Shown here: piece by piece, positions 1 to 64,000 of the stretch
Numbering within the stretch: the first letter of the stretch is position 1
Layout of the letters: every line of letters begins with the position of its first letter
From: Pseudomonas chlororaphis subsp. chlororaphis
Lineage (GTDB): Bacteria; Pseudomonadota; Gammaproteobacteria; Pseudomonadales; Pseudomonadaceae
Reading direction: 5' to 3'
DNA: 64,000 bases
Assembly (NCBI RefSeq): GCF_003945765.1
Contig: NZ_CP027712.1
Location: 5,704,001 to 5,768,000, forward strand
Position numbers and translations under genes: made by a program
Notes under the pieces: model-generated
The model's database searches: none
What the model saw: the letters and a program-made list of their open reading frames with translations, nothing else
What the model was told of the DNA's origin: nothing

Positions 1-614
1 CGAAAGTCGTGGCTGACATGCTTACCGTAGTCGGCATCGACCGTGTTCTCACGGTTGATCTGCATGCTGACCAGATTCAGGGCTTCTTCGATATTCCGGT
101 AGATAACATCTACGGCTCCCCGGTTCTAGTGGATGACATCGAAGACCAACGTTTCGAAAACCTGATGATCGTCTCCCCGGACATTGGCGGCGTCGTGCGT
201 GCACGTGCCGTTGCCAAATCCCTGGGCGTGGATCTCGGGATCATCGACAAGCGCCGCGAGAAAGCCAATCACTCTGAAGTGATGCATATCATCGGTGACG
301 TTGAAGGCCGTACCTGCATCCTGGTTGACGACATGGTCGATACCGCCGGCACCCTGTGCCACGCGGCCAAGGCCCTGAAAGAGCATGGCGCTGCCAAGGT
401 CTTTGCCTACTGCACACACCCTGTGCTGTCGGGTCGAGCAATCGAGAACATTGAAAATTCCGTGCTGGACGAGCTGGTGGTGACCAACACCATCCCGCTG
501 TCCGCTGCAGCACAAGCCTGTGCGCGTATCCGTCAACTGGATATCGCACCGGTTGTTGCCGAAGCGGTTCGCCGTATCAGCAACGAAGAATCGATCAGCG
601 CGATGTTCCGCTAG
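1..614 (+). CDS. prs: Ribose-phosphate pyrophosphokinase, 3' part
   Basis: C-terminal ~203 residues of PRPP synthase, which makes 5-phosphoribosyl-1-diphosphate from ribose 5-phosphate and ATP for nucleotide, histidine and NAD synthesis in the cytosol. The gene enters from the left edge already in frame (codons from base 3). Visible family motifs are [12 protein letters not shown], the [12 protein letters not shown] stretch, the PRPP loop [11 protein letters not shown], and the conserved end [13 protein letters not shown]. Nothing looks damaged; only the N-terminal third is missing because of the window edge. It is followed by a strong terminator and then rplY, the usual Pseudomonas order. 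Confidence 0.97.
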
Positions 615-651
615 GGCCCTGCCCTAGCCTTACATCTCGATGACGAAAAGC

Positions 652-689
652 GCCCCGCCCCAGCATTCCTGTTGGGGCGGGGCTTTTTT
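652..689 (+). terminator. Rho-independent terminator of prs
   Basis: Perfect 11-bp stem (GCCCCGCCCCA at 652-662 with its complement at 673-683), a 10-nt loop and six T residues (684-689). It separates prs from rplY. Confidence 0.93.
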
Positions 690-754
690 GCCCATATCGC
701 CTTTAGCGCTGGTCGCAAACGCTGGGGCGAGTGTGGTTATTTTGGAGATACAAC

Positions 755-1354
755 ATGAACGATTTTACTCTGAATGCTGAACTGCGTTCCGACCTGGGGA
801 AAGGTGCGAGCCGCCGCCTGCGTCGTCTCGCAAGCCTGGTTCCAGCTGTAGTTTACGGTGGCGACAAAGCCCCTGAATCCATCAGCATGCTGGCCAAAGA
901 AGTTGCCAAACTGCTCGAAAACGAAGCGGCTTTCAGCCACGTTATCGAACTGAACGTTGGCGGCACCAAGCAAAACGTCGTGATCAAGGCGCTGCAACGT
1001 CACCCGGCCAAAGGCCACGTGATGCACGCTGACTTCGTACGCGTTGTTGCTGGTCAGAAACTGACCGCTATCGTTCCAGTGCACTTCATCAACGAAGCTG
1101 CTCCGGTCAAGAAAGGCGGCGAGATTTCGCACGTTATCGCTGAAATCGAAGTGTCCTGCCTGCCGAAAGACCTGCCTGAGTTCATCGAAGTCGACCTGGG
1201 CGACGCTGAAATCGGCACCATCGTTCACCTGTCGAACATCAAGGCCCCTAAAGGCGTTGAGTTCGTTGCTCTGGCTCACGGTAACGACCTGGCTGTTGCC
1301 AACGTTCACGCTCCACGTGTTGCTCCAGAAGCTGCAGAAGGCGCTGCAGAGTAA
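755..1354 (+). CDS. rplY: 50S ribosomal protein L25/general stress protein Ctc
   Basis: 199-residue L25 of the long (CTC) type, which binds 5S rRNA in the large ribosomal subunit. The N-terminal L25 domain (about residues 1-92, [17 protein letters not shown] onward) is followed by the C-terminal TL5/CTC beta domain. The ATG at 755 is preceded by TTGGAGAT at a good distance; an in-frame GTG at 731 would add eight residues that do not look like L25. The gene sits between prs and pth as in other pseudomonads and ends in an Ala/Glu-rich tail. Confidence 0.96.
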
Positions 1355-1522
1355 TTCACTCTGCTTGCCGGAGTTACCGGAAACATCGCGGACTGGAACG
1401 TAGCGAGAAAGCGGGCGGGAACGCGGAGTTTACATAATGGTAAATGAGCACTTGTCGTCCACTTTCGCCGCACACTCCAGTCGCGGCGATGTTATCCACA
1501 ACTCCAAGGAAGGGCCCCTATC

Positions 1523-2107
1523 GTGACTGCCATCAAACTGATCGTTGGCCTGGGTAATCCAGGCGCCGAATACGAACAGACCCGGCATAACGCAGGGGCC
1601 CTTTTTGTTGAGCGCATCGCCGAGAAACAAGGCGTCAGCCTTGTGGCCGATCGCAAATATTTCGGCCTGACCGGGCGCTTTTCGCACCAGGGCCAGGACA
1701 TTCGCCTGCTGATACCCACCACCTACATGAACCGCAGCGGCCAGGCCGTGGCGGCATTGGCCGGTTTCTTCCGTATCAAGCCCGAAGAAATCCTGGTGGC
1801 GCATGACGAACTCGACCTGCCACCCGGCGTCGCCAAGCTCAAACAGGGCGGCGGGCATGGCGGGCACAATGGGTTGCGCGACATCATCGCGCAACTGGGC
1901 AACCAGAATACCTTTCACCGCTTGCGGCTTGGCATCGGCCACCCAGGCGTCGCCAGCATGGTCTCGAACTTTGTCCTGGGTCGTGCGCCGCGCGCCGAAC
2001 AGGAAAAGCTCGATGCCAGCATCGATTTTGCCCTCGGCGTGCTGCCGGATATCTTCGCCGGTGAATGGAACCGTGCGATGAAAAACCTGCACAGCCAGAA
2101 GGCCTGA
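1523..2107 (+). CDS. pth: Peptidyl-tRNA hydrolase
   Basis: 194-residue Pth, which cleaves the ester bond of peptidyl-tRNAs dropped from ribosomes and recycles the tRNA. The N terminus [19 protein letters not shown] contains the conserved Asn and the catalytic His (in RHNAG). Further family stretches are [22 protein letters not shown] and the [13 protein letters not shown] loop. The start is GTG at 1523, nine bases after AAGGAAGG (1506-1513). It is followed 22 bases later by ychF, and the two are probably co-transcribed. Length and motifs are normal. Confidence 0.97.
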
Positions 2108-2129
2108 CTCTTATCCGAGGGGAAACACC

Positions 2130-3230
2130 ATGGGATTCAACTGCGGCATCGTCGGCCTGCCTAACGTCGGCAAGTCCACCCTGTTCAACGCCCTGACCAA
2201 ATCCGGTATCGCGGCCGAGAACTTCCCCTTCTGCACCATCGAGCCGAACAGCGGCATCGTGCCGATGCCGGATCCGCGTCTGGACGCCCTGGCCGCCATC
2301 GTGGTGCCCGAGCGCGTGCTGCCGACCACCATGGAGTTCGTCGACATCGCCGGCCTGGTGGCGGGTGCCTCGAAAGGTGAAGGCCTGGGTAACAAGTTCC
2401 TGGCCAACATCCGCGAAACCGATGCCATCGCCCACGTGGTCCGCTGCTTCGAAGACGACAACGTGATCCACGTGTCCAACAGCGTCGACCCGAAACGCGA
2501 CATCGAGATCATCGACCTGGAACTGATCTTCGCCGACCTCGACAGCTGCGAAAAGCAACTGCAGAAAGTCGCGCGCAACGCCAAGGGCGGTGACAAGGAC
2601 GCCGTGGCGCAGAAAGCCCTGCTCGAGCAACTGATCGCGCACTTCACCGAAGGCAAGCCAGCGCGCAGCCTGATGAAGAACATGAGCGCCGACGAAAAAG
2701 CAGTGATCAAAGGCTTCCACCTGCTGACCACCAAGCCGGTCATGTACATCGCCAACGTTGCTGAAGACGGTTTCGAAAACAACCCGCACCTTGACGTGGT
2801 CAAGGCCATCGCCGAAGAAGAAGGCGCCGTGGTTGTGCCGGTCTGCAACAAGATCGAAGCGGAAATCGCCGAACTTGAAGACGGCGAAGAGAAAGACATG
2901 TTCCTCGAAGCCCTGGGCCTCGAAGAACCTGGCCTGAACCGCGTGATCCGCGCCGGCTACGAAATGCTGCACCTGCAGACCTATTTCACCGCGGGTGTAA
3001 AGGAAGTGCGCGCCTGGACCGTCCGCGTCGGCGCTACCGCTCCGCAGGCCGCCGCGGTGATCCACACCGACTTCGAGAAAGGCTTCATCCGCGCCGAAGT
3101 GATCGCCTACAACGACTTCATCCAGTTCAAGGGTGAAGCCGGTGCCAAGGAAGCCGGTAAATGGCGCCTGGAAGGCAAGGACTACATCGTCAAGGACGGC
3201 GACGTGATGCACTTCCGTTTCAACGTCTGA
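2130..3230 (+). CDS. ychF: Redox-regulated ATPase YchF (Obg family)
   Basis: 366-residue YchF/OLA1 P-loop protein, a ribosome-associated ATPase linked to oxidative-stress responses. The G1 loop [14 protein letters not shown] lies near residues 8-21; VDIAGLV (G3) and the C-terminal TGS-like domain ending [10 protein letters not shown] are also present. YchF prefers ATP because its G4 motif departs from NKxD, and here the equivalent region reads YIANVAED. The start follows CCGAGGGGAAACACC. The pth-ychF order is conserved in gammaproteobacteria. Confidence 0.97.
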
Positions 3231-3249
3231 TCTGACCTGTGCGAAATGC

Positions 3250-3276
3250 CCCGTGGCTTGAAACCCAAGCCACGGG
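3250..3276 (+). terminator. Stem-loop after ychF
   Basis: Perfect 11-bp stem (CCCGTGGCTTG at 3250-3260, complement at 3266-3276) with a 5-nt loop, 20 bases after the ychF stop. No T-run follows, so this is a candidate terminator or 3'-end-protecting structure. The remaining ~250 bases up to 3524 show no convincing gene. Confidence 0.55.
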
Positions 3277-3524
3277 CTCGCCGATGGGACTCCTGGCCCT
3301 GCTGGCTGTTACGCCCCCCTTACTCCCTCCTATTTGCCAATGCTTTACGGACATCCCCTGCCCCATGCCCGCTGTCAGGCCAATGCCTGTTTTGCCTGAA
3401 GCGGTGGACACTTCATCGCGCCACGCGACAGGAGTACCCTGCGCACCGCTGACACTGTCAGATACTTGCATGCGTTCTGCTTAACTCTATGCTCTCGCTA
3501 CGCACGGACAGGAACCCGCCACAG

Positions 3525-4150
3525 ATGCAAAGGAAAGTAATACTCGTCGACGATCATCTGCTGACACTGATCGGCATCCGCGCCTCGCTCAGCGGCGACA
3601 GCACGTTGCAGATCGTCGGCGAGGCCCAGAATGTCGAAGGGCTGTTCCAGCTGTTGGCCGAACAGCCCTGCGATCTGGTCGTCACCGATCTGATGATGCC
3701 CCACAGCGAACAGGCCGACGGCATCCGTCTGATCGAACAGTTGCGCCGCCGTTACCCCCAGATCGCAGTCATCGTGGTGACCATGCTCAACAACCCGGCG
3801 CTGCTGGCCTCGATCCTCAAGCTGGGGGTCCAGGGGTTGATCAGCAAGCGCGGGGTACAAGGCGACCTGCAAAAGGCCATTCGCGCAAGCCAAGCCAAAC
3901 CCTTCGTCTCCCCGTCCATCCGGCATCTGTTCGACCCCGTGGAGCCTATGGCCGAGGTCGAACAACTGTCCCCCGCGAAGTCGAGGTGCTACGCCTCTAC
4001 GGCGCCGGGCTGTCGGTCAATGAAATAGCCACGCACCTCAATCGTTCCAAGCAGACCATCAGCAGCCAGAAGAGCAGCGCCATGCGCAAGCTGGGCCTGG
4101 ACAGCAACGCCAGCCTCTACCTGTACATCCAGGAAGTCGGGCTGGCCTGA
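3525..4150 (+). pseudogene. LuxR-type response regulator, frameshifted (EvgA/BvgA/TtsR-like)
   Basis: Cytosolic response regulator expected to pair with the kinase that starts five bases downstream. The receiver domain (residues ~1-120) is intact: acidic pocket VDDH, phospho-acceptor Asp55 in VVTDLMMP, and the conserved Lys in LISKRG. After LSP (about residue 150) the frame runs into unrelated sequence and stops at 4026-4028. Adding one C to the C-run at 3970-3974 restores REVEVLRLYGAGLSVNEIA and a LuxR helix-turn-helix of 58 residues ending at 4148-4150. The damage is therefore a single-base deletion in a homopolymer, either a real mutation or a sequencing error. Start chosen at ATG 3525 behind AGGAA; an ATG at 3489 is possible. 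Confidence 0.85.
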
Positions 4151-4154
4151 GACT

Positions 4155-7100
4155 ATGCCGAACCCTCCAGCCGGCCTGCCGCGCCTGATCCTCTGGATCA
4201 TGCTCTTGCTGACCAGTGTCGCGTCCCTGGGCGCCGCCGAGCCTGAGCCTGCGCCGCTGTCCCTGGCCACGCTGATGGCCATGCGTCAGACGTTGCCCCC
4301 TCGCCCGCTACGGGTCGCCGAAGTGAGCGCCTCCAACGAGCAACCCGAACCTCGTGGCAACGATGTGCTCAACCAGATCACCAACGACTACCTGGAACAC
4401 ATCAGCCAGTTTCTCGAACTGCCGATTCAACGGGTGCCCTACCCTTCGGTGGACAGTGCCATCGCCGCCCTGATCGCTGGGGACATCGATCTGATGCCCC
4501 GCGCCACCGAGTACGAAAGAAAACAATCTGGGTTCGTCTACAGCAAGCCCTACCTGGACAACGAGCCGATCATCGTCGGGCGCATCGCCGACAAGGACCT
4601 GTCCCCAGACCTGGCGGGCAAACGCGTGCTGGTTCCGGCCTACTATGTGCAGGCTGAAACAGTCGGAAAGGCCTATCCCAAGGCTGAACTGATCGTGATC
4701 AACAGCATTGTCGAAGGCCTGCAACGCCTGTCCGACGGCGGAGCCGACGCACTGATCGGCGATCAACTGCGCACCAATTTCTATATGCGCAGCCTGGCCA
4801 ACCTCAAGTTGCAGAACAAGTACGTCGCCAACCTGCCGGCCATGGGTTTCAGCTTCGCCGTCCGCGGGCATGAGGATAATCTGGTGCCCCTGATCAACGC
4901 CGCGCTGAAGACGGTTTCCCGGGAGCGCAAGCAAGAGATACTGCAGCACTGGGAACGCTCGCCCTGGCTGTTCGCGCCGACCGACTCCTTCGCCCTCAAC
5001 AGCGCGGAAGACAGCTGGCTCAAGCGTCTTCCTTCGCTGAACCTGATCGCCCACGAAATCCCCAATTACCTGTATCGCAAGGACGACGGCCAATGGGCCG
5101 GACTGGCGTTCAATGTGCTGCGCAGCCTGGCCGACGACTACCAGCTGCAACTGAACATCATCGACAGCCAATCCCCGGATATTGACCGCCAGCGCCTGGA
5201 ACGGGATGAGGCGCAAATCGCCCTATCGCTGGCACCGACTCCGGTCCGACAAAAGAGCCTGTTGTTCAGCGATGGCTTCGGCACCGAGTACTGGGCCTTC
5301 ATTACCCGCGAGGGCGCCAGTTCCCCCAGCTCGCTAGCGGCCCTGGAGGGCAGGCGCCTGGCGATCGCCGCCGGACATCCCCTGCAGCCTCTGCTCCAGA
5401 GCCGCTACCCGAGCATCGAACTGGTACTCACCGACCACTATTCCCAGGCCGTGCATCTGGTCGAACAGGGCATGGTCGACGCCACGCTGAACAGCGCCGC
5501 CGATGCCCAACTGCTGGACAACCCCCGGCTCCGGAGCGGCAAGCAGTTCCAGGCCCAGGCCGAGCCCCTGGTGTTCGCCGTATCGGCCAAGCACCCCGAA
5601 CTCCTGAGCATTCTCAACAAGCTCCTGTATTCGTTGAAAACTTCGGACGGCAATCAGGACCGCATCAGCATCCAGGCGCGGCCCGCCACCAAGGGTTCGC
5701 TCTGGGCCTACCTGCCGAGCTGGGTCTGGCAAAGCGCCGCGCTGGTCCTGGTGCTGGTGTTGCTGTCGTTTTACTGGAACTGGCGCCTGCGGATTCAGAT
5801 CCGCCAGCGGCGCGTCGCGCAGAATCAGCTCAAGGACCAACTGGCCTTCCAGTTCGCCTTGCTCAACGGCTTGCCCATCCCGCTTTACGTGCGTGACTTG
5901 CAAGGGCGCCTGAGCACCTGCAACCACGCTTATGAGCAGTTCTTCGGCCGGTCCCTGGACGAGATGCGCGGCACCACGCCGCAAGAGCAAGGCATCGCCC
6001 CACGCGCCCTGGCCCTGGATCTGGAGGAGCAGCACCAACGGCTGCTGGATAACCGCCAGTCGCAATTCCTCGACAGCGTGATCGAGGTCGATGGCCAGGC
6101 CCATCATATCTACCAATGGCTGGTGCCCTTCTACACCGCACTCGGCAAGCAGCAGGGCCTGCTGGGCGGCTGGATCGACATCAGCGTGCGCAAGCACCTG
6201 GAACACAAGCTGCTCGAAGCCCAGCAGCAGGCAATCGACGCCAGCGCGGCGAAAAGCCAGTTCCTCGCGACCATGAGCCATGAGCTGCGCACCCCGCTGA
6301 ACGCCATGGTTGGCCTGCTGGAGCTGGAAACCAGCGGCGCGTCCACCCCTTCGCAAAACCTCAGCATCGCCCAGCAGTCGGCGCAATCGATGATCGATCT
6401 GATCGGCAACATTCTCGATCTGGACAAGGTCGAGACCGGCCAGATGGAGCTGGTGCCCGGCCCCACCGACCTCGATCAACTATTGGCCAACTGCCTTGAG
6501 CTGTTCGCCGCGCAGGCCCGGGAAAAACACCTGGAGCTGAAGCTGCAACACCGCCTGCCCCCCGAGCGGCGCTACCAGGTGGACGCCCTGCGCCTGACGC
6601 AGATCCTTCACAACCTGTTGTCCAACGCCTTGAAGTTCACGAACCAGGGCTGGGTCGAACTGTCGGTCCAGGAGCTGGACTCGGGGCCTCGGCAAAGCCG
6701 CCTGATGTTCCATGTCAGCGACACCGGCATCGGCATCGCCGAGGATCAGCAGCCGCAGATTTTCGCGCCTTACCAGCAAGCCCACGCCGAGATCGCCCAC
6801 CTGCACGGCGGTTCCGGCCTGGGCCTGAGCATCTGCAAACAGCTGGTCGAGCTCATGGGCGGCAGCATCCGCCTCGCCAGTGCGCCGGACCAGGGTTGCC
6901 GGGTCAGCTTCGAACTGACCCTGCCCTGGCAACCGGACAAGGACCAGCCGCAGCATGCCCTTCAAGGCGCTACGGCGGTGGCCGGGTTGAATGTACTGAT
7001 CGTCGACGACGTCTCCACCAACGGCCTGGTGCTCGAACAGCAACTGCTCAGGCTCGGCCATCGCGGGACCTACGTCAGCAATGGCAAGGCGGCCTTGCAA

Positions 7101-7748
7101 GCCTGGGAGCAGGGCCAGTTCGATGTGCTGGTCACCGATTGCAACATGCCGCACATGGACGGCTACGCCCTGGCCCGCAGTGTCCGTGCCGCAGAACAGG
7201 CGTGCGGGCTGCCCAGGATCCCGATCATCGGCTACACCGCCCGCGCCCTGGCAGACGAAAAGCAGCGTTGCCAGGCGGCCGGCATGGACGACCTGATGAT
7301 CAAGCCCATCGTCCTCGAGCGCCTGCGGGAAATACTCGGCAAGCTGAAAGCGCCCGGGCTATCCAGTTCATCCCTCAACGCCCCCCTCACGCCGCCCCTC
7401 GCCCCAGCGCCTGACGAGGAGGCTGCCGCAACGTTCGACCTGACCTACCTGGAGGGCTTCCAGAGCGATCCGCAGCTCAAGGAGCGCTTGCTCCAGGAGC
7501 TGCGCCGGAACCTGGAGCAGGAGCGCGAGCTGCTGAGCGCCCCGCTGCCCGACCCGCCGGAGTTCCTCGAACAGTGGGTCCACCGGGTCAGCGGCCTGGC
7601 CTGCACAGTCGATTCGCCGGCGTTGATGCGGGCCTGCCTCGACCTGCAACGTGCGGCTCGTGGAAGCGAGCAGGACCTGGAGGCGCAACGCCACGCAGTG
7701 CTGTCGGTCATCGAACGCATGCTGCGCGATATCGAACGCCACGCCTGA
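4155..7748 (+). CDS. Hybrid sensor histidine kinase, EvgS/BvgS-like (TtsS-like)
   Basis: 1197-residue inner-membrane unorthodox kinase. Order: signal peptide (~1-28); two periplasmic venus-flytrap domains of the SBP_bac_3 type (~50-280 and ~290-510); one membrane segment (~524-545); a PAS domain (~560-685); HisKA with His709 in SHELRTPLN; an ATPase domain with DTGIGI and GGSGLGLSI boxes; a receiver domain with Asp995 in VTDCNMPHMDG; and a C-terminal Hpt domain with His1143 in WVHRVSG. All four phosphorelay residues are present. It follows the frameshifted regulator by four bases and precedes the LPMO and T2SS genes, a context like TtsS of the P. aeruginosa PA7 Txc system. The ligand is unknown; flytrap domains suggest a small molecule or an envelope cue. 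Confidence 0.93.
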   Translation: MPNPPAGLPRLILWIMLLLTSVASLGAAEPEPAPLSLATLMAMRQTLPPRPLRVAEVSASNEQPEPRGNDVLNQITNDYLEHISQFLELPIQRVPYPSVDSAIAALIAGDIDLMPRATEYERKQSGFVYSKPYLDNEPIIVGRIADKDLSPDLAGKRVLVPAYYVQAETVGKAYPKAELIVINSIVEGLQRLSDGGADALIGDQLRTNFYMRSLANLKLQNKYVANLPAMGFSFAVRGHEDNLVPLINAALKTVSRERKQEILQHWERSPWLFAPTDSFALNSAEDSWLKRLPSLNLIAHEIPNYLYRKDDGQWAGLAFNVLRSLADDYQLQLNIIDSQSPDIDRQRLERDEAQIALSLAPTPVRQKSLLFSDGFGTEYWAFITREGASSPSSLAALEGRRLAIAAGHPLQPLLQSRYPSIELVLTDHYSQAVHLVEQGMVDATLNSAADAQLLDNPRLRSGKQFQAQAEPLVFAVSAKHPELLSILNKLLYSLKTSDGNQDRISIQARPATKGSLWAYLPSWVWQSAALVLVLVLLSFYWNWRLRIQIRQRRVAQNQLKDQLAFQFALLNGLPIPLYVRDLQGRLSTCNHAYEQFFGRSLDEMRGTTPQEQGIAPRALALDLEEQHQRLLDNRQSQFLDSVIEVDGQAHHIYQWLVPFYTALGKQQGLLGGWIDISVRKHLEHKLLEAQQQAIDASAAKSQFLATMSHELRTPLNAMVGLLELETSGASTPSQNLSIAQQSAQSMIDLIGNILDLDKVETGQMELVPGPTDLDQLLANCLELFAAQAREKHLELKLQHRLPPERRYQVDALRLTQILHNLLSNALKFTNQGWVELSVQELDSGPRQSRLMFHVSDTGIGIAEDQQPQIFAPYQQAHAEIAHLHGGSGLGLSICKQLVELMGGSIRLASAPDQGCRVSFELTLPWQPDKDQPQHALQGATAVAGLNVLIVDDVSTNGLVLEQQLLRLGHRGTYVSNGKAALQAWEQGQFDVLVTDCNMPHMDGYALARSVRAAEQACGLPRIPIIGYTARALADEKQRCQAAGMDDLMIKPIVLERLREILGKLKAPGLSSSSLNAPLTPPLAPAPDEEAAATFDLTYLEGFQSDPQLKERLLQELRRNLEQERELLSAPLPDPPEFLEQWVHRVSGLACTVDSPALMRACLDLQRAARGSEQDLEAQRHAVLSVIERMLRDIERHA

Positions 7749-7777
7749 CCCGTCCCGGGCAGCCCTGAGCAACAATC

Positions 7778-7800
7778 CGGCCCTGGGCAACCCCAGGCCG
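7778..7800 (+). terminator. Stem-loop after the sensor kinase gene
   Basis: CGGCC and TGGG pair with CCCAGGCCG across a 4-nt loop, with one bulged C, 30 bases after the kinase stop. No T-tract follows, so termination is only possible. The rest of the 250-base gap before the LPMO gene shows no gene. Confidence 0.4.
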
Positions 7801-8001
7801 CCCTCCTGAAACATTTTGTTCCATTCCCTGGCTCGCCGTTTCGTACTCGTCTCATACAAGGCAAAAGCCCCGCTCGGCATCCTAGGCCCCCTTCGAAGCC
7901 GGGCGCCGCGGACCAGGAACACTCCAGGTCGACCCATTGGGTGGCCGGCATCGAAGAACTTAAAAAAAGACTCTTTCATATCCCTAATTCAAGGTGATTC
8001 G

Positions 8002-9495
8002 ATGCTTCATAACACCCGCGCCAGCGCCATGCGCAAGCTTCCGTTGGCCATCACCCTCGGCCTGGCTTCGCTGGCCAGCCAGCAAGCCTTCGCCCACGGT
8101 TATGTCGAAAGTCCGAAGTCCCGTGCCTTCATGTGCTCCGCCACCGGCGGCAACCTCAACCGCGATTGCGGCCCCGTCACTTACGAACCGCAGAGTGTCG
8201 AGTACTCGCCATCGGTCCAGCATCACTACCCCAAGGATTACTGCTCGGGCGACTTCACCCAATGCGGTCCGGCGAACGGCACCATCCCGGCGGGCGGCAT
8301 CACCAGCTTCTCGCAGCTCAACGAGCAGACGGCGACCCGCTGGCAGAAAACCACGATCAAGCCGGGCATGAATGAATTCACCTGGCACTACTCCGCCGGT
8401 CACGCCAGCGCCTACTACCAGTTCTACATCACCAAGAAAGACTGGAACCCGAACCAGCCGCTGACCCGCGACTCCTTCGAGATGACCCCGCTGCTCAATG
8501 AAAACGCCGGTGGCGTGCGTCCGCCGGCCGGTGGCAAGACCCAGCACAAGGTCAACATTCCTGCTGACCGCAGCGGTTATCACGTGATCCTGGCGACCTG
8601 GAAAATCGCCGACACCGCCGCCACCTTCTACCAGGCCATCGACGTCAACATCGACAACGATGGCGCACCGATTCCCGACTGGAAAATCCTCGGGGCCGTA
8701 CAGCCTGAACAACTGCAAATCGGCGACAAGGTCAGCACTCGCGTGTTCACCAATGCCGGCGAACAGCAGAACCGCCAGACCCGCCTGAACATCGAGACCG
8801 CCGAGCAGGCCAACGCCAACACCTGGCCGTTCCTGTTGGCGGAAAAGGTCAACAAGGCCAATGCCGGTTATGTGATGGGCGAGCTCAACGCCAACAACGA
8901 AGTCGTGCCCAACTACGGCAAGAACACCCTGTACGCCAAGAACAACAGCGACGTGGTGCGTGTGGAAATCCAGAAAGAGCAGCCGAGCATTCCTGGCGAG
9001 CTGAAACTTTCCGGCCTGCAGGCCGAGTACACCTTGAAGGACAACGCCACCGACCTGCACTTCAACGCCATTGCCCAGGGCGGCAAGTACACCATCAGCT
9101 CGACGGTCTTCAACGGCAAGAACGAAAGCATTGCTCACGTACAAGCCGAGCCTGGCAACAACACCCCGCACTTCTCCATCCCGCTGCGTAACGTCAGCGA
9201 AGGTGAGTACGACGTGGTGGTCGTGGCCAAGCCGGAGAAAGGCGAGCAGCTGCAACAAAGCCAGCGCATCACCCTGAAAGCCGAGGAAGTGGGCGGCGGC
9301 GGTGATTACGACTTCGTCTTCCCCAAAGGCCTGACCGGCTACAAGGCCGGCACCAAGGTCCTGGCCAAGGACGGCAACGTCTATGAATGCAAGCCGTTCC
9401 CTTACAGCGGCTACTGCATCCAGTGGAACGCTGGCGCCACTCAGTTCGAGCCTGGCGTGGGCAGCAACTGGAAGGACGCCTGGATTCGCAAGTAA
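8002..9495 (+). CDS. gbpA: GbpA-like chitin-binding lytic polysaccharide monooxygenase (AA10), CbpE-like
   Basis: 497-residue secreted protein. A Sec signal peptide ends ...SQQAFA, so the mature protein starts HGYVESP: the N-terminal His is the first ligand of the copper histidine brace of AA10 monooxygenases, which oxidatively cleave chitin. Order: AA10 domain (~30-215) with a second His in HYSAGHASAYYQF; GbpA middle domains (~220-420); and a C-terminal chitin-binding module (~450-497) rich in Trp, Tyr and Cys. An upstream in-frame extension to 7816 is rejected because it would bury the signal peptide; GATTCG ATG at 8002 is used. Location next to a T2SS and a TtsS-like kinase matches CbpE, the Txc substrate of P. 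aeruginosa PA7, so export by the adjacent machine is inferred. Confidence 0.93.
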   Translation: MLHNTRASAMRKLPLAITLGLASLASQQAFAHGYVESPKSRAFMCSATGGNLNRDCGPVTYEPQSVEYSPSVQHHYPKDYCSGDFTQCGPANGTIPAGGITSFSQLNEQTATRWQKTTIKPGMNEFTWHYSAGHASAYYQFYITKKDWNPNQPLTRDSFEMTPLLNENAGGVRPPAGGKTQHKVNIPADRSGYHVILATWKIADTAATFYQAIDVNIDNDGAPIPDWKILGAVQPEQLQIGDKVSTRVFTNAGEQQNRQTRLNIETAEQANANTWPFLLAEKVNKANAGYVMGELNANNEVVPNYGKNTLYAKNNSDVVRVEIQKEQPSIPGELKLSGLQAEYTLKDNATDLHFNAIAQGGKYTISSTVFNGKNESIAHVQAEPGNNTPHFSIPLRNVSEGEYDVVVVAKPEKGEQLQQSQRITLKAEEVGGGGDYDFVFPKGLTGYKAGTKVLAKDGNVYECKPFPYSGYCIQWNAGATQFEPGVGSNWKDAWIRK

Positions 9496-9558
9496 TCCAT
9501 AACCTGACCAACCGCAGCGTGGTGCCCCGGCACCGCGTTGCGGACCTTGGGAATCGAC

Positions 9559-10080
9559 ATGAATCACCCTCACTACTCAAGACCGCGCAGGCTGCTGCAC
9601 TGGCTGTTCGCCGCCGTTGTGCTGTGGGCCACGATCAGCGGCTATGCCAGCGCCCTGTTGCAGCCGCCAAGCTCGGTCCAACAGGCGATCGCCTTTATCA
9701 ATGTCTCGCTGACCACCCTGCTGGTGCCGCTGTTCGTCCTGCGGCTGTTCTACCTGGTGCGTCATCCCGCTCCGGCGGCGCCCGCCCATCAGAACGCGGC
9801 TGAGCGCAAGCTGGTGCATGCCGGGCACGCAGCCCTGCTGGTCACCCTCGGCACCGTGCTGTTCAGCGGCGTGCTGATGATGTCGCGCCCGATCGACCTG
9901 TTCGGCCTGCAGCTCCCGCAACCCTTGCAGGACCTGGCGGCCATCACCTTTTTCGAAGAGCTTCACCACTACAGCTGCATGGCCCTGGCCCTGCTGGTGG
10001 CCGGCCATATCGCCGCGGTGATCCTCCACCAATGGCGCGGGCAGAGCGTGCTCAGACGCATGCTGCCCAAACGCCCATGA
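9559..10080 (+). CDS. Cytochrome b561 family membrane protein
   Basis: 173-residue four-helix membrane protein of the prokaryotic cytochrome b561 (Ni/Fe-hydrogenase b-type-like) family, which carries haem b and moves electrons across or within the inner membrane. Candidate haem-ligand histidines are visible in RRLLHWLFAA, KLVHAGHAALLV and ELHHYSCMALALLVAGHIAA. The start ATG at 9559 lies 63 bases after the LPMO stop, and the 3' end overlaps gspC by four bases (ATGA), so it belongs to the secretion operon. Its presence between an LPMO and T2SS genes is unusual and suggests a redox role; the partner is unknown. Confidence 0.85.
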   Translation: MNHPHYSRPRRLLHWLFAAVVLWATISGYASALLQPPSSVQQAIAFINVSLTTLLVPLFVLRLFYLVRHPAPAAPAHQNAAERKLVHAGHAALLVTLGTVLFSGVLMMSRPIDLFGLQLPQPLQDLAAITFFEELHHYSCMALALLVAGHIAAVILHQWRGQSVLRRMLPKRP

Positions 10081-10628
10081 AAACGCTGCTCTCATGGCGC
10101 CCGCGCGGCGCCGGCCAGCGCTACCTGCTGCCCGTAAGCCTGGTCGCCCTGGGTCTCTGGCTGACCTGGCTCGGCCTCGACAGCTGGACCTACCGGCAAG
10201 TCGTGGCGGGCCAGCCGGTGCCGAGCGCGGTACCGAGCGCCAGCGCCGAACAGCGGCTGCCCGCGCCCCTGGACGATCGCAACATCGCCAGGGTGTTCGG
10301 CGCCGTGCCGGTCGAATTCGACAGCGCGCAGGCCAGCCTGCCGCTGGTCCTGCTCGCCAGCCTGCTGGGCAACCAGCCCGAACAATCCAGGGCCCTGATC
10401 CAGTACGCCGACAGCCGGGCCTTCTACTCCCCGGGCGAACGCCTGCCCGACGGTACGCTGCTCAAGAGTGTCAGCGCCGATCAGGTGGTGGTGCTGCGCA
10501 ACGGCCGTGAACAGAACCTGCTGCTACCCGGGCGCCAACTGCGCCTGCTCAGCCCCCAGACAACCCCACCGGAGGTCGCCGACCGAAAAGCCACGGCCCT
10601 TCTGCGAGCGATAGAGAACACACCATGA
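10077..10628 (+). CDS. gspC: Type II secretion protein GspC (short form)
   Basis: 183-residue bitopic inner-membrane protein that links the T2SS inner-membrane platform to the secretin. One membrane segment lies at ~17-38 (LLPVSLVALGLWLTWLGL), followed by a periplasmic homology region (~65-150: ARVFGAV, LPLVLLASLLG, SRAFYSPGERLPDG). It ends shortly after, with no room for the C-terminal PDZ or coiled-coil domain found in longer GspC proteins. ATG overlaps the cytochrome stop (ATGA), and its own stop overlaps the gspD start the same way, so the genes are translationally coupled. Confidence 0.88.
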   Translation: MKTLLSWRPRGAGQRYLLPVSLVALGLWLTWLGLDSWTYRQVVAGQPVPSAVPSASAEQRLPAPLDDRNIARVFGAVPVEFDSAQASLPLVLLASLLGNQPEQSRALIQYADSRAFYSPGERLPDGTLLKSVSADQVVVLRNGREQNLLLPGRQLRLLSPQTTPPEVADRKATALLRAIENTP

Positions 10629-12526
10629 AACTGTCCAAGATTGCAGGCGCCGTACTCAGCCTCGGCCTTCTTTTGAGTGCCCTGCCCAGTACCGCGGCCC
10701 TCACCACCCAGCGCCTGTGGACGCTGAACATGAAGGACGCCGAACTGCGCGACCTGGCCAGCGAAGTCGGTGAAATCACCGGCAAGACCCTGGTGGTCGA
10801 TGCCCGGCTGCAAGGCAAGGTCAGCGTGCAATCGTCCAGTGCGCTGGACAAGGACGGTATCTACTCGCTGTTCCTCAGCGTGCTGCGCAGCCAGGGTTTC
10901 GTCGCCCTGGACCAGGGCGACCGGGTGCTGATCGTGCCGGCGATGGAAGCCAAGACCAAATCCAGCGAGCAGTCCGGCGATGAGTTCGTGACCCGGGTCC
11001 TGGACCTGCGCAACGCCAACGCCGCGGAAATCTCCGGGGTGGTGCGCCCGCTGGTGAGCGACGACGCCTATGTCGCGCCCTCGGCCAGCTCCAACGCGCT
11101 GGTGGTTTCCGACAGCGCCAGCAACGTCGAGCGCATCCGCCAGGTGGTCAGCGAACTGGACCAGGCCGGCAACCGCTCGTTCAGCACCGTGGCGCTCAAG
11201 CATGCCTGGGCCAGCGATGTGGCCCGCACCCTGAACGAAAGCATCAGCCAGACGGGCAACGGCCCCAGCGACGCCAAGGCCGTGGGCGACGCCCGCAGCA
11301 ACCGGGTGATCCTCGCGGGTTCCGCCCAGGCCCGCCAGCGCATGGCCGATCTGGTCAGGGCCATCGACGTGCCGAGCAATGCCAATGACAGCGCGCGGGT
11401 GGTACGCCTGCACCACAGCGATGCGAAAAAACTCTCGAAGCTGCTCGACGGCATCGGCAAGCGCCTGGAAGACGGCAATCGCGGTGGCGGCGAAGGCAAG
11501 GGCAGCGGCAACTCGATACTGGTGAGCGCCGACGAAAGCCAGAACGCCCTGGTGCTGATGGCCGACCCGGCGCAACTGAGCATGCTCGACAAAGTCATCA
11601 CCCAGCTGGACCAGCCACGGGCCCAGGTACTGGTGGAAGCGGCCATCGTCGAAGTCAGCGGCGACATCAACGAAGCCCTCGGCGTGCAATGGGCGGCGCG
11701 CGCCGGCAACGTCACCGGCGGCACCAACTTCAGTGGCACCGGCCTGTCGATCGGTACCCTGCTGGGGAATGGCAAGGACAAGAACATCACCCTGCCGGAC
11801 GGCGCCATCATCGGCATCGGCACCAGCAATTTCGGCGCGCTGGTCACCGCCCTGTCCAGCGACTCGAAGAACAACCTGCTGTCCACCCCGAGCCTGCTGA
11901 CCCTGGACAACGAAGCGGCGGAAATCCTCGTCGGCCAGAACGTGCCGTTCCAGACCGGCTCGTATACCACCGACACCGCTGGCGCCAGCAACCCCTTCAC
12001 CACCGTGGAGCGCCAGGACGTCGGCGTGACCCTCAAGGTGACGCCGCACATCAACGAGGGCAACACCCTGCGCCTGAAAGTCGAGCAGGAAAGCTCGGAG
12101 CTGGCCAGCGCCCCGCCCGGCATCACCACCAGCGACGTGATCACCAACAAGCGCTCGGTGAAAAGCACCATCCTCGCCGACGACGGGCAGATCATCGTGC
12201 TCGGCGGCCTGATCAAGGACAACGTCAAGACCCAGGTCAGCAAGGTGCCGGTGCTGGGCAGCATTCCCCTGCTCGGCCGGCTGTTCACCAGCACCAAGGA
12301 CGTCACCGAAAAGACCAACCTGATGGTCTTCCTGCGGCCGACCCTGGTGCGCGGCAGCGCCGATGCCGTCAACGTCAGCCAGCGCAAGTACAACGACCTG
12401 CGCAAGCTGCGCGCCAACGGCGACAGCCGCAGCGGCCTGGCCCTGCCCGCCGACTCGCGCCAGCTGTTCGATGCCGCGCCGCAGGATGGGACCCTCGACA
12501 TTCGCGCCAGAGAGCCACGCCGATGA
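10625..12526 (+). CDS. gspD: Type II secretion secretin GspD
   Basis: 633-residue outer-membrane secretin that forms the exit channel. Signal peptide ~1-25; N0 domain (~30-100, [20 protein letters not shown]); N1-N3 repeats (~110-370, including [10 protein letters not shown] and [20 protein letters not shown]); C-terminal secretin domain (~390-600) with the signature around [14 protein letters not shown] near residue 540. No pilotin gene is visible nearby. Overlaps gspC and gspE by ATGA junctions. Confidence 0.95.
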
Positions 12527-14007
12527 ACCCGGTCGCGCGCCTGCCCTTTGGTTTCGCCAAGCGCCATGGGGTCCTGCTGGAGCCCCAGGAGAGCGGCCTG
12601 CGGCTTTACTGCCGGGCCGACACGCCGGTGGAAATCCTCGCCGAGATCCGCCGCTGCCACGGCCCGCTGCTGGGCCACCGGATACTCGACGCCGAGGGTT
12701 TCGCCGAACTGCTGGCCGAGCACTATCGCGATGGCCGCGACGACGCCATGCAAATGGCCGAGGGCCTGGGCGACCAGATCGCCGGCCAGGACGACCTGGC
12801 CAGCCTGGCCGAGCAACTGCCGCAGATCACCGACCTGCTGGAGCAGGAAGATGACGCGCCGATCATTCGCCTGATCAACGCGATCCTCGGCGAAGCGGTG
12901 AAGGTCAAGGCTTCGGATATCCACCTGGAAACCTTCGAGCAGCACCTGTCCGTGCGCCTGCGGGTCGACGGCCTGCTGCGCGAAGTGCTGCGCCCGCGCC
13001 GGGAACTGGCGGGCCTGCTGGTGTCGCGGATCAAGGTCATGTCCAAGCTCGACATCGCCGAGAAGCGCATCCCCCAGGACGGCCGCATCGCCCTGCGCAT
13101 CGGCGGCCATGAAGTGGACGTGCGGGTCTCCACCCTGCCTTCGGCCTACGGCGAGCGGGTGGTCATGCGCCTGCTCGACAAACAGGCCGGGCGCCTGAAC
13201 CTGGGGCGGCTGGGCATGGCCGAGGCGATCCGCGACAAGCTGGAAGACGCCCTGCTGCGCCCCCACGGCATCCTGCTGGTCACCGGCCCCACCGGTTCCG
13301 GCAAGACCACCACGTTGTATGCCGGGCTCAGCAGCCTGAACAACCAGACGCGCAACATCCTGACCATCGAAGACCCGGTGGAATACCACCTGGCCGGCAT
13401 CGGCCAGACCCAGGTCAACACCAAGGTCGACATGACCTTCGCCCGTGGCCTGCGCGCCATCCTGCGCCAGGACCCGGACGTGGTCATGGTCGGCGAGATC
13501 CGTGACCGGGAAACCGCCGACATCGCCGTGCAAGCCTCCCTCACCGGCCACCTGGTGCTGTCCACCCTGCACACCAACAGCGCCATCGGCGCCGTCACCC
13601 GCCTGCTGGACATGGGCATCGAGCCCTTCCTGCTGTGCACCTCGCTGCTCGGCGTGGTCGCCCAGCGCCTGGTGCGGGTGCTCTGCGGCGATTGCAAGAG
13701 CGCCGCGCCGGCCGACGCCGCGGCCTGCCACCAGGTGCACCTCGACCCGCAACAGGCGCCGCTGCTCTATCACCCGGTCGGCTGCCCGGCCTGCCAGCAC
13801 AGCGGCTATCGCGGCCGCCAGGGCATCTACGAACTGGTGCTGTTCGACGAACCGCTGCGCCAGTTGATCCACGAAGGGGCTGGCGAAGCCGCCTTGACCC
13901 AGTACGCGCGCCAGCATGCCCACAGCCTGTTCGCCGACGGCCGGGACAAGGTGCTGCAAGGCGTCACCAGCGTCGAAGAACTGCTACGTGTAACCCGGGA
14001 GCACTGA
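12523..14007 (+). CDS. gspE: Type II secretion ATPase GspE
   Basis: 494-residue cytoplasmic hexameric ATPase that powers pseudopilus assembly. The N-terminal domain (~1-110) contacts GspL. The core holds Walker [10 protein letters not shown] (residues 255-263), the Asp and His boxes, and Walker B-like [16 protein letters not shown] zinc-binding tetracysteine loop is visible (CGDC ... CPAC). ATG at 12523 overlaps the gspD stop; the open frame extends further upstream but only inside gspD. Complete and normal in length. Confidence 0.95.
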
Positions 14008-14009
14008 CC

Positions 14010-15224
14010 GTGGCCGCCTACGAATACCTCGCCATGTGCAACGCCGGGCGCAAGACCCGCGGCGTGCAGGAAGCCGACAGCGCGCGGCAGGTCCGCCAGC
14101 TGCTGCGCGAACGCAACCTGATCGCCCTGCAGGTCAAGCCGGCCCGCGGGCAACAGGACCGCTCCGGCGCCACACTGACCAGCAGCCAACGCCTCAGCCC
14201 GGCGCAACTGGCCTTGCTCACCCGCCAGCTGGCGACCCTGGTCCAGGCCGCTCTGCCCCTGGAAGAAGTGCTGGCCGCGGTCGCCGCGCAATGCAGCAAG
14301 CGCGCGCAGCAAAGCATGATGCTGGCGATCCGCGCACGGGTGCTGGAAGGCCATGACCTGGCCCGAGCCATGGGCGAATACCCGCGCGCCTTCACCTCGA
14401 TGTACCGGGCCACGGTGGCCGCCGGCGAACGCGCCGGCCATCTGGCCCAGATACTGATGCAACTGGCCGACTACACCGAGGCCCGGCATGCCGCCCGCCA
14501 GCAGCTGCAACTGGCCATGCTGTACCCGAGCATCCTGCTGCTGGCGGCCTTCGGCATCGTCGGCTTCCTGCTCAGTTTCGTGGTGCCGGATGTGGTCAAG
14601 GTGTTCATCGACAGTGGCCAGCAACTGCCGGTGCTGACCCGCGGCCTGATCGCCACCAGCGACTTCGCCCGGGACTACGGCCTGCTCCTGCTGCTGATGC
14701 TCGGCAGCCTCGCCGCCGGCCTGCGCGTGGCCCTGCGCAAGCCCGCCCTGGCCATGCGCTGGCATCAGGCCCAGCTGCGCTTGCCGGTGATCGGGCGGGT
14801 CATCCAGGCCAGCAACAGCACCCGTTTTGTCAGCACCCTGGCGATTCTCGGACGCAGCGGCGTGCCACTTGTTGATGCTCTGGAGATTTCCGCCGAAGTG
14901 GTCGCCAACCAGCAGATTCGTACTCGTATGAAAGACGTGGCGCGCGCCGTGCGCGAAGGTAGCGGGCTGACCCGGGCCCTGGAACAGAGCGGCGATTTCC
15001 CGCCGATGATGCTGTACATGATCGCCAGTGGCGAACGCTCGGGGGAACTGGACGGCATGCTCGAACGTGCCGCCCACCAGCAGCAGACCCAGCTGTCCAA
15101 CGGCATCGCCATGCTGGTCGGGCTGTTCGAGCCGGCGATGCTGGTGTTCATGGGCGCCAGCGTGCTGGTGATCGTCCTGGCGATCCTGATGCCCATTCTC
15201 AACCTCAACCAACTCATCACCTGA
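14010..15224 (+). CDS. gspF: Type II secretion inner-membrane platform protein GspF
   Basis: 404-residue polytopic platform protein that contacts GspE and GspL. It has two T2SSF domains (~70-190 and ~275-395). Membrane segments are visible at LYPSILLLAAFGIVGFLLSF, YGLLLLLMLGSLAAGL and MLVFMGASVLVIVLAILMPIL. The start is GTG at 14010, two bases after the gspE stop; the product begins (M)AAYEYLAMCNAG. The frame stays open further upstream only because it shadows gspE. Confidence 0.94.
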   Translation: MAAYEYLAMCNAGRKTRGVQEADSARQVRQLLRERNLIALQVKPARGQQDRSGATLTSSQRLSPAQLALLTRQLATLVQAALPLEEVLAAVAAQCSKRAQQSMMLAIRARVLEGHDLARAMGEYPRAFTSMYRATVAAGERAGHLAQILMQLADYTEARHAARQQLQLAMLYPSILLLAAFGIVGFLLSFVVPDVVKVFIDSGQQLPVLTRGLIATSDFARDYGLLLLLMLGSLAAGLRVALRKPALAMRWHQAQLRLPVIGRVIQASNSTRFVSTLAILGRSGVPLVDALEISAEVVANQQIRTRMKDVARAVREGSGLTRALEQSGDFPPMMLYMIASGERSGELDGMLERAAHQQQTQLSNGIAMLVGLFEPAMLVFMGASVLVIVLAILMPILNLNQLIT

Positions 15225-15236
15225 AGAGCACACAAC

Positions 15237-15671
15237 ATGCGCAACCCTTCCCGCCAACGCGGCTTCACCCTGATCGAGATCATGGTGGTCGTGGTGATTC
15301 TCGGTGTCCTGGCCGCCCTGGTGGTCCCGCAGATCATGAGCCGTCCGGACCAGGCCAAGGTCACCGCCGCCCGCAGCGACATCAAGGCCGTGGCCACCGC
15401 CCTGGAAATCTACAAGCTCGACAACCATCACTACCCCTCGACCCAGCAGGGCCTGGAAGCCCTGGTGAAGAAACCGGCGGGCATGCCGGCGGCCCTCAAC
15501 TGGAACCCCGACGGCTACCTCAAGCGCCTGCCCAAGGACCCCTGGGGCAACCCTTACCAGTTCCTCGCCCCGGGTCGCGAAGGCTCGGCCTACGACCTGT
15601 ATTCCTTCGGTGCCGACGGCCGCAACGGCGGCGACGGCACCAACGCCGACATCGGCAACTGGGAGCCTTGA
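15237..15671 (+). CDS. gspG: Major pseudopilin GspG
   Basis: 144-residue major pseudopilin that forms the periplasmic piston. A short positive leader (MRNPSRQRG) precedes the prepilin peptidase site G|FTLIE and a 20-residue hydrophobic helix. The C-terminal GspG domain contains YPSTQQGLEALV, LPKDPWGNPYQF and a Gly/Asp-rich calcium-site region (GADGRNGGDG). No prepilin peptidase gene is in the cluster, so processing must rely on a peptidase encoded elsewhere, presumably PilD. Confidence 0.96.
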   Translation: MRNPSRQRGFTLIEIMVVVVILGVLAALVVPQIMSRPDQAKVTAARSDIKAVATALEIYKLDNHHYPSTQQGLEALVKKPAGMPAALNWNPDGYLKRLPKDPWGNPYQFLAPGREGSAYDLYSFGADGRNGGDGTNADIGNWEP

Positions 15672-15672
15672 A

Positions 15673-16155
15673 GTGCGCAAGCCAATGGCGGGTTTCACCC
15701 TGCTGGAGCTGCTGGTGGTCATGCTGATCATCGGCTTGCTGGCCGGCATGGTCGGGCTGGTCCAGAGCGACTCGGGCGGGCAGAAGGCCCGGCGCGAGGC
15801 CGAGCGCCTGCAAAACCTCATTGGCCTGCTGCGCGAAGACGCGGTGTTGAACAACCTCAATCACGGCCTGCGCCTGGCGCCGGACCACTACGCAGTGCTG
15901 AGCCTCGACCGCGGCGGCCAGTGGCAGGCCGACAAACGCTTCAAGGAACACCGGCTGCCCGGCGAGCTGCGCCTGAACCTGCAGGAGCCACCAGGCCCAA
16001 ATAAAGGCCTGGGCCAGGGCAAGGAGCCGCAACTCTGGGTGCTGGCCAACGACCAGATCTCGCCCTTCAGCCTGCAGCTGGAGTACCGCCAGCAACCGCT
16101 GCTGTCGCTGTCCAGCGACGGGGTCGAGGAGGTGCGTCTTGCCCCGGTGCAATGA
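15673..16155 (+). CDS. gspH: Minor pseudopilin GspH
   Basis: 160-residue minor pseudopilin starting at GTG 15673, one base after the gspG stop; an ATG at 15685 (MAGFTLLE) is an alternative. The prepilin site G|FTLLELLVV and the hydrophobic helix are followed by a GspH-type domain (EAERLQNLIGLLREDAVLNN). Its 3' end overlaps gspI by 17 bases, which places the gspI ribosome-binding site inside gspH. Confidence 0.9.
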   Translation: MRKPMAGFTLLELLVVMLIIGLLAGMVGLVQSDSGGQKARREAERLQNLIGLLREDAVLNNLNHGLRLAPDHYAVLSLDRGGQWQADKRFKEHRLPGELRLNLQEPPGPNKGLGQGKEPQLWVLANDQISPFSLQLEYRQQPLLSLSSDGVEEVRLAPVQ

Positions 16156-16513
16156 ACAGGCGGGCTTCACCCTGCTGGAAGTGATGGTCGCCCTGGCCAT
16201 CTTCGCCGTGCTGTCGCTGTCGCTCTACAGCGCCACCGAACACCTGATCGGCAACAACGGCGGCCTCAGCGAACGAACCCTGGCGCAATGGCTGGCGGAC
16301 AACCGCCTGAACGAACTGCGCGCCGGCATGCGCCAGGCCCAGAGCCAGCACCAGGAACCGATCCGCTTCGCCGGGCGCGACTGGCTGCTGACCAGCGAAA
16401 CCGCCGCGGCGCCCGACCCGCGTCTGCTGAAGATCGTGCTCGAAGTCTCCACCGACGCGCCCATACCCCGGCAGCGCGCGCGCCTGGCCGGTTACCTGGA
16501 GGCCCGCCCATGA
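16139..16513 (+). CDS. gspI: Minor pseudopilin GspI
   Basis: 124-residue minor pseudopilin; GspI nucleates the tip complex with J and K. Leader (M)PRCNEQAG, cleavage site G|FTLLEVMVALAIFAVLSL. No ATG or GTG lies in frame before the cleavage site. TTG at 16139 is chosen because a strong GAGGAGG (16126-16132) precedes it by six bases, inside the gspH coding region. The stop overlaps the gspJ start (ATGA). Confidence 0.88.
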   Translation: MPRCNEQAGFTLLEVMVALAIFAVLSLSLYSATEHLIGNNGGLSERTLAQWLADNRLNELRAGMRQAQSQHQEPIRFAGRDWLLTSETAAAPDPRLLKIVLEVSTDAPIPRQRARLAGYLEARP

Positions 16514-17112
16514 AACGCCGGCAACAGGGCTTCACCCTGCTCGAAGTGCTGATCGCCATGGCCCTGTTCAGCCTGCTCGGCCTGGCCTGCTATCAACTGC
16601 TCGAACGCATGATGCACACCGACCAGCGGATTCATCAGCACGAACTGCAACTGCGGCGCCTGCAACGCGCGGTGGGCATCTTCGAACGTGACCTGGCCCA
16701 GGCCATCGCCTACCCGGTCAACGGCAGTTCGACGCGCCAGGCCCTGATCGGCGAGCCCGGGCGCATCCAGCTGGTGCGGGGCGGCTGGAGCAATCCCTTG
16801 CAGCAGGCACGCAACGACCTGCTGCTGGTCACCTATCGCTGGAGCGACAACCAATGGCTGCGCGAGTACCGCAGCCCGGTGGACGGTCCCGACCTGTCCG
16901 GCACTGCCGCGCAACAACTGCTGCTCGATGGCGTCCGCCTCGAACGCCTGCGCTACATCGACGACCAGGGTCAGGCCCATTCCAACTGGCCCGTCGGCCA
17001 GGCGCCATTGAGCCTGCCCCAGGCCATCGAGCTGGAACTCGACGCTCCGGGTTATCCCGGCCTGCGGCGGGTAATCCTGCTACCGGGCTTCAAGGGGCTG
17101 GACCATGGTTAA
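16510..17112 (+). CDS. gspJ: Minor pseudopilin GspJ
   Basis: 200-residue minor pseudopilin of the tip complex. Leader MKRRQQG, site G|FTLLEVLIAMALFSLLGLACY, then the GspJ domain (RRLQRAVGIFERDLAQAI, RNDLLLVTYRWSDNQWLREYR). ATGA overlap with gspI and an 8-base overlap with gspK mark tight coupling. Confidence 0.93.
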   Translation: MKRRQQGFTLLEVLIAMALFSLLGLACYQLLERMMHTDQRIHQHELQLRRLQRAVGIFERDLAQAIAYPVNGSSTRQALIGEPGRIQLVRGGWSNPLQQARNDLLLVTYRWSDNQWLREYRSPVDGPDLSGTAAQQLLLDGVRLERLRYIDDQGQAHSNWPVGQAPLSLPQAIELELDAPGYPGLRRVILLPGFKGLDHG

Positions 17113-17977
17113 GGCTTGTAGACAACGGGGCATCGCGCTGATCAGCGTGCTGTTGATCACCTCCCTGGCGACCCTGATCGTCAGTGACATGCTGGCCCGC
17201 CAGCGCCTGAGCCTGATCGGCAGCTCCAACCAGCTGTTGCAGCAACAACTGTGGCAACTGGCGCTCAGTGGCGAAGCCTGGGCCCGTGGCCAACTGCGCG
17301 ATGACTGGCGCGATGAGCCGGAACCCAAGCGCGTGCACCTGGGCCAACGCTGGGCCCAAAGCACGCCGACCTTCGACATAGACGGCGGGCGTATCCGCAT
17401 CCAGCTGCAAGACCTCGGCGCGCGCTTCAACCTCGGCACCTTGCGCACGCCCAACGACCGCATCAGTCGTGTGCGCTACCAGCGTTTGCTCAAGGAACTC
17501 GACCTGCCGCCCCACGACCCCACGCGCCTGCCGCCGGTCCGTGGTTTCGACGGCAAGCCGCTGGCCTGGAACGACAGCAGCGAATTGATGCGCCTGAAAG
17601 GCGTCGACACAGCGGTCATGGAACGCCTGCGGCCCTGGGTCAGAACCACGCCGGGGGCGCTGAACCTCAACACCGCCCCGGCCGAACAGCTGGCCAGCCT
17701 GGGCCAGCTCGACCTGGCCCAGGCCACCGCCCTGGTGCAGGCGCGTCCCGCCGATGGCTACAAGACGGTGCAGGAGTTTCTCGACGCCCCCGTGCTGAAA
17801 CAGCACGAGATCAGCAGCCAGGGGCTCGATGTCAGCAGCCGCTATTTCCAGGCGCTGCTGGATGTCGAACTGGGCGACCGCCAATTGCGCCTGATCAGCC
17901 GCCTGCGCATCGAGCAGGACGGTCAGGTCAGCGTACTGCAGCGCACCCTCGCCGCCCCTTCCCGTTTTCCGGAGTAA
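17105..17977 (+). CDS. gspK: Minor pseudopilin GspK
   Basis: 290-residue large minor pseudopilin that caps the tip. Leader MVKACRQRG, site G|IALISVLLITSLATLIV. As usual for GspK, the Glu at +5 of other pseudopilins is absent. The inserted alpha domain follows (LMRLKGVDTAVMERLRPWV, LNLNTAPAEQLASL). Starts inside the end of gspJ; gspL starts five bases after its stop. Confidence 0.93.
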   Translation: MVKACRQRGIALISVLLITSLATLIVSDMLARQRLSLIGSSNQLLQQQLWQLALSGEAWARGQLRDDWRDEPEPKRVHLGQRWAQSTPTFDIDGGRIRIQLQDLGARFNLGTLRTPNDRISRVRYQRLLKELDLPPHDPTRLPPVRGFDGKPLAWNDSSELMRLKGVDTAVMERLRPWVRTTPGALNLNTAPAEQLASLGQLDLAQATALVQARPADGYKTVQEFLDAPVLKQHEISSQGLDVSSRYFQALLDVELGDRQLRLISRLRIEQDGQVSVLQRTLAAPSRFPE

Positions 17978-17982
17978 ACCCC

Positions 17983-19065
17983 ATGCAAGCCTGGCTTTAC
18001 CTCGCCACAGTGAATGCGGACGACGACTCGCCCGTCACCTGGTGGCAAACCAACAGCGAGCCGGTGCACGGCACGCTGCAACAGGCGGCGGTGCTGGCCG
18101 GCCAGCGCCTGACCCTGCTGTTGCCGGCGGAAATCGCCAGCCATCACCGCTTCGACGTACCGCCGCGCAGCGGCCGCTGGTTGCAGCAAGCCATCCATTC
18201 GGTGCTGGAAGAACGGCTGCTGGACGACCCCGAGCAGTTGCACCTGGCCCGTGGGCCGTTGCAGGCGCGGCGGCACTGTCGCCTGTTCGCCCTGCAACGG
18301 CAGTGGCTGGAGCAACTGCTGGAACGACTGGCCAGTCATGGCCTGACGGCCGAGCGCATTCATGTCGATGCCGACTGCCTGCCGGACAGCCAGGCCCTGG
18401 CCCTGCGCTGCCACGACCGCTGGCTGATCGGCGGGGCCTGCCAGCAACGCCTGGCGCTCGACGACCAGGCCCTCGAAGAACTGGCCCCGCTGCTGCCCGA
18501 CACCCTGCAACGCAGCGAGGAAACGCCCTGGTCGCTGTTGGCCCAGGGCAGCGCGCAGGCCATCGATCTGCGCCAGGGGGCATTCGCCCTGCGCAGCCCG
18601 TCGCGCACGCCATGGCGGGCGCTGCTGGCGATCCTGGCCATCGCCTGCGGCGCTCAAGTGGCCCAGGACGTGGGTCATCGCTGGTTGCTGCAACACAAGG
18701 CCGCCGAGGTGACCGAGGCCAGCCTGGAACTCTGGCGCCAACGCTTCCCCGACGAGCCCCGGGTGATCGACCTTGCCCGCCAGGTCCAGGCCCGTGCCCA
18801 GCAGGCCGGCCAACCCCGGCAAAGCCTGGCGCGCCGGCTCGACAGCCTGGCCAGCCAATGGACCGGCAGCGATGGCGGCGATACGCGAATCCGCCGGCTG
18901 GACTACCAACAGGCGCAAGGCTGGACCCTGCAAGTCAACGCGCCGGATTTCTCCACCCTCGAACGCCTGCGCGAAGCCCTCGCGCAGCAGGGCGCGAATG
19001 TGCAGGCCGACTCGGCCGTGCTCGCTCCCGACGGGGTCAGCGCCCGCCTGAAAATCACGGACTAA
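17983..19065 (+). CDS. gspL: Type II secretion assembly protein GspL
   Basis: 360-residue bitopic protein that recruits the ATPase GspE. An actin-like cytoplasmic domain (~1-200, with VLEERLLDDPEQLHLA) is followed by one membrane segment (~209-226, ALLAILAIACGAQVAQDV) and a periplasmic ferredoxin-like domain (~270-360). Four bases separate gspK and gspL and three separate gspL and gspM. Confidence 0.9.
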   Translation: MQAWLYLATVNADDDSPVTWWQTNSEPVHGTLQQAAVLAGQRLTLLLPAEIASHHRFDVPPRSGRWLQQAIHSVLEERLLDDPEQLHLARGPLQARRHCRLFALQRQWLEQLLERLASHGLTAERIHVDADCLPDSQALALRCHDRWLIGGACQQRLALDDQALEELAPLLPDTLQRSEETPWSLLAQGSAQAIDLRQGAFALRSPSRTPWRALLAILAIACGAQVAQDVGHRWLLQHKAAEVTEASLELWRQRFPDEPRVIDLARQVQARAQQAGQPRQSLARRLDSLASQWTGSDGGDTRIRRLDYQQAQGWTLQVNAPDFSTLERLREALAQQGANVQADSAVLAPDGVSARLKITD

Positions 19066-19068
19066 CCC

Positions 19069-19539
19069 ATGACCACCCTTTTCAATCGTTACTCGAACCG
19101 CTGGCAACAGCTACCGGCCCGCGATCGCCTGGCCCTGAAGTTGCTCAGCCTGTTTCTGGCCGTGACGCTGTTCTGGACCCTGCTCTGGAGTCCTCAGCGC
19201 CAGGCCCTGCGCCAGGCTGAACAGCAGTTCCAGGAGGCCCTGCAGTTGCAAACCGACCTGCTCAAACTCCCTTCGTCCACCCAGGCCCGCGGCCCGCAGG
19301 CCAACGGCCGAACCCTGGCCGGCCTGATCACCGCCAGCACGGCCGCGGCCAACCTGAGCATCGAACGCATGGACAGCGAAGAATCCGGACGCCTCAATCT
19401 CAACCTCGGCGGCGCGCTGCAAGACCTGCTGACCTGGCTGGACGACGTGGAAAACCAGGGCGTCAACCTGGTGTCGCTGCAGCTGGAGGTCGACCCTCAG
19501 GCCCTGGTCCAGGCCCGCCTGACCCTGGAGGCCAACTGA
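19069..19539 (+). CDS. gspM: Type II secretion assembly protein GspM
   Basis: 156-residue bitopic partner of GspL. Short cytoplasmic N terminus, membrane segment ~24-40 (LKLLSLFLAVTLFWTLLW), coiled coil (~45-75) and a small periplasmic domain (~85-156). Last gene of the cluster: no gspN, gspO or pilotin follows, and the next gene converges on it. Confidence 0.9.
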   Translation: MTTLFNRYSNRWQQLPARDRLALKLLSLFLAVTLFWTLLWSPQRQALRQAEQQFQEALQLQTDLLKLPSSTQARGPQANGRTLAGLITASTAAANLSIERMDSEESGRLNLNLGGALQDLLTWLDDVENQGVNLVSLQLEVDPQALVQARLTLEAN

Positions 19540-19543
19540 TCGC

Positions 19544-19561
19544 GCCCGCCGCTCAGCGGGC
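19544..19561. terminator. Stem-loop between gspM and the convergent MOSC gene
   Basis: GCCCGC (19544-19549) pairs with GCGGGC (19556-19561) over a 6-nt loop, right after the gspM stop and reaching into the last codons of the convergent MOSC gene. It may act on both transcripts; there is no clear T-run. Confidence 0.45.
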
Positions 19562-20269
19562 CGACTCCTCATCGACCCGCTCAGTGCCCAGCAGGCGCGG
19601 GCCCCAATCCTCGACCGCCGCCTGCTCGACCCGGCGCTCCAGGGTGCGGCGCCACGAAGGCACCAGCGGCAACTCCAGGCACAGACGAATCTCCTCCAGC
19701 GCCACCTCGCGGGAAAACAGCACCGCGCTCAAGCGCGACAGCGGCCACTGCTCGAACGGGCGCTCGACCTGCTGCAACACGTCCCCGGCGCTCAGGCTGC
19801 CCGCCTCCAGCACCCGGTAATACCAGCCGGTGCGCCCGCTCTGCTGGACCCGCAGTGACATGTCTTTCACGGCAAAGCGGTCATTGAGTTTCCAGCACGG
19901 CATGCGGCCCTGGGACACCTCCAGCAACACGCTGCCGACCCGGACCCGGTCGCCCAGGCAGACGTTCTGCTCGGTCCAGCCGTGGCTGCTGAAGTTCTCG
20001 CCAAAGGCGCCCGGCTGCTCCAGCAAGGCGTGCGGCCCCAACTCGGCGGCCCAGGCGGCGTAATGCTCGCGGGGATAGTGATGAATGGCTTTCTCAGTGC
20101 CGCCATGCACCCGCAGGTCGCCCTGCTCGTCTTCCAGCAGGCCCAGGGGACCGACCTGCAGGCTGCCGGTGCGCGGGGTCTTGGCGATCGCGCTCATGGA
20201 CCCCGGCCGGCTGTAGGCCACGGCGCGGCCAGTCAACAGGGCATCGAGGGTTATACGCTCAGGGGTCAT
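19553..20269 (-). CDS. MOSC domain protein, YiiM-like
   Basis: 238-residue cytosolic MOSC-fold protein. YiiM relatives reduce N-hydroxylated compounds using a molybdenum cofactor. The MOSC core (~30-170) contains the conserved VHGGTEKAIHHYP, GAFGENF and the candidate Mo-ligand Cys in SQGRMPCWKLN; a C-terminal 3-alpha domain follows. ATG at 20269. Convergent with gspM; no operon partner is evident, and the substrate is unknown. Confidence 0.88.
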   Translation of the reverse strand: MTPERITLDALLTGRAVAYSRPGSMSAIAKTPRTGSLQVGPLGLLEDEQGDLRVHGGTEKAIHHYPREHYAAWAAELGPHALLEQPGAFGENFSSHGWTEQNVCLGDRVRVGSVLLEVSQGRMPCWKLNDRFAVKDMSLRVQQSGRTGWYYRVLEAGSLSAGDVLQQVERPFEQWPLSRLSAVLFSREVALEEIRLCLELPLVPSWRRTLERRVEQAAVEDWGPRLLGTERVDEESAR

Positions 20270-20399
20270 TACCTTACTCCATGGTTTCAGCGGCGAACGG
20301 ATGTTCCCGGCAGATCAACTCACTGTCGGCAGCTGCCAGCGGCTCTTCGGCCAGGCCCAAGCTCGGCACATCCCGGGCCCTTTCGCTCACGGCCTGCAC

Positions 20400-21617
20400 T
20401 CAGGCTTTTCGGGTCCGCGGCAGGAAGATCGCCAGCAGGCCGAACAGCGGCAGGAACGAGCACAGGAAGTACACATACTCGATGCCGTGGATGTCCGCCA
20501 AGTGGCCCAGCAGCGCCGCGCCGATCCCACCGAACCCGAACATCAGGCCGAAGAACACCCCGGCGATCATGCCGACGTTGCCCGGCACCAGCTCCTGGGC
20601 GTAGACCACGATGGCCGAGAACGCCGACGCCAGGATGAAGCCGATCACCACGCTGAGCACGCTGGTCCAGAACAGGTCGACATGGGGCAGCAGCAAGGTG
20701 AACGGCGCCACGCCGAGGATCGAGAACCAGATCACCGCCTTGCGCCCGATCTTGTCGCCGATCGGCCCGCCGAAGAAGGTCCCGGCCGCCACCGCGCCAA
20801 GGAACAGGAACAGGTGCAGCTGCGAGCTGGCCACCGACAGGTCGAACTTCTCGATCAGATAGAAGGTGAAGTAGCTGGTCAGGCTGGCCATGTAGAAATA
20901 CTTGGAGAACACCAGCAGCCCCAGCACCACCAGGGCGCTGAGCACCCGCCCCCTGGACAGGCCGTGGGTCGCCGCCTGGCCCTGCTTGAGCTTGAACAGC
21001 TTGAGGTGGTTGGCATACCAGCGGCTGATGGCGTAGAGCAGCGCCACGGCGAACACCGCCAACAGGCCAAACCAGGCCACATTGCCCTGGCCGAAGGGAA
21101 TGATGATGGCCGCCGCCAGCAGCGGGCCGAAGGCCGTGCCGGCATTGCCGCCGACCTGGAAGGTCGATTGCGCCAGGCCATAACGCCCGCCGGAGGCCAG
21201 CCGCGCCACCCGCGAGGCTTCCGGGTGGAAGGTCGAGGAGCCGACACCAATCAGCCCCGCTGCCAGCAGGATCAAGGCAAAGCTGCCAACCTGGGACATC
21301 ATCAGAATGCCGATCAGGGTGCAGACCATGCCCACCGGCAACAGGTACGGCTTGGGGTGGCGGTCGGTGTAATAACCGACCCACGGCTGCAACAGCGAGG
21401 CCGTGAGCTGGAAGGTCAGGGTAATCAGGCCGACCTGGGTGAAGGTCAGGCCGTAGCTGGCCTTGAGCATCGGGTAGATCGCCGGCAGCACCGCCTGGAT
21501 CAGGTCGTTGATCAAATGCGCCAGCGCCACCGCGCCAATGATGCGCAGCACCAGGGGGCTGCTGTGTGAAGGCGCGGGAGTCGCCACAGAGGCGGACTGA
21601 ACATTGCTGATAGCCAT
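20400..21617 (-). CDS. fsr: MFS efflux transporter, fosmidomycin-resistance (Fsr) type
   Basis: 405-residue inner-membrane protein with 12 predicted helices, close to E. coli Fsr in its N terminus (LAHLINDLIQAVLPAIYPMLKASYGLTFTQVGLITL) and the STFHPEASRVARLASGGRYGLAQS stretch typical of this subfamily. The family exports fosmidomycin and possibly other phosphonates or small drugs; the native substrate is unknown. Standing alone, with ~345 bases upstream before the tRNA gene. Confidence 0.9.
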   Translation of the reverse strand: MAISNVQSASVATPAPSHSSPLVLRIIGAVALAHLINDLIQAVLPAIYPMLKASYGLTFTQVGLITLTFQLTASLLQPWVGYYTDRHPKPYLLPVGMVCTLIGILMMSQVGSFALILLAAGLIGVGSSTFHPEASRVARLASGGRYGLAQSTFQVGGNAGTAFGPLLAAAIIIPFGQGNVAWFGLLAVFAVALLYAISRWYANHLKLFKLKQGQAATHGLSRGRVLSALVVLGLLVFSKYFYMASLTSYFTFYLIEKFDLSVASSQLHLFLFLGAVAAGTFFGGPIGDKIGRKAVIWFSILGVAPFTLLLPHVDLFWTSVLSVVIGFILASAFSAIVVYAQELVPGNVGMIAGVFFGLMFGFGGIGAALLGHLADIHGIEYVYFLCSFLPLFGLLAIFLPRTRKA

Positions 21618-21924
21618 GAGAGTTTCCGTACAGCAGATGGATGCGCAGTTGCAGGGGTGGCCAATGTGCCATTTTTCGGTGCGCCGCGGCTATCCCCTTA
21701 GCTTGCTAACGACTTGAATATTTTGCTTGATGCGCGGCACGGCAAAACATCGGAGCCTGCGTTCAGCGGCACGGCCGACGCAAACCGGCCAATACGGTGT
21801 AGCGACTAAAACGCGGACCAGGGTTCACGGCGCGTTGCGCGTGCAATCGCAGGATGCGCTGGCGGCTACAGGAGGGAATTGGATAAACGGTTGATAGCGT
21901 AGATAATTTTTTTATAAAAAGCGC
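21618..21924. other. Non-coding gap upstream of fsr and tRNA-Met
   Basis: About 300 bases with no credible gene on either strand. It must hold the fsr promoter (leftward) and ends in the AT-rich stretch (21895-21922) just upstream of the tRNA promoter. Confidence 0.6.
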
Positions 21925-21953
21925 TTGACGCCTTACCGTTCTACGCGAATAAT
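21925..21953 (+). promoter_or_regulatory. Sigma-70 promoter of tRNA-Met
   Basis: TTGACG (-35) and AATAAT (-10) are separated by exactly 17 bases and followed by a GC-rich discriminator (GCGCGCC) about 11 bases before the tRNA. An AT-rich UP-like stretch lies upstream. The GC-rich discriminator is typical of stringently controlled stable-RNA promoters. Confidence 0.85.
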
Positions 21954-21964
21954 GCGCGCCACTT

Positions 21965-22041
21965 GGCTACATAGCTCAGTTGGTTAGAGCATAGCATTCA
22001 TAATGCTGGGGTCCGGGGTTCAAGTCCCTGTGTAGCCACCA
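21965..22041 (+). tRNA. tRNA-Met (anticodon CAT)
   Basis: 77-nt cloverleaf including encoded CCA. Acceptor GGCTACA (21965-21971) pairs perfectly with TGTAGCC (22031-22037). D stem GCTC/GAGC, anticodon stem TAGCA/TGCTG with loop TTCATAA (CAT at 21999-22001), T loop TTCAAGT. The first acceptor pair is G-C and the anticodon stem lacks the three G-C pairs of initiator tRNA, so this is most likely elongator Met; a CAT anticodon could also be tRNA-Ile with lysidine. Confidence 0.95.
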
Positions 22042-22048
22042 AGTACCT

Positions 22049-22079
22049 CAACAAAGCCCGCCTTGTGCGGGCTTTGTTG
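22049..22079 (+). terminator. Terminator of tRNA-Met
   Basis: Perfect 13-bp stem CAACAAAGCCCGC/GCGGGCTTTGTTG with a 5-nt loop, starting eight bases after the tRNA and followed by TTTCT. Confidence 0.9.
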
Positions 22080-22178
22080 TTTCTGGCTATCTCTCCACCT
22101 TCCCTCCATGTATCTCCTATCCTCGCCAAATAATTGAACTGAGGGGATGCAAGCCCAAAACGCCGCCCCCCCTGCCCC

Positions 22179-22364
22179 ATGAGCGCACCAGCCATTCTCT
22201 ACGACTACCTGGACCAGACTGCCGCCTTCAATGCCGACGGCCGGATCAACACCACTGTCGTCACCGTTCGCTTCGGCACAGTCCCCAGCGAATGGCTTCA
22301 CCTCGATGCCACCGATGCCCCTACCAGATCTTGCAGGTGCCAAGCCGGTACAAGTCCTCTATAA
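22179..22364 (+). other. Short open frame, possibly a gene remnant at the left edge of the phenazine locus
   Basis: Starts MSAPAILYDYLDQTAAFN. Its first ~46 codons have the C/G third positions typical of genuine Pseudomonas genes, but there is no ribosome-binding site. The coding character stops where the lux-type box of phzI begins (22321). It could be a small gene or the cut end of a gene displaced by the phenazine locus. Family not recognised. Confidence 0.3.
22321..22338 (+). promoter_or_regulatory. phz box (lux-type operator) of phzI
   Basis: CTACCAGATCTTGCAGGT is an imperfect palindrome. Read on the other strand it differs at one position from the operator in front of phzA over the core CTRCAAGATCTGGTAG. 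The TATAAA at 22360-22365 places the box centre near -42, the usual position for activation by a LuxR-type protein, here PhzR. Confidence 0.85.
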
Positions 22365-22401
22365 AACTGCACTCCCTTCATCCCTAAGGAAAACTTCAGT
22401 A

Positions 22402-22992
22402 ATGCACATGGAAGAGCACACACTGAACGAAATGAGCGACGAGCTGAAACTCATGCTCGGCCGCTTTCGGCACGAACAATTCGTCGAGAAACTCGGATGG
22501 CGGCTGCCGGCCCATCCGAGCCAGGCAGGTTGCGAATGGGATCAATACGACACCGAGCACGCCCGCTACCTTCTGGCGTTCAATGAAGACCGCGCCATCG
22601 TTGGCTGCGCCCGCCTGATTCCCACCACGTTCCCCAACCTGCTTGAAGGGGTGTTCGGCCATACCTGCGCCGGGGCGCCGCCCAAGCATCCAGCCATCTG
22701 GGAAATGACTCGCTTCACCACCCGCGAACCGCAACTGGCGATGCCGTTGTTCTGGAGAAGCCTCAAGACGGCCAGCCTGGCGGGCGCAGATGCCATCGTC
22801 GGGATCGTCAACAGCACCATGGAGCGCTATTACAAAATCAACGGCGTCCACTACGAACGACTGGGCCCGGTCACGGTGCACCAGAATGAAAAAATCCTCG
22901 CCATCAAACTCTCGGCCCACCGCGAGCATCACCGCAGCGCAGTCGCACCGTCAGCCTTCATGTCCGACACATTATTGAGAGAGACCGCTTGA
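22402..22992 (+). CDS. phzI: Acyl-homoserine-lactone synthase PhzI
   Basis: 196-residue LuxI-family synthase that makes the acyl-homoserine lactone sensed by PhzR (C6-HSL is the known main product in P. chlororaphis). Conserved LuxI residues are visible: Arg and Phe in FRHEQFVEKLGW, the Trp in that block, Asp residues in EWDQYDTEHARYLL, Arg in GCARLIPT, and WEMTRF. ATG at 22402 follows TAAGGA. Preceded by its own lux box, which implies a positive feedback loop. Converges with phzR, with 30 bases between the stops. Confidence 0.97.
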   Translation: MHMEEHTLNEMSDELKLMLGRFRHEQFVEKLGWRLPAHPSQAGCEWDQYDTEHARYLLAFNEDRAIVGCARLIPTTFPNLLEGVFGHTCAGAPPKHPAIWEMTRFTTREPQLAMPLFWRSLKTASLAGADAIVGIVNSTMERYYKINGVHYERLGPVTVHQNEKILAIKLSAHREHHRSAVAPSAFMSDTLLRETA

Positions 22993-23022
22993 TACAGGCC
23001 GAGTCGTCCTTCTTGAAGACCC

Positions 23023-23748
23023 TCAGATATAGCCCATCGCGACGGCGTAAGAGACTGCCTGCACGCGGTTACTGGCGCCGATTTTGCGTTGGATGTTGCG
23101 GTGGTGGTAATTCACCGTATCGGTGCACACCCCCATGATCACGCCGATTTCCTCCGAGGTCTTGCCGTCGGCCGTCCAGCGCAGCACATCACATTCCCTC
23201 CCGCTGAACTCCACATCCGTATTGAAGACCCGCACGTCGCTCTCCAGCTCGGAAATCTTGTCGTGGACCGCTGCAGCAAACGCTTTGATCACCAGCTTCA
23301 ACGCTTCGAACTCCTGAAGACTGATGGGATTATCCTTGCGCGCCAGGCTTAACATCCCAACCCTCCCCTGGGTGTTGAACGAGGGTTGTGCCAGGCCGTG
23401 GCGTAAATTCGAGTCGTTGGCTTCGGACCACAGATCCGGGCACCCCCGGAACAACTCGTTGCTCCACAAAATGGGGGACGACGAGACTTTGCTGTGCTTC
23501 ACCGTGGGATCGATCACCGCGTAGTTAGCCGCCTGATATCGTTGCACCCAGTCCTCGGGATAATTGCCATACATATAAGTCCTGGGCCGCATGAACGGAG
23601 TCACGCTGCACATGCCGTAGGCAAAAAAATCAAACCGTAGTTCGCGCAAGGCCCTCAACGCGACAGCTGTAAACTCCTGCATATCCATGGTTCGCGCAAA
23701 GATACTATAAAAGTACGCATCCCATCCCAACTGCTGCCCTAATTCCAT
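23023..23748 (-). CDS. phzR: LuxR-family quorum-sensing activator PhzR
   Basis: 241-residue cytosolic transcription factor. Autoinducer-binding domain ~15-160, with the conserved [24 protein letters not shown] block; C-terminal GerE/LuxR helix-turn-helix ~175-241 ([27 protein letters not shown]). With C6-HSL it activates phzI and the phzA operon through their lux boxes. ATG at 23748 chosen; a GTG five codons upstream is possible, and neither has a strong ribosome-binding site. Transcribed divergently from phzA. Confidence 0.97.
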
Positions 23749-24010
23749 TCTGAGCACCACCAAAGTTGAAAACAGGCCGTTAGCCTAGACCAACCTGACA
23801 CCCTGTCAACAAGCAAAACCACACCGCCATAGGCTGCTTCGCACTAGCACTAGATTTATTGCATCTAATACAACTAACTAAATAGAACATTGCATCCTGA
23901 CGATGCTAGCAAGCCATTACCGCCTCTCAGCCGACGAATGAACCTGCCTCTTCATAATAATGCAACAGTTCACCCGGTGGACTGCAGCCAGCCCGTTCAT
24001 GTCCTACATC
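23749..24010. other. AT-rich divergent control region between phzR and phzA
   Basis: No gene. The segment is clearly richer in A+T than its surroundings and must hold the phzR promoter (leftward) and sequences upstream of the phzA lux box. I see no second lux-type palindrome here. Confidence 0.6.
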
Positions 24011-24028
24011 ACTACAAGATCTGGTAGT
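24011..24028 (+). promoter_or_regulatory. phz box (lux-type operator) of the phzA operon
   Basis: Near-perfect palindrome ACTACAAGATCTGGTAGT. A TATAAA at 24052-24057 puts the centre near -44 of the predicted start (~24064). Known PhzR target type in phenazine-producing pseudomonads. Confidence 0.92.
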
Positions 24029-24063
24029 TCCACCCCCAAGAAATGCAGGTGTATAAACAACAC

Positions 24064-24177
24064 CCGCTCGGCACGGCCACGAAGGAACAATAGTTAAAAA
24101 CTGTAAATATTCACCCGCGCCAATTAACTAAATATTTACTTTCAAAAACACAACCCCAACTAAGGAGGATGCTGCCC
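24064..24177 (+). promoter_or_regulatory. 5' leader of the phz operon
   Basis: About 114 nt lie between the predicted transcription start and the phzA ATG, long for a bacterial leader. It is A/C-rich and ends with a strong TAAGGAGG (24161-24168). Work on P. chlororaphis 30-84 reported that its phz leader represses expression, so a post-transcriptional control role is plausible here. Confidence 0.5.
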
Positions 24178-24669
24178 ATGCCTGCTTCGCTTTCCCCTAG
24201 CGGCTTTAATGATCACCTTGAACTTCGCCAAAAAAATCGCGCCACGGTCGAACAGTACATGCGCACTAACGGCAAAGATCGCCTGCGTCGTCATGAATTG
24301 TTCACTCAGGATGGCAGTGGCGGTTCCTGGAACACCGAAACCGGTGAACCCCTTGTGTTTAAAGGCCACACGAAGCTGGCTGCCCTCGGCGTATGGCTGG
24401 AGAAGTGCTTTCCGGACTGGCAATGGCACAACGTCCGGGTGTTTGAAACCGATAACCCCAACCACTTCTGGGTGGAAAGCGACGGTCGCGGCAAGACCCT
24501 GGTTCCCGGTTACTCCGAAGGTTATTGCGAAAATCATTACATCCATTCTTTCGAACTGGACGACGGCAAGATCACGCAGAACCGTGAATTCATGAACCCC
24601 TTCCAACAACTTCGCGCCTTGGGCATCCCCGTTCCAAAAATCAAGCGTGAAGGTATCCCCGCCTCATAA
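24178..24669 (+). CDS. phzA: Phenazine biosynthesis protein PhzA
   Basis: 163-residue NTF2/SnoaL-fold protein, tandem paralogue of PhzB. The pair helps condense two aminoketone units into the tricyclic phenazine precursor. The start is ATG 24178, nine bases after TAAGGAGG; an ATG at 24169 touches the ribosome-binding site and is rejected. It keeps the Glu in NREFMN, but the active-site His seen in PhzB (AEHAVW) is Leu here (AALGVW), consistent with PhzA being the less active subunit. First gene of the operon. Confidence 0.96.
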   Translation: MPASLSPSGFNDHLELRQKNRATVEQYMRTNGKDRLRRHELFTQDGSGGSWNTETGEPLVFKGHTKLAALGVWLEKCFPDWQWHNVRVFETDNPNHFWVESDGRGKTLVPGYSEGYCENHYIHSFELDDGKITQNREFMNPFQQLRALGIPVPKIKREGIPAS

Positions 24670-24695
24670 CACCCCTTATTCATTGGAGATTGAGC

Positions 24696-25187
24696 ATGCC
24701 CAATAGCACAGCGCAACAACTAACCGCTAGCGACATCACTGAACTTCGCCGCAAGAACCGCGCCACGGTCGAGCAATATATGCGCACCAAAGGCCAAGAC
24801 CGCCTGCGCCGCCATGAACTATTTACCGAAGATGGTTCAGGCGGCTTATGGACCACCGATACCGGCGCGCCGATTGTAATCAGTGGCAAGGCCAAGTTGG
24901 CCGAACATGCTGTTTGGTCACTCAAGTGCTTCCCGGACTGGGAGTGGTACAACGTCAAAGTATTTGAAACCGATGACCCTAACCATATCTGGGTCGAGTG
25001 TGATGGCCACGGCAAGATCCTCTTTCCCGGTTATCCGGAAGGCTATTACGAGAACCACTTCCTGCACTCCTTCGAGCTGGAAGACGGCAAAGTAAAACGC
25101 AATCGCGAATTCATGAACGTCTTTCAACAACTGCGCGCCCTGGGTATTCCAGTGCCGCAAATCAAACGTGAAGGCATTCCAACTTAA
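24696..25187 (+). CDS. phzB: Phenazine biosynthesis protein PhzB
   Basis: 163-residue NTF2/SnoaL-fold protein that catalyses condensation of two PhzF products. It carries both proposed catalytic residues: His71 in AEHAVW and the Glu in RNREFMN. Highly similar to PhzA along its whole length. ATG at 24696 follows TTGGAGAT; a TTG two codons earlier is less likely. Its 3' end lies 23 bases before phzC. Confidence 0.96.
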
Positions 25188-25209
25188 TCCTCGTGAGAGT
25201 GATCGCATC

Positions 25210-26412
25210 ATGGAAGACTTACTGAAACGGGTTCTAAGTTGTGAAGCGTTCCAGCAGCCTCAATGGAGCGAACCATCACAATTGCATGACGCGCAGGCCT
25301 ACCTCAGGGACAGCGCCTCATTGATTCGAGTGGAAGACATCCTGGTGCTGCGCGCCACCCTGGCGCGTGTAGCGGCCGGCGAAGCGATGGTCATCCAGTC
25401 CGGTGACTGCGCCGAGGACATGGATGAAAGCACTCCCGATCATGTGGCCCGCAAAGCAGCGGTGCTGGACATCCTGGCCGGAGCGTTCCGGCTCGTGACC
25501 CAGCAACCGGTGGTACGGGTGGGACGGATTGCCGGGCAGTTTGCCAAGCCCCGTTCCAATAACAACGAACGCATTGGCGATCTCGAGTTGCCAGTGTATC
25601 GCGGTGACATGGTCAACGGCCGCGAGGCCGTCTGCGGCCATCGCCAGCACGATGCGCAACGCCTGGTTCGAGGCTATGGCGCCGCACGGGACATCATGCA
25701 GCACCTGGGCTGGAAAGCGTCGGCAGGCCAGGAGCAACTCATAGGTTCACCGGCCTGGACCAGCCACGAAATGCTGGTACTCGACTACGAACTGCCACAA
25801 CTGCGCCAGGACGAACAGGGCCGGGTATTTCTCGGTTCTACCCACTGGCCGTGGATCGGCGAGCGCACCCGTCAGTTAACGGGCGCTCACGTGGCGCTGC
25901 TCAGCGAAGTGCTCAACCCAGTGGCGTGCAAGGTCGGCCCGGACATTACCCGGGACCAGCTGCTGAGCCTGTGTGAGCGCCTGGACGCCAAGCGCGAACC
26001 CGGCCGGCTGACCCTGATTGCCCGCATGGGCGCCCAGAAGGTCGCCGAGCGCCTGCCTCCACTGGTCGAAGCGGTGCGCCAGGCCGGCCACAAGATCATC
26101 TGGCTGAGCGACCCGATGCACGGCAACACCATCGTCGCGCCCTGCGGCAACAAGACCCGCATGGTGCAGGCCATCACCGAGGAAATCGCCGCCTTCAAGC
26201 ATGCCGTGACCTCTGCCGGTGGCGTGGCCGCCGGCCTGCACCTGGAAACCACCCCTGACGACGTCAGCGAGTGCGCTTCCGATGCCGCCGGCCTGCATCA
26301 GGTCGCCAGCCGCTACAAAAGCCTGTGCGACCCGCGCCTGAACCCCTGGCAAGCCATTACTGCGGTGATGGCCTGGAAAAACCAGCCCTCCTCAACCCTT
26401 GCCTCCTTTTGA
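25210..26412 (+). CDS. phzC: DAHP synthase PhzC (class II)
   Basis: 400-residue class II 3-deoxy-D-arabino-heptulosonate 7-phosphate synthase, joining phosphoenolpyruvate and erythrose 4-phosphate to feed the shikimate pathway toward phenazines. Family motifs: [42 protein letters not shown] and [15 protein letters not shown] pathway-dedicated copy that can bypass normal feedback control. ATG 25210 gives the usual 400 residues; the frame is open upstream to 25168 only within phzB. Confidence 0.97.
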
Positions 26413-26427
26413 CTGGAGTTTGTCGTC

Positions 26428-27051
26428 ATGACCGGCATTCCATCGATCGTCCCTTACGCCTTGCCTACCAACCGCGACCTGCCCGTCAACCTCGCGCAAT
26501 GGAGCATCGACCCCGAGCGTGCCGTGCTGTTGGTGCATGACATGCAGCGCTACTTCCTGCGACCCTTGCCCGACGCCCTGCGTGACGAAGTCGTGAGCAA
26601 TGCCGCGCGCATTCGCCAGTGGGCCGCCGACAACGGCGTTCCGGTGGCCTACACCGCCCAGCCCGGCAGCATGAGCGAGGAGCAACGCGGGCTGCTCAAA
26701 GACTTCTGGGGCCCGGGCATGAAGGCCAGCCCCACCGACCGCGAGGTGGTCGGCGCCCTGGCGCCCAAGCCCGGCGACTGGTTGCTGACCAAGTGGCGCT
26801 ACAGTGCGTTCTTCAACTCCGACCTGCTGGAACGCATGCGCGCCAACGAGCGCGATCAGTTGATCCTGTGCGGGGTGTACGCCCATGTCGGGGTACTGAT
26901 TTCCACCGTGGATGCCTACTCCAACGATATCCAGCCGTTCCTCGTTGCCGACGCGATCGCCGACTTCAGCAAGGAGCACCACTGGATGGCCATCGAATAC
27001 GCCGCCAGCCGTTGCGCCATGGTCATCACCACCGACGAGGTGGTGCTATGA
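26428..27051 (+). CDS. phzD: Isochorismatase-family enzyme PhzD
   Basis: 207-residue cytosolic hydrolase that converts 2-amino-2-deoxyisochorismate (from PhzE) to trans-2,3-dihydro-3-hydroxyanthranilate plus pyruvate. Active-site Asp in [10 protein letters not shown] and Lys in [10 protein letters not shown] are present. The position of the nucleophilic Cys in cysteine-hydrolase relatives is Gly ([10 protein letters not shown]), as expected for isochorismatases. RBS TGGAGT upstream; stop overlaps phzE (ATGA). Confidence 0.97.
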
Positions 27052-28961
27052 GCCAAACCGCAGCCCACCTCATGGAACGCATCCTGCAACCGGTTCCCGA
27101 GCCGTTTGCCCTGTTGTACCGCCCGGAATCCAGCGGCCCCGGCCTGCTGGACGTGCTGATCGGCGAAATGTCGGAACCGCAGGTCCTGGCCGATATCGAC
27201 TTGCCTGCCACCTCGATCGGCGCGCCTCGCCTGGATGTACTGGCGCTGATTCCCTACCGGCAGATCGCCGAGCGCGGTTTCGAGGCGGTGGACGATCAGT
27301 CGCCGCTGCTGGCGATGAACATCACCGAGCAGCAATCCATCAGCATCGAACGCTTGCTGGGGTTGCTGCCCAACGTGCCGATCCAGTTGAACAGTGAACG
27401 CTTCGACCTCAGCGACGCGAGCTACGCCGAGATCGTCAGCCAGGTGATCGCCAACGAAATCGGCTCCGGGGAAGGCGCCAACTTCGTCATCAAGCGCACC
27501 TTCCTGGCCGAGATCAGCGAGTACGGCCCGGCCAGTGCGCTGTCGTTCTTTCGCCATCTGCTGGAACGGGAGAAAGGCGCCTACTGGACGTTCATCATCC
27601 ACACCGGCAGCCGTACCTTCGTGGGTGCGTCCCCCGAGCGCCACATCAGCATCAAGGATGGGCTCGCGGTGATGAACCCCATCAGCGGCACTTACCGCTA
27701 TCCGCCCGCCGGCCCCAACCTGACGGAAGTCATGGACTTCCTGGCGGATCGCAAAGAGGCCGACGAGCTCTACATGGTGGTGGATGAAGAGCTGAAAATG
27801 ATGGCGCGCATCTGTGACGACGGCGGCCACGTCCTCGGTCCTTACCTCAAGGAAATGGCGCACCTGGCCCACACCGAGTACTTCATCGAAGGCAAGACCC
27901 ATCGCGATGTACGGGAAATCCTGCGCGAAACCCTGTTTGCCCCGACCGTCACCGGCAGCCCGCTGGAAAGCGCCTGCCGGGTCATCCAGCGCTATGAGCC
28001 GCAAGGCCGCGCGTACTACAGCGGCATGGCTGCGCTGATCGGCAGCGATGGCAAGGGCGGGCGTTCCCTGGACTCGGCGATCCTGATTCGCACCGCCGAC
28101 ATCGATAACAGCGGCGAGGTGCGGATCAGCGTGGGCTCGACCATCGTGCGCCATTCCGACCCGATGACCGAGGCTGCCGAAAGCCGGGCCAAGGCCACCG
28201 GCCTGATCAGCGCACTGAAAAACCAGGCGCCCTCGCGCTTCGGCAATCACCTGCAAGTGCGCGCCGCATTGGCCAACCGCAATGCCTACGTCTCGGACTT
28301 CTGGCTGATGGACAGCCAGCAGCGGGAGCAGATCCAGGCCGACTTCAGTGGGCGCCAGGTGCTGATCGTCGACGCCGAAGACACCTTCACTTCGATGATC
28401 GCCAAGCAACTGCGGGCCCTGGGCCTGGTGGTGACGGTATGTAGCTTCAGCGACGAATACAGCTTTGACGGCTACGACCTGGTCATCATGGGCCCCGGCC
28501 CCGGTAACCCGAGCGAAGTCCAACAGCCGAAAATCAACCACCTGCACGTGGCCATCCGCTCCTTGCTCAGCCAGCAGCGGCCGTTCCTTGCGGTGTGCCT
28601 GAGCCATCAGGTGCTGAGCTTATGCCTGGGCCTGGAACTGCAGCGCAAAGCCATTCCCAACCAGGGTGTGCAAAAACAGATCGACCTGTTTGGCAACGCC
28701 GAACGGGTGGGCTTCTACAACACCTTCGCCGCCCAGAGTTCGAGTGACCGCCTGGACATCGACGGCATCGGCACTGTCGAGATCAGCCGCGACAGCGAGA
28801 CCGGCGAGGTGCATGCCCTGCGTGGGCCGTCGTTCGCCTCCATGCAGTTTCATGCCGAGTCGCTGCTGACCCAGGAAGGCCCGCGCATCATCGCCGACCT
28901 GCTGCGGCACGCCCTCATCCACACACCTGTCGAGAGCAACGCTTCGGCCGCCGGGAGATAA
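27048..28961 (+). CDS. phzE: 2-Amino-2-deoxyisochorismate synthase PhzE
   Basis: 637-residue fusion of a chorismate-using (MST) domain (~1-420) and a class I glutamine amidotransferase (~435-630). It aminates chorismate to 2-amino-2-deoxyisochorismate, the first committed step. The MST domain has [21 protein letters not shown] and the MARICDDGG region. The amidotransferase has GPGPGNPSE, the nucleophile region [14 protein letters not shown] and the His-Glu pair in MQFHAES. ATG 27048 overlaps the phzD stop; the longer upstream frame is a shadow of phzD. Confidence 0.97.
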
Positions 28962-28963
28962 CC

Positions 28964-29800
28964 ATGCACCATTACGTCATCATCGACGCCTTTGCCAGCG
29001 CCCCGCTGGAGGGCAATCCGGTCGCGGTGTTCTTTGACGCCGATGACTTGTCGGCCGAGCAAATGCAACGCATCGCCCGGGAGATGAACCTGTCGGAAAC
29101 CACCTTCGTGCTCAAGCCGCGCAACTGTGGCGATGCGCTGATCCGGATCTTCACCCCGGTCAACGAACTGCCCTTCGCCGGGCACCCGTTGCTGGGCACG
29201 GCCATTGCCCTGGGTGCGCACACCGACAATCACCGGCTGTTCCTGGAAACCCAGATGGGCACCATCGCCTTTGACCTGGAGCGCCAGAACGGCAACGTCG
29301 TCGCCGCCAGCATGGACCAGCCGATACCGACCTGGACGGCCCTGGGGCGCGACGTCGAATTGCTCAAGGCCCTGGGCATCAGCGACTCGACCTTTCCCAT
29401 CGAGATCTATCACAACGGCCCGCGTCATGTGTTTGTCGGCCTGCCGAGCATCGCCGCGTTGTCCGCCCTGCACCCCGACCACCGTGCCCTGTCCAGCTTC
29501 CACGACATGGCCATCAACTGTTTTGCCGGCGCGGGACGGCGTTGGCGCAGCCGGATGTTCTCACCGGCCTATGGGGTGGTCGAGGATGCGGCCACAGGCT
29601 CCGCTGCCGGGCCCTTGGCGATTCATCTGGCGCGTCATGGCCAGATCGAGTTCGGCCAGCAGATCGAGATTCTTCAGGGCGTGGAAATCGGCCGCCCTTC
29701 ACTGATGTTCGCCAGGACCGAGGGCCGCGCCGATCAACTGACGCGGGTCGAAGTATCAGGCAATGGCGTCACCTTCGGACGGGGGACCATCGTTCTATGA
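28964..29800 (+). CDS. phzF: Trans-2,3-dihydro-3-hydroxyanthranilate isomerase PhzF
   Basis: 278-residue diaminopimelate-epimerase-fold isomerase that produces the aminoketone condensed by PhzA/B. Catalytic Glu45 is in NLSETTF. Other family stretches are [18 protein letters not shown] and [13 protein letters not shown]. Starts two bases after phzE and overlaps phzG by ATGA. Confidence 0.97.
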
Positions 29801-30465
29801 ACAGTTCAGTACTAGGCCAGCCGCTGCTGGGTAAAGGCATGTCGGAATCCCTGACTGGCACACTGGATGCGCCGTTTCCCGAGTACCAGACGCTGCCTGC
29901 CGATCCCATGAGCGTGCTGCACAACTGGCTCGAACGCGCACGCCGCGTGGGCATCCGCGAACCCCGTGCGCTGGCGCTGGCCACGGCTGACAGCCAGGGC
30001 CGGCCTTCGACGCGCATCGTGGTGATCAGCGAGATCAATGACACCGGGGTGCTGTTCAGCACCCATGCCGGAAGCCAGAAAGGCCGCGAACTGACAGAGA
30101 ACCCCTGGGGCTCGGGTGTGCTGTATTGGCGCGAAACCAGCCAGCAGATCATCCTCAATGGCCAGGCCGTGCGCTTGCCGGATGCCAAGGCTGACGAGGC
30201 GTGGCTGAAGCGCCCTTATGCCACGCATCCGATGTCATCGGTGTCTCGCCAGAGTGAAGAACTCAAGGATGTTCAAGCCATGCGCAGCGCCGCCAGGGAA
30301 CTGGCCGACGTGCAAGGTCCGCTGCCGCGTCCCGAGGGTTATTGCGTGTTTGAGTTGCGGCTTGAGTCGTTGGAGTTCTGGGGTAACGGCCAGGAGCGCC
30401 TGCATGAGCGCCTGCGCTATGACCGCAGCGATACGGGCTGGAAGGTGCGGCGTTTGCAACCCTGA
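29797..30465 (+). CDS. phzG: FMN-dependent oxidase PhzG
   Basis: 222-residue protein of the pyridoxamine-phosphate-oxidase family that oxidises reduced phenazine intermediates on the way to phenazine-1-carboxylate. Typical FMN-binding blocks: [28 protein letters not shown] and [16 protein letters not shown] 29797 overlaps the phzF stop. Last gene of the tightly packed core; 111 bases separate it from phzH. Confidence 0.96.
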
Positions 30466-30502
30466 ATAACGCAGGTATTTGCACGAGACCCGCCTCGTTG
30501 AC

Positions 30503-30526
30503 GAGTCAGCCAAGGTGGCATGACTC
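30503..30526 (+). promoter_or_regulatory. Stem-loop between phzG and phzH
   Basis: GAGTCAGCC and GGC(A)TGACTC form a 9-bp stem with one bulged A and a 5-nt loop. No T-run follows, so partial termination or transcript processing is more likely than full termination. Confidence 0.5.
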
Positions 30527-30576
30527 GCTCAATACAGAGCTGGCGCGGTTCAATGATTAATGACAGGAGTTACTAA

Positions 30577-32409
30577 ATGTGTGGTCTCACAGGATGGGTA
30601 GACTATACGCGCAGGCTCGAAGGGGAAGACCCTGCGATTCGCGCCATGACCAATACGCTGGCACTGCGCGGGCCTGATGCGCAAGGCATATGGAAACATC
30701 GACACGCCCTGCTGGGGCATCGGCGGCTGGCGGTCATCGACCTGAGCGGCGGTACCCAGCCAATGGTCTATCGCTTTGCGGACGGCCAGGAGGTCTCGCT
30801 GGTCTACACAGGGGAGGTCTACAACCACGATGCGTTGCGCGACCAGCTACGACAGGCGGGGCATGAATTTCAGACTCGCAGCGATACCGAGGTCGTGCTG
30901 CATGCCTACCTGGAATGGGGCGAGCGTTGCTGCGATCACCTGACAGGCATGTTCGCCTTCGCCCTGTTCGACGGACGCGATGGCCACCTGCTGTTGGTAC
31001 GCGATCGCCTGGGGATCAAGCCGCTGTTCTATGCCCGGCATCGCGAAGGGCTGCTCTTCGGCTCGGAGATCAAGGCCATCCTGGCTCACCCGGAGTTCAC
31101 TACGGGGCTGGAAGTGACGGGGCTGGTCGACGTGCTCACGCTGTCGAAGGGAACCGCCCAGACGCCTTTCAGGAACCTGATGGAGCTGCTTCCCGGCCAC
31201 TTCCTGTCCTGGCGCCCCAATGGGCAGATGAAGATCCAGTGCTACTGGAAAGTACGCCGTCAGGAGCACCAGGACGACCTGCAGACGACCGTGCAACAGA
31301 CCCGCGAGTTGGTCACCCACGCGTTGGGTTCGCAGTTGTATGCCGACGTTCCCGTGTGCTCGCTGCTGTCCGGCGGGCTCGACTCCACCACCCTCACGGC
31401 CATCGCGCAACGTATCGTCAAGGCGAAGACCGGCGGGGATATCAATTCCTTTTCGGTGGACTTCACTGGCCAGTCCGCGCAGTTCAAGAGCGACGACCTG
31501 CGTCCCGACCAGGACCAGCCCTTTGCCCTGTTGGCCGCGGAGTTCATCGGTAGCCGGCACCAGACCGTCCTCATCGACAACGAGGAGCTGATCTCCGACC
31601 TGGCGCGCGAGGAGGTGTTCCGCGCCAAGGACGTACCGTTCACCTTCGGCGACATGGATACCTCGTTGAACCTGTTGTTCAGGGAAATTCGCAAGCACTC
31701 CACGGTGGCCATCTCCGGGGAGGGCGCCGATGAGGTCTTCGGTGGCTATGGCTGGTTCCGTGATCCTCAGGTCATCGCCTCCGCGTCCTTTCCATGGGCG
31801 TCGCGGGTGAAGTTGCCGGCCGCTTTTATCAATGCCGACTTCAACCGCCAATGCGATCTCGCCCAGTACCAACAGGCGAGCTACGACGATGCGCTGCGCC
31901 AGGTCGAACACCTGGCGCAAGACAGCCCGCACGAGCGCCGGATGCGCGAGCTTTGCCACATGCACCTGAAACGCTGGATGGTGATGCTGCTGGATCGCAA
32001 GGACCGCCTGAGCATGTGCAACAGCCTCGAGGTACGTGTGCCGTTCACCGATCACCAATTGGTCGAGTACATCTATAACGTGCCTTGGTCGATCAAGAGC
32101 AAGGATGGCGAGGAGAAGTGGCTGCTCAAGCAGGCCTGTGCCGACTTCGTACCGGAGGCGGTGCTCAAACGCCGCAAGAGCCCCTATCCGACCTCAGCCG
32201 ACCTGGGCTACGAACGCTTCCTGCGCCAGAGTGCCCGGCAGCTTCTGCAGGACACGGGGAACCCGGTGTTCGGCATCGTATCCCACGCCTATATGGCCGA
32301 GGAACTGCGCCAGCCCGAGGGCCACTTCAATACGCAAATGAGCCGGCACAGCCTGGAAACAGCGCTGGCGCTGGATGCCTGGCTACGTTTGCACGGGATC
32401 TCGGTCTGA
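30577..32409 (+). CDS. phzH: Phenazine-1-carboxylate amidotransferase PhzH (asparagine-synthase-like)
   Basis: 610-residue AsnB-type enzyme that converts phenazine-1-carboxylic acid to phenazine-1-carboxamide. N-terminal Ntn glutaminase domain with Cys2 (MCGLTGWVDY) and GEVYNHDALR (~1-210). The C-terminal synthetase domain has the pyrophosphate loop SLLSGGLDSTT and ISGEGADEVFGGYGW. ATG after CAGGAGTTACTAA. No phzO hydroxylase gene follows, so the predicted end product is the carboxamide rather than 2-hydroxyphenazines. Confidence 0.96.
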   Translation: MCGLTGWVDYTRRLEGEDPAIRAMTNTLALRGPDAQGIWKHRHALLGHRRLAVIDLSGGTQPMVYRFADGQEVSLVYTGEVYNHDALRDQLRQAGHEFQTRSDTEVVLHAYLEWGERCCDHLTGMFAFALFDGRDGHLLLVRDRLGIKPLFYARHREGLLFGSEIKAILAHPEFTTGLEVTGLVDVLTLSKGTAQTPFRNLMELLPGHFLSWRPNGQMKIQCYWKVRRQEHQDDLQTTVQQTRELVTHALGSQLYADVPVCSLLSGGLDSTTLTAIAQRIVKAKTGGDINSFSVDFTGQSAQFKSDDLRPDQDQPFALLAAEFIGSRHQTVLIDNEELISDLAREEVFRAKDVPFTFGDMDTSLNLLFREIRKHSTVAISGEGADEVFGGYGWFRDPQVIASASFPWASRVKLPAAFINADFNRQCDLAQYQQASYDDALRQVEHLAQDSPHERRMRELCHMHLKRWMVMLLDRKDRLSMCNSLEVRVPFTDHQLVEYIYNVPWSIKSKDGEEKWLLKQACADFVPEAVLKRRKSPYPTSADLGYERFLRQSARQLLQDTGNPVFGIVSHAYMAEELRQPEGHFNTQMSRHSLETALALDAWLRLHGISV

Positions 32410-32420
32410 TACGAGCCTGA

Positions 32421-32456
32421 GGCAGCCACAGGCAGGCCCGCCGGCCTGTGGCTGCC
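32421..32456 (+). terminator. Strong stem-loop after phzH
   Basis: Perfect 13-bp stem (GGCAGCCACAGGC at 32421-32433, complement at 32444-32456) with a 10-nt loop, 12 bases after the phzH stop. The T-tract is poor, but position and stability suggest the end of the phz transcript. Confidence 0.65.
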
Positions 32457-32713
32457 ATTGCCGGCACGGTGTTTCTACCTTGACTCAAGGCGCCCCGCGC
32501 CCCGCGCCTTCAATGCCAAAGCCCAAGCCCCCAGAAATCCCAGCGGCGCCACCGGCCGCCTCCAGGCCAGCGTCCGGCATCGGGCCTTGCCCGCAAGCAC
32601 CGGCAATCCCGGCACCGTAGCGCCCAGCGAAAGGGTCAGCATGGGCCCGCTCACTGTTGTACATTCCTCCCCACGGACGACACATCATTTACCCAGTGAA
32701 CGGAGTTCAACGC
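32457..32713. other. Non-coding gap between phzH and ggt
   Basis: C-rich stretch with several open frames but no ribosome-binding sites and no recognisable protein. It must contain the ggt promoter. No tRNA 3'-end duplicate is seen here. Confidence 0.5.
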
Positions 32714-34552
32714 GTGTTCTCGACCCTCAATCCGCGTCACCGCCGGCTTGCCAGTTTCTCGCTGCTAGCCGTCGCCTTAAGCCTCGCCGCCTGCAACGCT
32801 TCCGCCCCTTCCCACACCGCCCTGCCCCCCGCCCCGGAAATCGCTTCGGGTTATCGCACCGACCTGCAAGTGCAGCACGCCGACCGGCATATGGCGGCCG
32901 CGGCCAACCCGTTGGCGGCCGAAGCCGGGCGCGAAATGTTGCGCAAGGGTGGTTCGGCCATCGATGCGGCGATTGCCATGCAAGCGGTATTGACCCTGGT
33001 GGAGCCGCAGTCGTCGGGTATCGGCGGCGGGGCCTTGATCGTGCTCTGGGACGGCAAGGCGGTGCGCACGTACGACGGTCGCGAAACCGCGCCGGCCGGG
33101 GCCACCGAGAAGCTGTTCCTGCAAGCTGACGGCAAGCCCATGCCGTTCCCGCAGGCACAGATCGGCGGCCGTTCGGTGGGTACGCCCGGCGTGCTGCGCG
33201 CCCTGGAACTGGCCCATGAAAAACACGGCCGCCTGCCGTGGGCGCAGCTGTTCGAGCCGGCGATTCGCCTGGCGGACCAGGGTTTCCCGATCTCTCCGCG
33301 CCTGCACAGCATGATCGTCGCCGATCCGTACCTGGCGAAATCGCCGGACATGGCCGCCTACTTCCTGCAGGCCGATGGCACGCCGAAAGCCGTCGGCACC
33401 CTGCTGAAAAACCCGCAGCTGGCCGCCGTGCTCGAACGCATCGCCAAAGAGGGCCCGAACGCTCTGTACCAAGGGCCGGTCGCCCGGGAAATCGTCGCCA
33501 AGGTGCAGGGCCACGCCAACCCGGGCAGCCTGTCGCTCAACGACCTGCAAGGCTACCGCGCCAAGGAGCGCGAACCGCTGTGCACCGACTACAAGCGCTG
33601 GCAGGTCTGCGGCATGCCGCCGCCTTCGTCGGGCGGTATCGCCCTGGCGCAGATCCTCGGCACCCTGCAGGCGCTGGAAGCCCGCGATCCGCGTTATGCG
33701 CTGCCACCGTTGAAGCCGGCCAAGACCAGCCTGCCAGCCGGCCTGGAACCGGCGCCTGAAGCGGTGCACCTGATCGCCGAAGCCGAACGCCTGGCCTACG
33801 CCGACCGCGCTTTGTACGTGGCGGATTCGGACTTCGCCCCGGTGCCGATCGCCGGCCTGGTCGCCCCGCAGTACCTGGCGCAGCGCGCCGCCTTGATCGG
33901 CGAGCGCAGCATGGCCAAGGCCGAGCCCGGCAAGCCCCAGGGCATCCAGGTGGCCTACGCCCCGGATCGCTCGCCGATGCGCATCTCCACCTCGCAAGTG
34001 GTGGCGGTGGATGACCAGGGCGGCGCGGTGTCCATGACCACCACCGTGGAGGCGGCCTTCGGCTCGCACCTGATGGTCCAGGGCTTCATGCTCAACAACC
34101 AGATGACCGACTTCTCCTTCATCCCCGAAGAGAACGGCCAGCCGGTGGCCAACCGCGTGCAGCCGGGCAAGCGCCCACGCTCGTCCATGGCGCCGACCCT
34201 GGTCTTCGATCGCGACAGCGGTGAACTGCTGGCCACCGTCGGCTCGCCGGGCGGCTCGCAGATCATCGAGTACGTGGCCAAGTCGGTGATCGGCATGCTT
34301 GACTGGAACCTCGACCCGCAAGCCGCCATCAGCCTGCCCAACTTCGGCAGCCGCAACGGCCCGACCGAACTGGAGCAAGGCCAGTTCACCCCTGGGTTGA
34401 AAGCGGCGCTGAAAGCCAAGGGGCATGAGCTGAGCGACATCGACATGACCAGCGGCACCCAGGCGATCGTGCGGGTGCGCGATGCCCAGGGCAAAACCTG
34501 GTGGGCCGGCGGCGCCGATCCACGCCGTGAAGGGGCAGCGCTGGGGGATTGA
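32714..34552 (+). CDS. ggt: Gamma-glutamyltransferase, lipoprotein
   Basis: 612-residue envelope enzyme that hydrolyses or transfers the gamma-glutamyl group of glutathione. An N-terminal lipoprotein signal ends in LSLAAC. The proenzyme self-cleaves at the catalytic Thr; here that is the Thr in ISTSQVVAVD, aligned with TTHYSVVD of E. coli Ggt. Substrate loops SSGIGGGALIVLWD, NNQMTDFSF, RPRSSMAPT and GSPGGSQII are present. GTG 32714 (after CGGAG) is chosen because it puts the signal peptide at the N terminus; the frame is open to 32657. Confidence 0.93.
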   Translation: MFSTLNPRHRRLASFSLLAVALSLAACNASAPSHTALPPAPEIASGYRTDLQVQHADRHMAAAANPLAAEAGREMLRKGGSAIDAAIAMQAVLTLVEPQSSGIGGGALIVLWDGKAVRTYDGRETAPAGATEKLFLQADGKPMPFPQAQIGGRSVGTPGVLRALELAHEKHGRLPWAQLFEPAIRLADQGFPISPRLHSMIVADPYLAKSPDMAAYFLQADGTPKAVGTLLKNPQLAAVLERIAKEGPNALYQGPVAREIVAKVQGHANPGSLSLNDLQGYRAKEREPLCTDYKRWQVCGMPPPSSGGIALAQILGTLQALEARDPRYALPPLKPAKTSLPAGLEPAPEAVHLIAEAERLAYADRALYVADSDFAPVPIAGLVAPQYLAQRAALIGERSMAKAEPGKPQGIQVAYAPDRSPMRISTSQVVAVDDQGGAVSMTTTVEAAFGSHLMVQGFMLNNQMTDFSFIPEENGQPVANRVQPGKRPRSSMAPTLVFDRDSGELLATVGSPGGSQIIEYVAKSVIGMLDWNLDPQAAISLPNFGSRNGPTELEQGQFTPGLKAALKAKGHELSDIDMTSGTQAIVRVRDAQGKTWWAGGADPRREGAALGD

Positions 34553-34571
34553 GGCCAACGCAGGAGAACCC

Positions 34572-34608
34572 AAAGGGCTTGCCGCGAGGTGGGCCCTTTT
34601 TATTTTTT
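34572..34608 (+). terminator. Rho-independent terminator of ggt
   Basis: AAAGGGC (34572-34578) pairs with GCCCTTT (34593-34599), followed by TTATTTTTT. It begins ~20 bases after the ggt stop. Confidence 0.88.
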
Positions 34609-34727
34609 ACGCCGCGCAAGCGCAGGCATGGGTGGTGAATGCTGTATGCCGATTTTTCCTGCGTTCTGTGTCTGACGCCGTCTTTCGATCGCTCCTAGCA
34701 TCAGTTTTTTTGGCCGAGGTGCAGGCG

Positions 34728-35228
34728 ATGAACCCGATTCCCGGCGGTATCGATTTTTCAGGCTTAACAGTGCGCCGACTGACGGCCGACGACCTCGAAC
34801 TGGTCTGCCGGCACCGCGAGGCGATGTTCCTCGAAGCGGGAGGCGAACCCGCGGCCCTGCAAGTGATGAGCGAACACTTCCGCCCCTGGCTGCGCGAGCG
34901 TTTGCCCGATGGCCGCTACTACGGTTTTGCCCTGCTGGACGGCCAGCAACCGGTGGCGGCCATTGGCTTGATGAGCATCGACTGGCCGCCCCACCCGGCC
35001 CATCCGACCCAGGACCAGCGCGGTTATGTGCTCAATGTGTACGTCGAACCCGCCTACCGGCGCCGAGGGCTGGCCTCGGCGCTGATGAAGCTGGCGGAAG
35101 CCGAATTCATCCAGCGCGGGCTAAGCTTTGCCGTGTTGCATGCGACCGAGGTGGGCAAGCCGGTGTATGCCGGATTGGGCTGGGCGGCCACCGCGGAAAT
35201 GGCCAAGGTGCTGAACACAGGCCTGTAG
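34728..35228 (+). CDS. GNAT-family N-acetyltransferase
   Basis: 166-residue acetyl-CoA-dependent acetyltransferase of unknown substrate. Motif A is visible: VLNVYVEPAYRRRGLASALMKLAE (acetyl-CoA loop RRRGLA); the motif B end is VYAGLGW. ATG 34728 preceded by GAGGTGCAGG. The TAG stop codon lies inside the first bases (TGTAGCC) of a REP-like element, which may have replaced the original 3' end. Confidence 0.85.
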   Translation: MNPIPGGIDFSGLTVRRLTADDLELVCRHREAMFLEAGGEPAALQVMSEHFRPWLRERLPDGRYYGFALLDGQQPVAAIGLMSIDWPPHPAHPTQDQRGYVLNVYVEPAYRRRGLASALMKLAEAEFIQRGLSFAVLHATEVGKPVYAGLGWAATAEMAKVLNTGL

Positions 35229-35334
35229 CCGCTGCCGAGCCCGCGAGGCTGCGAACGACCCCGCCGGGGGCGCAGGAATCTTGAGACCGCTGGAGGACCT
35301 TCGGTCCTATCGCAGCCTTCGGCAGCGGCTACAG
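35224..35334. repeat. REP-like palindromic element (family TGTAGCCGCTGCCG), copy 1
   Basis: Begins TGTAGCCGCTGCCGAG and ends with the inverted CTTCGGCAGCGGCTACA; inner arms GAGGCTGCGA and TCGCAGCC pair as well. Overlaps the stop codon of the acetyltransferase gene. Similar elements occur at 35374, 43959, 46538, 55740 and 62951. Confidence 0.9.
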
Positions 35335-35373
35335 GGGCCAATGGGCTTTCGACTGGTGCGTTACGCCTTTTGG

Positions 35374-35475
35374 GTAGCCGCTGCCGAAGGCTGCGATCGA
35401 CCGGAACGGGCGCAGCGATCTTACTGGCGCCGAAGGCCCTTCGGGCCTTATCGCAGCCTTCGGCAGCGGCTACAG
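35374..35475. repeat. REP-like palindromic element, copy 2
   Basis: Same family as copy 1, separated from it by only 39 bases: GTAGCCGCTGCCGAAGGCTGCGATCG at the left and TCGCAGCCTTCGGCAGCGGCTACAG at the right. The two copies form a tandem pair. Confidence 0.9.
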
Positions 35476-35625
35476 AATCCTTTAGGGCTTCAAGAAATGC
35501 GCATATCTCACAGTCACAGAATGTCGCAGTAACAGCGTTGCGACTCCATCTCTTCCACCCTATGGTTCGACCATCGCTGCAAAACCAGCGAACAGGCTTG
35601 GCGGCCTGATAGAATCGAGGCGCAC

Positions 35626-35657
35626 AAGCGCCCCCACCTTTGCAGGCGCTTTTTTTT
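35626..35657 (+). terminator. Terminator-like hairpin with a competing alternative hairpin
   Basis: AAGCGCC (35626-35632) pairs with GGCGCTT (35645-35651), followed by a run of T. Just upstream, GGCGC (35619-35623) can pair with the same GCGCC (35628-35632), so two mutually exclusive hairpins are possible, as in attenuators. It lies ahead of the C4-like RNA. Confidence 0.7.
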
Positions 35658-35679
35658 GCGCCCGCATACCTGCGTTATG

Positions 35680-35752
35680 ACGGGTTGCGTGGGAGAGCCT
35701 TCGGGTTCGCCGGTTGCCTTGATTCCCGGTCCGCCAATCCTGCGTAACCCGT
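35680..35752 (+). ncRNA. C4-antisense-RNA-like structured RNA
   Basis: An outer stem of about 11 pairs joins the two ends (ACGGGTTGCG with TGCGTAACCCGT, including G-U pairs), enclosing inner helices such as GGGA with TCCC and GAGCC with GGGTTC. Sequence and shape recall the C4 antisense RNA family known from P1/P7-type phages and seen upstream of DUF3077 genes in pseudomonads. Assignment is from memory of the family; a covariance-model search would decide. Confidence 0.6.
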
Positions 35753-35809
35753 CACCCTGATCTGTTTGGCGGCAGACAGTGATGATTCTTCGAATCAAGG
35801 AGGTTCACC

Positions 35810-36106
35810 ATGAAACACACCCTCAATCCGTCCCCTTCCTCCCTGCACACCCTCGGCGAAATAACCTTTGCCAATTGTGGCGAAGACCAACGCCCGCTGC
35901 TGCGGGTCAACGCCGACGTGCCCCTGGCCGATGCCCTGGAACACGCCTCGTTGCTGCTACATCTGGCAAAACAGTTGACCCTGGACGCGGCCATGGAACC
36001 GCAGGCGGACCGCTATGCTTGGGCGGCACATTACCTGGGTGAGATGGGTAAAGCGGTGATGGATGATGTGCACACCGCGATGACAGCAGGCGCTGATCGA
36101 CACTGA
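35810..36106 (+). CDS. DUF3077 domain protein
   Basis: 98-residue small protein of the Pseudomonas DUF3077 family; function unknown. Middle and C-terminal sequence (PLADALEHASLLLHLAKQLTLDAAM ... RYAWAAHYLGEMGKAVMDDV) matches the usual helical family core. Good AAGGAGG eight bases before ATG 35810. Preceded by the C4-like RNA, which suggests a phage-derived control unit in which the RNA acts in cis or trans. No membrane segment or signal peptide. Confidence 0.8.
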   Translation: MKHTLNPSPSSLHTLGEITFANCGEDQRPLLRVNADVPLADALEHASLLLHLAKQLTLDAAMEPQADRYAWAAHYLGEMGKAVMDDVHTAMTAGADRH

Positions 36107-36176
36107 GCAACACCTCTGGGACGGGTAGCCTCGGTGACTATCCGTCCATCGCCTTCCTCTCTCATCCCATTGCTTA

Positions 36177-36193
36177 AGTCCCATGACGGGACT
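36177..36193 (+). promoter_or_regulatory. Candidate operator of the higBA operon
   Basis: Inverted repeat AGTCCC-ATGAC-GGGACT ending 13 bases before the higB start. Antitoxins of this type repress their own operon from palindromes in this position. A second imperfect inverted repeat (ACGGGTAG/CTATCCGT, 36121-36145) lies upstream. Confidence 0.5.
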
Positions 36194-36206
36194 AGGATTT
36201 CGAGCC

Positions 36207-36509
36207 ATGAGGATTATCGCCGTCAGTCATTTGAAGACGTTCTGGGAACAGCACCCGGATGTCGAACAACCGCTTCTGGCCTGGATCGATGAAGCGCGCA
36301 ACGCCAACTGGTCCACCCCGGCGCAGATCAAGGAGCAGTTTTGCAGCGCCAGTATTCTTAAAAGCCGTCGTGTGGTGTTCAACATCAAAGGCAATGACTA
36401 CCGCTTGGTAGTTGCCGTGGCTTACCGCTTTGGCGCCCTCTACATCAAGTTCGTTGGCACTCACCAGCAGTACGATGCCATCGACGACGACCGCGTTGAA
36501 ATGGAGTAA
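36207..36509 (+). CDS. higB: Toxin HigB (RelE-superfamily mRNA interferase)
   Basis: 100-residue HigB-family toxin expected to cleave mRNA on the ribosome. N terminus MRIIAVSHLKTFWEQHPD; core RVVFNIKGNDYRLVVAVAYRFGALYIKFVGTHQQYD is diagnostic of the HigB_toxin family. ATG 36207 after ACTAGGA; an upstream ATG at 36183 lacks a ribosome-binding site and lies in the candidate operator. Toxin-first order, six bases before higA. Confidence 0.92.
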   Translation: MRIIAVSHLKTFWEQHPDVEQPLLAWIDEARNANWSTPAQIKEQFCSASILKSRRVVFNIKGNDYRLVVAVAYRFGALYIKFVGTHQQYDAIDDDRVEME

Positions 36510-36514
36510 CGACC

Positions 36515-36886
36515 ATGCAGATTCGCCCCATCCACACCGATCAGGATTACCGCGCGGCACTCAAGCAGGTGTCGGCGCTGTTCGATAACGAGCCCGAACC
36601 CGGCACCGCAGAAGGCGACTACTTCGACGTGATGATCACCCTGATCGAAGCCTATGAAGCCAAGCACTTCCCCATCGACCTGCCCAACCCGATCGATGCC
36701 ATCAAGTTCCGCATGGAGCAATCGGGCCTGTCGGCCGCCGACCTGGCACCGGCCATCGGCCGAACCAACCGGGTCTACGAAGTGCTCAACGGCAAACGCG
36801 CCCTGACCCTACCAATGATCTGGAAACTGCACCAACTGTTCGGCATCCCCGCCGAGAGCCTGATCAAGCCGGTGAAATCGGTCTGA
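36515..36886 (+). CDS. higA: Antitoxin HigA
   Basis: 123-residue antitoxin with an N-terminal toxin-binding segment and a C-terminal XRE-type helix-turn-helix (IKFRMEQSGLSAADLAPAIGRTNRVYEVLNGKRALTLPMIWKLHQLF). It neutralises HigB and should autorepress the operon. RBS GGAG is formed by the last codons of higB (atGGAGtaa), coupling the two genes. Confidence 0.93.
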   Translation: MQIRPIHTDQDYRAALKQVSALFDNEPEPGTAEGDYFDVMITLIEAYEAKHFPIDLPNPIDAIKFRMEQSGLSAADLAPAIGRTNRVYEVLNGKRALTLPMIWKLHQLFGIPAESLIKPVKSV

Positions 36887-37197
36887 GCGGTTCTCGATCA
36901 GGCACCAATGATCCAGGTCCTCCCCGCTCGCCGAGGGTCATTCTTGGTCGCGAATCCCCTCCAGCCTTCAATGATTTCTGACCGTCGAATGCCCCCGATA
37001 AACGAGTGGAACTCAACGACACCGCCCAGCGTTTTCGAGTCGATGCCCCCGGACAGTGTGGTCGAACTCTATATCCCGCTGAAAAACTGATGCCGCGATC
37101 GGACGAGCTGCCGACCAGTTGACAGGCCTCTGTCAGCAAAAGGACTCATGATCCCGCTATGCTCTGTAGCAGTCCAAGGCAACAGAGCGAAGGTCCG
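36887..37197. other. Gap after higBA
   Basis: 311 bases with no gene I can support. A 60-codon frame (36908-37090, ending PPDSVVELYIPLKN) has no ribosome-binding site; its end faintly resembles the last strand of a GyrI-like domain, so it might be a gene remnant. Confidence 0.4.
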
Positions 37198-37914
37198 ATG
37201 AGTTTCCAGGCGCCAGTGTTGAAGCAGATACCGGGCATCCGTCACGAGTTTTCGCGTATCGGGGCAACAAAGCCCGCCAACCTGTTCTTCTGCTCCCAGG
37301 CCCACACCGGCGAGGTGGTGGAGGCCAGCACCACCCTGCCCAGCGGCATCATCCGCGGCGACGCGGTGTTCACCCGCACCGGTCGCCCCATTGCGGTGAT
37401 CACCGCCGACTGCCTGCCGCTGCTGATCAGCAGCGAAGACGCCTCGTGGGTCGCCGCGGTCCATGCCGGCTGGAAAGGCTTGCACGGCGGCATCATCGAC
37501 AATGTGCTGCAGCACTTCGCCGCCAAGGGCATCGCCGCCCATCAGCTGCGCGTGGCGTTCGGCCCGTCGATCAAGCCTTGCTGCTACGAAGTCAGCCCGG
37601 ATTTCATTAACACCCTGTCGGCCACCCAAGGCCACCTGTGGTCGCCGGAGCAGACACCCTGGAGCCAGGAGCGCCCCGCGCCACGGCTGCCCCCGGAGAT
37701 TGCCCCGCCAGCGCCGACCCGGCCGGACTCGCTGTGGTTCGACCTGAGCCTCTATGCCCTGAACCTGTTGCGCGCGGCAGGCATCGATGAGGAACAGATC
37801 GAACACTGCGAGCACTGCACCTACTGTTCCAGCGCGACCCTGGCCAGCTATCGCCGCCGCGGCCACCGGGGCGAGGAGAAGTCCTTCCAGTATTCCTGGA
37901 TCGGGCGCGCCTGA
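37198..37914 (+). CDS. pgeF: Multicopper polyphenol oxidase/purine nucleoside phosphorylase family (YfiH/PgeF) protein
   Basis: 238-residue member of the YfiH/LACC1 family. Members act on purine nucleosides and also remove misincorporated L-Ser from UDP-MurNAc precursors. Metal or active-site residues are visible in TADCLPLL (Cys), AVHAGWKGL (His) and the HCTYCSS region. GPSIKPCCYEVSPDF is a family signature. ATG 37198 after GCGAAGG. It is not next to rluD, where many gammaproteobacteria carry yfiH, so it may be a second copy. Confidence 0.88.
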   Translation: MSFQAPVLKQIPGIRHEFSRIGATKPANLFFCSQAHTGEVVEASTTLPSGIIRGDAVFTRTGRPIAVITADCLPLLISSEDASWVAAVHAGWKGLHGGIIDNVLQHFAAKGIAAHQLRVAFGPSIKPCCYEVSPDFINTLSATQGHLWSPEQTPWSQERPAPRLPPEIAPPAPTRPDSLWFDLSLYALNLLRAAGIDEEQIEHCEHCTYCSSATLASYRRRGHRGEEKSFQYSWIGRA

Positions 37915-38001
37915 AACCGCATCTTCAGATTTATCGCGATAGGTCCTTGGCATCGCACCGGGTTAATCTTGCGCGCCCTGTAGACCCACAAAGGAATGAT
38001 C

Positions 38002-38577
38002 GTGTCTGACAAGCTCTATGCCCCGCCTCAAGCCCAGCTGGCCACTGCCAGCGACGTGCAGCGCCCTTTCTACGTAGTGTCCAAGACCAAGTTCATGACC
38101 CTGTTCATGCTGACCTTCGGCCTCTACCTGCTGTACTGGGCCTACAAGAACTGGCAGCAGTTCAAGCAGGCCAGCGGACAACCCATGTGGCCCACTGCCC
38201 GGGCCATGCTCATGCTGTTCTACACCCACGCGCTGTACCGCGAAGCCAATACCCTGATCAAGAAAAACGGCCGTCGCCATGACTGGCTACCGTGGGACCT
38301 GGCTTCGCAGTTCGTGGTGATACTGCTGATCAGCCACGGCCTTGATGGCATGTCCAAAAGGCATCCCGACAATCTGTGGCTGGATATCGCCAGCCTGGTG
38401 CTGTTGCCGATCCAGGCGCTGGTGACCTTCAAGGGCCAGCGCGGCCTCAACGCCGCCGCCGGTGACCCGCTGGGCGAAAGCAACGCGCGGTTCACCCCGA
38501 TCAACTATGTGTTCATGGCTCTCGGGGCAACGCTGTGGTGCACGATGCTGTACTACATGGCCACGACTGTGAACTGA
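38002..38577 (+). CDS. Hypothetical inner-membrane protein
   Basis: 191-residue protein; family not recognised with certainty. About four membrane segments: FMTLFMLTFGLYLLYWAYKN (~30-49), FVVILLISHGLDG (~103-115), IASLVLLPIQALVTF (~130-144) and INYVFMALGATLWCTMLYYM (~167-186). A short cytoplasmic N terminus starts SDKLYAPPQAQL. GTG at 38002 is preferred because AAGGA lies about six bases before it; ATG at 37996 touches the ribosome-binding site. Convergent with the next gene. Confidence 0.75.
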   Translation: MSDKLYAPPQAQLATASDVQRPFYVVSKTKFMTLFMLTFGLYLLYWAYKNWQQFKQASGQPMWPTARAMLMLFYTHALYREANTLIKKNGRRHDWLPWDLASQFVVILLISHGLDGMSKRHPDNLWLDIASLVLLPIQALVTFKGQRGLNAAAGDPLGESNARFTPINYVFMALGATLWCTMLYYMATTVN

Positions 38578-38586
38578 GCCCGGGCC

Positions 38587-38940
38587 TCAAACGCTCACAT
38601 ACACCCACGCCTCGATCCCGGACAGCAGCACCACGCTCACGCGCTTGTAGTCCGCCACCTCGTAGCTGTCCGCCGCGGCCAGCTCCTGGGCAGTAATGCG
38701 AAACACCGTGCCCGGGATCGGCGCGCTGGCCGCGCTGCCCGGGCGCAGGATCGGGTGATGGGTCTTGCCGCTGGTGGCCAGCACCTGGGGGTCGGTGATC
38801 TGCACCCAGGCCTGTTCATACCCCGGCAGCGCGTCCGCGTTGCCCTCCAGCTCGCGACCGAAGTTGGCCAGTTGCACGGCCTTGTCCTGCAAGGTGCCGT
38901 AGGAAAACAGGTACTGCGACGCTTCAGTGGCAACGCTCAT
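38587..38940 (-). CDS. Gamma-glutamylcyclotransferase family (AIG2-like) protein
   Basis: 117-residue protein with the GGCT fold: N-terminal substrate loop LFSYGTLQD, the general-acid Glu region ELAAADSYEVADYKR, and C-terminal IEAWVYVSV. Members release 5-oxoproline from gamma-glutamyl amines or peptides; the substrate here is unknown. Lies 15 bases after ddlA on the same strand, so probably co-transcribed. Confidence 0.88.
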   Translation of the reverse strand: MSVATEASQYLFSYGTLQDKAVQLANFGRELEGNADALPGYEQAWVQITDPQVLATSGKTHHPILRPGSAASAPIPGTVFRITAQELAAADSYEVADYKRVSVVLLSGIEAWVYVSV

Positions 38941-38955
38941 TGCTCACTCCAGAAT

Positions 38956-40050
38956 TCAACGGCTGATTTTCAATGCCTGGCGCGCCGCATGGCGCTCCAG
39001 CGCCAACTCGATCAGGCGGCTGACCAGTTCGCTATAGGTCATGCCCGCGGCCTGCCACAGCTTCGGATACATGCTGATGCGGGTGAAACCGGGCAGCGAA
39101 TTGATCTCGTTGATCAGCACTTCGCCACCCTGGGTCAGGAACACATCGACCCGCGCCAGCCCCGAACAGCCCAGCACCTGGAACGCCTCGACCGCCAGGG
39201 TGCGAATCCGCTCGCTGACCTCTTCGCTGAGGTCCGCCGGCACCACCACCTGGGCCGCCTGGTCGTCGATATATTTGCTGTCGTAGGAATAAAAACCGCT
39301 ACCGACCACGATTTCCCCACAACCGCTGGCGATCGGCTGATCGTTGCCCAGCACCGCGCATTCGATCTCGCGACCGCTGACCGCCGACTCCACCAAGACC
39401 TTTTCATCGAAACCCAGCGCCAGCTCGATCGCCGCGTGGTATTCCGCCGCGCTGGTGACCTTGCTCACGCCCACGGACGAGCCCTGGTTCGCCGGCTTGA
39501 CGAACATCGGCAGGCCCAGTTTGCCCTGCGCCAGGGCAAAGTCGGTGCGCGCCGCGGTGGCCCGGTTCAGGGTGATAAAAGGCGTCACCGCCAGGCCGGC
39601 ATCGCGCAGCAGGCGCTTGCTGATGTCCTTGTCCATGCACACCGCCGAACCCAGCACATCGGAACCCACGAACGGCAGGTCGGCCATGCGCAGCAGACCC
39701 TGCAGGCAACCGTCTTCGCCGAGGGTGCCGTGGACGATGGGGAAAATCACATCGACGTGGCCCAGCAGTTCCTGGCTGGAGGTTTCCACCAGTTGCTGGC
39801 TGGCCTTGCCCGGCACCACCGCCAGTTCGCGGTTGGACCGGTTGAGGGCGATCAGCGCCGGGTTTTCCTGGTTGATCAGGAAGTTCGAGGTGTCGTTGAG
39901 GTGCCAGTGGCCGTTCTTGTCGATGCCGATCAACACCGGTTCGAAGCGCTCGCGATCCAGCGCATCGACGATGTTGCGCGCCGATTGCAGCGACACTTCG
40001 TGTTCGGCCGAACGGCCACCAAAAATAATCCCGACCCGCAGCTTGCTCAT
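38956..40050 (-). CDS. ddlA: D-alanine-D-alanine ligase A
   Basis: 364-residue ATP-grasp enzyme that makes D-Ala-D-Ala for peptidoglycan. Features: N-terminal [35 protein letters not shown], the ATP-grasp lysine region [19 protein letters not shown], and [19 protein letters not shown] near the C terminus. The presence of YDSKY residues is typical of vancomycin-sensitive Ddl enzymes. Separate from the mur/fts cluster, where pseudomonads usually carry ddlB. Confidence 0.96.
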
Positions 40051-40096
40051 GGTTTGTTCCCGTTAAAAAAGTGGTTCAGCGCTTGTATCGGACCGC

Positions 40097-40576
40097 TCAA
40101 GCCGGCTGATGTCGCAGGTGAATCAGCGCCACCCGCTCATTTTGTTTGTTCCGGCGTTCTTCGATGGCGAACGGCACGAAACCGATCTTGGGATACAGCA
40201 GCAGGCCCGCCACGTTGTCATTGAAGCAGGACAGGGTCACCTGCGCGGCCTGGTGCTTGTCCCGGGCAATGCGCAGCATCTCGCCGATCAGTTGCCCGGC
40301 GACACCCGCGCCGCGGGCCTCGGGATCGACGATGACATTGCCGATGGTGCAGGTGCCGTGGGTGCCCCATTGGTAGAAGTTGGCGAAACCCAGCACCTGG
40401 CCGTCCCGCTCGATCACGGTCGAATCAGAGCGCTGGGCAATGGCGTCGCGCAGTTGCTCGTGGGTCAGCGGCCAGGTGGCCGCCGGGAAAAAGAAAAACA
40501 ACTCGCCGGGATCCCGGGCAAAACCACAGATCCGTGGAATATCCCGATCCTGCACGGGGCGAAAAGCAAAGCTCAT
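40097..40576 (-). CDS. GNAT-family N-acetyltransferase
   Basis: 159-residue acetyltransferase. Motif A IGNVIVDPEARGAGVAGQLIGEML carries the acetyl-CoA loop; motif B is LLLYPKIGFVPF. Substrate unknown. ATG 40576 starts MSFAFRPVQDRDI after CAGGAGACAGG; the upstream frame to 40678 is not supported. Same strand as ddlA, with 46 bases between. Confidence 0.85.
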   Translation of the reverse strand: MSFAFRPVQDRDIPRICGFARDPGELFFFFPAATWPLTHEQLRDAIAQRSDSTVIERDGQVLGFANFYQWGTHGTCTIGNVIVDPEARGAGVAGQLIGEMLRIARDKHQAAQVTLSCFNDNVAGLLLYPKIGFVPFAIEERRNKQNERVALIHLRHQPA

Positions 40577-40625
40577 GTCCTGTCTCCTGACCCTGAAAAT
40601 CCATGGCGTGCGCCCAGCCCCGGTT

Positions 40626-41267
40626 TCAGCGATTGGCCACCAGATGGGCGCCGAACAGCAGGTAGCAACTGCCGGCAAAGCGGTCCAGCCATTTGCGCGA
40701 ACGACTATAGACGGCAGCCATGCGGTTGCTGGCGAAGAACAGCGCGACGCAGCAGTACCAGGTGAACGACAGCGAAGCCATGGTGAGCACGGCCAGGGCC
40801 AGCAGCAACGGCGGCGGTGACGCCGGCATCGAGGTGGCGAAAATGGTGGCGACGAACAGCGCCGACTTGGGGTTGGTCATATTGCCGAGAAAGCCCAGGC
40901 GATAGGCCGAGAACAGGCTACGGCCCGACTCGCCAGGCAAGCCATTGCCAGCCCCGGTCGGCGCCGGCTTGCGCCTGAACTGCTTGAGGCCAAGGTAGAT
41001 CAGGTAGCAGCCGCCGGCGATCTTGAAGGCCAGGTACAGGGCCGGGGCCGCGCTGAACAGCGACTTGATCCCCAGGCCGCCGGCCAAGCCCCAAAGCACC
41101 GTGCCAGTGGCGACGCCCAGCGCCGCGGTCATGCCATGCCGGCGCGAACAGCTGGCGGCCAATTGCGCCGTGGTAAAGAAATTCGGCCCCGGTGTGACCA
41201 CGGCCACGGTCCAGAGCAACGCCAGCGACAGCAGCGGGCCGGCATACAGCCAATGTTCAAGCGCCAT
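40626..41267 (-). CDS. LysE/RhtB-family amino-acid exporter
   Basis: 213-residue inner-membrane exporter with about six helices. Family marks: VVTPGPNFFTTAQLAASCSRRHGMTAALG at the N terminus, KIAGGCYLIYLGLKQFR, and FLGNMTNPKSALFVATIFATSM. Likely exports amino acids or related metabolites; specificity unknown. Confidence 0.92.
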   Translation of the reverse strand: MALEHWLYAGPLLSLALLWTVAVVTPGPNFFTTAQLAASCSRRHGMTAALGVATGTVLWGLAGGLGIKSLFSAAPALYLAFKIAGGCYLIYLGLKQFRRKPAPTGAGNGLPGESGRSLFSAYRLGFLGNMTNPKSALFVATIFATSMPASPPPLLLALAVLTMASLSFTWYCCVALFFASNRMAAVYSRSRKWLDRFAGSCYLLFGAHLVANR

Positions 41268-41308
41268 GACACAGACCGCCTTTTGTCACATGAGGGGGGA
41301 CGCTGACG

Positions 41309-41521
41309 CTACTCCACCTCGGGCTCATGGATCAACAGGTCGCCCGGCTGACACTCCAGGTATTGGCAGATCGCGTCCAGGGTCGCGAGCCGCAGGCCCT
41401 TGACCTTGCCCTGCTTGAGCAGGGACAGGTTGGCCTCGGTGATGCCGATCGCCGCGGCGAGGTCCTTGGATTTGACCTTGCGCCGGGCCAGCATCACGTC
41501 CAGCTGAATGACAATTGACAT
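41309..41521 (-). CDS. XRE-family regulator, YozG-like
   Basis: 70-residue Cro/C1-type DNA-binding protein: VMLARRKVKSKDLAAAIGITEANLSLLKQGKVKGLRLATLDAICQYLECQPGDLL is one helix-turn-helix domain with no extra region. Seven bases after the DUF2975 gene on the same strand; the pair occurs together in many bacteria and is probably an operon. Likely controls its own promoter from the palindrome at 42128-42156. Confidence 0.9.
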   Translation of the reverse strand: MSIVIQLDVMLARRKVKSKDLAAAIGITEANLSLLKQGKVKGLRLATLDAICQYLECQPGDLLIHEPEVE

Positions 41522-41528
41522 ACTGATC

Positions 41529-42086
41529 TCACACGAAGGCGCGGTTTTCCGAATCCACTTCACTGGCCTGCCAGAGGATACGCGCGATGATGGAAATGCA
41601 CGCAGCCAAAAACAGCGCGACAAAGGTCGGGGCAGTGATGCTGAGACTGATCAGGCGTTCGCCCACTGGCGCGTTCAGGGTGACCCAGACACTGAGCAAC
41701 GGCTCGCAGAGAAAATCCAGCAACACCCACAGCCCCACGCCCCGGCCGACCTTGCCCAGGTGCACCGCCGCGGCACAGGAAAAATACTCGCCACGGGCAT
41801 AGCTCTGGAACAGCCGGCGCAGATGGCTCAAGCCATAGGCCAGCGCCAGCAGGGGAATGCTCGACAGCAAAATACCGCCCAGGGTTTGCCACCAGGGAAA
41901 AGCGGCACCGGCAGCCAGATGGCTCGACAGGCCATTGCTCAGGCCAAACCCGAACCCATAGCCATTTTCCGCGCTCAACTGCGGAAACAGCCACAGCGCC
42001 GCGTTGAGCAGCAGCATGGCAATGATCAGTAACAGGGTGACAGCCGACATGCGCTGGCTGAAACGGGCAAGACCTTGGGACGTCAT
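41529..42086 (-). CDS. DUF2975 membrane protein
   Basis: 185-residue four-helix membrane protein (TLLLIIAMLLLNAALWLF, LGGILLSSIPLLALAYGLSHL, GLWVLLDFLCEPLLSVWV, ITAPTFVALFLAACISIIARIL) of the DUF2975 family. Function unknown. Upstream of and probably co-transcribed with the XRE regulator, and partners of this type are consistently found together. Confidence 0.88.
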   Translation of the reverse strand: MTSQGLARFSQRMSAVTLLLIIAMLLLNAALWLFPQLSAENGYGFGFGLSNGLSSHLAAGAAFPWWQTLGGILLSSIPLLALAYGLSHLRRLFQSYARGEYFSCAAAVHLGKVGRGVGLWVLLDFLCEPLLSVWVTLNAPVGERLISLSITAPTFVALFLAACISIIARILWQASEVDSENRAFV

Positions 42087-42127
42087 GGGAAGGCTCCAGA
42101 GGAAGGAATGTGGGAGAAACCATAAAG

Positions 42128-42156
42128 AATTAATTATCGTAAAACAATAATTAATT
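42128..42156. promoter_or_regulatory. AT-rich inverted repeat, candidate XRE operator
   Basis: Perfect 10-bp inverted repeat AATTAATTAT/ATAATTAATT around a 9-base spacer, between the divergent DUF2975 and DUF190 genes, in otherwise GC-rich DNA. TTATCG occurs here (42134) and again at 42162. Confidence 0.55.
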
Positions 42157-42240
42157 TCTGTTTATCGATCATTCAATTCATAAGCCCAGCGATACCCCCG
42201 GGGCTATGCTGAAAGTAATGGAGGCCATTGGAGAACGCTC

Positions 42241-42582
42241 ATGAACGGTTTCCTGGTGATTTTCTTCACCCAGCAGAATCGCCGCTACCACGGCAAAATG
42301 CTGGGGGACTGGCTCGTCGACCTGGCCAATGAACTGGGCCTGCGCGGCGCGACCATGAGCACCGCCATCGAAGGCTTCGGCCACACCGGCCGGCTGCACT
42401 CCGCACACTTTTTCGAACTGGCCGACCAGCCCATCGAGGTCCGCCTGGCACTCACCGAAGAGGAGTCGGCCCGGTTGTTCGAACGCCTGGAGGACGAGGA
42501 CATTGCGCTGTTCTACATCAAGACGCCGATCGAGTTCGGCACCCTCGGCAAAGAGGCCAAGGAAGCCGACGCGGGCGGATGA
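42241..42582 (+). CDS. DUF190 family protein
   Basis: 113-residue PII-like-fold protein of the DUF190 family: MNGFLVIFFTQQNRRYHGKMLGDWLVDLANELGLRGATMSTAIEGFGHTG carries the family core. DUF190 proteins often accompany CrcB fluoride exporters, but no crcB is next to this one. RBS GGAGAACGCTC before ATG. Role unknown. Confidence 0.85.
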   Translation: MNGFLVIFFTQQNRRYHGKMLGDWLVDLANELGLRGATMSTAIEGFGHTGRLHSAHFFELADQPIEVRLALTEEESARLFERLEDEDIALFYIKTPIEFGTLGKEAKEADAGG

Positions 42583-42649
42583 CGCGCTGAAGACAGGTGC
42601 GCCCTCCTGGGTTACCGTACTAGCCTGACGTTGTGTCGAGGACAGTTTC

Positions 42650-43459
42650 ATGGGCAAGCCCGCCCCCCGCAAAGACTGGGTCCACCGCGCGCCTCCCGCC
42701 CGGGGGCTGGAGCGTATCGAGGCGTTTTTCGCCGGGCATGGCTACGACCTGCACCGTCACGACACCTACGCCATCGGCCGCACGCTGTCCGGCGTGCAGA
42801 GTTTCCAGTACCGCGGCGGCTGGCGCCATAACCTGCCGGGCGGGACCATGGTGCTGCATCCGGATGAAGTCCACGACGGCGAAGCCGGCACCCAGGACGG
42901 TTTCCATTACCGCATGCTGTATATCGAGCCGGCGCTGATCCAGCAGATCCTCGGCGGCCAGCCGCTGCCCTTCATCAAGAACGGCCTGTCCACCGACCCA
43001 CGCTTGTTCGCCGCCACCGACACCTTGCTGCGCAGCATGGACGGCCCGCTGGATCCGCTGGAACAGGAAGACGCGCTGTTCGATCTGGCCCATGCGCTGA
43101 ATGCCGTGTCCGGCGTTTCCCGGCCGGCGCAGCGCTTCGACTATCAGGCCGCGGAGCGGGCGCGGGAATACATGCACAGCGCCCTGGACCAGAGCATCAC
43201 CCTCGACGAACTGGCCACCCACAGCGGCCGCGACCGCTGGAGCCTGTCGCGGGACTTTCGCCTGCTGTTCGGCACCAGCCCCTATCGCTACCTGACCATG
43301 CGCCGCCTGGACCTGGTCCGGGCGCTGTTGCTGCAAGGCCAGCCGCTGGTCAGCGCGGCGCTGCTCGCCGGCTTTACCGACCAGAGCCACATGACCCGGC
43401 AATTCAGCAAGACCTACGGACTGCCGCCGGCGCGCTGGCTGAAAATGCACGGCCGCTGA
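42650..43459 (+). CDS. AraC-family transcriptional regulator
   Basis: 269-residue regulator. N-terminal cupin-like sensing domain (~25-150: FFAGHGYDLHRHDTYAIGRTLSGVQSFQYRG); C-terminal double helix-turn-helix (~170-265: SITLDELATHSGRDRWSLSRDFRLLFGTSPYRYLTMRRLDLVRALL ... AGFTDQSHMTRQFSKTYGLPPARW). Possibly controls the cupin gene downstream or the LysE-type gene; the ligand is unknown. Confidence 0.93.
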   Translation: MGKPAPRKDWVHRAPPARGLERIEAFFAGHGYDLHRHDTYAIGRTLSGVQSFQYRGGWRHNLPGGTMVLHPDEVHDGEAGTQDGFHYRMLYIEPALIQQILGGQPLPFIKNGLSTDPRLFAATDTLLRSMDGPLDPLEQEDALFDLAHALNAVSGVSRPAQRFDYQAAERAREYMHSALDQSITLDELATHSGRDRWSLSRDFRLLFGTSPYRYLTMRRLDLVRALLLQGQPLVSAALLAGFTDQSHMTRQFSKTYGLPPARWLKMHGR

Positions 43460-43547
43460 ACGCCGCCCGGCACGCACAATCGTACAAGAACCGCAGCACC
43501 GCGCTGATTACCGTAGAGGCCCGATCCCCTCTTTACGGAGCCGCAGC

Positions 43548-43937
43548 ATGAACCCAGCCAGCAGCACGCCCATCACTTACCAGAGCCTGAATTTCGCCTA
43601 CAAACTCAGCCTGTTCGACGACCACTGGCAAGCCCGCGTCATCGCCGAAATGAACGACTACCAGTTCAAACTGGTGAAGCTGCAAGGGGACTTCATCTGG
43701 CACGACCACCCGCACACCGACGAGACCTTTATCGTCCTCGAAGGCCAATTGCGCATCGACTTCGCCGACGGCCAGGTGACCATCAACCAGGGCGAGATGT
43801 TTGTCGTGCCCAAGGGCATGAAACACAAGCCGTACGCCGAGCAGGAGGTCAAGCTGCTGCTGATCGAACCCAAGGGCGTGCGCAACACCGGTGAAGAAGG
43901 CGGCGAACGCACGGCCGCCAATGATGTGTGGATCTGA
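43548..43937 (+). CDS. Cupin domain protein
   Basis: 129-residue single-domain cupin. Metal-binding cupin motif 1 is visible as WHDHPHTDETFIVLEGQLRI and motif 2 as GEMFVVPKGMKHKPYAEQE. Likely a small metal-dependent enzyme or binding protein of unknown substrate. RBS TACGGAG upstream; 88 bases after the AraC gene. Confidence 0.88.
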   Translation: MNPASSTPITYQSLNFAYKLSLFDDHWQARVIAEMNDYQFKLVKLQGDFIWHDHPHTDETFIVLEGQLRIDFADGQVTINQGEMFVVPKGMKHKPYAEQEVKLLLIEPKGVRNTGEEGGERTAANDVWI

Positions 43938-43958
43938 GTTGCCCCGGGGTTGAGCCTC

Positions 43959-44108
43959 TGTAGCCGCTGCCGAGCGAAGCGAGGCTGCGATCGGCAGCGC
44001 AGCGGCCGTAAAGGCGGGCAATGCGTTCCTCAAGGCAAACCGCATGCGCAGGTTTGGCGAGGACTGCGTCCTCGTTCGCAGCCTCGCGGTGCTCGGCAGC
44101 GGCTACAG
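43959..44108. repeat. REP-like element, long form, copy 3
   Basis: Same ends as the other family members (TGTAGCCGCTGCCGAG / GCTCGGCAGCGGCTACA) with a longer centre. Positions 44037-44074 match positions 46571-46608 of copy 4 in inverted orientation, with one difference. Sits between convergent cupin and MFS genes. Confidence 0.9.
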
Positions 44109-44127
44109 CACCGTCATCGGCTGCCAC

Positions 44128-45531
44128 TCAACCGCGTTCGGCGGCTGCCGCCAGGCCTTGGCCTGTCGGCACTCGCAAACGCAGGGCCAACAGCGCCCCC
44201 AGCAGGGCGAGCAAGGCGCTGGCACCTACCGCCTGCTCGATGCCGACGGCCTGTGAGCCGCCCAGCCCGGCGTTGGCCAGGGACACCAGCAGCGCCAGCC
44301 CCAGCGCGCCGCCGATCTGCTGGCTGGTGGAGGCAATGCCCGCCGCCACGCCCTGCTCGCCCGGCGCGATGCCTTGCCCGGCCGAGACCCACATGGCGGT
44401 CCAGGTCATGCCCTGGCCGATGCTCTGCACCACGATGCCCGGCATCAGGCTCCAGAACCCCGCCCCGTCGGGCAGCGCCACATACACCCCGCCAATGCCC
44501 AGTGCGCCCAGGAGCAAGCCGCTGACCAGGGTCGCCCGCAGCCCGAAGCGCAGCAACGAACGTTCGGCCAGCCAGATGCCCACGGTGCACAGCAGCGTCG
44601 CCGGCAAAAACGCCACGCCGCTTTGCAACACGCTGTAGCCGTAGACCTGCTGGAAGTACAGGGCGAGGAAGTAGTACTGCACGCCGAAGCTGCTCATGAA
44701 CAAGGCAGTAAGGAACATCGCCAGGCGCAGCTCGCGATGGGCCAGCAGGCGCAGCGGCATCAGCGGGTCGTGGCCACGCTGCTCGATCCACACGAACACC
44801 CCGAGCAGCAACAGCGCCAGCGCCCCGCAGCCCAGGGTCGCCGGGGCGCTCCAGCCCCATTCCGGGCCCTGGACGATGGCGAACACCAACAGCGTGCCGC
44901 CCACCGTCACGGTCAAGGCGCCGCTGAGGTCGAAACGCCGGCCGCGCTCGCGCTGGCCATCGGCCGGAATCCAGCGCCGGGCCAGCAAGGCACAGGCCCC
45001 AGCCAGCGGAACGTTGACCAGAAACACCGCCTCCCAGCCCCACCATTGGGTCAGCACGCCACCGAGCAACGCGCCCAGGGCCAGGCCCGCCGCCGAGGCC
45101 GCGCTCCACACTGCGAACGCTCGGTTGCGCGCCGGCCCTTCGGGGTAATGGCTGTTGATCAGCGCCAGCGTCGCCGGGAACAGCATCGCCCCGCCGACAC
45201 CCTGCACCGCCCGCGCCAGCACCAGCAGCAGTGCGCTGCCGCCCAGGCCGCCAGCCAGCGAAGCCAGGGCGTACAGGCTTTGCCCGACGATATAGAAACG
45301 CCGCTTGCCCAGCAGGTCGGCCGCCCGACCGCCCAGCAGCAGGAAGCCGCCGAAGGCCACGCTGTAGGCACTGACCACCCATTGCAGCTGTTGCGCGGAA
45401 AACCCCAGGTGGCTGCCGATCTCCGGCAAGGCAACGAAGACGATGGTCGCGTCCAGGGCGATGATCAGCTGCGCGCTGGCCAGCAGGAGCAGCATCCAGC
45501 CTGACGGCCTGGCTGAAGAGGTAGCGGGCAT
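44128..45531 (-). CDS. MFS multidrug exporter, DHA2 (EmrB/QacA) type
   Basis: 467-residue transporter with 14 predicted helices, a drug/proton antiporter of the DHA2 class. N-terminal LIIALDATIVFVALPEIGSHL and motif A GGRAADLLGKRRFYIVGQ are typical; motif C-like ARAVQGVGGAMLFPATLALI follows. Start ATG 45531 (MPATSS), with GTG 45534 also possible behind AAGGA. Divergent from the LysR gene, which probably regulates it. Confidence 0.93.
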   Translation of the reverse strand: MPATSSARPSGWMLLLLASAQLIIALDATIVFVALPEIGSHLGFSAQQLQWVVSAYSVAFGGFLLLGGRAADLLGKRRFYIVGQSLYALASLAGGLGGSALLLVLARAVQGVGGAMLFPATLALINSHYPEGPARNRAFAVWSAASAAGLALGALLGGVLTQWWGWEAVFLVNVPLAGACALLARRWIPADGQRERGRRFDLSGALTVTVGGTLLVFAIVQGPEWGWSAPATLGCGALALLLLGVFVWIEQRGHDPLMPLRLLAHRELRLAMFLTALFMSSFGVQYYFLALYFQQVYGYSVLQSGVAFLPATLLCTVGIWLAERSLLRFGLRATLVSGLLLGALGIGGVYVALPDGAGFWSLMPGIVVQSIGQGMTWTAMWVSAGQGIAPGEQGVAAGIASTSQQIGGALGLALLVSLANAGLGGSQAVGIEQAVGASALLALLGALLALRLRVPTGQGLAAAAERG

Positions 45532-45645
45532 CACGTCGAGTCCTTGTGTGGAAAATAAAGGGGGGATGAATCAAGGACTCTCAGTTTCTTTGATGCCGAT
45601 TAGATGATAAATACCGTCATTGCTCTTTCAGTGATGACTTTAATC

Positions 45646-46530
45646 ATGGATCTGAATGCCGTTCGTTTGCTGGTCCGGGTCGCCGAGACCCGCAGCTTTA
45701 CCCGCGCCGCCGGCGATCTGCGGCTGACCCAGTCCGGCCTGTCGCGGGCCATTTCGCGCCTGGAGCAGCAACTGGGCGTACGCCTGCTGCAACGCAACAC
45801 CCGCAGCGTCAGCCTGACCCCGGACGGCCAGCTGCTGGTGGAGCGCGCCGCGCCGCTGCTGGCCGAACTGGCGCAGACCGAAAGCCTGCTGCTGGACCGT
45901 CGCGACTCGCCCACCGGGCTGCTGAAAATCAGCACGCCGTCGCTGTTCGGACGCAAGGTGGTGATGCCGTTGATCGGACGCCTGACCGAGCAATACCCGG
46001 ACCTGAGCATCGAGGCGGTGATGACCGATCGCCTGGTGGACATCGTCGACGAAGGCTTCGACGCCATCCTGCGCACCGGCGAGATCCAGGACCAGCGCCT
46101 GATCGCCCGCCCCCTGGCGCCGCTGCGTTGGGTCACCGTGGCATCCCCGGCCTACCTGGCGCGCCATGGCACGCCGCAGACGGTGGAAGAGCTGCAACAG
46201 CACAACTGCCTGACCGTGCGCAATTTGCGCAGCGGGCGCCTGGTGGACTGGCAGTTCATGCGCGACGGCAAGGTGCGCGATGTCAGCGTGCCCAGCCGGC
46301 TGATCTTCGATATCGGCGACGCGCTGGTGGACGGTGTGCTGGGGGGATTCGGCATCGCCCAGTTGATGAACTTCGCCGTCGAGGACGCCCTCGCCGACGG
46401 TCGCCTGGTGCCGATCCTGCAGGCCTTCTCCGGACGCAGCCGGGCGCTGTCGCTGGTCTACCCGCCGTCGCGCCAGTACTCGCCGAAACTCAAGGTCTTC
46501 GCCGACGCCCTGAACACCGTCAGCTGGTAA
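45646..46530 (+). CDS. LysR-family transcriptional regulator
   Basis: 294-residue regulator. Winged helix-turn-helix (~1-60: DLNAVRLLVRVAETRSFTRAAGDLRLTQSGLSRAISRLEQQLGVRLLQR) and a LysR substrate-binding domain (~88-290). ATG 45646 gives the standard LysR start; ATGs at 45604 and 45634 would add an unusual leader. Shares a ~110-base promoter region with the divergent MFS exporter, the classic arrangement for LysR control of its neighbour. Inducer unknown. Confidence 0.93.
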   Translation: MDLNAVRLLVRVAETRSFTRAAGDLRLTQSGLSRAISRLEQQLGVRLLQRNTRSVSLTPDGQLLVERAAPLLAELAQTESLLLDRRDSPTGLLKISTPSLFGRKVVMPLIGRLTEQYPDLSIEAVMTDRLVDIVDEGFDAILRTGEIQDQRLIARPLAPLRWVTVASPAYLARHGTPQTVEELQQHNCLTVRNLRSGRLVDWQFMRDGKVRDVSVPSRLIFDIGDALVDGVLGGFGIAQLMNFAVEDALADGRLVPILQAFSGRSRALSLVYPPSRQYSPKLKVFADALNTVSW

Positions 46531-46537
46531 GCCCGAC

Positions 46538-46684
46538 TGTAGCCGCTGTCGAGCGAAGCGAGGCTGCGTTCGAGGACGCAGTCCTCGCCAAACCTGCGCA
46601 CGCGGTTTAGCTGGATGAATGCGGCGCCTGGTTTGGCGACCGCTGCGCGATCGATCGCAACCTCGCGGGCTCGGCAGCGGCTAC
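46538..46684. repeat. REP-like element, long form, copy 4 (inverted relative to copy 3)
   Basis: Begins TGTAGCCGCTGTCGAGC and ends GGCTCGGCAGCGGCTAC. Reverse-complement of most of copy 3, including a 38-base block. With copy 3 it encloses the MFS/LysR pair. Sits between convergent LysR and flavin reductase genes. Confidence 0.9.
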
Positions 46685-46705
46685 GGGGGTAGCGGCGCAG
46701 GCGGT

Positions 46706-47305
46706 TCACAAGGCCAGGGTCTTGCCGTCCAGCGAGTCGCCAATCGTCAGGAAATGCCCGCCCGCCACATGGTGCAGGGTGCGCAAGGCATCGTGCCCGG
46801 TGAAATGCCAACGGCCGTCGCTGAACACTCGCTCATCGGCCTGGGCGGCGATGACCTCGCCGAGGAACAGGTCGTAGCGTTCATGGTTGTGCGGTTCCGG
46901 CAGCAACCGGCATTCGAGCCAGGCCACGCAACCCTCGAGCAGCGGCGCGTCGATCAGCTCGCCGGCGAAGGTCGGCAGGCCATAGCGCTCGAACTTGTCG
47001 CGGCCCTGGTCGCGGTTCAGTTCCAGGCCGGAAGTGGAACCCACGGTCTGCGCGATATCGACCTGGGCGGCGCACGGCACGTTGAGCACGAAGGTGCCGG
47101 AGGCTTCCAGCAGTTGCCGGGTCCAGGTGGATTTGTCGAGCACCACGGCGACTTTCGGCGGCTCGAAATCCAGCGGCATGGCCCAGGCCGCGGCCATGAT
47201 GTTGCGCTGGCCGCCATGGGTGGCGCTGACCAGCACGGTCGGCCCGTGGTTGAGCAGACGGTAGGCCTTGGCCAGCGGAACCGGACGACGATGGGATGGG
47301 CTCAT
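46706..47305 (-). CDS. Flavin reductase family protein
   Basis: 199-residue FMN-binding split-barrel protein (flavin_reduct family): ATHGGQRNIMAAAWAMPLDFEPPKVAVVLDKSTWTRQLLEASGTFVLNVP is characteristic. Likely NAD(P)H:flavin oxidoreductase or a flavin-binding redox protein; partner unknown. ATG 47305 after GGAGCCTTACCC; the open frame upstream is non-coding. Confidence 0.88.
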   Translation of the reverse strand: MSPSHRRPVPLAKAYRLLNHGPTVLVSATHGGQRNIMAAAWAMPLDFEPPKVAVVLDKSTWTRQLLEASGTFVLNVPCAAQVDIAQTVGSTSGLELNRDQGRDKFERYGLPTFAGELIDAPLLEGCVAWLECRLLPEPHNHERYDLFLGEVIAAQADERVFSDGRWHFTGHDALRTLHHVAGGHFLTIGDSLDGKTLAL

Positions 47306-47472
47306 GGGTAAGGCTCCAGGAGAAAAACGTCGATTGTAGCGACATCCCGGTTCCGCACAGCAGTCGGGATTGGGCAATTTCCCTGGACAATCCATCCAGA
47401 TTGACCGGGCTTATCCCTGACTTGCGGCTGCTTAGACTGGGCCTTCACCTCACAGGCTGAAGGAGCTTTTCC

Positions 47473-48261
47473 ATGGCAGACCATTCTTTGAAAAACCACT
47501 CGTTGAAAGACAAGGTCGCGTTGATCGCCGGTGGCGCGAAGAACCTGGGCGGCCTGATCGCCCGGGACCTGGCCGCCCATGGCGCGAAGGCCATCGCCGT
47601 GCATTACAACAGCGCCGCCAGCAAGGCCGACGCCGACCGGACCGTGGCGGCGATCAAGAACCTGGGCGTCGATGCCCACGCCTGGCAGGCCGACCTGACC
47701 GCCGCCGCGGCCGTGGAGCAACTCTTCAGCGACGCCAAGGCGCATTTCGGCAAGATCGACATCGCCATCAACACCGTGGGCAAGGTCCTGAAAAAACCCA
47801 TAGTCGAGATCAGCGAAGCCGAGTACGACGACATGTTCGCGGTCAACTCCAAGAGCGCGTTCTTCTTTATCAAGGAAGCCGGCAAGCACCTGGAGGACCA
47901 CGGCAAGCTGGTGTCGCTGGTGACCTCGCTGCTCGGCGCCTACACGCCGTTCTATGCCGCCTACGGCGGGGCCAAGGCACCGGTGGAACACTTCACCCGC
48001 GCCGCCTCCAAGGAATTCGGCGCCCGCGGCATCTCGGTGACCGCCGTGGGCCCTGGGCCGATGGACACGCCATTCTTCTACCCGGCCGAAGGCGCCGACG
48101 CCGTGGCTTACCACAAGACCGCCGCGGCGCTGTCCGGCTTCAGCAAGACCGGCCTGACCGACATCAAGGACGTGGTGCCCTTCATCCGTCATCTGGTCAC
48201 CGACGGCTGGTGGATCACCGGCCAGACCCTGCTGATCAACGGCGGCTACACCACCAAGTGA
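47473..48261 (+). CDS. Short-chain dehydrogenase/reductase
   Basis: 262-residue SDR. Nucleotide-binding motif ALIAGGAKNLGGLIA, NTVGK in place of the usual NNAG, catalytic Ser in VTSLLGAYTPFYAAYGGAKAPVEHFTRA with the Tyr-x-x-x-Lys pair as YGGAK, and C-terminal GGYTTK. Probably NAD(P)H-dependent; substrate unknown. RBS AAGGAGC before ATG. Confidence 0.92.
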   Translation: MADHSLKNHSLKDKVALIAGGAKNLGGLIARDLAAHGAKAIAVHYNSAASKADADRTVAAIKNLGVDAHAWQADLTAAAAVEQLFSDAKAHFGKIDIAINTVGKVLKKPIVEISEAEYDDMFAVNSKSAFFFIKEAGKHLEDHGKLVSLVTSLLGAYTPFYAAYGGAKAPVEHFTRAASKEFGARGISVTAVGPGPMDTPFFYPAEGADAVAYHKTAAALSGFSKTGLTDIKDVVPFIRHLVTDGWWITGQTLLINGGYTTK

Positions 48262-48344
48262 GGCCCGGCCTTCTGATCGACGGTTGTCATCGACCCGAGT
48301 AATCCGCCAAGGGGCGAGGTAGATTGGCGTTTGCGAAAGGCTTG

Positions 48345-48418
48345 CGTAGGAGCGAGGCTTGCCCGCGATCAGGGGCTGTCTGACACAACGCTATCGCGGG
48401 CAAGCCTCGCGCCTACAG
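48345..48418. repeat. REP element of a second family
   Basis: CGTAGGAGCGAGGCTTGCCC at the left pairs with GGGCAAGCCTCGCGCCTAC at the right: a long palindrome of the GCGAGGCTTGCCCGCGAT class common in P. fluorescens-group genomes. Lies just upstream of the LysR gene, possibly inside its leader. Confidence 0.9.
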
Positions 48419-48456
48419 AAAATACGCACCACACGCCTCGGAACAACGCCCCATTC

Positions 48457-49374
48457 ATGGATAAGCTCGAGCAGTACCGTGTATTCATCCAGGTGGCTGA
48501 CATGGGCAGTTTCATCAAGGCCGCGCACGCCCTTGAACTGCCCCGGGCTACCGTCTCGGCAGCGGTACAGCAACTGGAAACCGCCCTCGCCACGCGCCTG
48601 TTGCACCGCACCACGCGCCAGGTTCAGCTGACCGCCGACGGCGCGGTCCTGCTGGAGCGCGCGCGCCTGTTGCTGAGCGATGCGGTGGAACTCGAGCAGC
48701 TGTTTCACACCCGTCAACTGGACGTCTGTGGCCGGCTCAATATCGACGTGCCCAGCCGCATTGCCCGGCGCCTGATCGCCCCCGCCCTGCCCGAGCTTTT
48801 CGCCCGCTACCCCAGCCTGAAGCTGGCGCTGGGCTCCACCGACCGTTCCATCGACCTGGTGCAGGAAGGCGTGGATTGCGCGATCCGCGTCGGCGCCCTG
48901 CGCGATAGCAGCCTGATCGTCCGGCGCCTGGGTCACCTGGCCCTGATCAATTGCGCCAGCCCTGACTATCTGGCCCGGCACGGCCAGCCACAAACGCCGG
49001 GCGACCTGGCCGACGGTCACTGGATGGTCGGCTACGGCTCCCCCAGCACGGGCCGCGAACTGCCCTGGGAATACCTGGCCGAAGGTCACGAGCTGGAACT
49101 GAATTTGCCCAGCCGGGTGATCGTCAACAACGCCGAAAACTACATCGCCTGCTGCAGGGCCGGGCTGGGCCTGATCCAGATCCCGCGCTTCGACGTGCAG
49201 TACCTGCTCGACCGGGGCAAACTGGTGGAAGTCCTGCCCGGTTTTCGCCCCGCGTCCATGGCGATCTCCGCGCTCTATCCCAATCGCAACCATCGCTCGC
49301 GCCGGCTGAACGCCTTTATCGAATGGTTCGAAACCCTGATCGCGCCCCATCTCGAAAACGACCGGCAGGACTGA
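48457..49374 (+). CDS. LysR-family transcriptional regulator
   Basis: 305-residue LysR protein. Helix-turn-helix ~1-60 (YRVFIQVADMGSFIKAAHALELPRATVSAAVQQLETALATRLLHRTTR), substrate domain ~90-295. ATG 48457 (MDKLEQ) is the natural start; the frame is open further upstream through the REP element. May control the SDR gene upstream; no divergent partner is present. Confidence 0.9.
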   Translation: MDKLEQYRVFIQVADMGSFIKAAHALELPRATVSAAVQQLETALATRLLHRTTRQVQLTADGAVLLERARLLLSDAVELEQLFHTRQLDVCGRLNIDVPSRIARRLIAPALPELFARYPSLKLALGSTDRSIDLVQEGVDCAIRVGALRDSSLIVRRLGHLALINCASPDYLARHGQPQTPGDLADGHWMVGYGSPSTGRELPWEYLAEGHELELNLPSRVIVNNAENYIACCRAGLGLIQIPRFDVQYLLDRGKLVEVLPGFRPASMAISALYPNRNHRSRRLNAFIEWFETLIAPHLENDRQD

Positions 49375-49412
49375 CAGCGGCCCCACCCAGGCTGCTGGCT
49401 GCAGCCAGCCCA

Positions 49413-50729
49413 TCAGCCGGACAACTGATGGGCGAACTGGCCGACGGCGCTTACCACCTTCTGCGCGCCGTCCTGGATCTCGACGATCACCGTGCCGGCT
49501 TCGGCGGCCAGGCCCAGGCCCTGCTCGGCCTGGGTCTTGCCGTCGGCCATCAGCACCACCGCGTCGCGGGCCATGTCCTGGTTGCGCCGGACCACGCCGA
49601 CGATTTCGTCGGTGGCCTTGCTGGTGCGCGAGGCCAGTTGCCGGACCTCGTCCGCCACCACCGCGAAGCCGCGCCCCTGGTCACCCGCGCGGGCCGCTTC
49701 GATGGCCGCGTTGAGCGCCAGCAGGTTGGTCTGCTCGGCAATGTCGCTGATGGTCTTGACGATGCTGCCGATCACCCGCGACTGCTCGTTCAGCGCCTCG
49801 ATGCTGTCACTGGCCTGCTGCATGTGGGTCGCCAGGTCGCGCATCACCTGCACCGCTTCGGTCACCACCGAAGAGCCGCGCTGGGCGCTGCTGTCGGTCT
49901 GCTGCGAGATGGTGTAGGCGATCTCCGCGGCGTCGGCGACGGTCTGCTCCTGCTTGACCTGCTCGGTGATCACCGTGGCGAATTTCACCACCTTGTAGAG
50001 CTTGCCGTTGGCATCGACCACCGGGTTGTACGAGGCATCGAGCCAGACCACGCGGCCGAGACTGTCGATACGCTTGAAGCGGTCGGCGACGTACTCGCCG
50101 GCATTCAGCCGCTCCCAGAACACCTTGTAGGCCGGACTGTTGTACTCCTGCGGCTCGCAGAACAGGCTGTGGTTCTGGCCCAGGATCTGCTCGAGGCTGT
50201 AGCCCATGCAGCTCAGGAACCGCTCGTTGGCGGTCAGTACCCGGCCATTGAGGTCGAACTCGATCACCGCGGTCGAACGCAACAGGGCCGCGATCAGGTT
50301 GTCATGCTCGCAGGCGGTTTCCACGGTCTCGGTCAGGTCATTGGCGATCAGGGAAAAGGACCTGAGTTGCCGCTCGGAGTTGAAGATCGGCTGCAGGCTC
50401 ACCCTCAGCCAGGCGTCATGACCATCGCCACGACGCAGGCGCAGGGTGTCGTCGAAAGGCTCGCTGCAGGCCAGCGCCGTCATGAAACGCGAGTGCGCCT
50501 CTTCGGGCCGGGCATCGTCCGGCAGCAGATTGTCGATGGGCCAGCCCAGCAGCGCCTCGGGGGAATAATGCATGACCTGGGTGAAGTTGCGGTTCGCCAC
50601 CAGGATCCGGCGCTGCGGATCGAGATCGACACTGAGCAGGGTGCGCTCGAAACCTTCCTTGACCTGCTCGAGCGCACGAAACTCCTCACCCAATGCGAGG
50701 AGCTTCTGATTCAAACGTTTATTGAACAT
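49413..50729 (-). CDS. BdlA-like PAS-PAS-chemoreceptor protein (copy 1)
   Basis: 438-residue soluble methyl-accepting protein. A coiled start (~1-25) is followed by PAS 1 (~25-140), PAS 2 (~145-260, [15 protein letters not shown] ... [17 protein letters not shown]) and a chemoreceptor signalling domain (~270-438) with the hairpin tip [34 protein letters not shown]. No membrane segment. The layout matches BdlA, a biofilm-dispersion regulator of P. aeruginosa, and Aer-like energy sensors. Tandem paralogue of the next gene, 237 bases apart. Confidence 0.92.
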
Positions 50730-50966
50730 GGATACACCGATAGCCTGTGATTGGAGACTGCAGCAGCCTCACCATCGGCGTTGGAAACGCGTTCTTGACG
50801 CGCTCAAGGCTCTTTAGGATTTATCTTCCATAGAGACAGGAAACTTCCTAACCACCCGCGCAGGGGCGCGCTGGCGTTGGAGCAGATCGTGGCCGTCGAC
50901 CTGGCGGTCACTCGATACCCGACGTCATGGCCTGGAAAAGGCCTGACGCCGAGTCCGGGACAGGAC

Positions 50967-52283
50967 TCAGTTGGACAATTGGCTGGCGAACTGGCCGACG
51001 GCGTTCACCACCTTCTGCGCACCGTCCTGGATCTCGACGATCACCGTGCCGGCTTCGGCAGCCAGGGCCAGGCCCTGCTCGGCCTGGGCCTTGCCATCGG
51101 TCATCAGCGCCACGGCCTCGCGCGCCATATCCTGGTTCTGCCGCACCACGCCGACGATTTCGTCGGTGGCCTTGCTGGTGCGCGAGGCCAGTTGCCGGAC
51201 TTCGTCGGCCACCACGGCAAAGCCGCGTCCCTGTTCACCGGCCCGCGCCGCTTCGATCGCCGCGTTGAGCGCCAGCAGGTTGGTCTGCTCGGCGATGCCG
51301 CTGATGGTCTTGACGATGGTGCCGATCACCAGCGACTGCTCGTTCAGTGCCTCGATGCCCTCGCCGGCCTGCTGCATGTGCTTGGCCAGGTCGCGCATCA
51401 CGTTCACCGCCTCGGTCACCACGGTGGTGCCGCGCTGGGCGCTGTTGTCGGTTTGCAAGGAGGTGCTGTAGGCAATGTTCGCCGCCTCGGCGACTGCCTG
51501 CTCCTGGTTCACCTGGTCGGTGATCACGGTGGCGAACTTCACCACCTTGTACAGCCGGTTGTTGGCATCGACCACCGGGTTGTAGGAAGCCTCGAGCCAG
51601 ACCACGCGGCCGTAGCTGTCGATGCGCTTGAACCGCCCGGCGACGAACTCGCCGGCGTTCAGGCGCTTCCAGAATGCCTGGTACTGCTCGCTGTTGTATT
51701 CCTCAGGCTCGCAGAAGGTACGGTGATGCTTGCCCTGGATTTGCGCCAGGCTGTAGCCCATGCCGTGGAGGAAACGCTCGTTGGCCGTCAGCACGTTGCC
51801 GTTGAGGTCGAACTCGATCACCGCCGTGGAGCGGACCAGCGCGCCGATCAGGTTCTCGTGCTCGCGAGAGGCTTCGATGGTGCGGGTCAGGTCGCTGGAG
51901 TAGATCGAGAACTGTTTGATCCGCCCCTGGGAATCGCGAACCGGCTGGGAGATCGAGCGCAGCCAGGCTTCCTGGCCGTTGCCGCGCAGCAGGCGTACCG
52001 CGCCGGCAAAATGCTCGCCACGGGTCAGCGTCGCCTTGAAACGGTGGTGGAACTCATCGGTCTTGACGTGGGCCGGCACAATGTCCTCGATGTGACGACC
52101 GACCAGTTCGCTGCCCCTGTAGAGCATTTCCAGGTTGAAGTTGTCGTTGACCGACAAAATGCGTCCATCGGGATCGAGAACCAGCACCAGCATTTCGCTG
52201 TCGAGACTGTCCTTCACTTGCTGGAGGCTCGAGAGTTCTTCGCGTAGAGCCAACAGCTCTTGCTTCAAGCTTTTGTTGAACAT
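50967..52283 (-). CDS. BdlA-like PAS-PAS-chemoreceptor protein (copy 2)
   Basis: 438 residues, exactly the length of copy 1, with the same architecture. It is very similar over PAS 2 and the signalling domain (FERFKRID-type blocks, [51 protein letters not shown]), while the first PAS domain is diverged ([22 protein letters not shown]). This pattern suggests duplication followed by change of the input domain. ATG 52283 (MFNKSLKQ, parallel to MFNKRLNQ in copy 1); the frame is open upstream to 52583 without support. Confidence 0.92.
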
Positions 52284-52497
52284 GGGATGCACCGATGGGC
52301 TGTAATAGTGGGCAGCATTGTCTCTAGCCATCGGCGCTTGAGTATTTTTCTGAAGAGCCCATAAGACATATCCGACCAAAAAACTTTGAAACGCCTCGGG
52401 CCCCGGCCCTGCGGGGCTACGAGCCATGCTCCGGAGCCCGGAAGAGGGGCTATAGTCGTGCTCTGGAAAATCAACGGCAATCGACGGAGTGCAATCT

Positions 52498-53007
52498 ATG
52501 GAGGCTTCACGCAAGGCCCTGTTCGACCAGGTGGCGACGCGTCTGGGACACGCTTTCGACGGTGAAATGCGCATCGGCGGCAACTATGTGCCCGCGGTGC
52601 AGAACGGCGACGAGGTGTACGTCAGCGGGCAGATCCCCCGCATCGACAACACCGTGAAGGTGGTCGGGCGGGTCGGTGGCGATGTTTCGCTGGAAGACGG
52701 CCGGTATGCCGCACGTATTTGCACCATGCGCGCCCTGGCGATCCTCGCCCAGTTGCTGGGCGATCTGCAGCGGGTGAAAAAAGTCCTGCGGCTCAACGTC
52801 TATGTGCAAAGCGCCGCCGACTTCACCCAGCAGAGCGAAGTCGCCGACGCGGCCTCCGAAGTGCTCTATTCGATCTTTGCCGAGGCCGGGGTACACACCC
52901 GCACGTCCCTCGGGGTCTATCAGTTGCCGAAGAATGCCGCGGTGGAAATCGACATGATCGTGGCCCTCGAACCGCTTCCCGCACCCCATGAGGACGTTGA
53001 GGATTAG
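52498..53007 (+). CDS. RidA/YjgF family protein
   Basis: 169-residue RidA-superfamily protein; RidA hydrolyses reactive enamine/imine intermediates from amino-acid metabolism. Family stretches: [49 protein letters not shown] and [25 protein letters not shown]. The Arg needed by true RidA (normally in the ...aRsxvgv motif) is in TRTSLGV. ATG 52498 after CGGAG. Its TAG stop is the first bases of the MITE-like element. Confidence 0.92.
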
Positions 53008-53148
53008 GGTCTGTACGAAAAGTCGGCGAGCGAAGGTCAGGCAAGGCAAAAACAGGCGAGGAAGCGGAGTGTAGGGGCCTACATGAGCATTCCGAGCCTG
53101 TTTTTAACGCAGCATGACCGAGCGCAGCCACTTTTCGTACAAACCCTA
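53005..53148. mobile_element. MITE-like palindromic element A
   Basis: 19-base terminal inverted repeats TAGGGTCTGTACGAAAAGT (53005-53023) and its complement with one change (53130-53148), enclosing ~106 bases of non-coding DNA. The outermost TA is present at both ends and may be a target duplication. Shares inner blocks (GGCGAGCGAAGGTCAGG, TTTTTAACGCAGCATGACC, GCGCAGCCACTTTTCG) with element B at 55163. Encodes nothing. Confidence 0.85.
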
Positions 53149-53478
53149 GCTGCCATTGGTGCGGCACTGGCCCATGACCTGATACTCAACGGTCTTGAGC
53201 TGTCCGGCCGAATCCTCATAGGTCATGCGTGACGGCACCGGGTTGCAGGCCTTGGCCGGCGGCGTCACGTTGACCACCTTCTGGATGTCCAGGGGCATGC
53301 CGTAGCGATAGTTTTCCACCACCGGCGCCTCCTTGCCCTGCTTCGCCGCGTAGGCCGCCATGGCCTTCTCGTTCGCCTGCATGGCGCGGTCGAAGGTGCG
53401 GTCGCCGCCGCCCTCGGCCATGGCCAGGGACGACAAGGAAAGTACCAGGGCGGCGATACTCAATTTAAATAACTTCAT
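53146..53478 (-). CDS. DUF2790 family periplasmic protein
   Basis: 110-residue small exported protein: signal peptide MKLFKLSIAALVLSLSSLAMA (1-21), then a DUF2790 domain (YRYGMPLDIQKVVNVTPPAKACNPVPSRMTYEDSAGQLKTVEYQVMGQC) with two Cys that could form a disulfide. Function unknown; the family is common in Pseudomonas. Its stop codon is supplied by the right end of the MITE-like element. Confidence 0.88.
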   Translation of the reverse strand: MKLFKLSIAALVLSLSSLAMAEGGGDRTFDRAMQANEKAMAAYAAKQGKEAPVVENYRYGMPLDIQKVVNVTPPAKACNPVPSRMTYEDSAGQLKTVEYQVMGQCRTNGS

Positions 53479-53811
53479 GACTGTTTCCTCGTTTTGGTTA
53501 GTTGCAACGAGGATAACCAGCGGACCCTGTCGGGAAGATCACGGATACATTACTTATATGTAATAAACCCAAGACCGCTTCTTGCCATTGAGAAAACCCC
53601 ATATAAAACAAGGCCTCCAACTAAAACCTAATACAACTTACAACTTCTATCCTTGCAGAATTGTAATAACCGGGTCACCTCCGCGTTATCTGTTGTTTGC
53701 AACTATCGACGCTGACTCCAGCCGTTAACCAGACGGTTCGCGAGTACAACTAACAAGAACGCCCCAGGCGACATAACAGCTGATAGCTGCCCATATCCAG
53801 GAGCAAACAAC
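53479..53811. other. Divergent promoter region between the DUF2790 and OprD genes
   Basis: 333 AT-rich bases with no gene. A palindrome ATTAC-TTATAT-GTAAT at 53549-53564 is a candidate operator. The segment must hold promoters for both flanking genes. Confidence 0.55.
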
Positions 53812-55140
53812 ATGCGCACTCAAACCCGCTGGTCCCTGTCCGTGTTTTCCGCGGTACTGGGGCTGAGCCCGTTGGCCGTGAACGCGGCAGACGACCAGCC
53901 CGAAGGTTTTATCGAAGGCAGCAGCCTCAACGTGCTGGCCCGCAACTACTACTTCAATCGCGACGATCGCAAGGGCCAGTCCAGCCCCACCGGCAACGGC
54001 TATTCGGAGGCCTGGGCCCAGGGGCTGATCGGCAAGTTCGAATCCGGCTTTACCCAGGGCACCGTCGGTTTCGGCCTCGACGCCTTTGCCATGTATGGCC
54101 TCAAGCTCGACTCCGGCGCCGGCCGCAGTGGCGGTCGCGGGTCGTTCGGCATGCTGCCGGTGGACAGCGACAACCAACCGGCCGACAACTACAGCAAGGT
54201 CGGCGGCGCGGCGAAAATGCGCCTGCTCGACACCGTGATCAAGGTCGGCGACGTCTTCCCGAAGACCCCGGTGGTGCATTACGGCGACTCGCGCCTGCTG
54301 CCGGAAAGCTTTCGCGGCGCCACCTTCGAGAACACCAGCATCGACGGCCTGAGCCTCCAGGGCGGGCGCCTGCACAGCATGAGCCAGCCCGACAGTAGTA
54401 GCCTGCGCGACGGTTTCGCTACCTTCTATGCCGGCAAGGTCGACTCGCCCTGGGTCGCCTACTTCGGCGGCGACTACAGCCTGAACAAGCACCTCAGCTT
54501 CAGCCTCTACAGCAGCCGCCTGAAGGACGCCTGGGACCAGTACTACTTCGGCAGCGCGGCGACCTGGCCGATCTCGGACCAGTTCTCGCTGTTCGCCGGG
54601 TTCAACTATTACAAGGCGGTGGACGAGGGCAAGAAACTGCTCGGCGAGTTCGACAACGACATCTGGAGCGCCAAGATCGGCGCCACCTATGGCGCCCACA
54701 CCCTGTCGCTGTCGCACCAGCGCAACAATGGCGACGACGACTTCGACTACCTGCGCCAGTCGGACTCGATCTTCCTCGACAACTCGATCCAGTACAGCGA
54801 CTTCAACTCGCCGAAGGAACGTTCGTGGATGGTCCGCTACGACCTCGACATGCAGCCCCTGGGCATCCCCGGCCTGTCGTTCATGACCCGCTACGGCAAA
54901 GGCAGCGACGCCGACTACAGCAACGCCAACGCGGTGTACATGCGCCGCGGTGCAGACGGCAATCCGCTGACCAACCAGCGCCGCTGGGAACGCGATATCG
55001 AAGCCAAGTACGTGGTCCAGGGCGGCACGCTCAAGGACCTGTCGCTGCGCATCCGCCAGGCCACCGTGCGCTCCAGCAGCTTCGAATCCGACCTGGAGGA
55101 ATTCCGCCTGATCGTCGAATACCCACTGGCCATTCTCTGA
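53812..55140 (+). CDS. OprD-family outer-membrane porin
   Basis: 442-residue substrate-specific porin. Signal peptide ~1-25 (SPLAVNA|ADDQ), then an 18-strand OprD barrel: FIEGSSLNVLARNYYFNRD at the start, RLLPESFRGATFENTSIDGL, GGDYSLNKHLSFSLYSSRLKDAWDQYYFG and MVRYDLDMQPLGIPGLSFMTRYGKGSD. Ends EEFRLIVEYPLAIL with a hydrophobic last strand. Related porins take up amino acids, aromatic acids or tricarboxylates; the substrate is not predictable. An OprD-type porin also lies near czc genes in P. putida. Confidence 0.93.
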   Translation: MRTQTRWSLSVFSAVLGLSPLAVNAADDQPEGFIEGSSLNVLARNYYFNRDDRKGQSSPTGNGYSEAWAQGLIGKFESGFTQGTVGFGLDAFAMYGLKLDSGAGRSGGRGSFGMLPVDSDNQPADNYSKVGGAAKMRLLDTVIKVGDVFPKTPVVHYGDSRLLPESFRGATFENTSIDGLSLQGGRLHSMSQPDSSSLRDGFATFYAGKVDSPWVAYFGGDYSLNKHLSFSLYSSRLKDAWDQYYFGSAATWPISDQFSLFAGFNYYKAVDEGKKLLGEFDNDIWSAKIGATYGAHTLSLSHQRNNGDDDFDYLRQSDSIFLDNSIQYSDFNSPKERSWMVRYDLDMQPLGIPGLSFMTRYGKGSDADYSNANAVYMRRGADGNPLTNQRRWERDIEAKYVVQGGTLKDLSLRIRQATVRSSSFESDLEEFRLIVEYPLAIL

Positions 55141-55162
55141 GCCCTTGCGCCGGGCGGGTGCA

Positions 55163-55271
55163 AGGGTCTGTCCGAAAAATCGGCGAGCGAAGGTCAGGCT
55201 GTTTTTAACGCAGCATGACCTGCATAGCGCGGAAGGCGCCCAACGCGCAGCCACTTTTCGGACAGAGCCTA
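55163..55271. mobile_element. MITE-like palindromic element B
   Basis: Terminal inverted repeats AGGGTCTGTCCGAAAAAT and ACTTTTCGGACAGAGCCT (three mismatches) around a shortened centre related to element A (GGCGAGCGAAGGTCAGG, CTGTTTTTAACGCAGCATGACC, GCGCAGCCACTTTTCG). Lies just after the porin stop codon. Confidence 0.82.
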
Positions 55272-55426
55272 AGTCCGCCCGACGTTAAAACTTCTTCACA
55301 GACGCCTGTCTTTCAGAACTGTAATATCGCCCTCACCTTCTCGTCAGGTTGGCCTTCGTATACTTGCCCGCATGCCCGAGCCGACAGCGCTTCGCTGGCG
55401 GCCAGCCACTTGCGGGAGATCATGTC

Positions 55427-55624
55427 TTGAAGCCTGCCCATCTGACTCCGCCTGGCCAGCCCAGCGCGCTTCCCAGCGATAACAGCAGCGAACGCGCCAG
55501 GCATGCCCTGGAACAATTCTGGCTCGGCCAGCAACAGCACAACGGCGAAAACAACCACAACGGCGCAACCGGCGCCGCCCCTCACAGAACCGCAGGGCCC
55601 CAGGCATGCACTGCCTCCCGCTGA
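55427..55624 (+). CDS. Possible small protein, 65 residues
   Basis: TTG start preceded by GGGAGA at a suitable distance; the product would begin (M)KPAHLTPPGQPSALPS and continue through an Asn/Gln/His-rich middle (FWLGQQQHNGENNHNG). Third codon positions are mostly C/G. Two hairpins follow within 75 bases. No family recognised, and a minus-strand frame over the same bases is also open, so this is tentative. Confidence 0.3.
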   Translation: MKPAHLTPPGQPSALPSDNSSERARHALEQFWLGQQQHNGENNHNGATGAAPHRTAGPQACTASR

Positions 55625-55645
55625 CGCCGGCCCACCCCGAGCACA

Positions 55646-55692
55646 TTCATCTCTGAAGCGTTTTTTCGAATGCTCCTTTGGAAAGAGATGAA
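55646..55692 (+). other. Hairpin with long loop
   Basis: TTCATCTCT (55646-55654) pairs perfectly with AGAGATGAA (55684-55692), followed by TTTTT. The 29-nt loop is unusually long for a terminator; it may be a small-RNA end or a leader structure. Confidence 0.45.
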
Positions 55693-55697
55693 TTTTT

Positions 55698-55725
55698 AGC
55701 GTCCCGCATGGGGCGCTTTTTTTTG
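55698..55725 (+). terminator. Rho-independent terminator
   Basis: AGCGTCCC pairs with GGGGCGCT (one G-T pair) over a 4-nt loop, followed by eight T residues. It ends a rightward transcript whose gene is not clear. Confidence 0.8.
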
Positions 55726-55739
55726 CCCCCACGCCCCCC

Positions 55740-55861
55740 TGTAGCCGCTGCCGAGCCCGCGAGGCTGCGATCGACTGCGAAGCAGGCGCCGTTCTTGAAA
55801 TCGCAGGAGGTCCTGCGACCAGCGTGGCCCGGACCATCGCAGCCTGCGGCAGCGGCTACAG
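55740..55861. repeat. REP-like palindromic element, copy 5
   Basis: TGTAGCCGCTGCCGAGCC at the left and CTGCGGCAGCGGCTACAG at the right; inner arms GAGGCTGCGATCG and ATCGCAGCC pair. Lies between the terminator above and the czcA terminator. Confidence 0.9.
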
Positions 55862-55879
55862 GGTGTGCTCTCTGGATAA

Positions 55880-55914
55880 ACAAAACCCCACGTGCGCATG
55901 ACGCAGGCGGGGTT
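55880..55914 (-). terminator. Terminator of the czcCBA operon
   Basis: On the minus strand, AACCCCGC ... TGCG pairs with CGCA ... GGGGTT and is followed by TTGTTT, 20 bases after the czcA stop. Confidence 0.8.
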
Positions 55915-55933
55915 GGTTGACGCCGGTCGCGGG

Positions 55934-58900
55934 TCAGTCGTTTAGCAGGTCCTGCAGTTCCTGTTCTTCTTCCTTGCGGTGCGCCCAGTGGTACAGCGCC
56001 GGCAGCACCAGCAGGGTCAGGGCGGTGGAGGAGATGATGCCGCCGATGACCACGGTGGCCAGCGGCCGTTGCACTTCGGCGCCGGTGCCGGTGGCCAGGG
56101 CCATGGGGATGAACCCCAGCGACGCCACCAGCGCGGTCATCAGCACCGGGCGCAGGCGGGTCAGCGCGCCTTCGTTGACTGCCGCGGCGAGCATCCGCCC
56201 TTCTTCGCGCAGGTTGCGGATAAAGGCGATCATCACCAGGCCGTTGAGCACCGCCACCCCCGACAGCGCGATGAAGCCCACCCCCGCCGAGATCGACAGC
56301 GGGATATCGCGCAGCCACAGGGCCATGATCCCCCCGGTCAGAGCGAAGGGAATCCCGGTAAACACCAGCAACCCATCCTTGAGGTTGTTGAACATCATGA
56401 ATAGCAGGCCGAACACCAGCAGCAGCGCCACCGGCACCACGATCTCCAGGCGCTTGGAGGCTTCCTGCAACTGTTCGAACTGGCCGCCCCAGGTGATCCA
56501 GTAGCCGGTCGGGATCTGCACCTGATCGCCAATGGCCCGGGTCGCCTCTTCGACGAAGGAACCCATGTCGCGCCCGCGCACGTTGGCGCTGACGATCACC
56601 AGGCGCTTGCCGTTCTCGCGGCTGACCTGCGCCGGGCCGAGCACCAGGTCGACGCTGGCGACTTCCGAGAGGGCGATGAAACCCAGTTGCCCGTTGACGC
56701 TGCCCGCGGCCGCCGCCACCGGAATCAGCAGGCGCGACAGCCCGTCGATATCGGTGCGCTGGGCATCGGACATGCGCACCAGCATGTCGAAGCGCCGGTC
56801 GCCCTCATACAAAATGCCCGCCTTGCGCCCGCCCACGGCAATCGCCACGGCGTCCTGCACATCGCCGACGTTGAGGCCGAAACGCGCGGCCTTGTCGCGG
56901 TCGACATTCACCGTCAGCACCGGTAAGCCGGTGGTCTGCTGCACCTTCACCTCGGCGGCGCCGTCAATCTTCTGCAAGGTCTGCGAAATCTCTTCGGCGG
57001 TCTTGTTCAGCACCTCCATGTCATCGCCGAAGACCTTCACCGCGACATCGCTGCGCACCCCGGAAATCAGCTCGTTGAAGCGCAGCTGGATCGGTTGCGA
57101 CAGCTCGTAGACGTTGCCCGGCAGGCTGTTGCTGACCCGTTCGATATCGGCAATGATCGCCTCGCGCGACTTGCCCGGGTCTGGCCATTGCGCTTTGGGC
57201 TTGAGCATCAGGTAGGCATCGGAAATGTTCGGCGGCATCACATCCGAAGCGATCTCGGCGGTGCCGGTACGGGCGAACACCCGCTCGATTTCCGGGATCT
57301 GAGCCAGCAGGGTTTTCTCCAGGGTCTTCTGCATTTCCACCGACTGAGTGAGGCTGGCGTCGGGCACACGCATCGCCTGCTGGGCGAAGTCGCCTTCGCT
57401 GAGGCTGGGGATGAATTCACTGCCCATGCGACTGGCCACCAGGCCCGAGACCAGCACGCTGAGAACGGCCAGGGCAAAGGCCAGGGAACAGTGGCTCATC
57501 ACCCAGCGCAGCACCGGCTCGTAGCCCCGGCGGGCGCCGCGCATGACGAAGTTTTCTTCCTCCTTGACCTTGCCGGTGACGAACAGCGCGATCGCCGCCG
57601 GGACGAACGTCACCGAGAGGATCATCGCCCCCAGAAGGGCTATCACCACGGTGAAGGCCATCGGGTGGAACATCTTCCCGGCCACCCCGGACAGGGCAAA
57701 GATCGGCAGGTACACCACCATGATGATCAGTTGCCCGTAGATCAGCGCCCGTCGCGCTTCCTTGGCCGCGGCGAAGACTTCGTGCAGGCGCTCGGAACGA
57801 GTGAGCATGCGCCCGTGATGCTGCTGGGCATGGGCCAGGCGGCGGATGGCGTTCTCGACGATGACCACCGCGCCGTCGACGATGATGCCGAAGTCCAGCG
57901 CGCCGAGGCTCATCAGGTTGGCGCTGACCTTGTTGGTGAACATGCCAGTGAAAGTGAACAACATGGCCAGCGGGATCACCATGGCGGTGATCAGCGCGGC
58001 GCGGATATTGCCCAGGAACAGGAACAGAATGGCGATGACCAGCAGCGCGCCTTCGATGAGGTTTTTCTTCACCGTGGCCACGGCCTTGTCCACCAGGTTG
58101 GTGCGGTCGTACACAGTGACTGCGGTCACGCCCTTGGGCAGCGAGCGATTGATCTCGGCGAGTTTTTCCGCCACCACCCGGGACACTGTGCGGCTGTTTT
58201 CCCCCACCAGCATGAACACCGTGCCGAGCACCACTTCGCGGCCGTTCTCGGTGGCCGCGCCGGTGCGCAGCTCACGACCGATGTCCACGGTGGCCACGTT
58301 GCTGACGCGGATCGGCGTGCCGTCCACGGTGTTGATCACGATGTTGGCGATGTCCTCGATGGACTTCACCTGCCCCGGCGCGCGGATCAGCAACTGCTGG
58401 CCGTTGCGCTCGATATAGCCGGCACCGACGTTGGCGTTGTTGCGCTCCAGGGCGGTCATCAGGTCGCTCAGGGTCAGGTTGTAGGCCGCCAGGCGCCTGG
58501 GGTCCGGAGCGATCTGATAGAGCTTGGCGAAACCGCCGATGGTGTTGATCTCGGCCACCCCCGGCACGTTGCGCAGTTGCGGGGCGATGACCCAGTCCTG
58601 GATCACCCGCAGGTCGGTCGGCGTATAGGCCGTGCCGTCGTCCTTGAGCGCGCCGGGCTCGGCTTCCACCGTCCAGAAGAAGATCTCGCCGAGGCCGGTG
58701 GAGATCGGCCCCATGCTCGCCTCCACGCCTTCGGGCAGCTGTTCGCGGGCCACCTGCAGGCGCTCGTTGACCAGTTGCCGGGCGAAGTACAGGTCGGTGC
58801 CTTCCTTGAAGATCACCGTCACCTGGGACAGGCCCGAGCGCGAAGTCGAACGGGTCTGCTCCAGGCCCGGCAGGCCGGCCATGGCCACTTCCACCGGGTA

Positions 58901-59098
58901 GGTGATGCGCTGCTCGGTTTCCAGCGGCGAGTAGCCGGGCATGCTGGCGTTGACCTGGACCTGGACGTTGGTGATGTCCGGCACCGCGTCGATCGGCAGT
59001 TTCTGGTAGCTGCCGATACCCACGGCGGCCATCAGCAGCACCGCCAGCAGCACGATGATGCGCTGCTCGATGGCGAATTGAATGATGCGTTCAAACAT
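55934..59098 (-). CDS. czcA: Heavy-metal efflux RND transporter CzcA
   Basis: 1054-residue inner-membrane RND pump of the HME class that drives Zn/Cd/Co out through the CzcCBA channel with proton antiport. Two halves, each with six helices and a periplasmic porter loop. The helix-4 signature LGALDFGIIVDGAVVIVENAIRRL (Asp, Asp, Glu) near residue 400 is the CzcA/HME1 divalent-cation type rather than the CusA type. C-terminal cytoplasmic tail ends KEEEQELQDLLND. Starts 35 bases after czcB. Confidence 0.96.
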   Translation of the reverse strand: MFERIIQFAIEQRIIVLLAVLLMAAVGIGSYQKLPIDAVPDITNVQVQVNASMPGYSPLETEQRITYPVEVAMAGLPGLEQTRSTSRSGLSQVTVIFKEGTDLYFARQLVNERLQVAREQLPEGVEASMGPISTGLGEIFFWTVEAEPGALKDDGTAYTPTDLRVIQDWVIAPQLRNVPGVAEINTIGGFAKLYQIAPDPRRLAAYNLTLSDLMTALERNNANVGAGYIERNGQQLLIRAPGQVKSIEDIANIVINTVDGTPIRVSNVATVDIGRELRTGAATENGREVVLGTVFMLVGENSRTVSRVVAEKLAEINRSLPKGVTAVTVYDRTNLVDKAVATVKKNLIEGALLVIAILFLFLGNIRAALITAMVIPLAMLFTFTGMFTNKVSANLMSLGALDFGIIVDGAVVIVENAIRRLAHAQQHHGRMLTRSERLHEVFAAAKEARRALIYGQLIIMVVYLPIFALSGVAGKMFHPMAFTVVIALLGAMILSVTFVPAAIALFVTGKVKEEENFVMRGARRGYEPVLRWVMSHCSLAFALAVLSVLVSGLVASRMGSEFIPSLSEGDFAQQAMRVPDASLTQSVEMQKTLEKTLLAQIPEIERVFARTGTAEIASDVMPPNISDAYLMLKPKAQWPDPGKSREAIIADIERVSNSLPGNVYELSQPIQLRFNELISGVRSDVAVKVFGDDMEVLNKTAEEISQTLQKIDGAAEVKVQQTTGLPVLTVNVDRDKAARFGLNVGDVQDAVAIAVGGRKAGILYEGDRRFDMLVRMSDAQRTDIDGLSRLLIPVAAAAGSVNGQLGFIALSEVASVDLVLGPAQVSRENGKRLVIVSANVRGRDMGSFVEEATRAIGDQVQIPTGYWITWGGQFEQLQEASKRLEIVVPVALLLVFGLLFMMFNNLKDGLLVFTGIPFALTGGIMALWLRDIPLSISAGVGFIALSGVAVLNGLVMIAFIRNLREEGRMLAAAVNEGALTRLRPVLMTALVASLGFIPMALATGTGAEVQRPLATVVIGGIISSTALTLLVLPALYHWAHRKEEEQELQDLLND

Positions 59099-59133
59099 GG
59101 GAAGTCACTCTCCAGGGAAACACTCAGTGCGGA

Positions 59134-60366
59134 TCAATGGCCGTGCTCGGCCGAGCCCTTGCCCAGTTCGGACTTGAGGATGAAGCTGCCGGTGGTCGCC
59201 ACCTGGGCCCCGGCGCGCAAGCCTTCGCGGATCTCGACGAAGCCGCCTTCGCTGCCGCCCAGCACCACGGGGGTGGCCTGGAAACCGTCGGCGACGCGCA
59301 CGAACACCGCAGGCTTGTCTTCCACGGTCTGGACCGCGCTCTGCGGCACGGTTACCCCGGCCTGGTAGGTGTCGGTCGCCACCTGCACCGAGACGAACAG
59401 CCCCGGCCGCCAGACATCGTCCGGGTTGGGTACGGTGACCCGCACCGTGGCGGTCCGGGTCTGCTCGCCCAGCAGGCTGCCGACATAGGCCACCGTGCCC
59501 TGCACCTGGGTGCCCAGCTCGGTGGACTGCACCCGGACCGGCTTGCCGACCCGGACCTTGTTCAAGTCCTTGGGAAACACGCCGAAGGTGACCCAGACCC
59601 GGGACAGGTCGGACAGGGTGAAGGCGGCGCTGGTCTCGCCCACCACCTCGCCGACGCTCAGGTGTTTTTCCACCACCACGCCGTCGAACGGCGCACGCAT
59701 CTCATAGCGGTTGCCGCCCGCCAGCACCGAGCTGCCACTCAGGGCGTTCATCTTTTGCCGGGCATTGTTCAGGGCGATTTCGGCTTCCTGCAGGGTCTGG
59801 CGCGCCAGCAGGTAATCCTGCTCGGCGGAGATCTGGTCGACCCACAACTGGCGCTCGCGCTGGAAGGTGGTGCGCGCCAGCTCGACCCGGCGCTCGGCGG
59901 CGGCCAGTTCGCTGCGCTGGTCGGAGATCTGCTGGCTGGCGATCACCGCCAGCAGCTCGCCCTTCTTCACCGTCTGGCCGAGATTGACCGCCACCGACTC
60001 CACCACCCCGGCCGCGCGCGGCACGATGTGCGAGGTGCGGTCCTCGTCGAAGCGGATCTCCCCCGGCAGCGTCAGCAAGCTGCTGAGATTGCGCGGTGCG
60101 GCCTCGGCCAGCTGGATGTCCGCGGCCTTGATCTGCTCGGCACTGAGCTCGACCTTGCCCTCTTCCTCGGCATGTCCCTCACCTTCCGCTTGCCCCTCAT
60201 CGCCTTCCCGATGCGCCTCGCCGTCCTTGTGCGTGTCCGCCTTGGCCGCGGGTTTCGCCTGCGCGGCCACCGGCGCCGCCTGGAACAGCTCCTGCCACAT
60301 CAACCCGGCCACGCCGAGCGCGATCGCCACGGCCAACGCCAAGGCTGTGCTTCGTTTCTTGTCCAT
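59134..60366 (-). CDS. czcB: Membrane fusion protein CzcB
   Basis: 410-residue periplasmic adaptor linking CzcA to CzcC. N-terminal membrane anchor (~8-28), then a Lys/His/Glu-rich charged stretch (~40-70, HKDGEAHREGDEGQAEGEGHAEEEG) that could bind metal; beta-barrel, lipoyl and helical hairpin domains follow (SLLTLPGEIRFDEDRTSHIVPRAAGVVESVAVNLGQTVKKGELLAVI). The small czcC-coupled gene lies upstream in the operon. Confidence 0.95.
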   Translation of the reverse strand: MDKKRSTALALAVAIALGVAGLMWQELFQAAPVAAQAKPAAKADTHKDGEAHREGDEGQAEGEGHAEEEGKVELSAEQIKAADIQLAEAAPRNLSSLLTLPGEIRFDEDRTSHIVPRAAGVVESVAVNLGQTVKKGELLAVIASQQISDQRSELAAAERRVELARTTFQRERQLWVDQISAEQDYLLARQTLQEAEIALNNARQKMNALSGSSVLAGGNRYEMRAPFDGVVVEKHLSVGEVVGETSAAFTLSDLSRVWVTFGVFPKDLNKVRVGKPVRVQSTELGTQVQGTVAYVGSLLGEQTRTATVRVTVPNPDDVWRPGLFVSVQVATDTYQAGVTVPQSAVQTVEDKPAVFVRVADGFQATPVVLGGSEGGFVEIREGLRAGAQVATTGSFILKSELGKGSAEHGH

Positions 60367-60417
60367 GCATGCTCCTGAAAAAATCGACTCGACGCGCCAA
60401 CCGGCAACAGCGACGCG

Positions 60418-60576
60418 TCATGAGGTCTGTGGAAAAAAGAAATCGCCGAGCGCCCGATGCAGCTCATGCAGGCACCAATGGGACGCGCCCTCCTCGACCC
60501 GGCTCGGCAGCGGGACGCTGCAATCGGTGACCAGCAGCGCGCCCAGGCCCAACAGGACGAACAACGCGGTTCTCAC
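60418..60576 (-). CDS. Small protein translationally coupled to czcC
   Basis: 52-residue frame starting GTG in a GTGA overlap with the czcC stop. The sequence begins (M)RTALFVLLGLGALLVTDCSVPLP: a hydrophobic export or membrane segment followed by Cys, then EEGASHWCLHELHRALGDFFFPQTS with a further Cys and two His. It ends 51 bases before czcB. The coupling, hydrophobic N terminus and Cys/His content suggest a small metal-binding or regulatory accessory of the efflux system, perhaps comparable to CzcI; not proven. Confidence 0.6.
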   Translation of the reverse strand: MRTALFVLLGLGALLVTDCSVPLPSRVEEGASHWCLHELHRALGDFFFPQTS

Positions 60577-61838
60577 AGCGTGCGATCGGGGCCGGCGAGA
60601 TCGCCGTAGATGCGCTCGATGCGCACCCAGGCGTCGGTGGACTGGGCCACGGCGGCGATGTACTGGGTGCGGGCGCTGATCAGCGTGCGCTGGGCGTCGA
60701 GCACCTCGATGAAGTTGAACTTGCCCATCTCGAAGCCACGGGTCGCGGTGTCCACGGCGTTTTGCGCGGCTGGCAGGATCACCTGGTTGAACGACTGCAC
60801 TTCGTTGCTGGCGGTGCTCCACTGATCCAGGGCCTGACGGGTTTCAGTGCGCAGGCGCAGCTCCGCGGCGTTGCGCAGATCCCGGGCCTGATCGGCGCGC
60901 CGCGCCGCCGACAGGACGTTGCCCTGGTTGCGGTTGAACAGCGGAATCGGCATCGACACCCCGACCAGGTTGACCCGCTCGCGCACGCTGGCGTCGTACT
61001 GGCTGCCCACGCTGATATCGAGGTCGGGAATGCGCTGGGCCTTTTCCAGCCCCAGGGAGGCTTCGCGCTGCACCACCTGCATTTCGGCCAGGCGCAGTTC
61101 AGTGGTCTGTTGCAAGCGCGCCAGCAATTGCGCCGAAGGCGGCAGCGAGGGCAGCCCGCTGGCCGGCTCCGCGACGGCGCTGAAGTCGGTGGTGGCGGCC
61201 CCGGTCACGGTCGCCAACTGGCGATAGGCGTTGGCCCGATCCATCTCGGCGCGGCTCAGCTCCAGGCGGACTTCCGAGAGCTGGACCTGAGCGCGGGTGG
61301 CCTCCACGGGCGAGGCCTTGCCCGCGCTGACCCGCCCCTTGGCCACCGTCAGCCCGCGCTCGGCCAGGGCCAGGGAGCGGCCGGCCAGATCGCTGCGCTC
61401 CTGGGCGCGCAAGGCGCCGTAGAAGGCCGCGATCACATCGGCGCGCAGCTGGTTGCGCTGGCGTTCCAGCTCCAGTGCCGCGGCGTCCTGGGCACGGCTG
61501 GCGACATCGATGCGCGCGCCGCGCTTGCCGCCCAGCTCCAGGGTCTGGCTGAGTTTGACGGTGGTGGTTCGCGAGCTGCGGCGGGTGTCTTCGGCGTCCC
61601 AGGACAACACCGGATTGGGGATCAGCCCGGCCTGCTGGCGGCCCCCCTGGGCGATGTCGATTTCCCAGCGCGCCGCCGCCAGTTCGGGGTTGTTGGCAAA
61701 GGCACTGGCCAGGGCGTTGTCGAGGCTCAGCACCCGGCTCTCGGCCGCCGCGGCGTCCTGCAGCGCGGCACTGGCCAACAACAGGACGCCGGACAATGCC
61801 CCGACTATCCAGGCAAGTTTTTTAATGAGGGTTGGCAT
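60573..61838 (-). CDS. czcC: Outer-membrane efflux channel CzcC
   Basis: 421-residue TolC-type outer-membrane factor. Signal peptide ~1-30 (LSGVLLLASAALQDAAAAES), then two OEP repeats (~38-220 and ~245-415) with the long periplasmic helices (QLSEVRLELSRAEMDRANAYRQLATVTG, ELRLRTETRQALDQWSTASNEVQSFNQVILPAAQNAVDTATRGFEMGKFNFIEVLDAQRTLI). ATG 61838 chosen as the natural signal-peptide start; the frame is open to 61928. First gene of the operon, divergent from czcR. Confidence 0.93.
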   Translation of the reverse strand: MPTLIKKLAWIVGALSGVLLLASAALQDAAAAESRVLSLDNALASAFANNPELAAARWEIDIAQGGRQQAGLIPNPVLSWDAEDTRRSSRTTTVKLSQTLELGGKRGARIDVASRAQDAAALELERQRNQLRADVIAAFYGALRAQERSDLAGRSLALAERGLTVAKGRVSAGKASPVEATRAQVQLSEVRLELSRAEMDRANAYRQLATVTGAATTDFSAVAEPASGLPSLPPSAQLLARLQQTTELRLAEMQVVQREASLGLEKAQRIPDLDISVGSQYDASVRERVNLVGVSMPIPLFNRNQGNVLSAARRADQARDLRNAAELRLRTETRQALDQWSTASNEVQSFNQVILPAAQNAVDTATRGFEMGKFNFIEVLDAQRTLISARTQYIAAVAQSTDAWVRIERIYGDLAGPDRTL

Positions 61839-62085
61839 AACGCGTTCTGGCCCCTTACCGATACAGAGTGACGGCGGAGGCTCTGCGGTGCGAGGAAGTT
61901 GAACCGGCACGACGCATCCACACTCCACCCATAAAACAACTAACAGGTGAGTATTTAGTGCCGGCCAAATGTAGCCTTCGGTACTTATCGACAGGGTGGC
62001 GCAAAGATTACAAATCCGTTAGCAAACGCTCTGCCACGGGCTTATGCATTAACATCCCGGCCATCGACCCGAGAGCAAGCTCAAT
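61839..62085. other. Left part of the czcC-czcR divergent promoter region
   Basis: Non-coding, turning AT-rich to the right. It must hold the czcC promoter. No gene seen. Confidence 0.55.
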
Positions 62086-62193
62086 AAATCCACAACTTGA
62101 AATATAGAGAAACAACTTCTCCCCGCACGACACTTCGAAGCTTTTAAATTCAGAACCTTTAAATTAATAACCTTGAAATCCACAACTTTGAAA
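62086..62193 (+). promoter_or_regulatory. Direct repeats upstream of czcR, candidate CzcR sites
   Basis: AAATCCACAACTTGAAA at 62086-62102 is repeated as AAATCCACAACTTTGAAA at 62176-62193 (one extra T), 90 bases apart. OmpR-type regulators such as CzcR usually bind direct repeats, so these are candidate sites for autoregulation and czcC control. Confidence 0.5.
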
Positions 62194-62197
62194 GTTG
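62183..62197. promoter_or_regulatory. Perfect palindrome upstream of czcR
   Basis: CAACTTT-G-AAAGTTG, overlapping the second direct repeat, 74 bases before the czcR start. Confidence 0.5.
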
Positions 62198-62270
62198 AAT
62201 CATCCAGCCCGTTACTTTCAACGAAGTTATGGGACTGCCCCACTGCATTAAACACCGAGGCTAATTCAGC

Positions 62271-62945
62271 ATGCGCATTCTGGTGATCGAGGATGAACCG
62301 AAAACCGCCGACTACTTGCATCAGGGATTGAGCGAAAGCGGCTACGTCGTCGATTGCGCCAATAACGGCGCCGACGGCCTGCACCTGACCCGCCAGCACG
62401 CCTACGACCTGGTGATTCTCGACGTCAATCTGCCGGAGCTGGACGGCTGGGGGGTGCTGCAGCGCATTCGCCAGAACAGCAATACGCGGATCATGATGCT
62501 CACCGCCCAGGGGCGGCTGGTGGACCGGATCAAGGGCCTGGACCTGGGCGCCGACGATTACCTGGTCAAGCCGTTCGAATTCCCCGAGCTGCTGGCGCGG
62601 GTGCGCAGCCTGTTGCGGCGCAGCGAGCAGTCGCCGACCCCCGATGTGCTGCGGGTGGCCGACCTGGAGCTGGACCAGGGCCGCCACCGGGCGTTTCGCG
62701 GCAAACAGCGCATCGACCTGACCACCAAGGAGTTCGCCCTGCTGCACCTGCTGATGCGCCAGAGCGGCGTGGTGCTGTCGCGGACCCAGATCATCTCGTT
62801 CGTGTGGGACATGAACTTCGATTGCGACACCAATGTGGTGGAAGTATCGATCCGCCGCCTGCGGGCCAAGATCGACGACCCGTTCGAAAGCAAACTGATC
62901 CACACCCTGCGCGGCGTCGGCTACGTGCTCGAAGAGCGCGACTGA
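62271..62945 (+). CDS. czcR: OmpR-family response regulator CzcR
   Basis: 224-residue regulator. Receiver domain with Asp51 ([13 protein letters not shown]), acidic pocket EDE, Lys in [11 protein letters not shown]-terminal winged helix (~125-224: [54 protein letters not shown]). Divergent from czcCBA, whose transcription it is expected to activate under Zn/Cd. The usual czcS kinase gene is absent: the next DNA is a REP element, then a convergent CDF gene. Confidence 0.94.
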
Positions 62946-62950
62946 AGCGC

Positions 62951-63059
62951 TGTAGCCGCTGCCGCAGGCTGCGATAGGTCCGAAGGACCTCCGGCGCGCC
63001 CAAGAGCGGCGCCCGCTTCGCGGTCGATCGCAGCCTCGCGGGCTCGGCAGCGGCTACAG
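62951..63059. repeat. REP-like palindromic element, copy 6
   Basis: TGTAGCCGCTGCCGCAGGCTGCGATAGG at the left, ATCGCAGCCTCGCGGGCTCGGCAGCGGCTACAGG at the right; sits between convergent czcR and CDF genes, six bases after the czcR stop. Confidence 0.9.
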
Positions 63060-63072
63060 GGACTACAGGTGA

Positions 63073-63978
63073 TTAATGTACGTGCTCTTCGTGCCCCTGT
63101 TCGTGAAAGCCGGCCTGTTCGACCTGGACCGTCACATGGGAGATATCGAAGCGCTCGTGCATCAGTTCGGTGACCTCGGCGAGGATCTGCTGCTCGCTGC
63201 GCCGCCCCAGGTCGGCCACCAGATGCGTGCTCATCACGTTCTTGCCGCTGGTCAGGGCCCACAGGTGCAAGTCGTGCACCTCGGTCACCCCGTCGATGGC
63301 GCGGATGCCCTGCTCGACCTGATCGATATCGATGCCGTCCGGCACGCCTTGCAGCAGCACGTTCATGCTCTCCCTGAGCAATGTCCAGGTGCGCGGCAGC
63401 ACCCAGAAACCGATGGCCGCCGCCACCAGCGAATCGACCCAGCCCCAGCCGGTGTACATGATCACCAATGCCGCGACGATCACGCCGATGGAGCCGAGCA
63501 TGTCGCTCCACACCTCCAGGTAGGCACCCTTGACGTTGAGGCTTTCGGCGCTCGCCGAGGCCAGCAGGCGCATGGAAATCAGGTTGACGACCAGCCCCAG
63601 CACCGCGATCACCAGCATGCCCGTGGACTGGATTTCCGCCGGCGCAGACAGGCGCTGCCAGGCCTCGAACAGGATGTAGAAGGCGACCACGAACAACAGG
63701 AGGGCGTTGAACGCCGCGGCGAGAATCTCGAAGCGCGCATAGCCGAAGGTGCGCTTGCGATCGGCTGCGCGCTTGCCGACCTGGATCGCCACCAGGGAGA
63801 TCGCCAGCGCCAGCGCGTCGGTCATCATATGGGCGGCATCGGACAGCAGCGCCAGGCTGCCGGTGACAAAGGCGCCGATCACCTCGGCGATCATGAAACT
63901 GCCCGTCAGCCCCAGGGCCATCCATAACTTGCGTTCGTGTCCGGCCCGAACCTGTCCGTGACTGTGCCCTGCGCCCAT
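63073..63978 (-). CDS. Cation diffusion facilitator (CzcD/ZitB-like)
   Basis: 301-residue CDF transporter, an inner-membrane Zn/Cd/Co:proton antiporter. His-rich N terminus (MGAGHSHGQ); six helices; metal-site HxxxD motifs ALLSDAAHMMTDALAL and YLEVWSDMLGSIGV; C-terminal cytoplasmic domain (HDLHLWALTSGKNVMSTHLVAD) ending in a His-rich tail (HEQGHEEHVH). ATG 63978; a GTG four codons earlier is possible. It complements CzcCBA: CDF moves metal from cytosol to periplasm. Confidence 0.94.
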   Translation of the reverse strand: MGAGHSHGQVRAGHERKLWMALGLTGSFMIAEVIGAFVTGSLALLSDAAHMMTDALALAISLVAIQVGKRAADRKRTFGYARFEILAAAFNALLLFVVAFYILFEAWQRLSAPAEIQSTGMLVIAVLGLVVNLISMRLLASASAESLNVKGAYLEVWSDMLGSIGVIVAALVIMYTGWGWVDSLVAAAIGFWVLPRTWTLLRESMNVLLQGVPDGIDIDQVEQGIRAIDGVTEVHDLHLWALTSGKNVMSTHLVADLGRRSEQQILAEVTELMHERFDISHVTVQVEQAGFHEQGHEEHVH

Positions 63979-64000
63979 GAAAGCCCCCACCTGTGGAAAT

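Follow-up and report, generated by a model that had tools for sequence, protein, structure and literature searches.

A Txc type II secretion module with a split regulator gene in Pseudomonas chlororaphis

The 64,000 nucleotides of Pseudomonas chlororaphis subsp. chlororaphis analysed here (the window) carry a Txc type II secretion module, a further member of a known system. The account that we favour, with a probability of roughly 0.85, is that of a Txc module that would be controlled by a TtsSR pair through a conserved upstream element and that would export the LPMO encoded beside it, the regulator gene being split in this assembly. This extends the range of Txc from P. paraeruginosa and outlying P. 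aeruginosa to P. chlororaphis-type and other Pseudomonas.

ORF calling together with Pfam and NCBIfam models places the module at 3489-19539 of the window, on the forward strand, where a regulator region is followed by genes for a kinase, an LPMO and a cytochrome b561, and then by gspC to gspM. This order and the coordinates had been proposed by an initial annotation, and ORF calling and Pfam bear them out. The gspC to gspM set stands in one run: gspC (10077..10628; Pfam T2SSC at 39.6 bits with a cut-off of 27, NCBIfam gspC at 25.1 bits, below its cut-off of 101.6), the secretin gene gspD (10625..12526; Pfam, type_II_gspD at 521 bits and a tree), the ATPase gene gspE (12523..14007; Pfam, type_II_gspE at 680 bits and a tree), gspF (14010..15224; T2SSF, the start codon chosen among alternatives), gspG (15237..15671; T2SSG), gspH (15685..16155; typeII_sec_gspH at 90.5 bits, cut-off 80), gspI (16139..16513; T2SSI, a TTG start being assumed), gspJ (16510..17112; T2SSJ), gspK (17105..17977; T2SSK and T2SS_GspK), gspL (17983..19065; T2SSL and GspL_C) and gspM (19069..19539; T2SSM). 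The run is as tight as had been claimed, with neighbours from the cytochrome gene onward overlapping or at most 13 bases apart. It had also been said to lack gspN, gspO and a pilotin gene. This holds for the run itself, which leaves no space for them; on the side of the genome the check covered prepilin peptidases, three matches to which were found, all outside the module. A scan of 7700-10120 gave no sigma-70 consensus promoter and no terminator on the forward strand, while two terminator-like sites on the reverse strand equal the number in shuffled sequences. GC content was tried as a mark of an island and is uninformative (65.6% in the module, 63.6% in the window).

The identification as Txc/TtsSR/CbpE is carried by gene order, by sequence identity and by phylogeny. 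An alignment of five LPMOs was scanned over named genomes and returned 71 loci including that of P. paraeruginosa PA7, 41 of which were mapped gene by gene. The PA7 locus (island RGP69, L091) has the identical order of response regulator, kinase, LPMO, b561 and gspC to gspM, and its products are 74% (GspD), 83% (GspE), 73% (LPMO), 56% (b561) and 54% (kinase, over residues 40-1195) identical to those of the window. A difference from PA7 is the split regulator of the window. The two trees that had been proposed as a check, quick trees with SH-aLRT support only and with some long-branched rows, comprise 51 rows for GspE, with one short row dropped, and 54 for GspD, with L192 dropped. The GspE of the window groups with that of PA7 Txc and 21 other Txc rows (SH-aLRT 97), and its GspD with that of PA7 Txc and 22 other Txc rows (SH-aLRT 100). 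The Xcp system of PA7 (L189), the Hxc system of PA7 (L191) and the Hxc-like system of the present genome (L075) fall outside the Txc clade in both trees, so the clustering with Xcp or Hxc that would have spoken against the identification is not seen.

These other systems share the type II secretion gene set and differ in further ways. We take L189 to be Xcp by its gene arrangement, and its GspD matches PDB 5wln, presumably XcpQ, from end to end. That GspD is 51% identical to the one studied here, its gene diverges from gspE to gspM, and no LPMO match lies within the 20 kb examined. L191 and L075 are likewise taken to be Hxc and Hxc-like by gene arrangement rather than by annotation, with GspE at 53-56% identity. 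As for the published system, three papers state that TtsSR of PA7 controls txc and cbpE and that CbpE is exported by Txc (PMC12369383, PMC8623646, PMC12051241). The last of these also places the Txc island of P. aeruginosa clades 3, 4 and 5 just downstream of ttsR and describes TtsR as close to RocA3 and PA3714 (PMC12051241).

The initial annotation had called the module complete, with an intact two-component system. This is not borne out, the regulator gene being split in this assembly. The TtsR-like response regulator appears as a receiver-only ORF (3525..4028, forward strand; Response_reg, 3.4e-21), in which the receiver extends to about 3968 and which ends without an HTH. The LuxR-type HTH lies in another frame (3968..4150, forward strand; GerE, 3.6e-12 over 3950-4150) that ends at 4150, immediately ahead of the kinase start. 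A scan for codon usage, for which five genes of the window (four of them from the module) served as the training set, puts a frame shift between the two parts: the first is read as coding up to 3980, and the second from 3968 onward. This is the sole such switch in the module, and both parts keep their coding bias. We checked the regulator frame in 28 related loci; 8 held no receiver/HTH pair, and in all 20 with both parts these lie in a single ORF. Intact copies are thus found in relatives, and since these carry one continuous reading frame, programmed frameshifting is rejected. In P. chlororaphis relatives with a receiver identity of 95-96% the regulators are proteins of 208 amino acids, and one regulator record at NCBI (P0002, 158 amino acids) carries the label partial. 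A search of 57 relatives for near copies of the regulator DNA returned only short or distant matches outside the window.

The break is seen in one assembly only and could be genuine or an assembly error. We give even odds to a sequencing or assembly error that would leave the module fully intact. The uninterrupted frame in all 20 relatives, the coding bias kept by both parts, the retention of the candidate target element described below and the soundness of every other gene of the module would all fit such an error. The same lack of any other frame break in the module also counts against it, as do kinase genes split in L105, L107 and L109, all of them drafts, and the frame breaks in txcY, txcS and ttsS reported for three P. 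paraeruginosa strains (PMC12369383). Elsewhere in this genome (G000:C1:1232884-1238194) a second kinase, 29% identical to the sensor half of TtsS, lies near a stretch with a 67% DNA match to the regulator; our guess is that the two are possibly a Roc-like pair.

The TtsS-like hybrid kinase (4155..7748, forward strand; 1197 amino acids) is of the EvgS/BvgS type. Pfam finds in it two flytrap domains (SBP_bac_3), a PAS domain, HisKA (H709), HATPase and a receiver (D995), and these are followed by an Hpt-like C-terminus (H1143). Tandem flytraps, PAS, histidine kinase and receiver are common to BvgS, EvgS and this protein, whose flytraps match BvgS and EvgS in the PDB at 9.1e-41 and 5.7e-22. With 344 bits against an equivalog cut-off of 1995 it is not EvgS, and a kinase tree agrees with the TtsS assignment. 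Among 23 aligned rows H709 is kept in 21, and D995 and H1143 in 20 each, the remainder being gaps. Because no Hpt model of Pfam reached 1e-3, the Hpt-like end is assigned by position and residue only.

The flytraps had been suggested to sense chitin breakdown products, a suggestion that finds no support here. In the PDB, the solved structures related to them belong to BvgS, EvgS and proteins that bind amino acids, and both flytraps are missing from four related kinases of the TtsS type (L092, L107, L113 and L222, the last from P. alcaligenes MRY13-0052). In these four a signal-like stretch is followed almost at once by a membrane span; L107 and L113 are broken at other points too. On the kinase tree the absence needs three changes, two of them forced by starred branches, which suggests that flytraps were lost about three times among TtsS kinases. 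They look dispensable in TtsS, since four such kinases do without them, and it is a fair guess that they restrain the kinase. Kinases with and without flytraps offer natural material on the role of BvgS-type sensors.

Upstream of the LPMO gene, comparative genomics points to a candidate TtsR operator (7841..7856, forward strand). The conserved block first emerged from an alignment of the kinase-LPMO gaps of four close relatives. With up to 3 mismatches allowed, its 16-nt core, TCGTACTCGTCCCATG, occurs in 21 of 22 Txc loci and also in L057, at a distance of 126-168 nt upstream from the start of the LPMO gene; the copy in the window has 2 mismatches. Of the 13 additional LPMO copies, 12 are preceded by the core. 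None of the 11 sister operons (see below) and none of the 5 lone LPMO genes has it, and it turns up in 1 of 971 random 320-nt stretches taken from 12 of the same loci. A -10-like hexamer (7878..7883, forward strand) follows at a fixed spacing, as seen from column conservation in 31 instances: position 39 is A in 31/31, and positions 42 and 43 are C and T in 30/31 each. This count leaves out L105 and L057, which are near-copies, as well as L101 and one copy of L104, and only the downstream conservation is independent, because the instances were chosen by their match to the core.

The distribution of the element also follows that of TtsS to some extent. The core is missing in strain R5, where the kinase half matches at only 40-41% and the flytraps find no match. 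Searches for TtsS in the genomes of R5, L093, L094 and L112 gave matches of 29-41% only, and none to the sensor half in G120 (the genome of L097). The element is retained in P. otitidis (L096) and P. alcaligenes MRY13-0052 (L098), whose TtsSR genes lie elsewhere in the genome. This co-variation depends on just 2 changes on the LPMO tree, and common descent could account for much of it; the genome of L110 lay outside the TtsS search. We therefore regard the co-variation as suggestive, not proof, of a TtsR operator. The element could instead be a core-promoter or alternative-sigma element, since the spacing to the hexamer is invariant in the 31 instances, as in a two-element promoter. We think this unlikely: the element does not precede lone Txc-type LPMO genes, including four nested in the Txc LPMO clade, and is missing from R5; searches of the R5, L093, L094, L112 and G120 genomes did not reveal TtsS; and 16 nt exceeds the length of the usual sigma elements. 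The candidate operator gives a directly testable site for TtsR. We found no TtsR site in the accessible parts of the literature consulted, a set outside which Cadoret 2014 and a 2021 DAP-seq paper fall. A shortened form of the element has a second exact match in the genome, on the minus strand at 4250989.

The LPMO (8002..9495, forward strand; 497 amino acids; LPMO_10, GbpA_2 and GbpA_D3) is a CbpE/GbpA-type AA10 enzyme encoded beside the secretion genes, and scores 593.6 bits with the GbpA equivalog of NCBIfam (cut-off 481). H32, the expected mature start after a signal peptide whose cleavage site was placed by eye, and H134 are invariant in 5 sequences, and we take them to be the N-terminal and second histidines of the AA10 copper brace. 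Two small LPMO matches lie elsewhere in the genome (G000:C1:3789611-3790225, reverse strand, and 2281006-2281503, forward strand), each adjoining a GH18 match (3788749-3789483 and 2281657-2282385, respectively).

The cytochrome b561 (9559..10080, forward strand; 173 amino acids) belongs to PF01292 (Ni_hydr_CYTB, 3.3e-24; 86.1 bits, cut-off 30.1) and matches PDB 5oc0, 'Cytochrome b561', at 7.8e-7. It falls short of the E. coli CybB type, with 32.7 bits for PRK11513 (cut-off 170). Its possible haem ligands are H14 and H90, kept in 29/29 rows, and H136, H150 and H157, kept in 28/29. The gene is not essential, because it is missing from several loci, namely 3 of 23 Txc loci (L098, L104 and L057, the latter two near-identical) and 3 of 11 sister LPMO-T2SS loci. 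E. coli b561 oxidises superoxide, and we would suggest, weakly, that the present protein probably deals with redox chemistry or superoxide around the LPMO as this passes through the periplasm. That b561 recurs between LPMO and secretion genes raises the question of how the LPMO is handled before secretion. In P. protegens FD6 (L104, 4588-11542) four consecutive LPMO genes, three of them with the candidate element, stand before gspC with no b561.

Taken as a mechanism, these features would work as follows. In relatives with an intact regulator, the domains and conserved residues suggest that TtsS would relay phosphate to TtsR by way of its own receiver and Hpt-like end. Comparative genomics suggests in turn that TtsR would bind the element, which lies some 126-168 nt ahead of the LPMO start, and would activate the promoter for LPMO, b561 and gspC to gspM. 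Led by its signal peptide, the LPMO would cross the inner membrane, fold and leave through this T2SS, as published for CbpE of PA7; outside, it would cleave chitin oxidatively, judging by its family. If the split is real, TtsR would be unable to activate the module by the usual route. Weighing against the account as a whole, the element and TtsS may co-vary by descent and the split may have arisen in assembly; b561 is not universal, and GspC is below the NCBIfam cut-off.

The cargo deserves separate consideration. The genome has five secretin matches, and only the present GspD and the Hxc-like one match GspD at 1e-60. With only two systems at this level, Txc may export further proteins in this strain. 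The general exporter of P. aeruginosa is Xcp, and no third, Xcp-type system was seen in this genome, which would leave room for the module to be a general-purpose T2SS that exports several enzymes, the LPMO being merely the linked one. We find this doubtful, as the LPMO gene precedes the machine in all 23 loci of the Txc GspD clade, a count that is biased because most loci were found through the LPMO, and as Txc of PA7 is said, by the title of Cadoret et al. 2014, to direct the specific secretion of CbpE.

We surveyed 199 Pseudomonas genomes, the present one included, with one representative per species and many drafts. Three species besides P. chlororaphis have a Txc-level LPMO (61-64% identity) beside a Txc-level GspD (68-73%), and G120 has a Txc-type LPMO (64%) and no Txc GspD. 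A further 43 species encode a full-length LPMO at 36-42% identity. In 42 of these (the exception is G109) the distance from that gene to one for a GspD of 45-53% identity is 0.6 to 1.3 kb, so that an LPMO gene beside a T2SS of this second kind occurs in 42 of the 199 species. In the eleven such sister operons examined (L060-L070) the LPMO gene is directly ahead of the secretion genes, with b561 between in 8, and identities to the window are 44-52% for GspD and 33-40% for the LPMO. A TtsSR pair lies beside none of the eleven, L061 and L070 giving partial kinase matches only. GspD supports the sister relation of these operons to Txc (97); GspE leaves it open. Within the Txc clade, three loci (L096, L098 and L101) have a remote TtsSR or none that was found, and the pair therefore does not define the secretion machine. 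L093, L094, L097 and L110 hold Txc-type LPMO genes with no adjacent T2SS, kinase or element, and form one clade within the Txc LPMOs.

We offer, quite tentatively, a broader reading in which LPMO, b561 and T2SS would form an export-and-redox unit across Pseudomonas, with b561 serving the LPMO before export, TtsR having taken control of one branch by way of a conserved bipartite promoter, and TtsS having repeatedly shed its flytraps. If true, such repeated shedding would mean that flytraps restrain, rather than drive, the kinase.

The insertion place differs from that in PA7, where L091 has no ychF/Pth flank. In both the window and strain PCL1601 the module and a MOSC/YiiM-like gene (19553..20269, reverse strand), which sits between gspM and an MFS gene, are placed between ychF and that MFS gene. 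We compared the ychF neighbourhood in 9 of 12 other genomes: ychF and the MFS gene are directly adjacent in 6 of the 9 and 2.4 kb apart in one, and two have no MFS match nearby. The ychF flank is shared by only L088 and L089 among 28 loci tested. To the right of the module, at 22231-23763, LuxI-like and LuxR-like genes were read by eye, and these presumably resemble the phenazine locus of P. chlororaphis.
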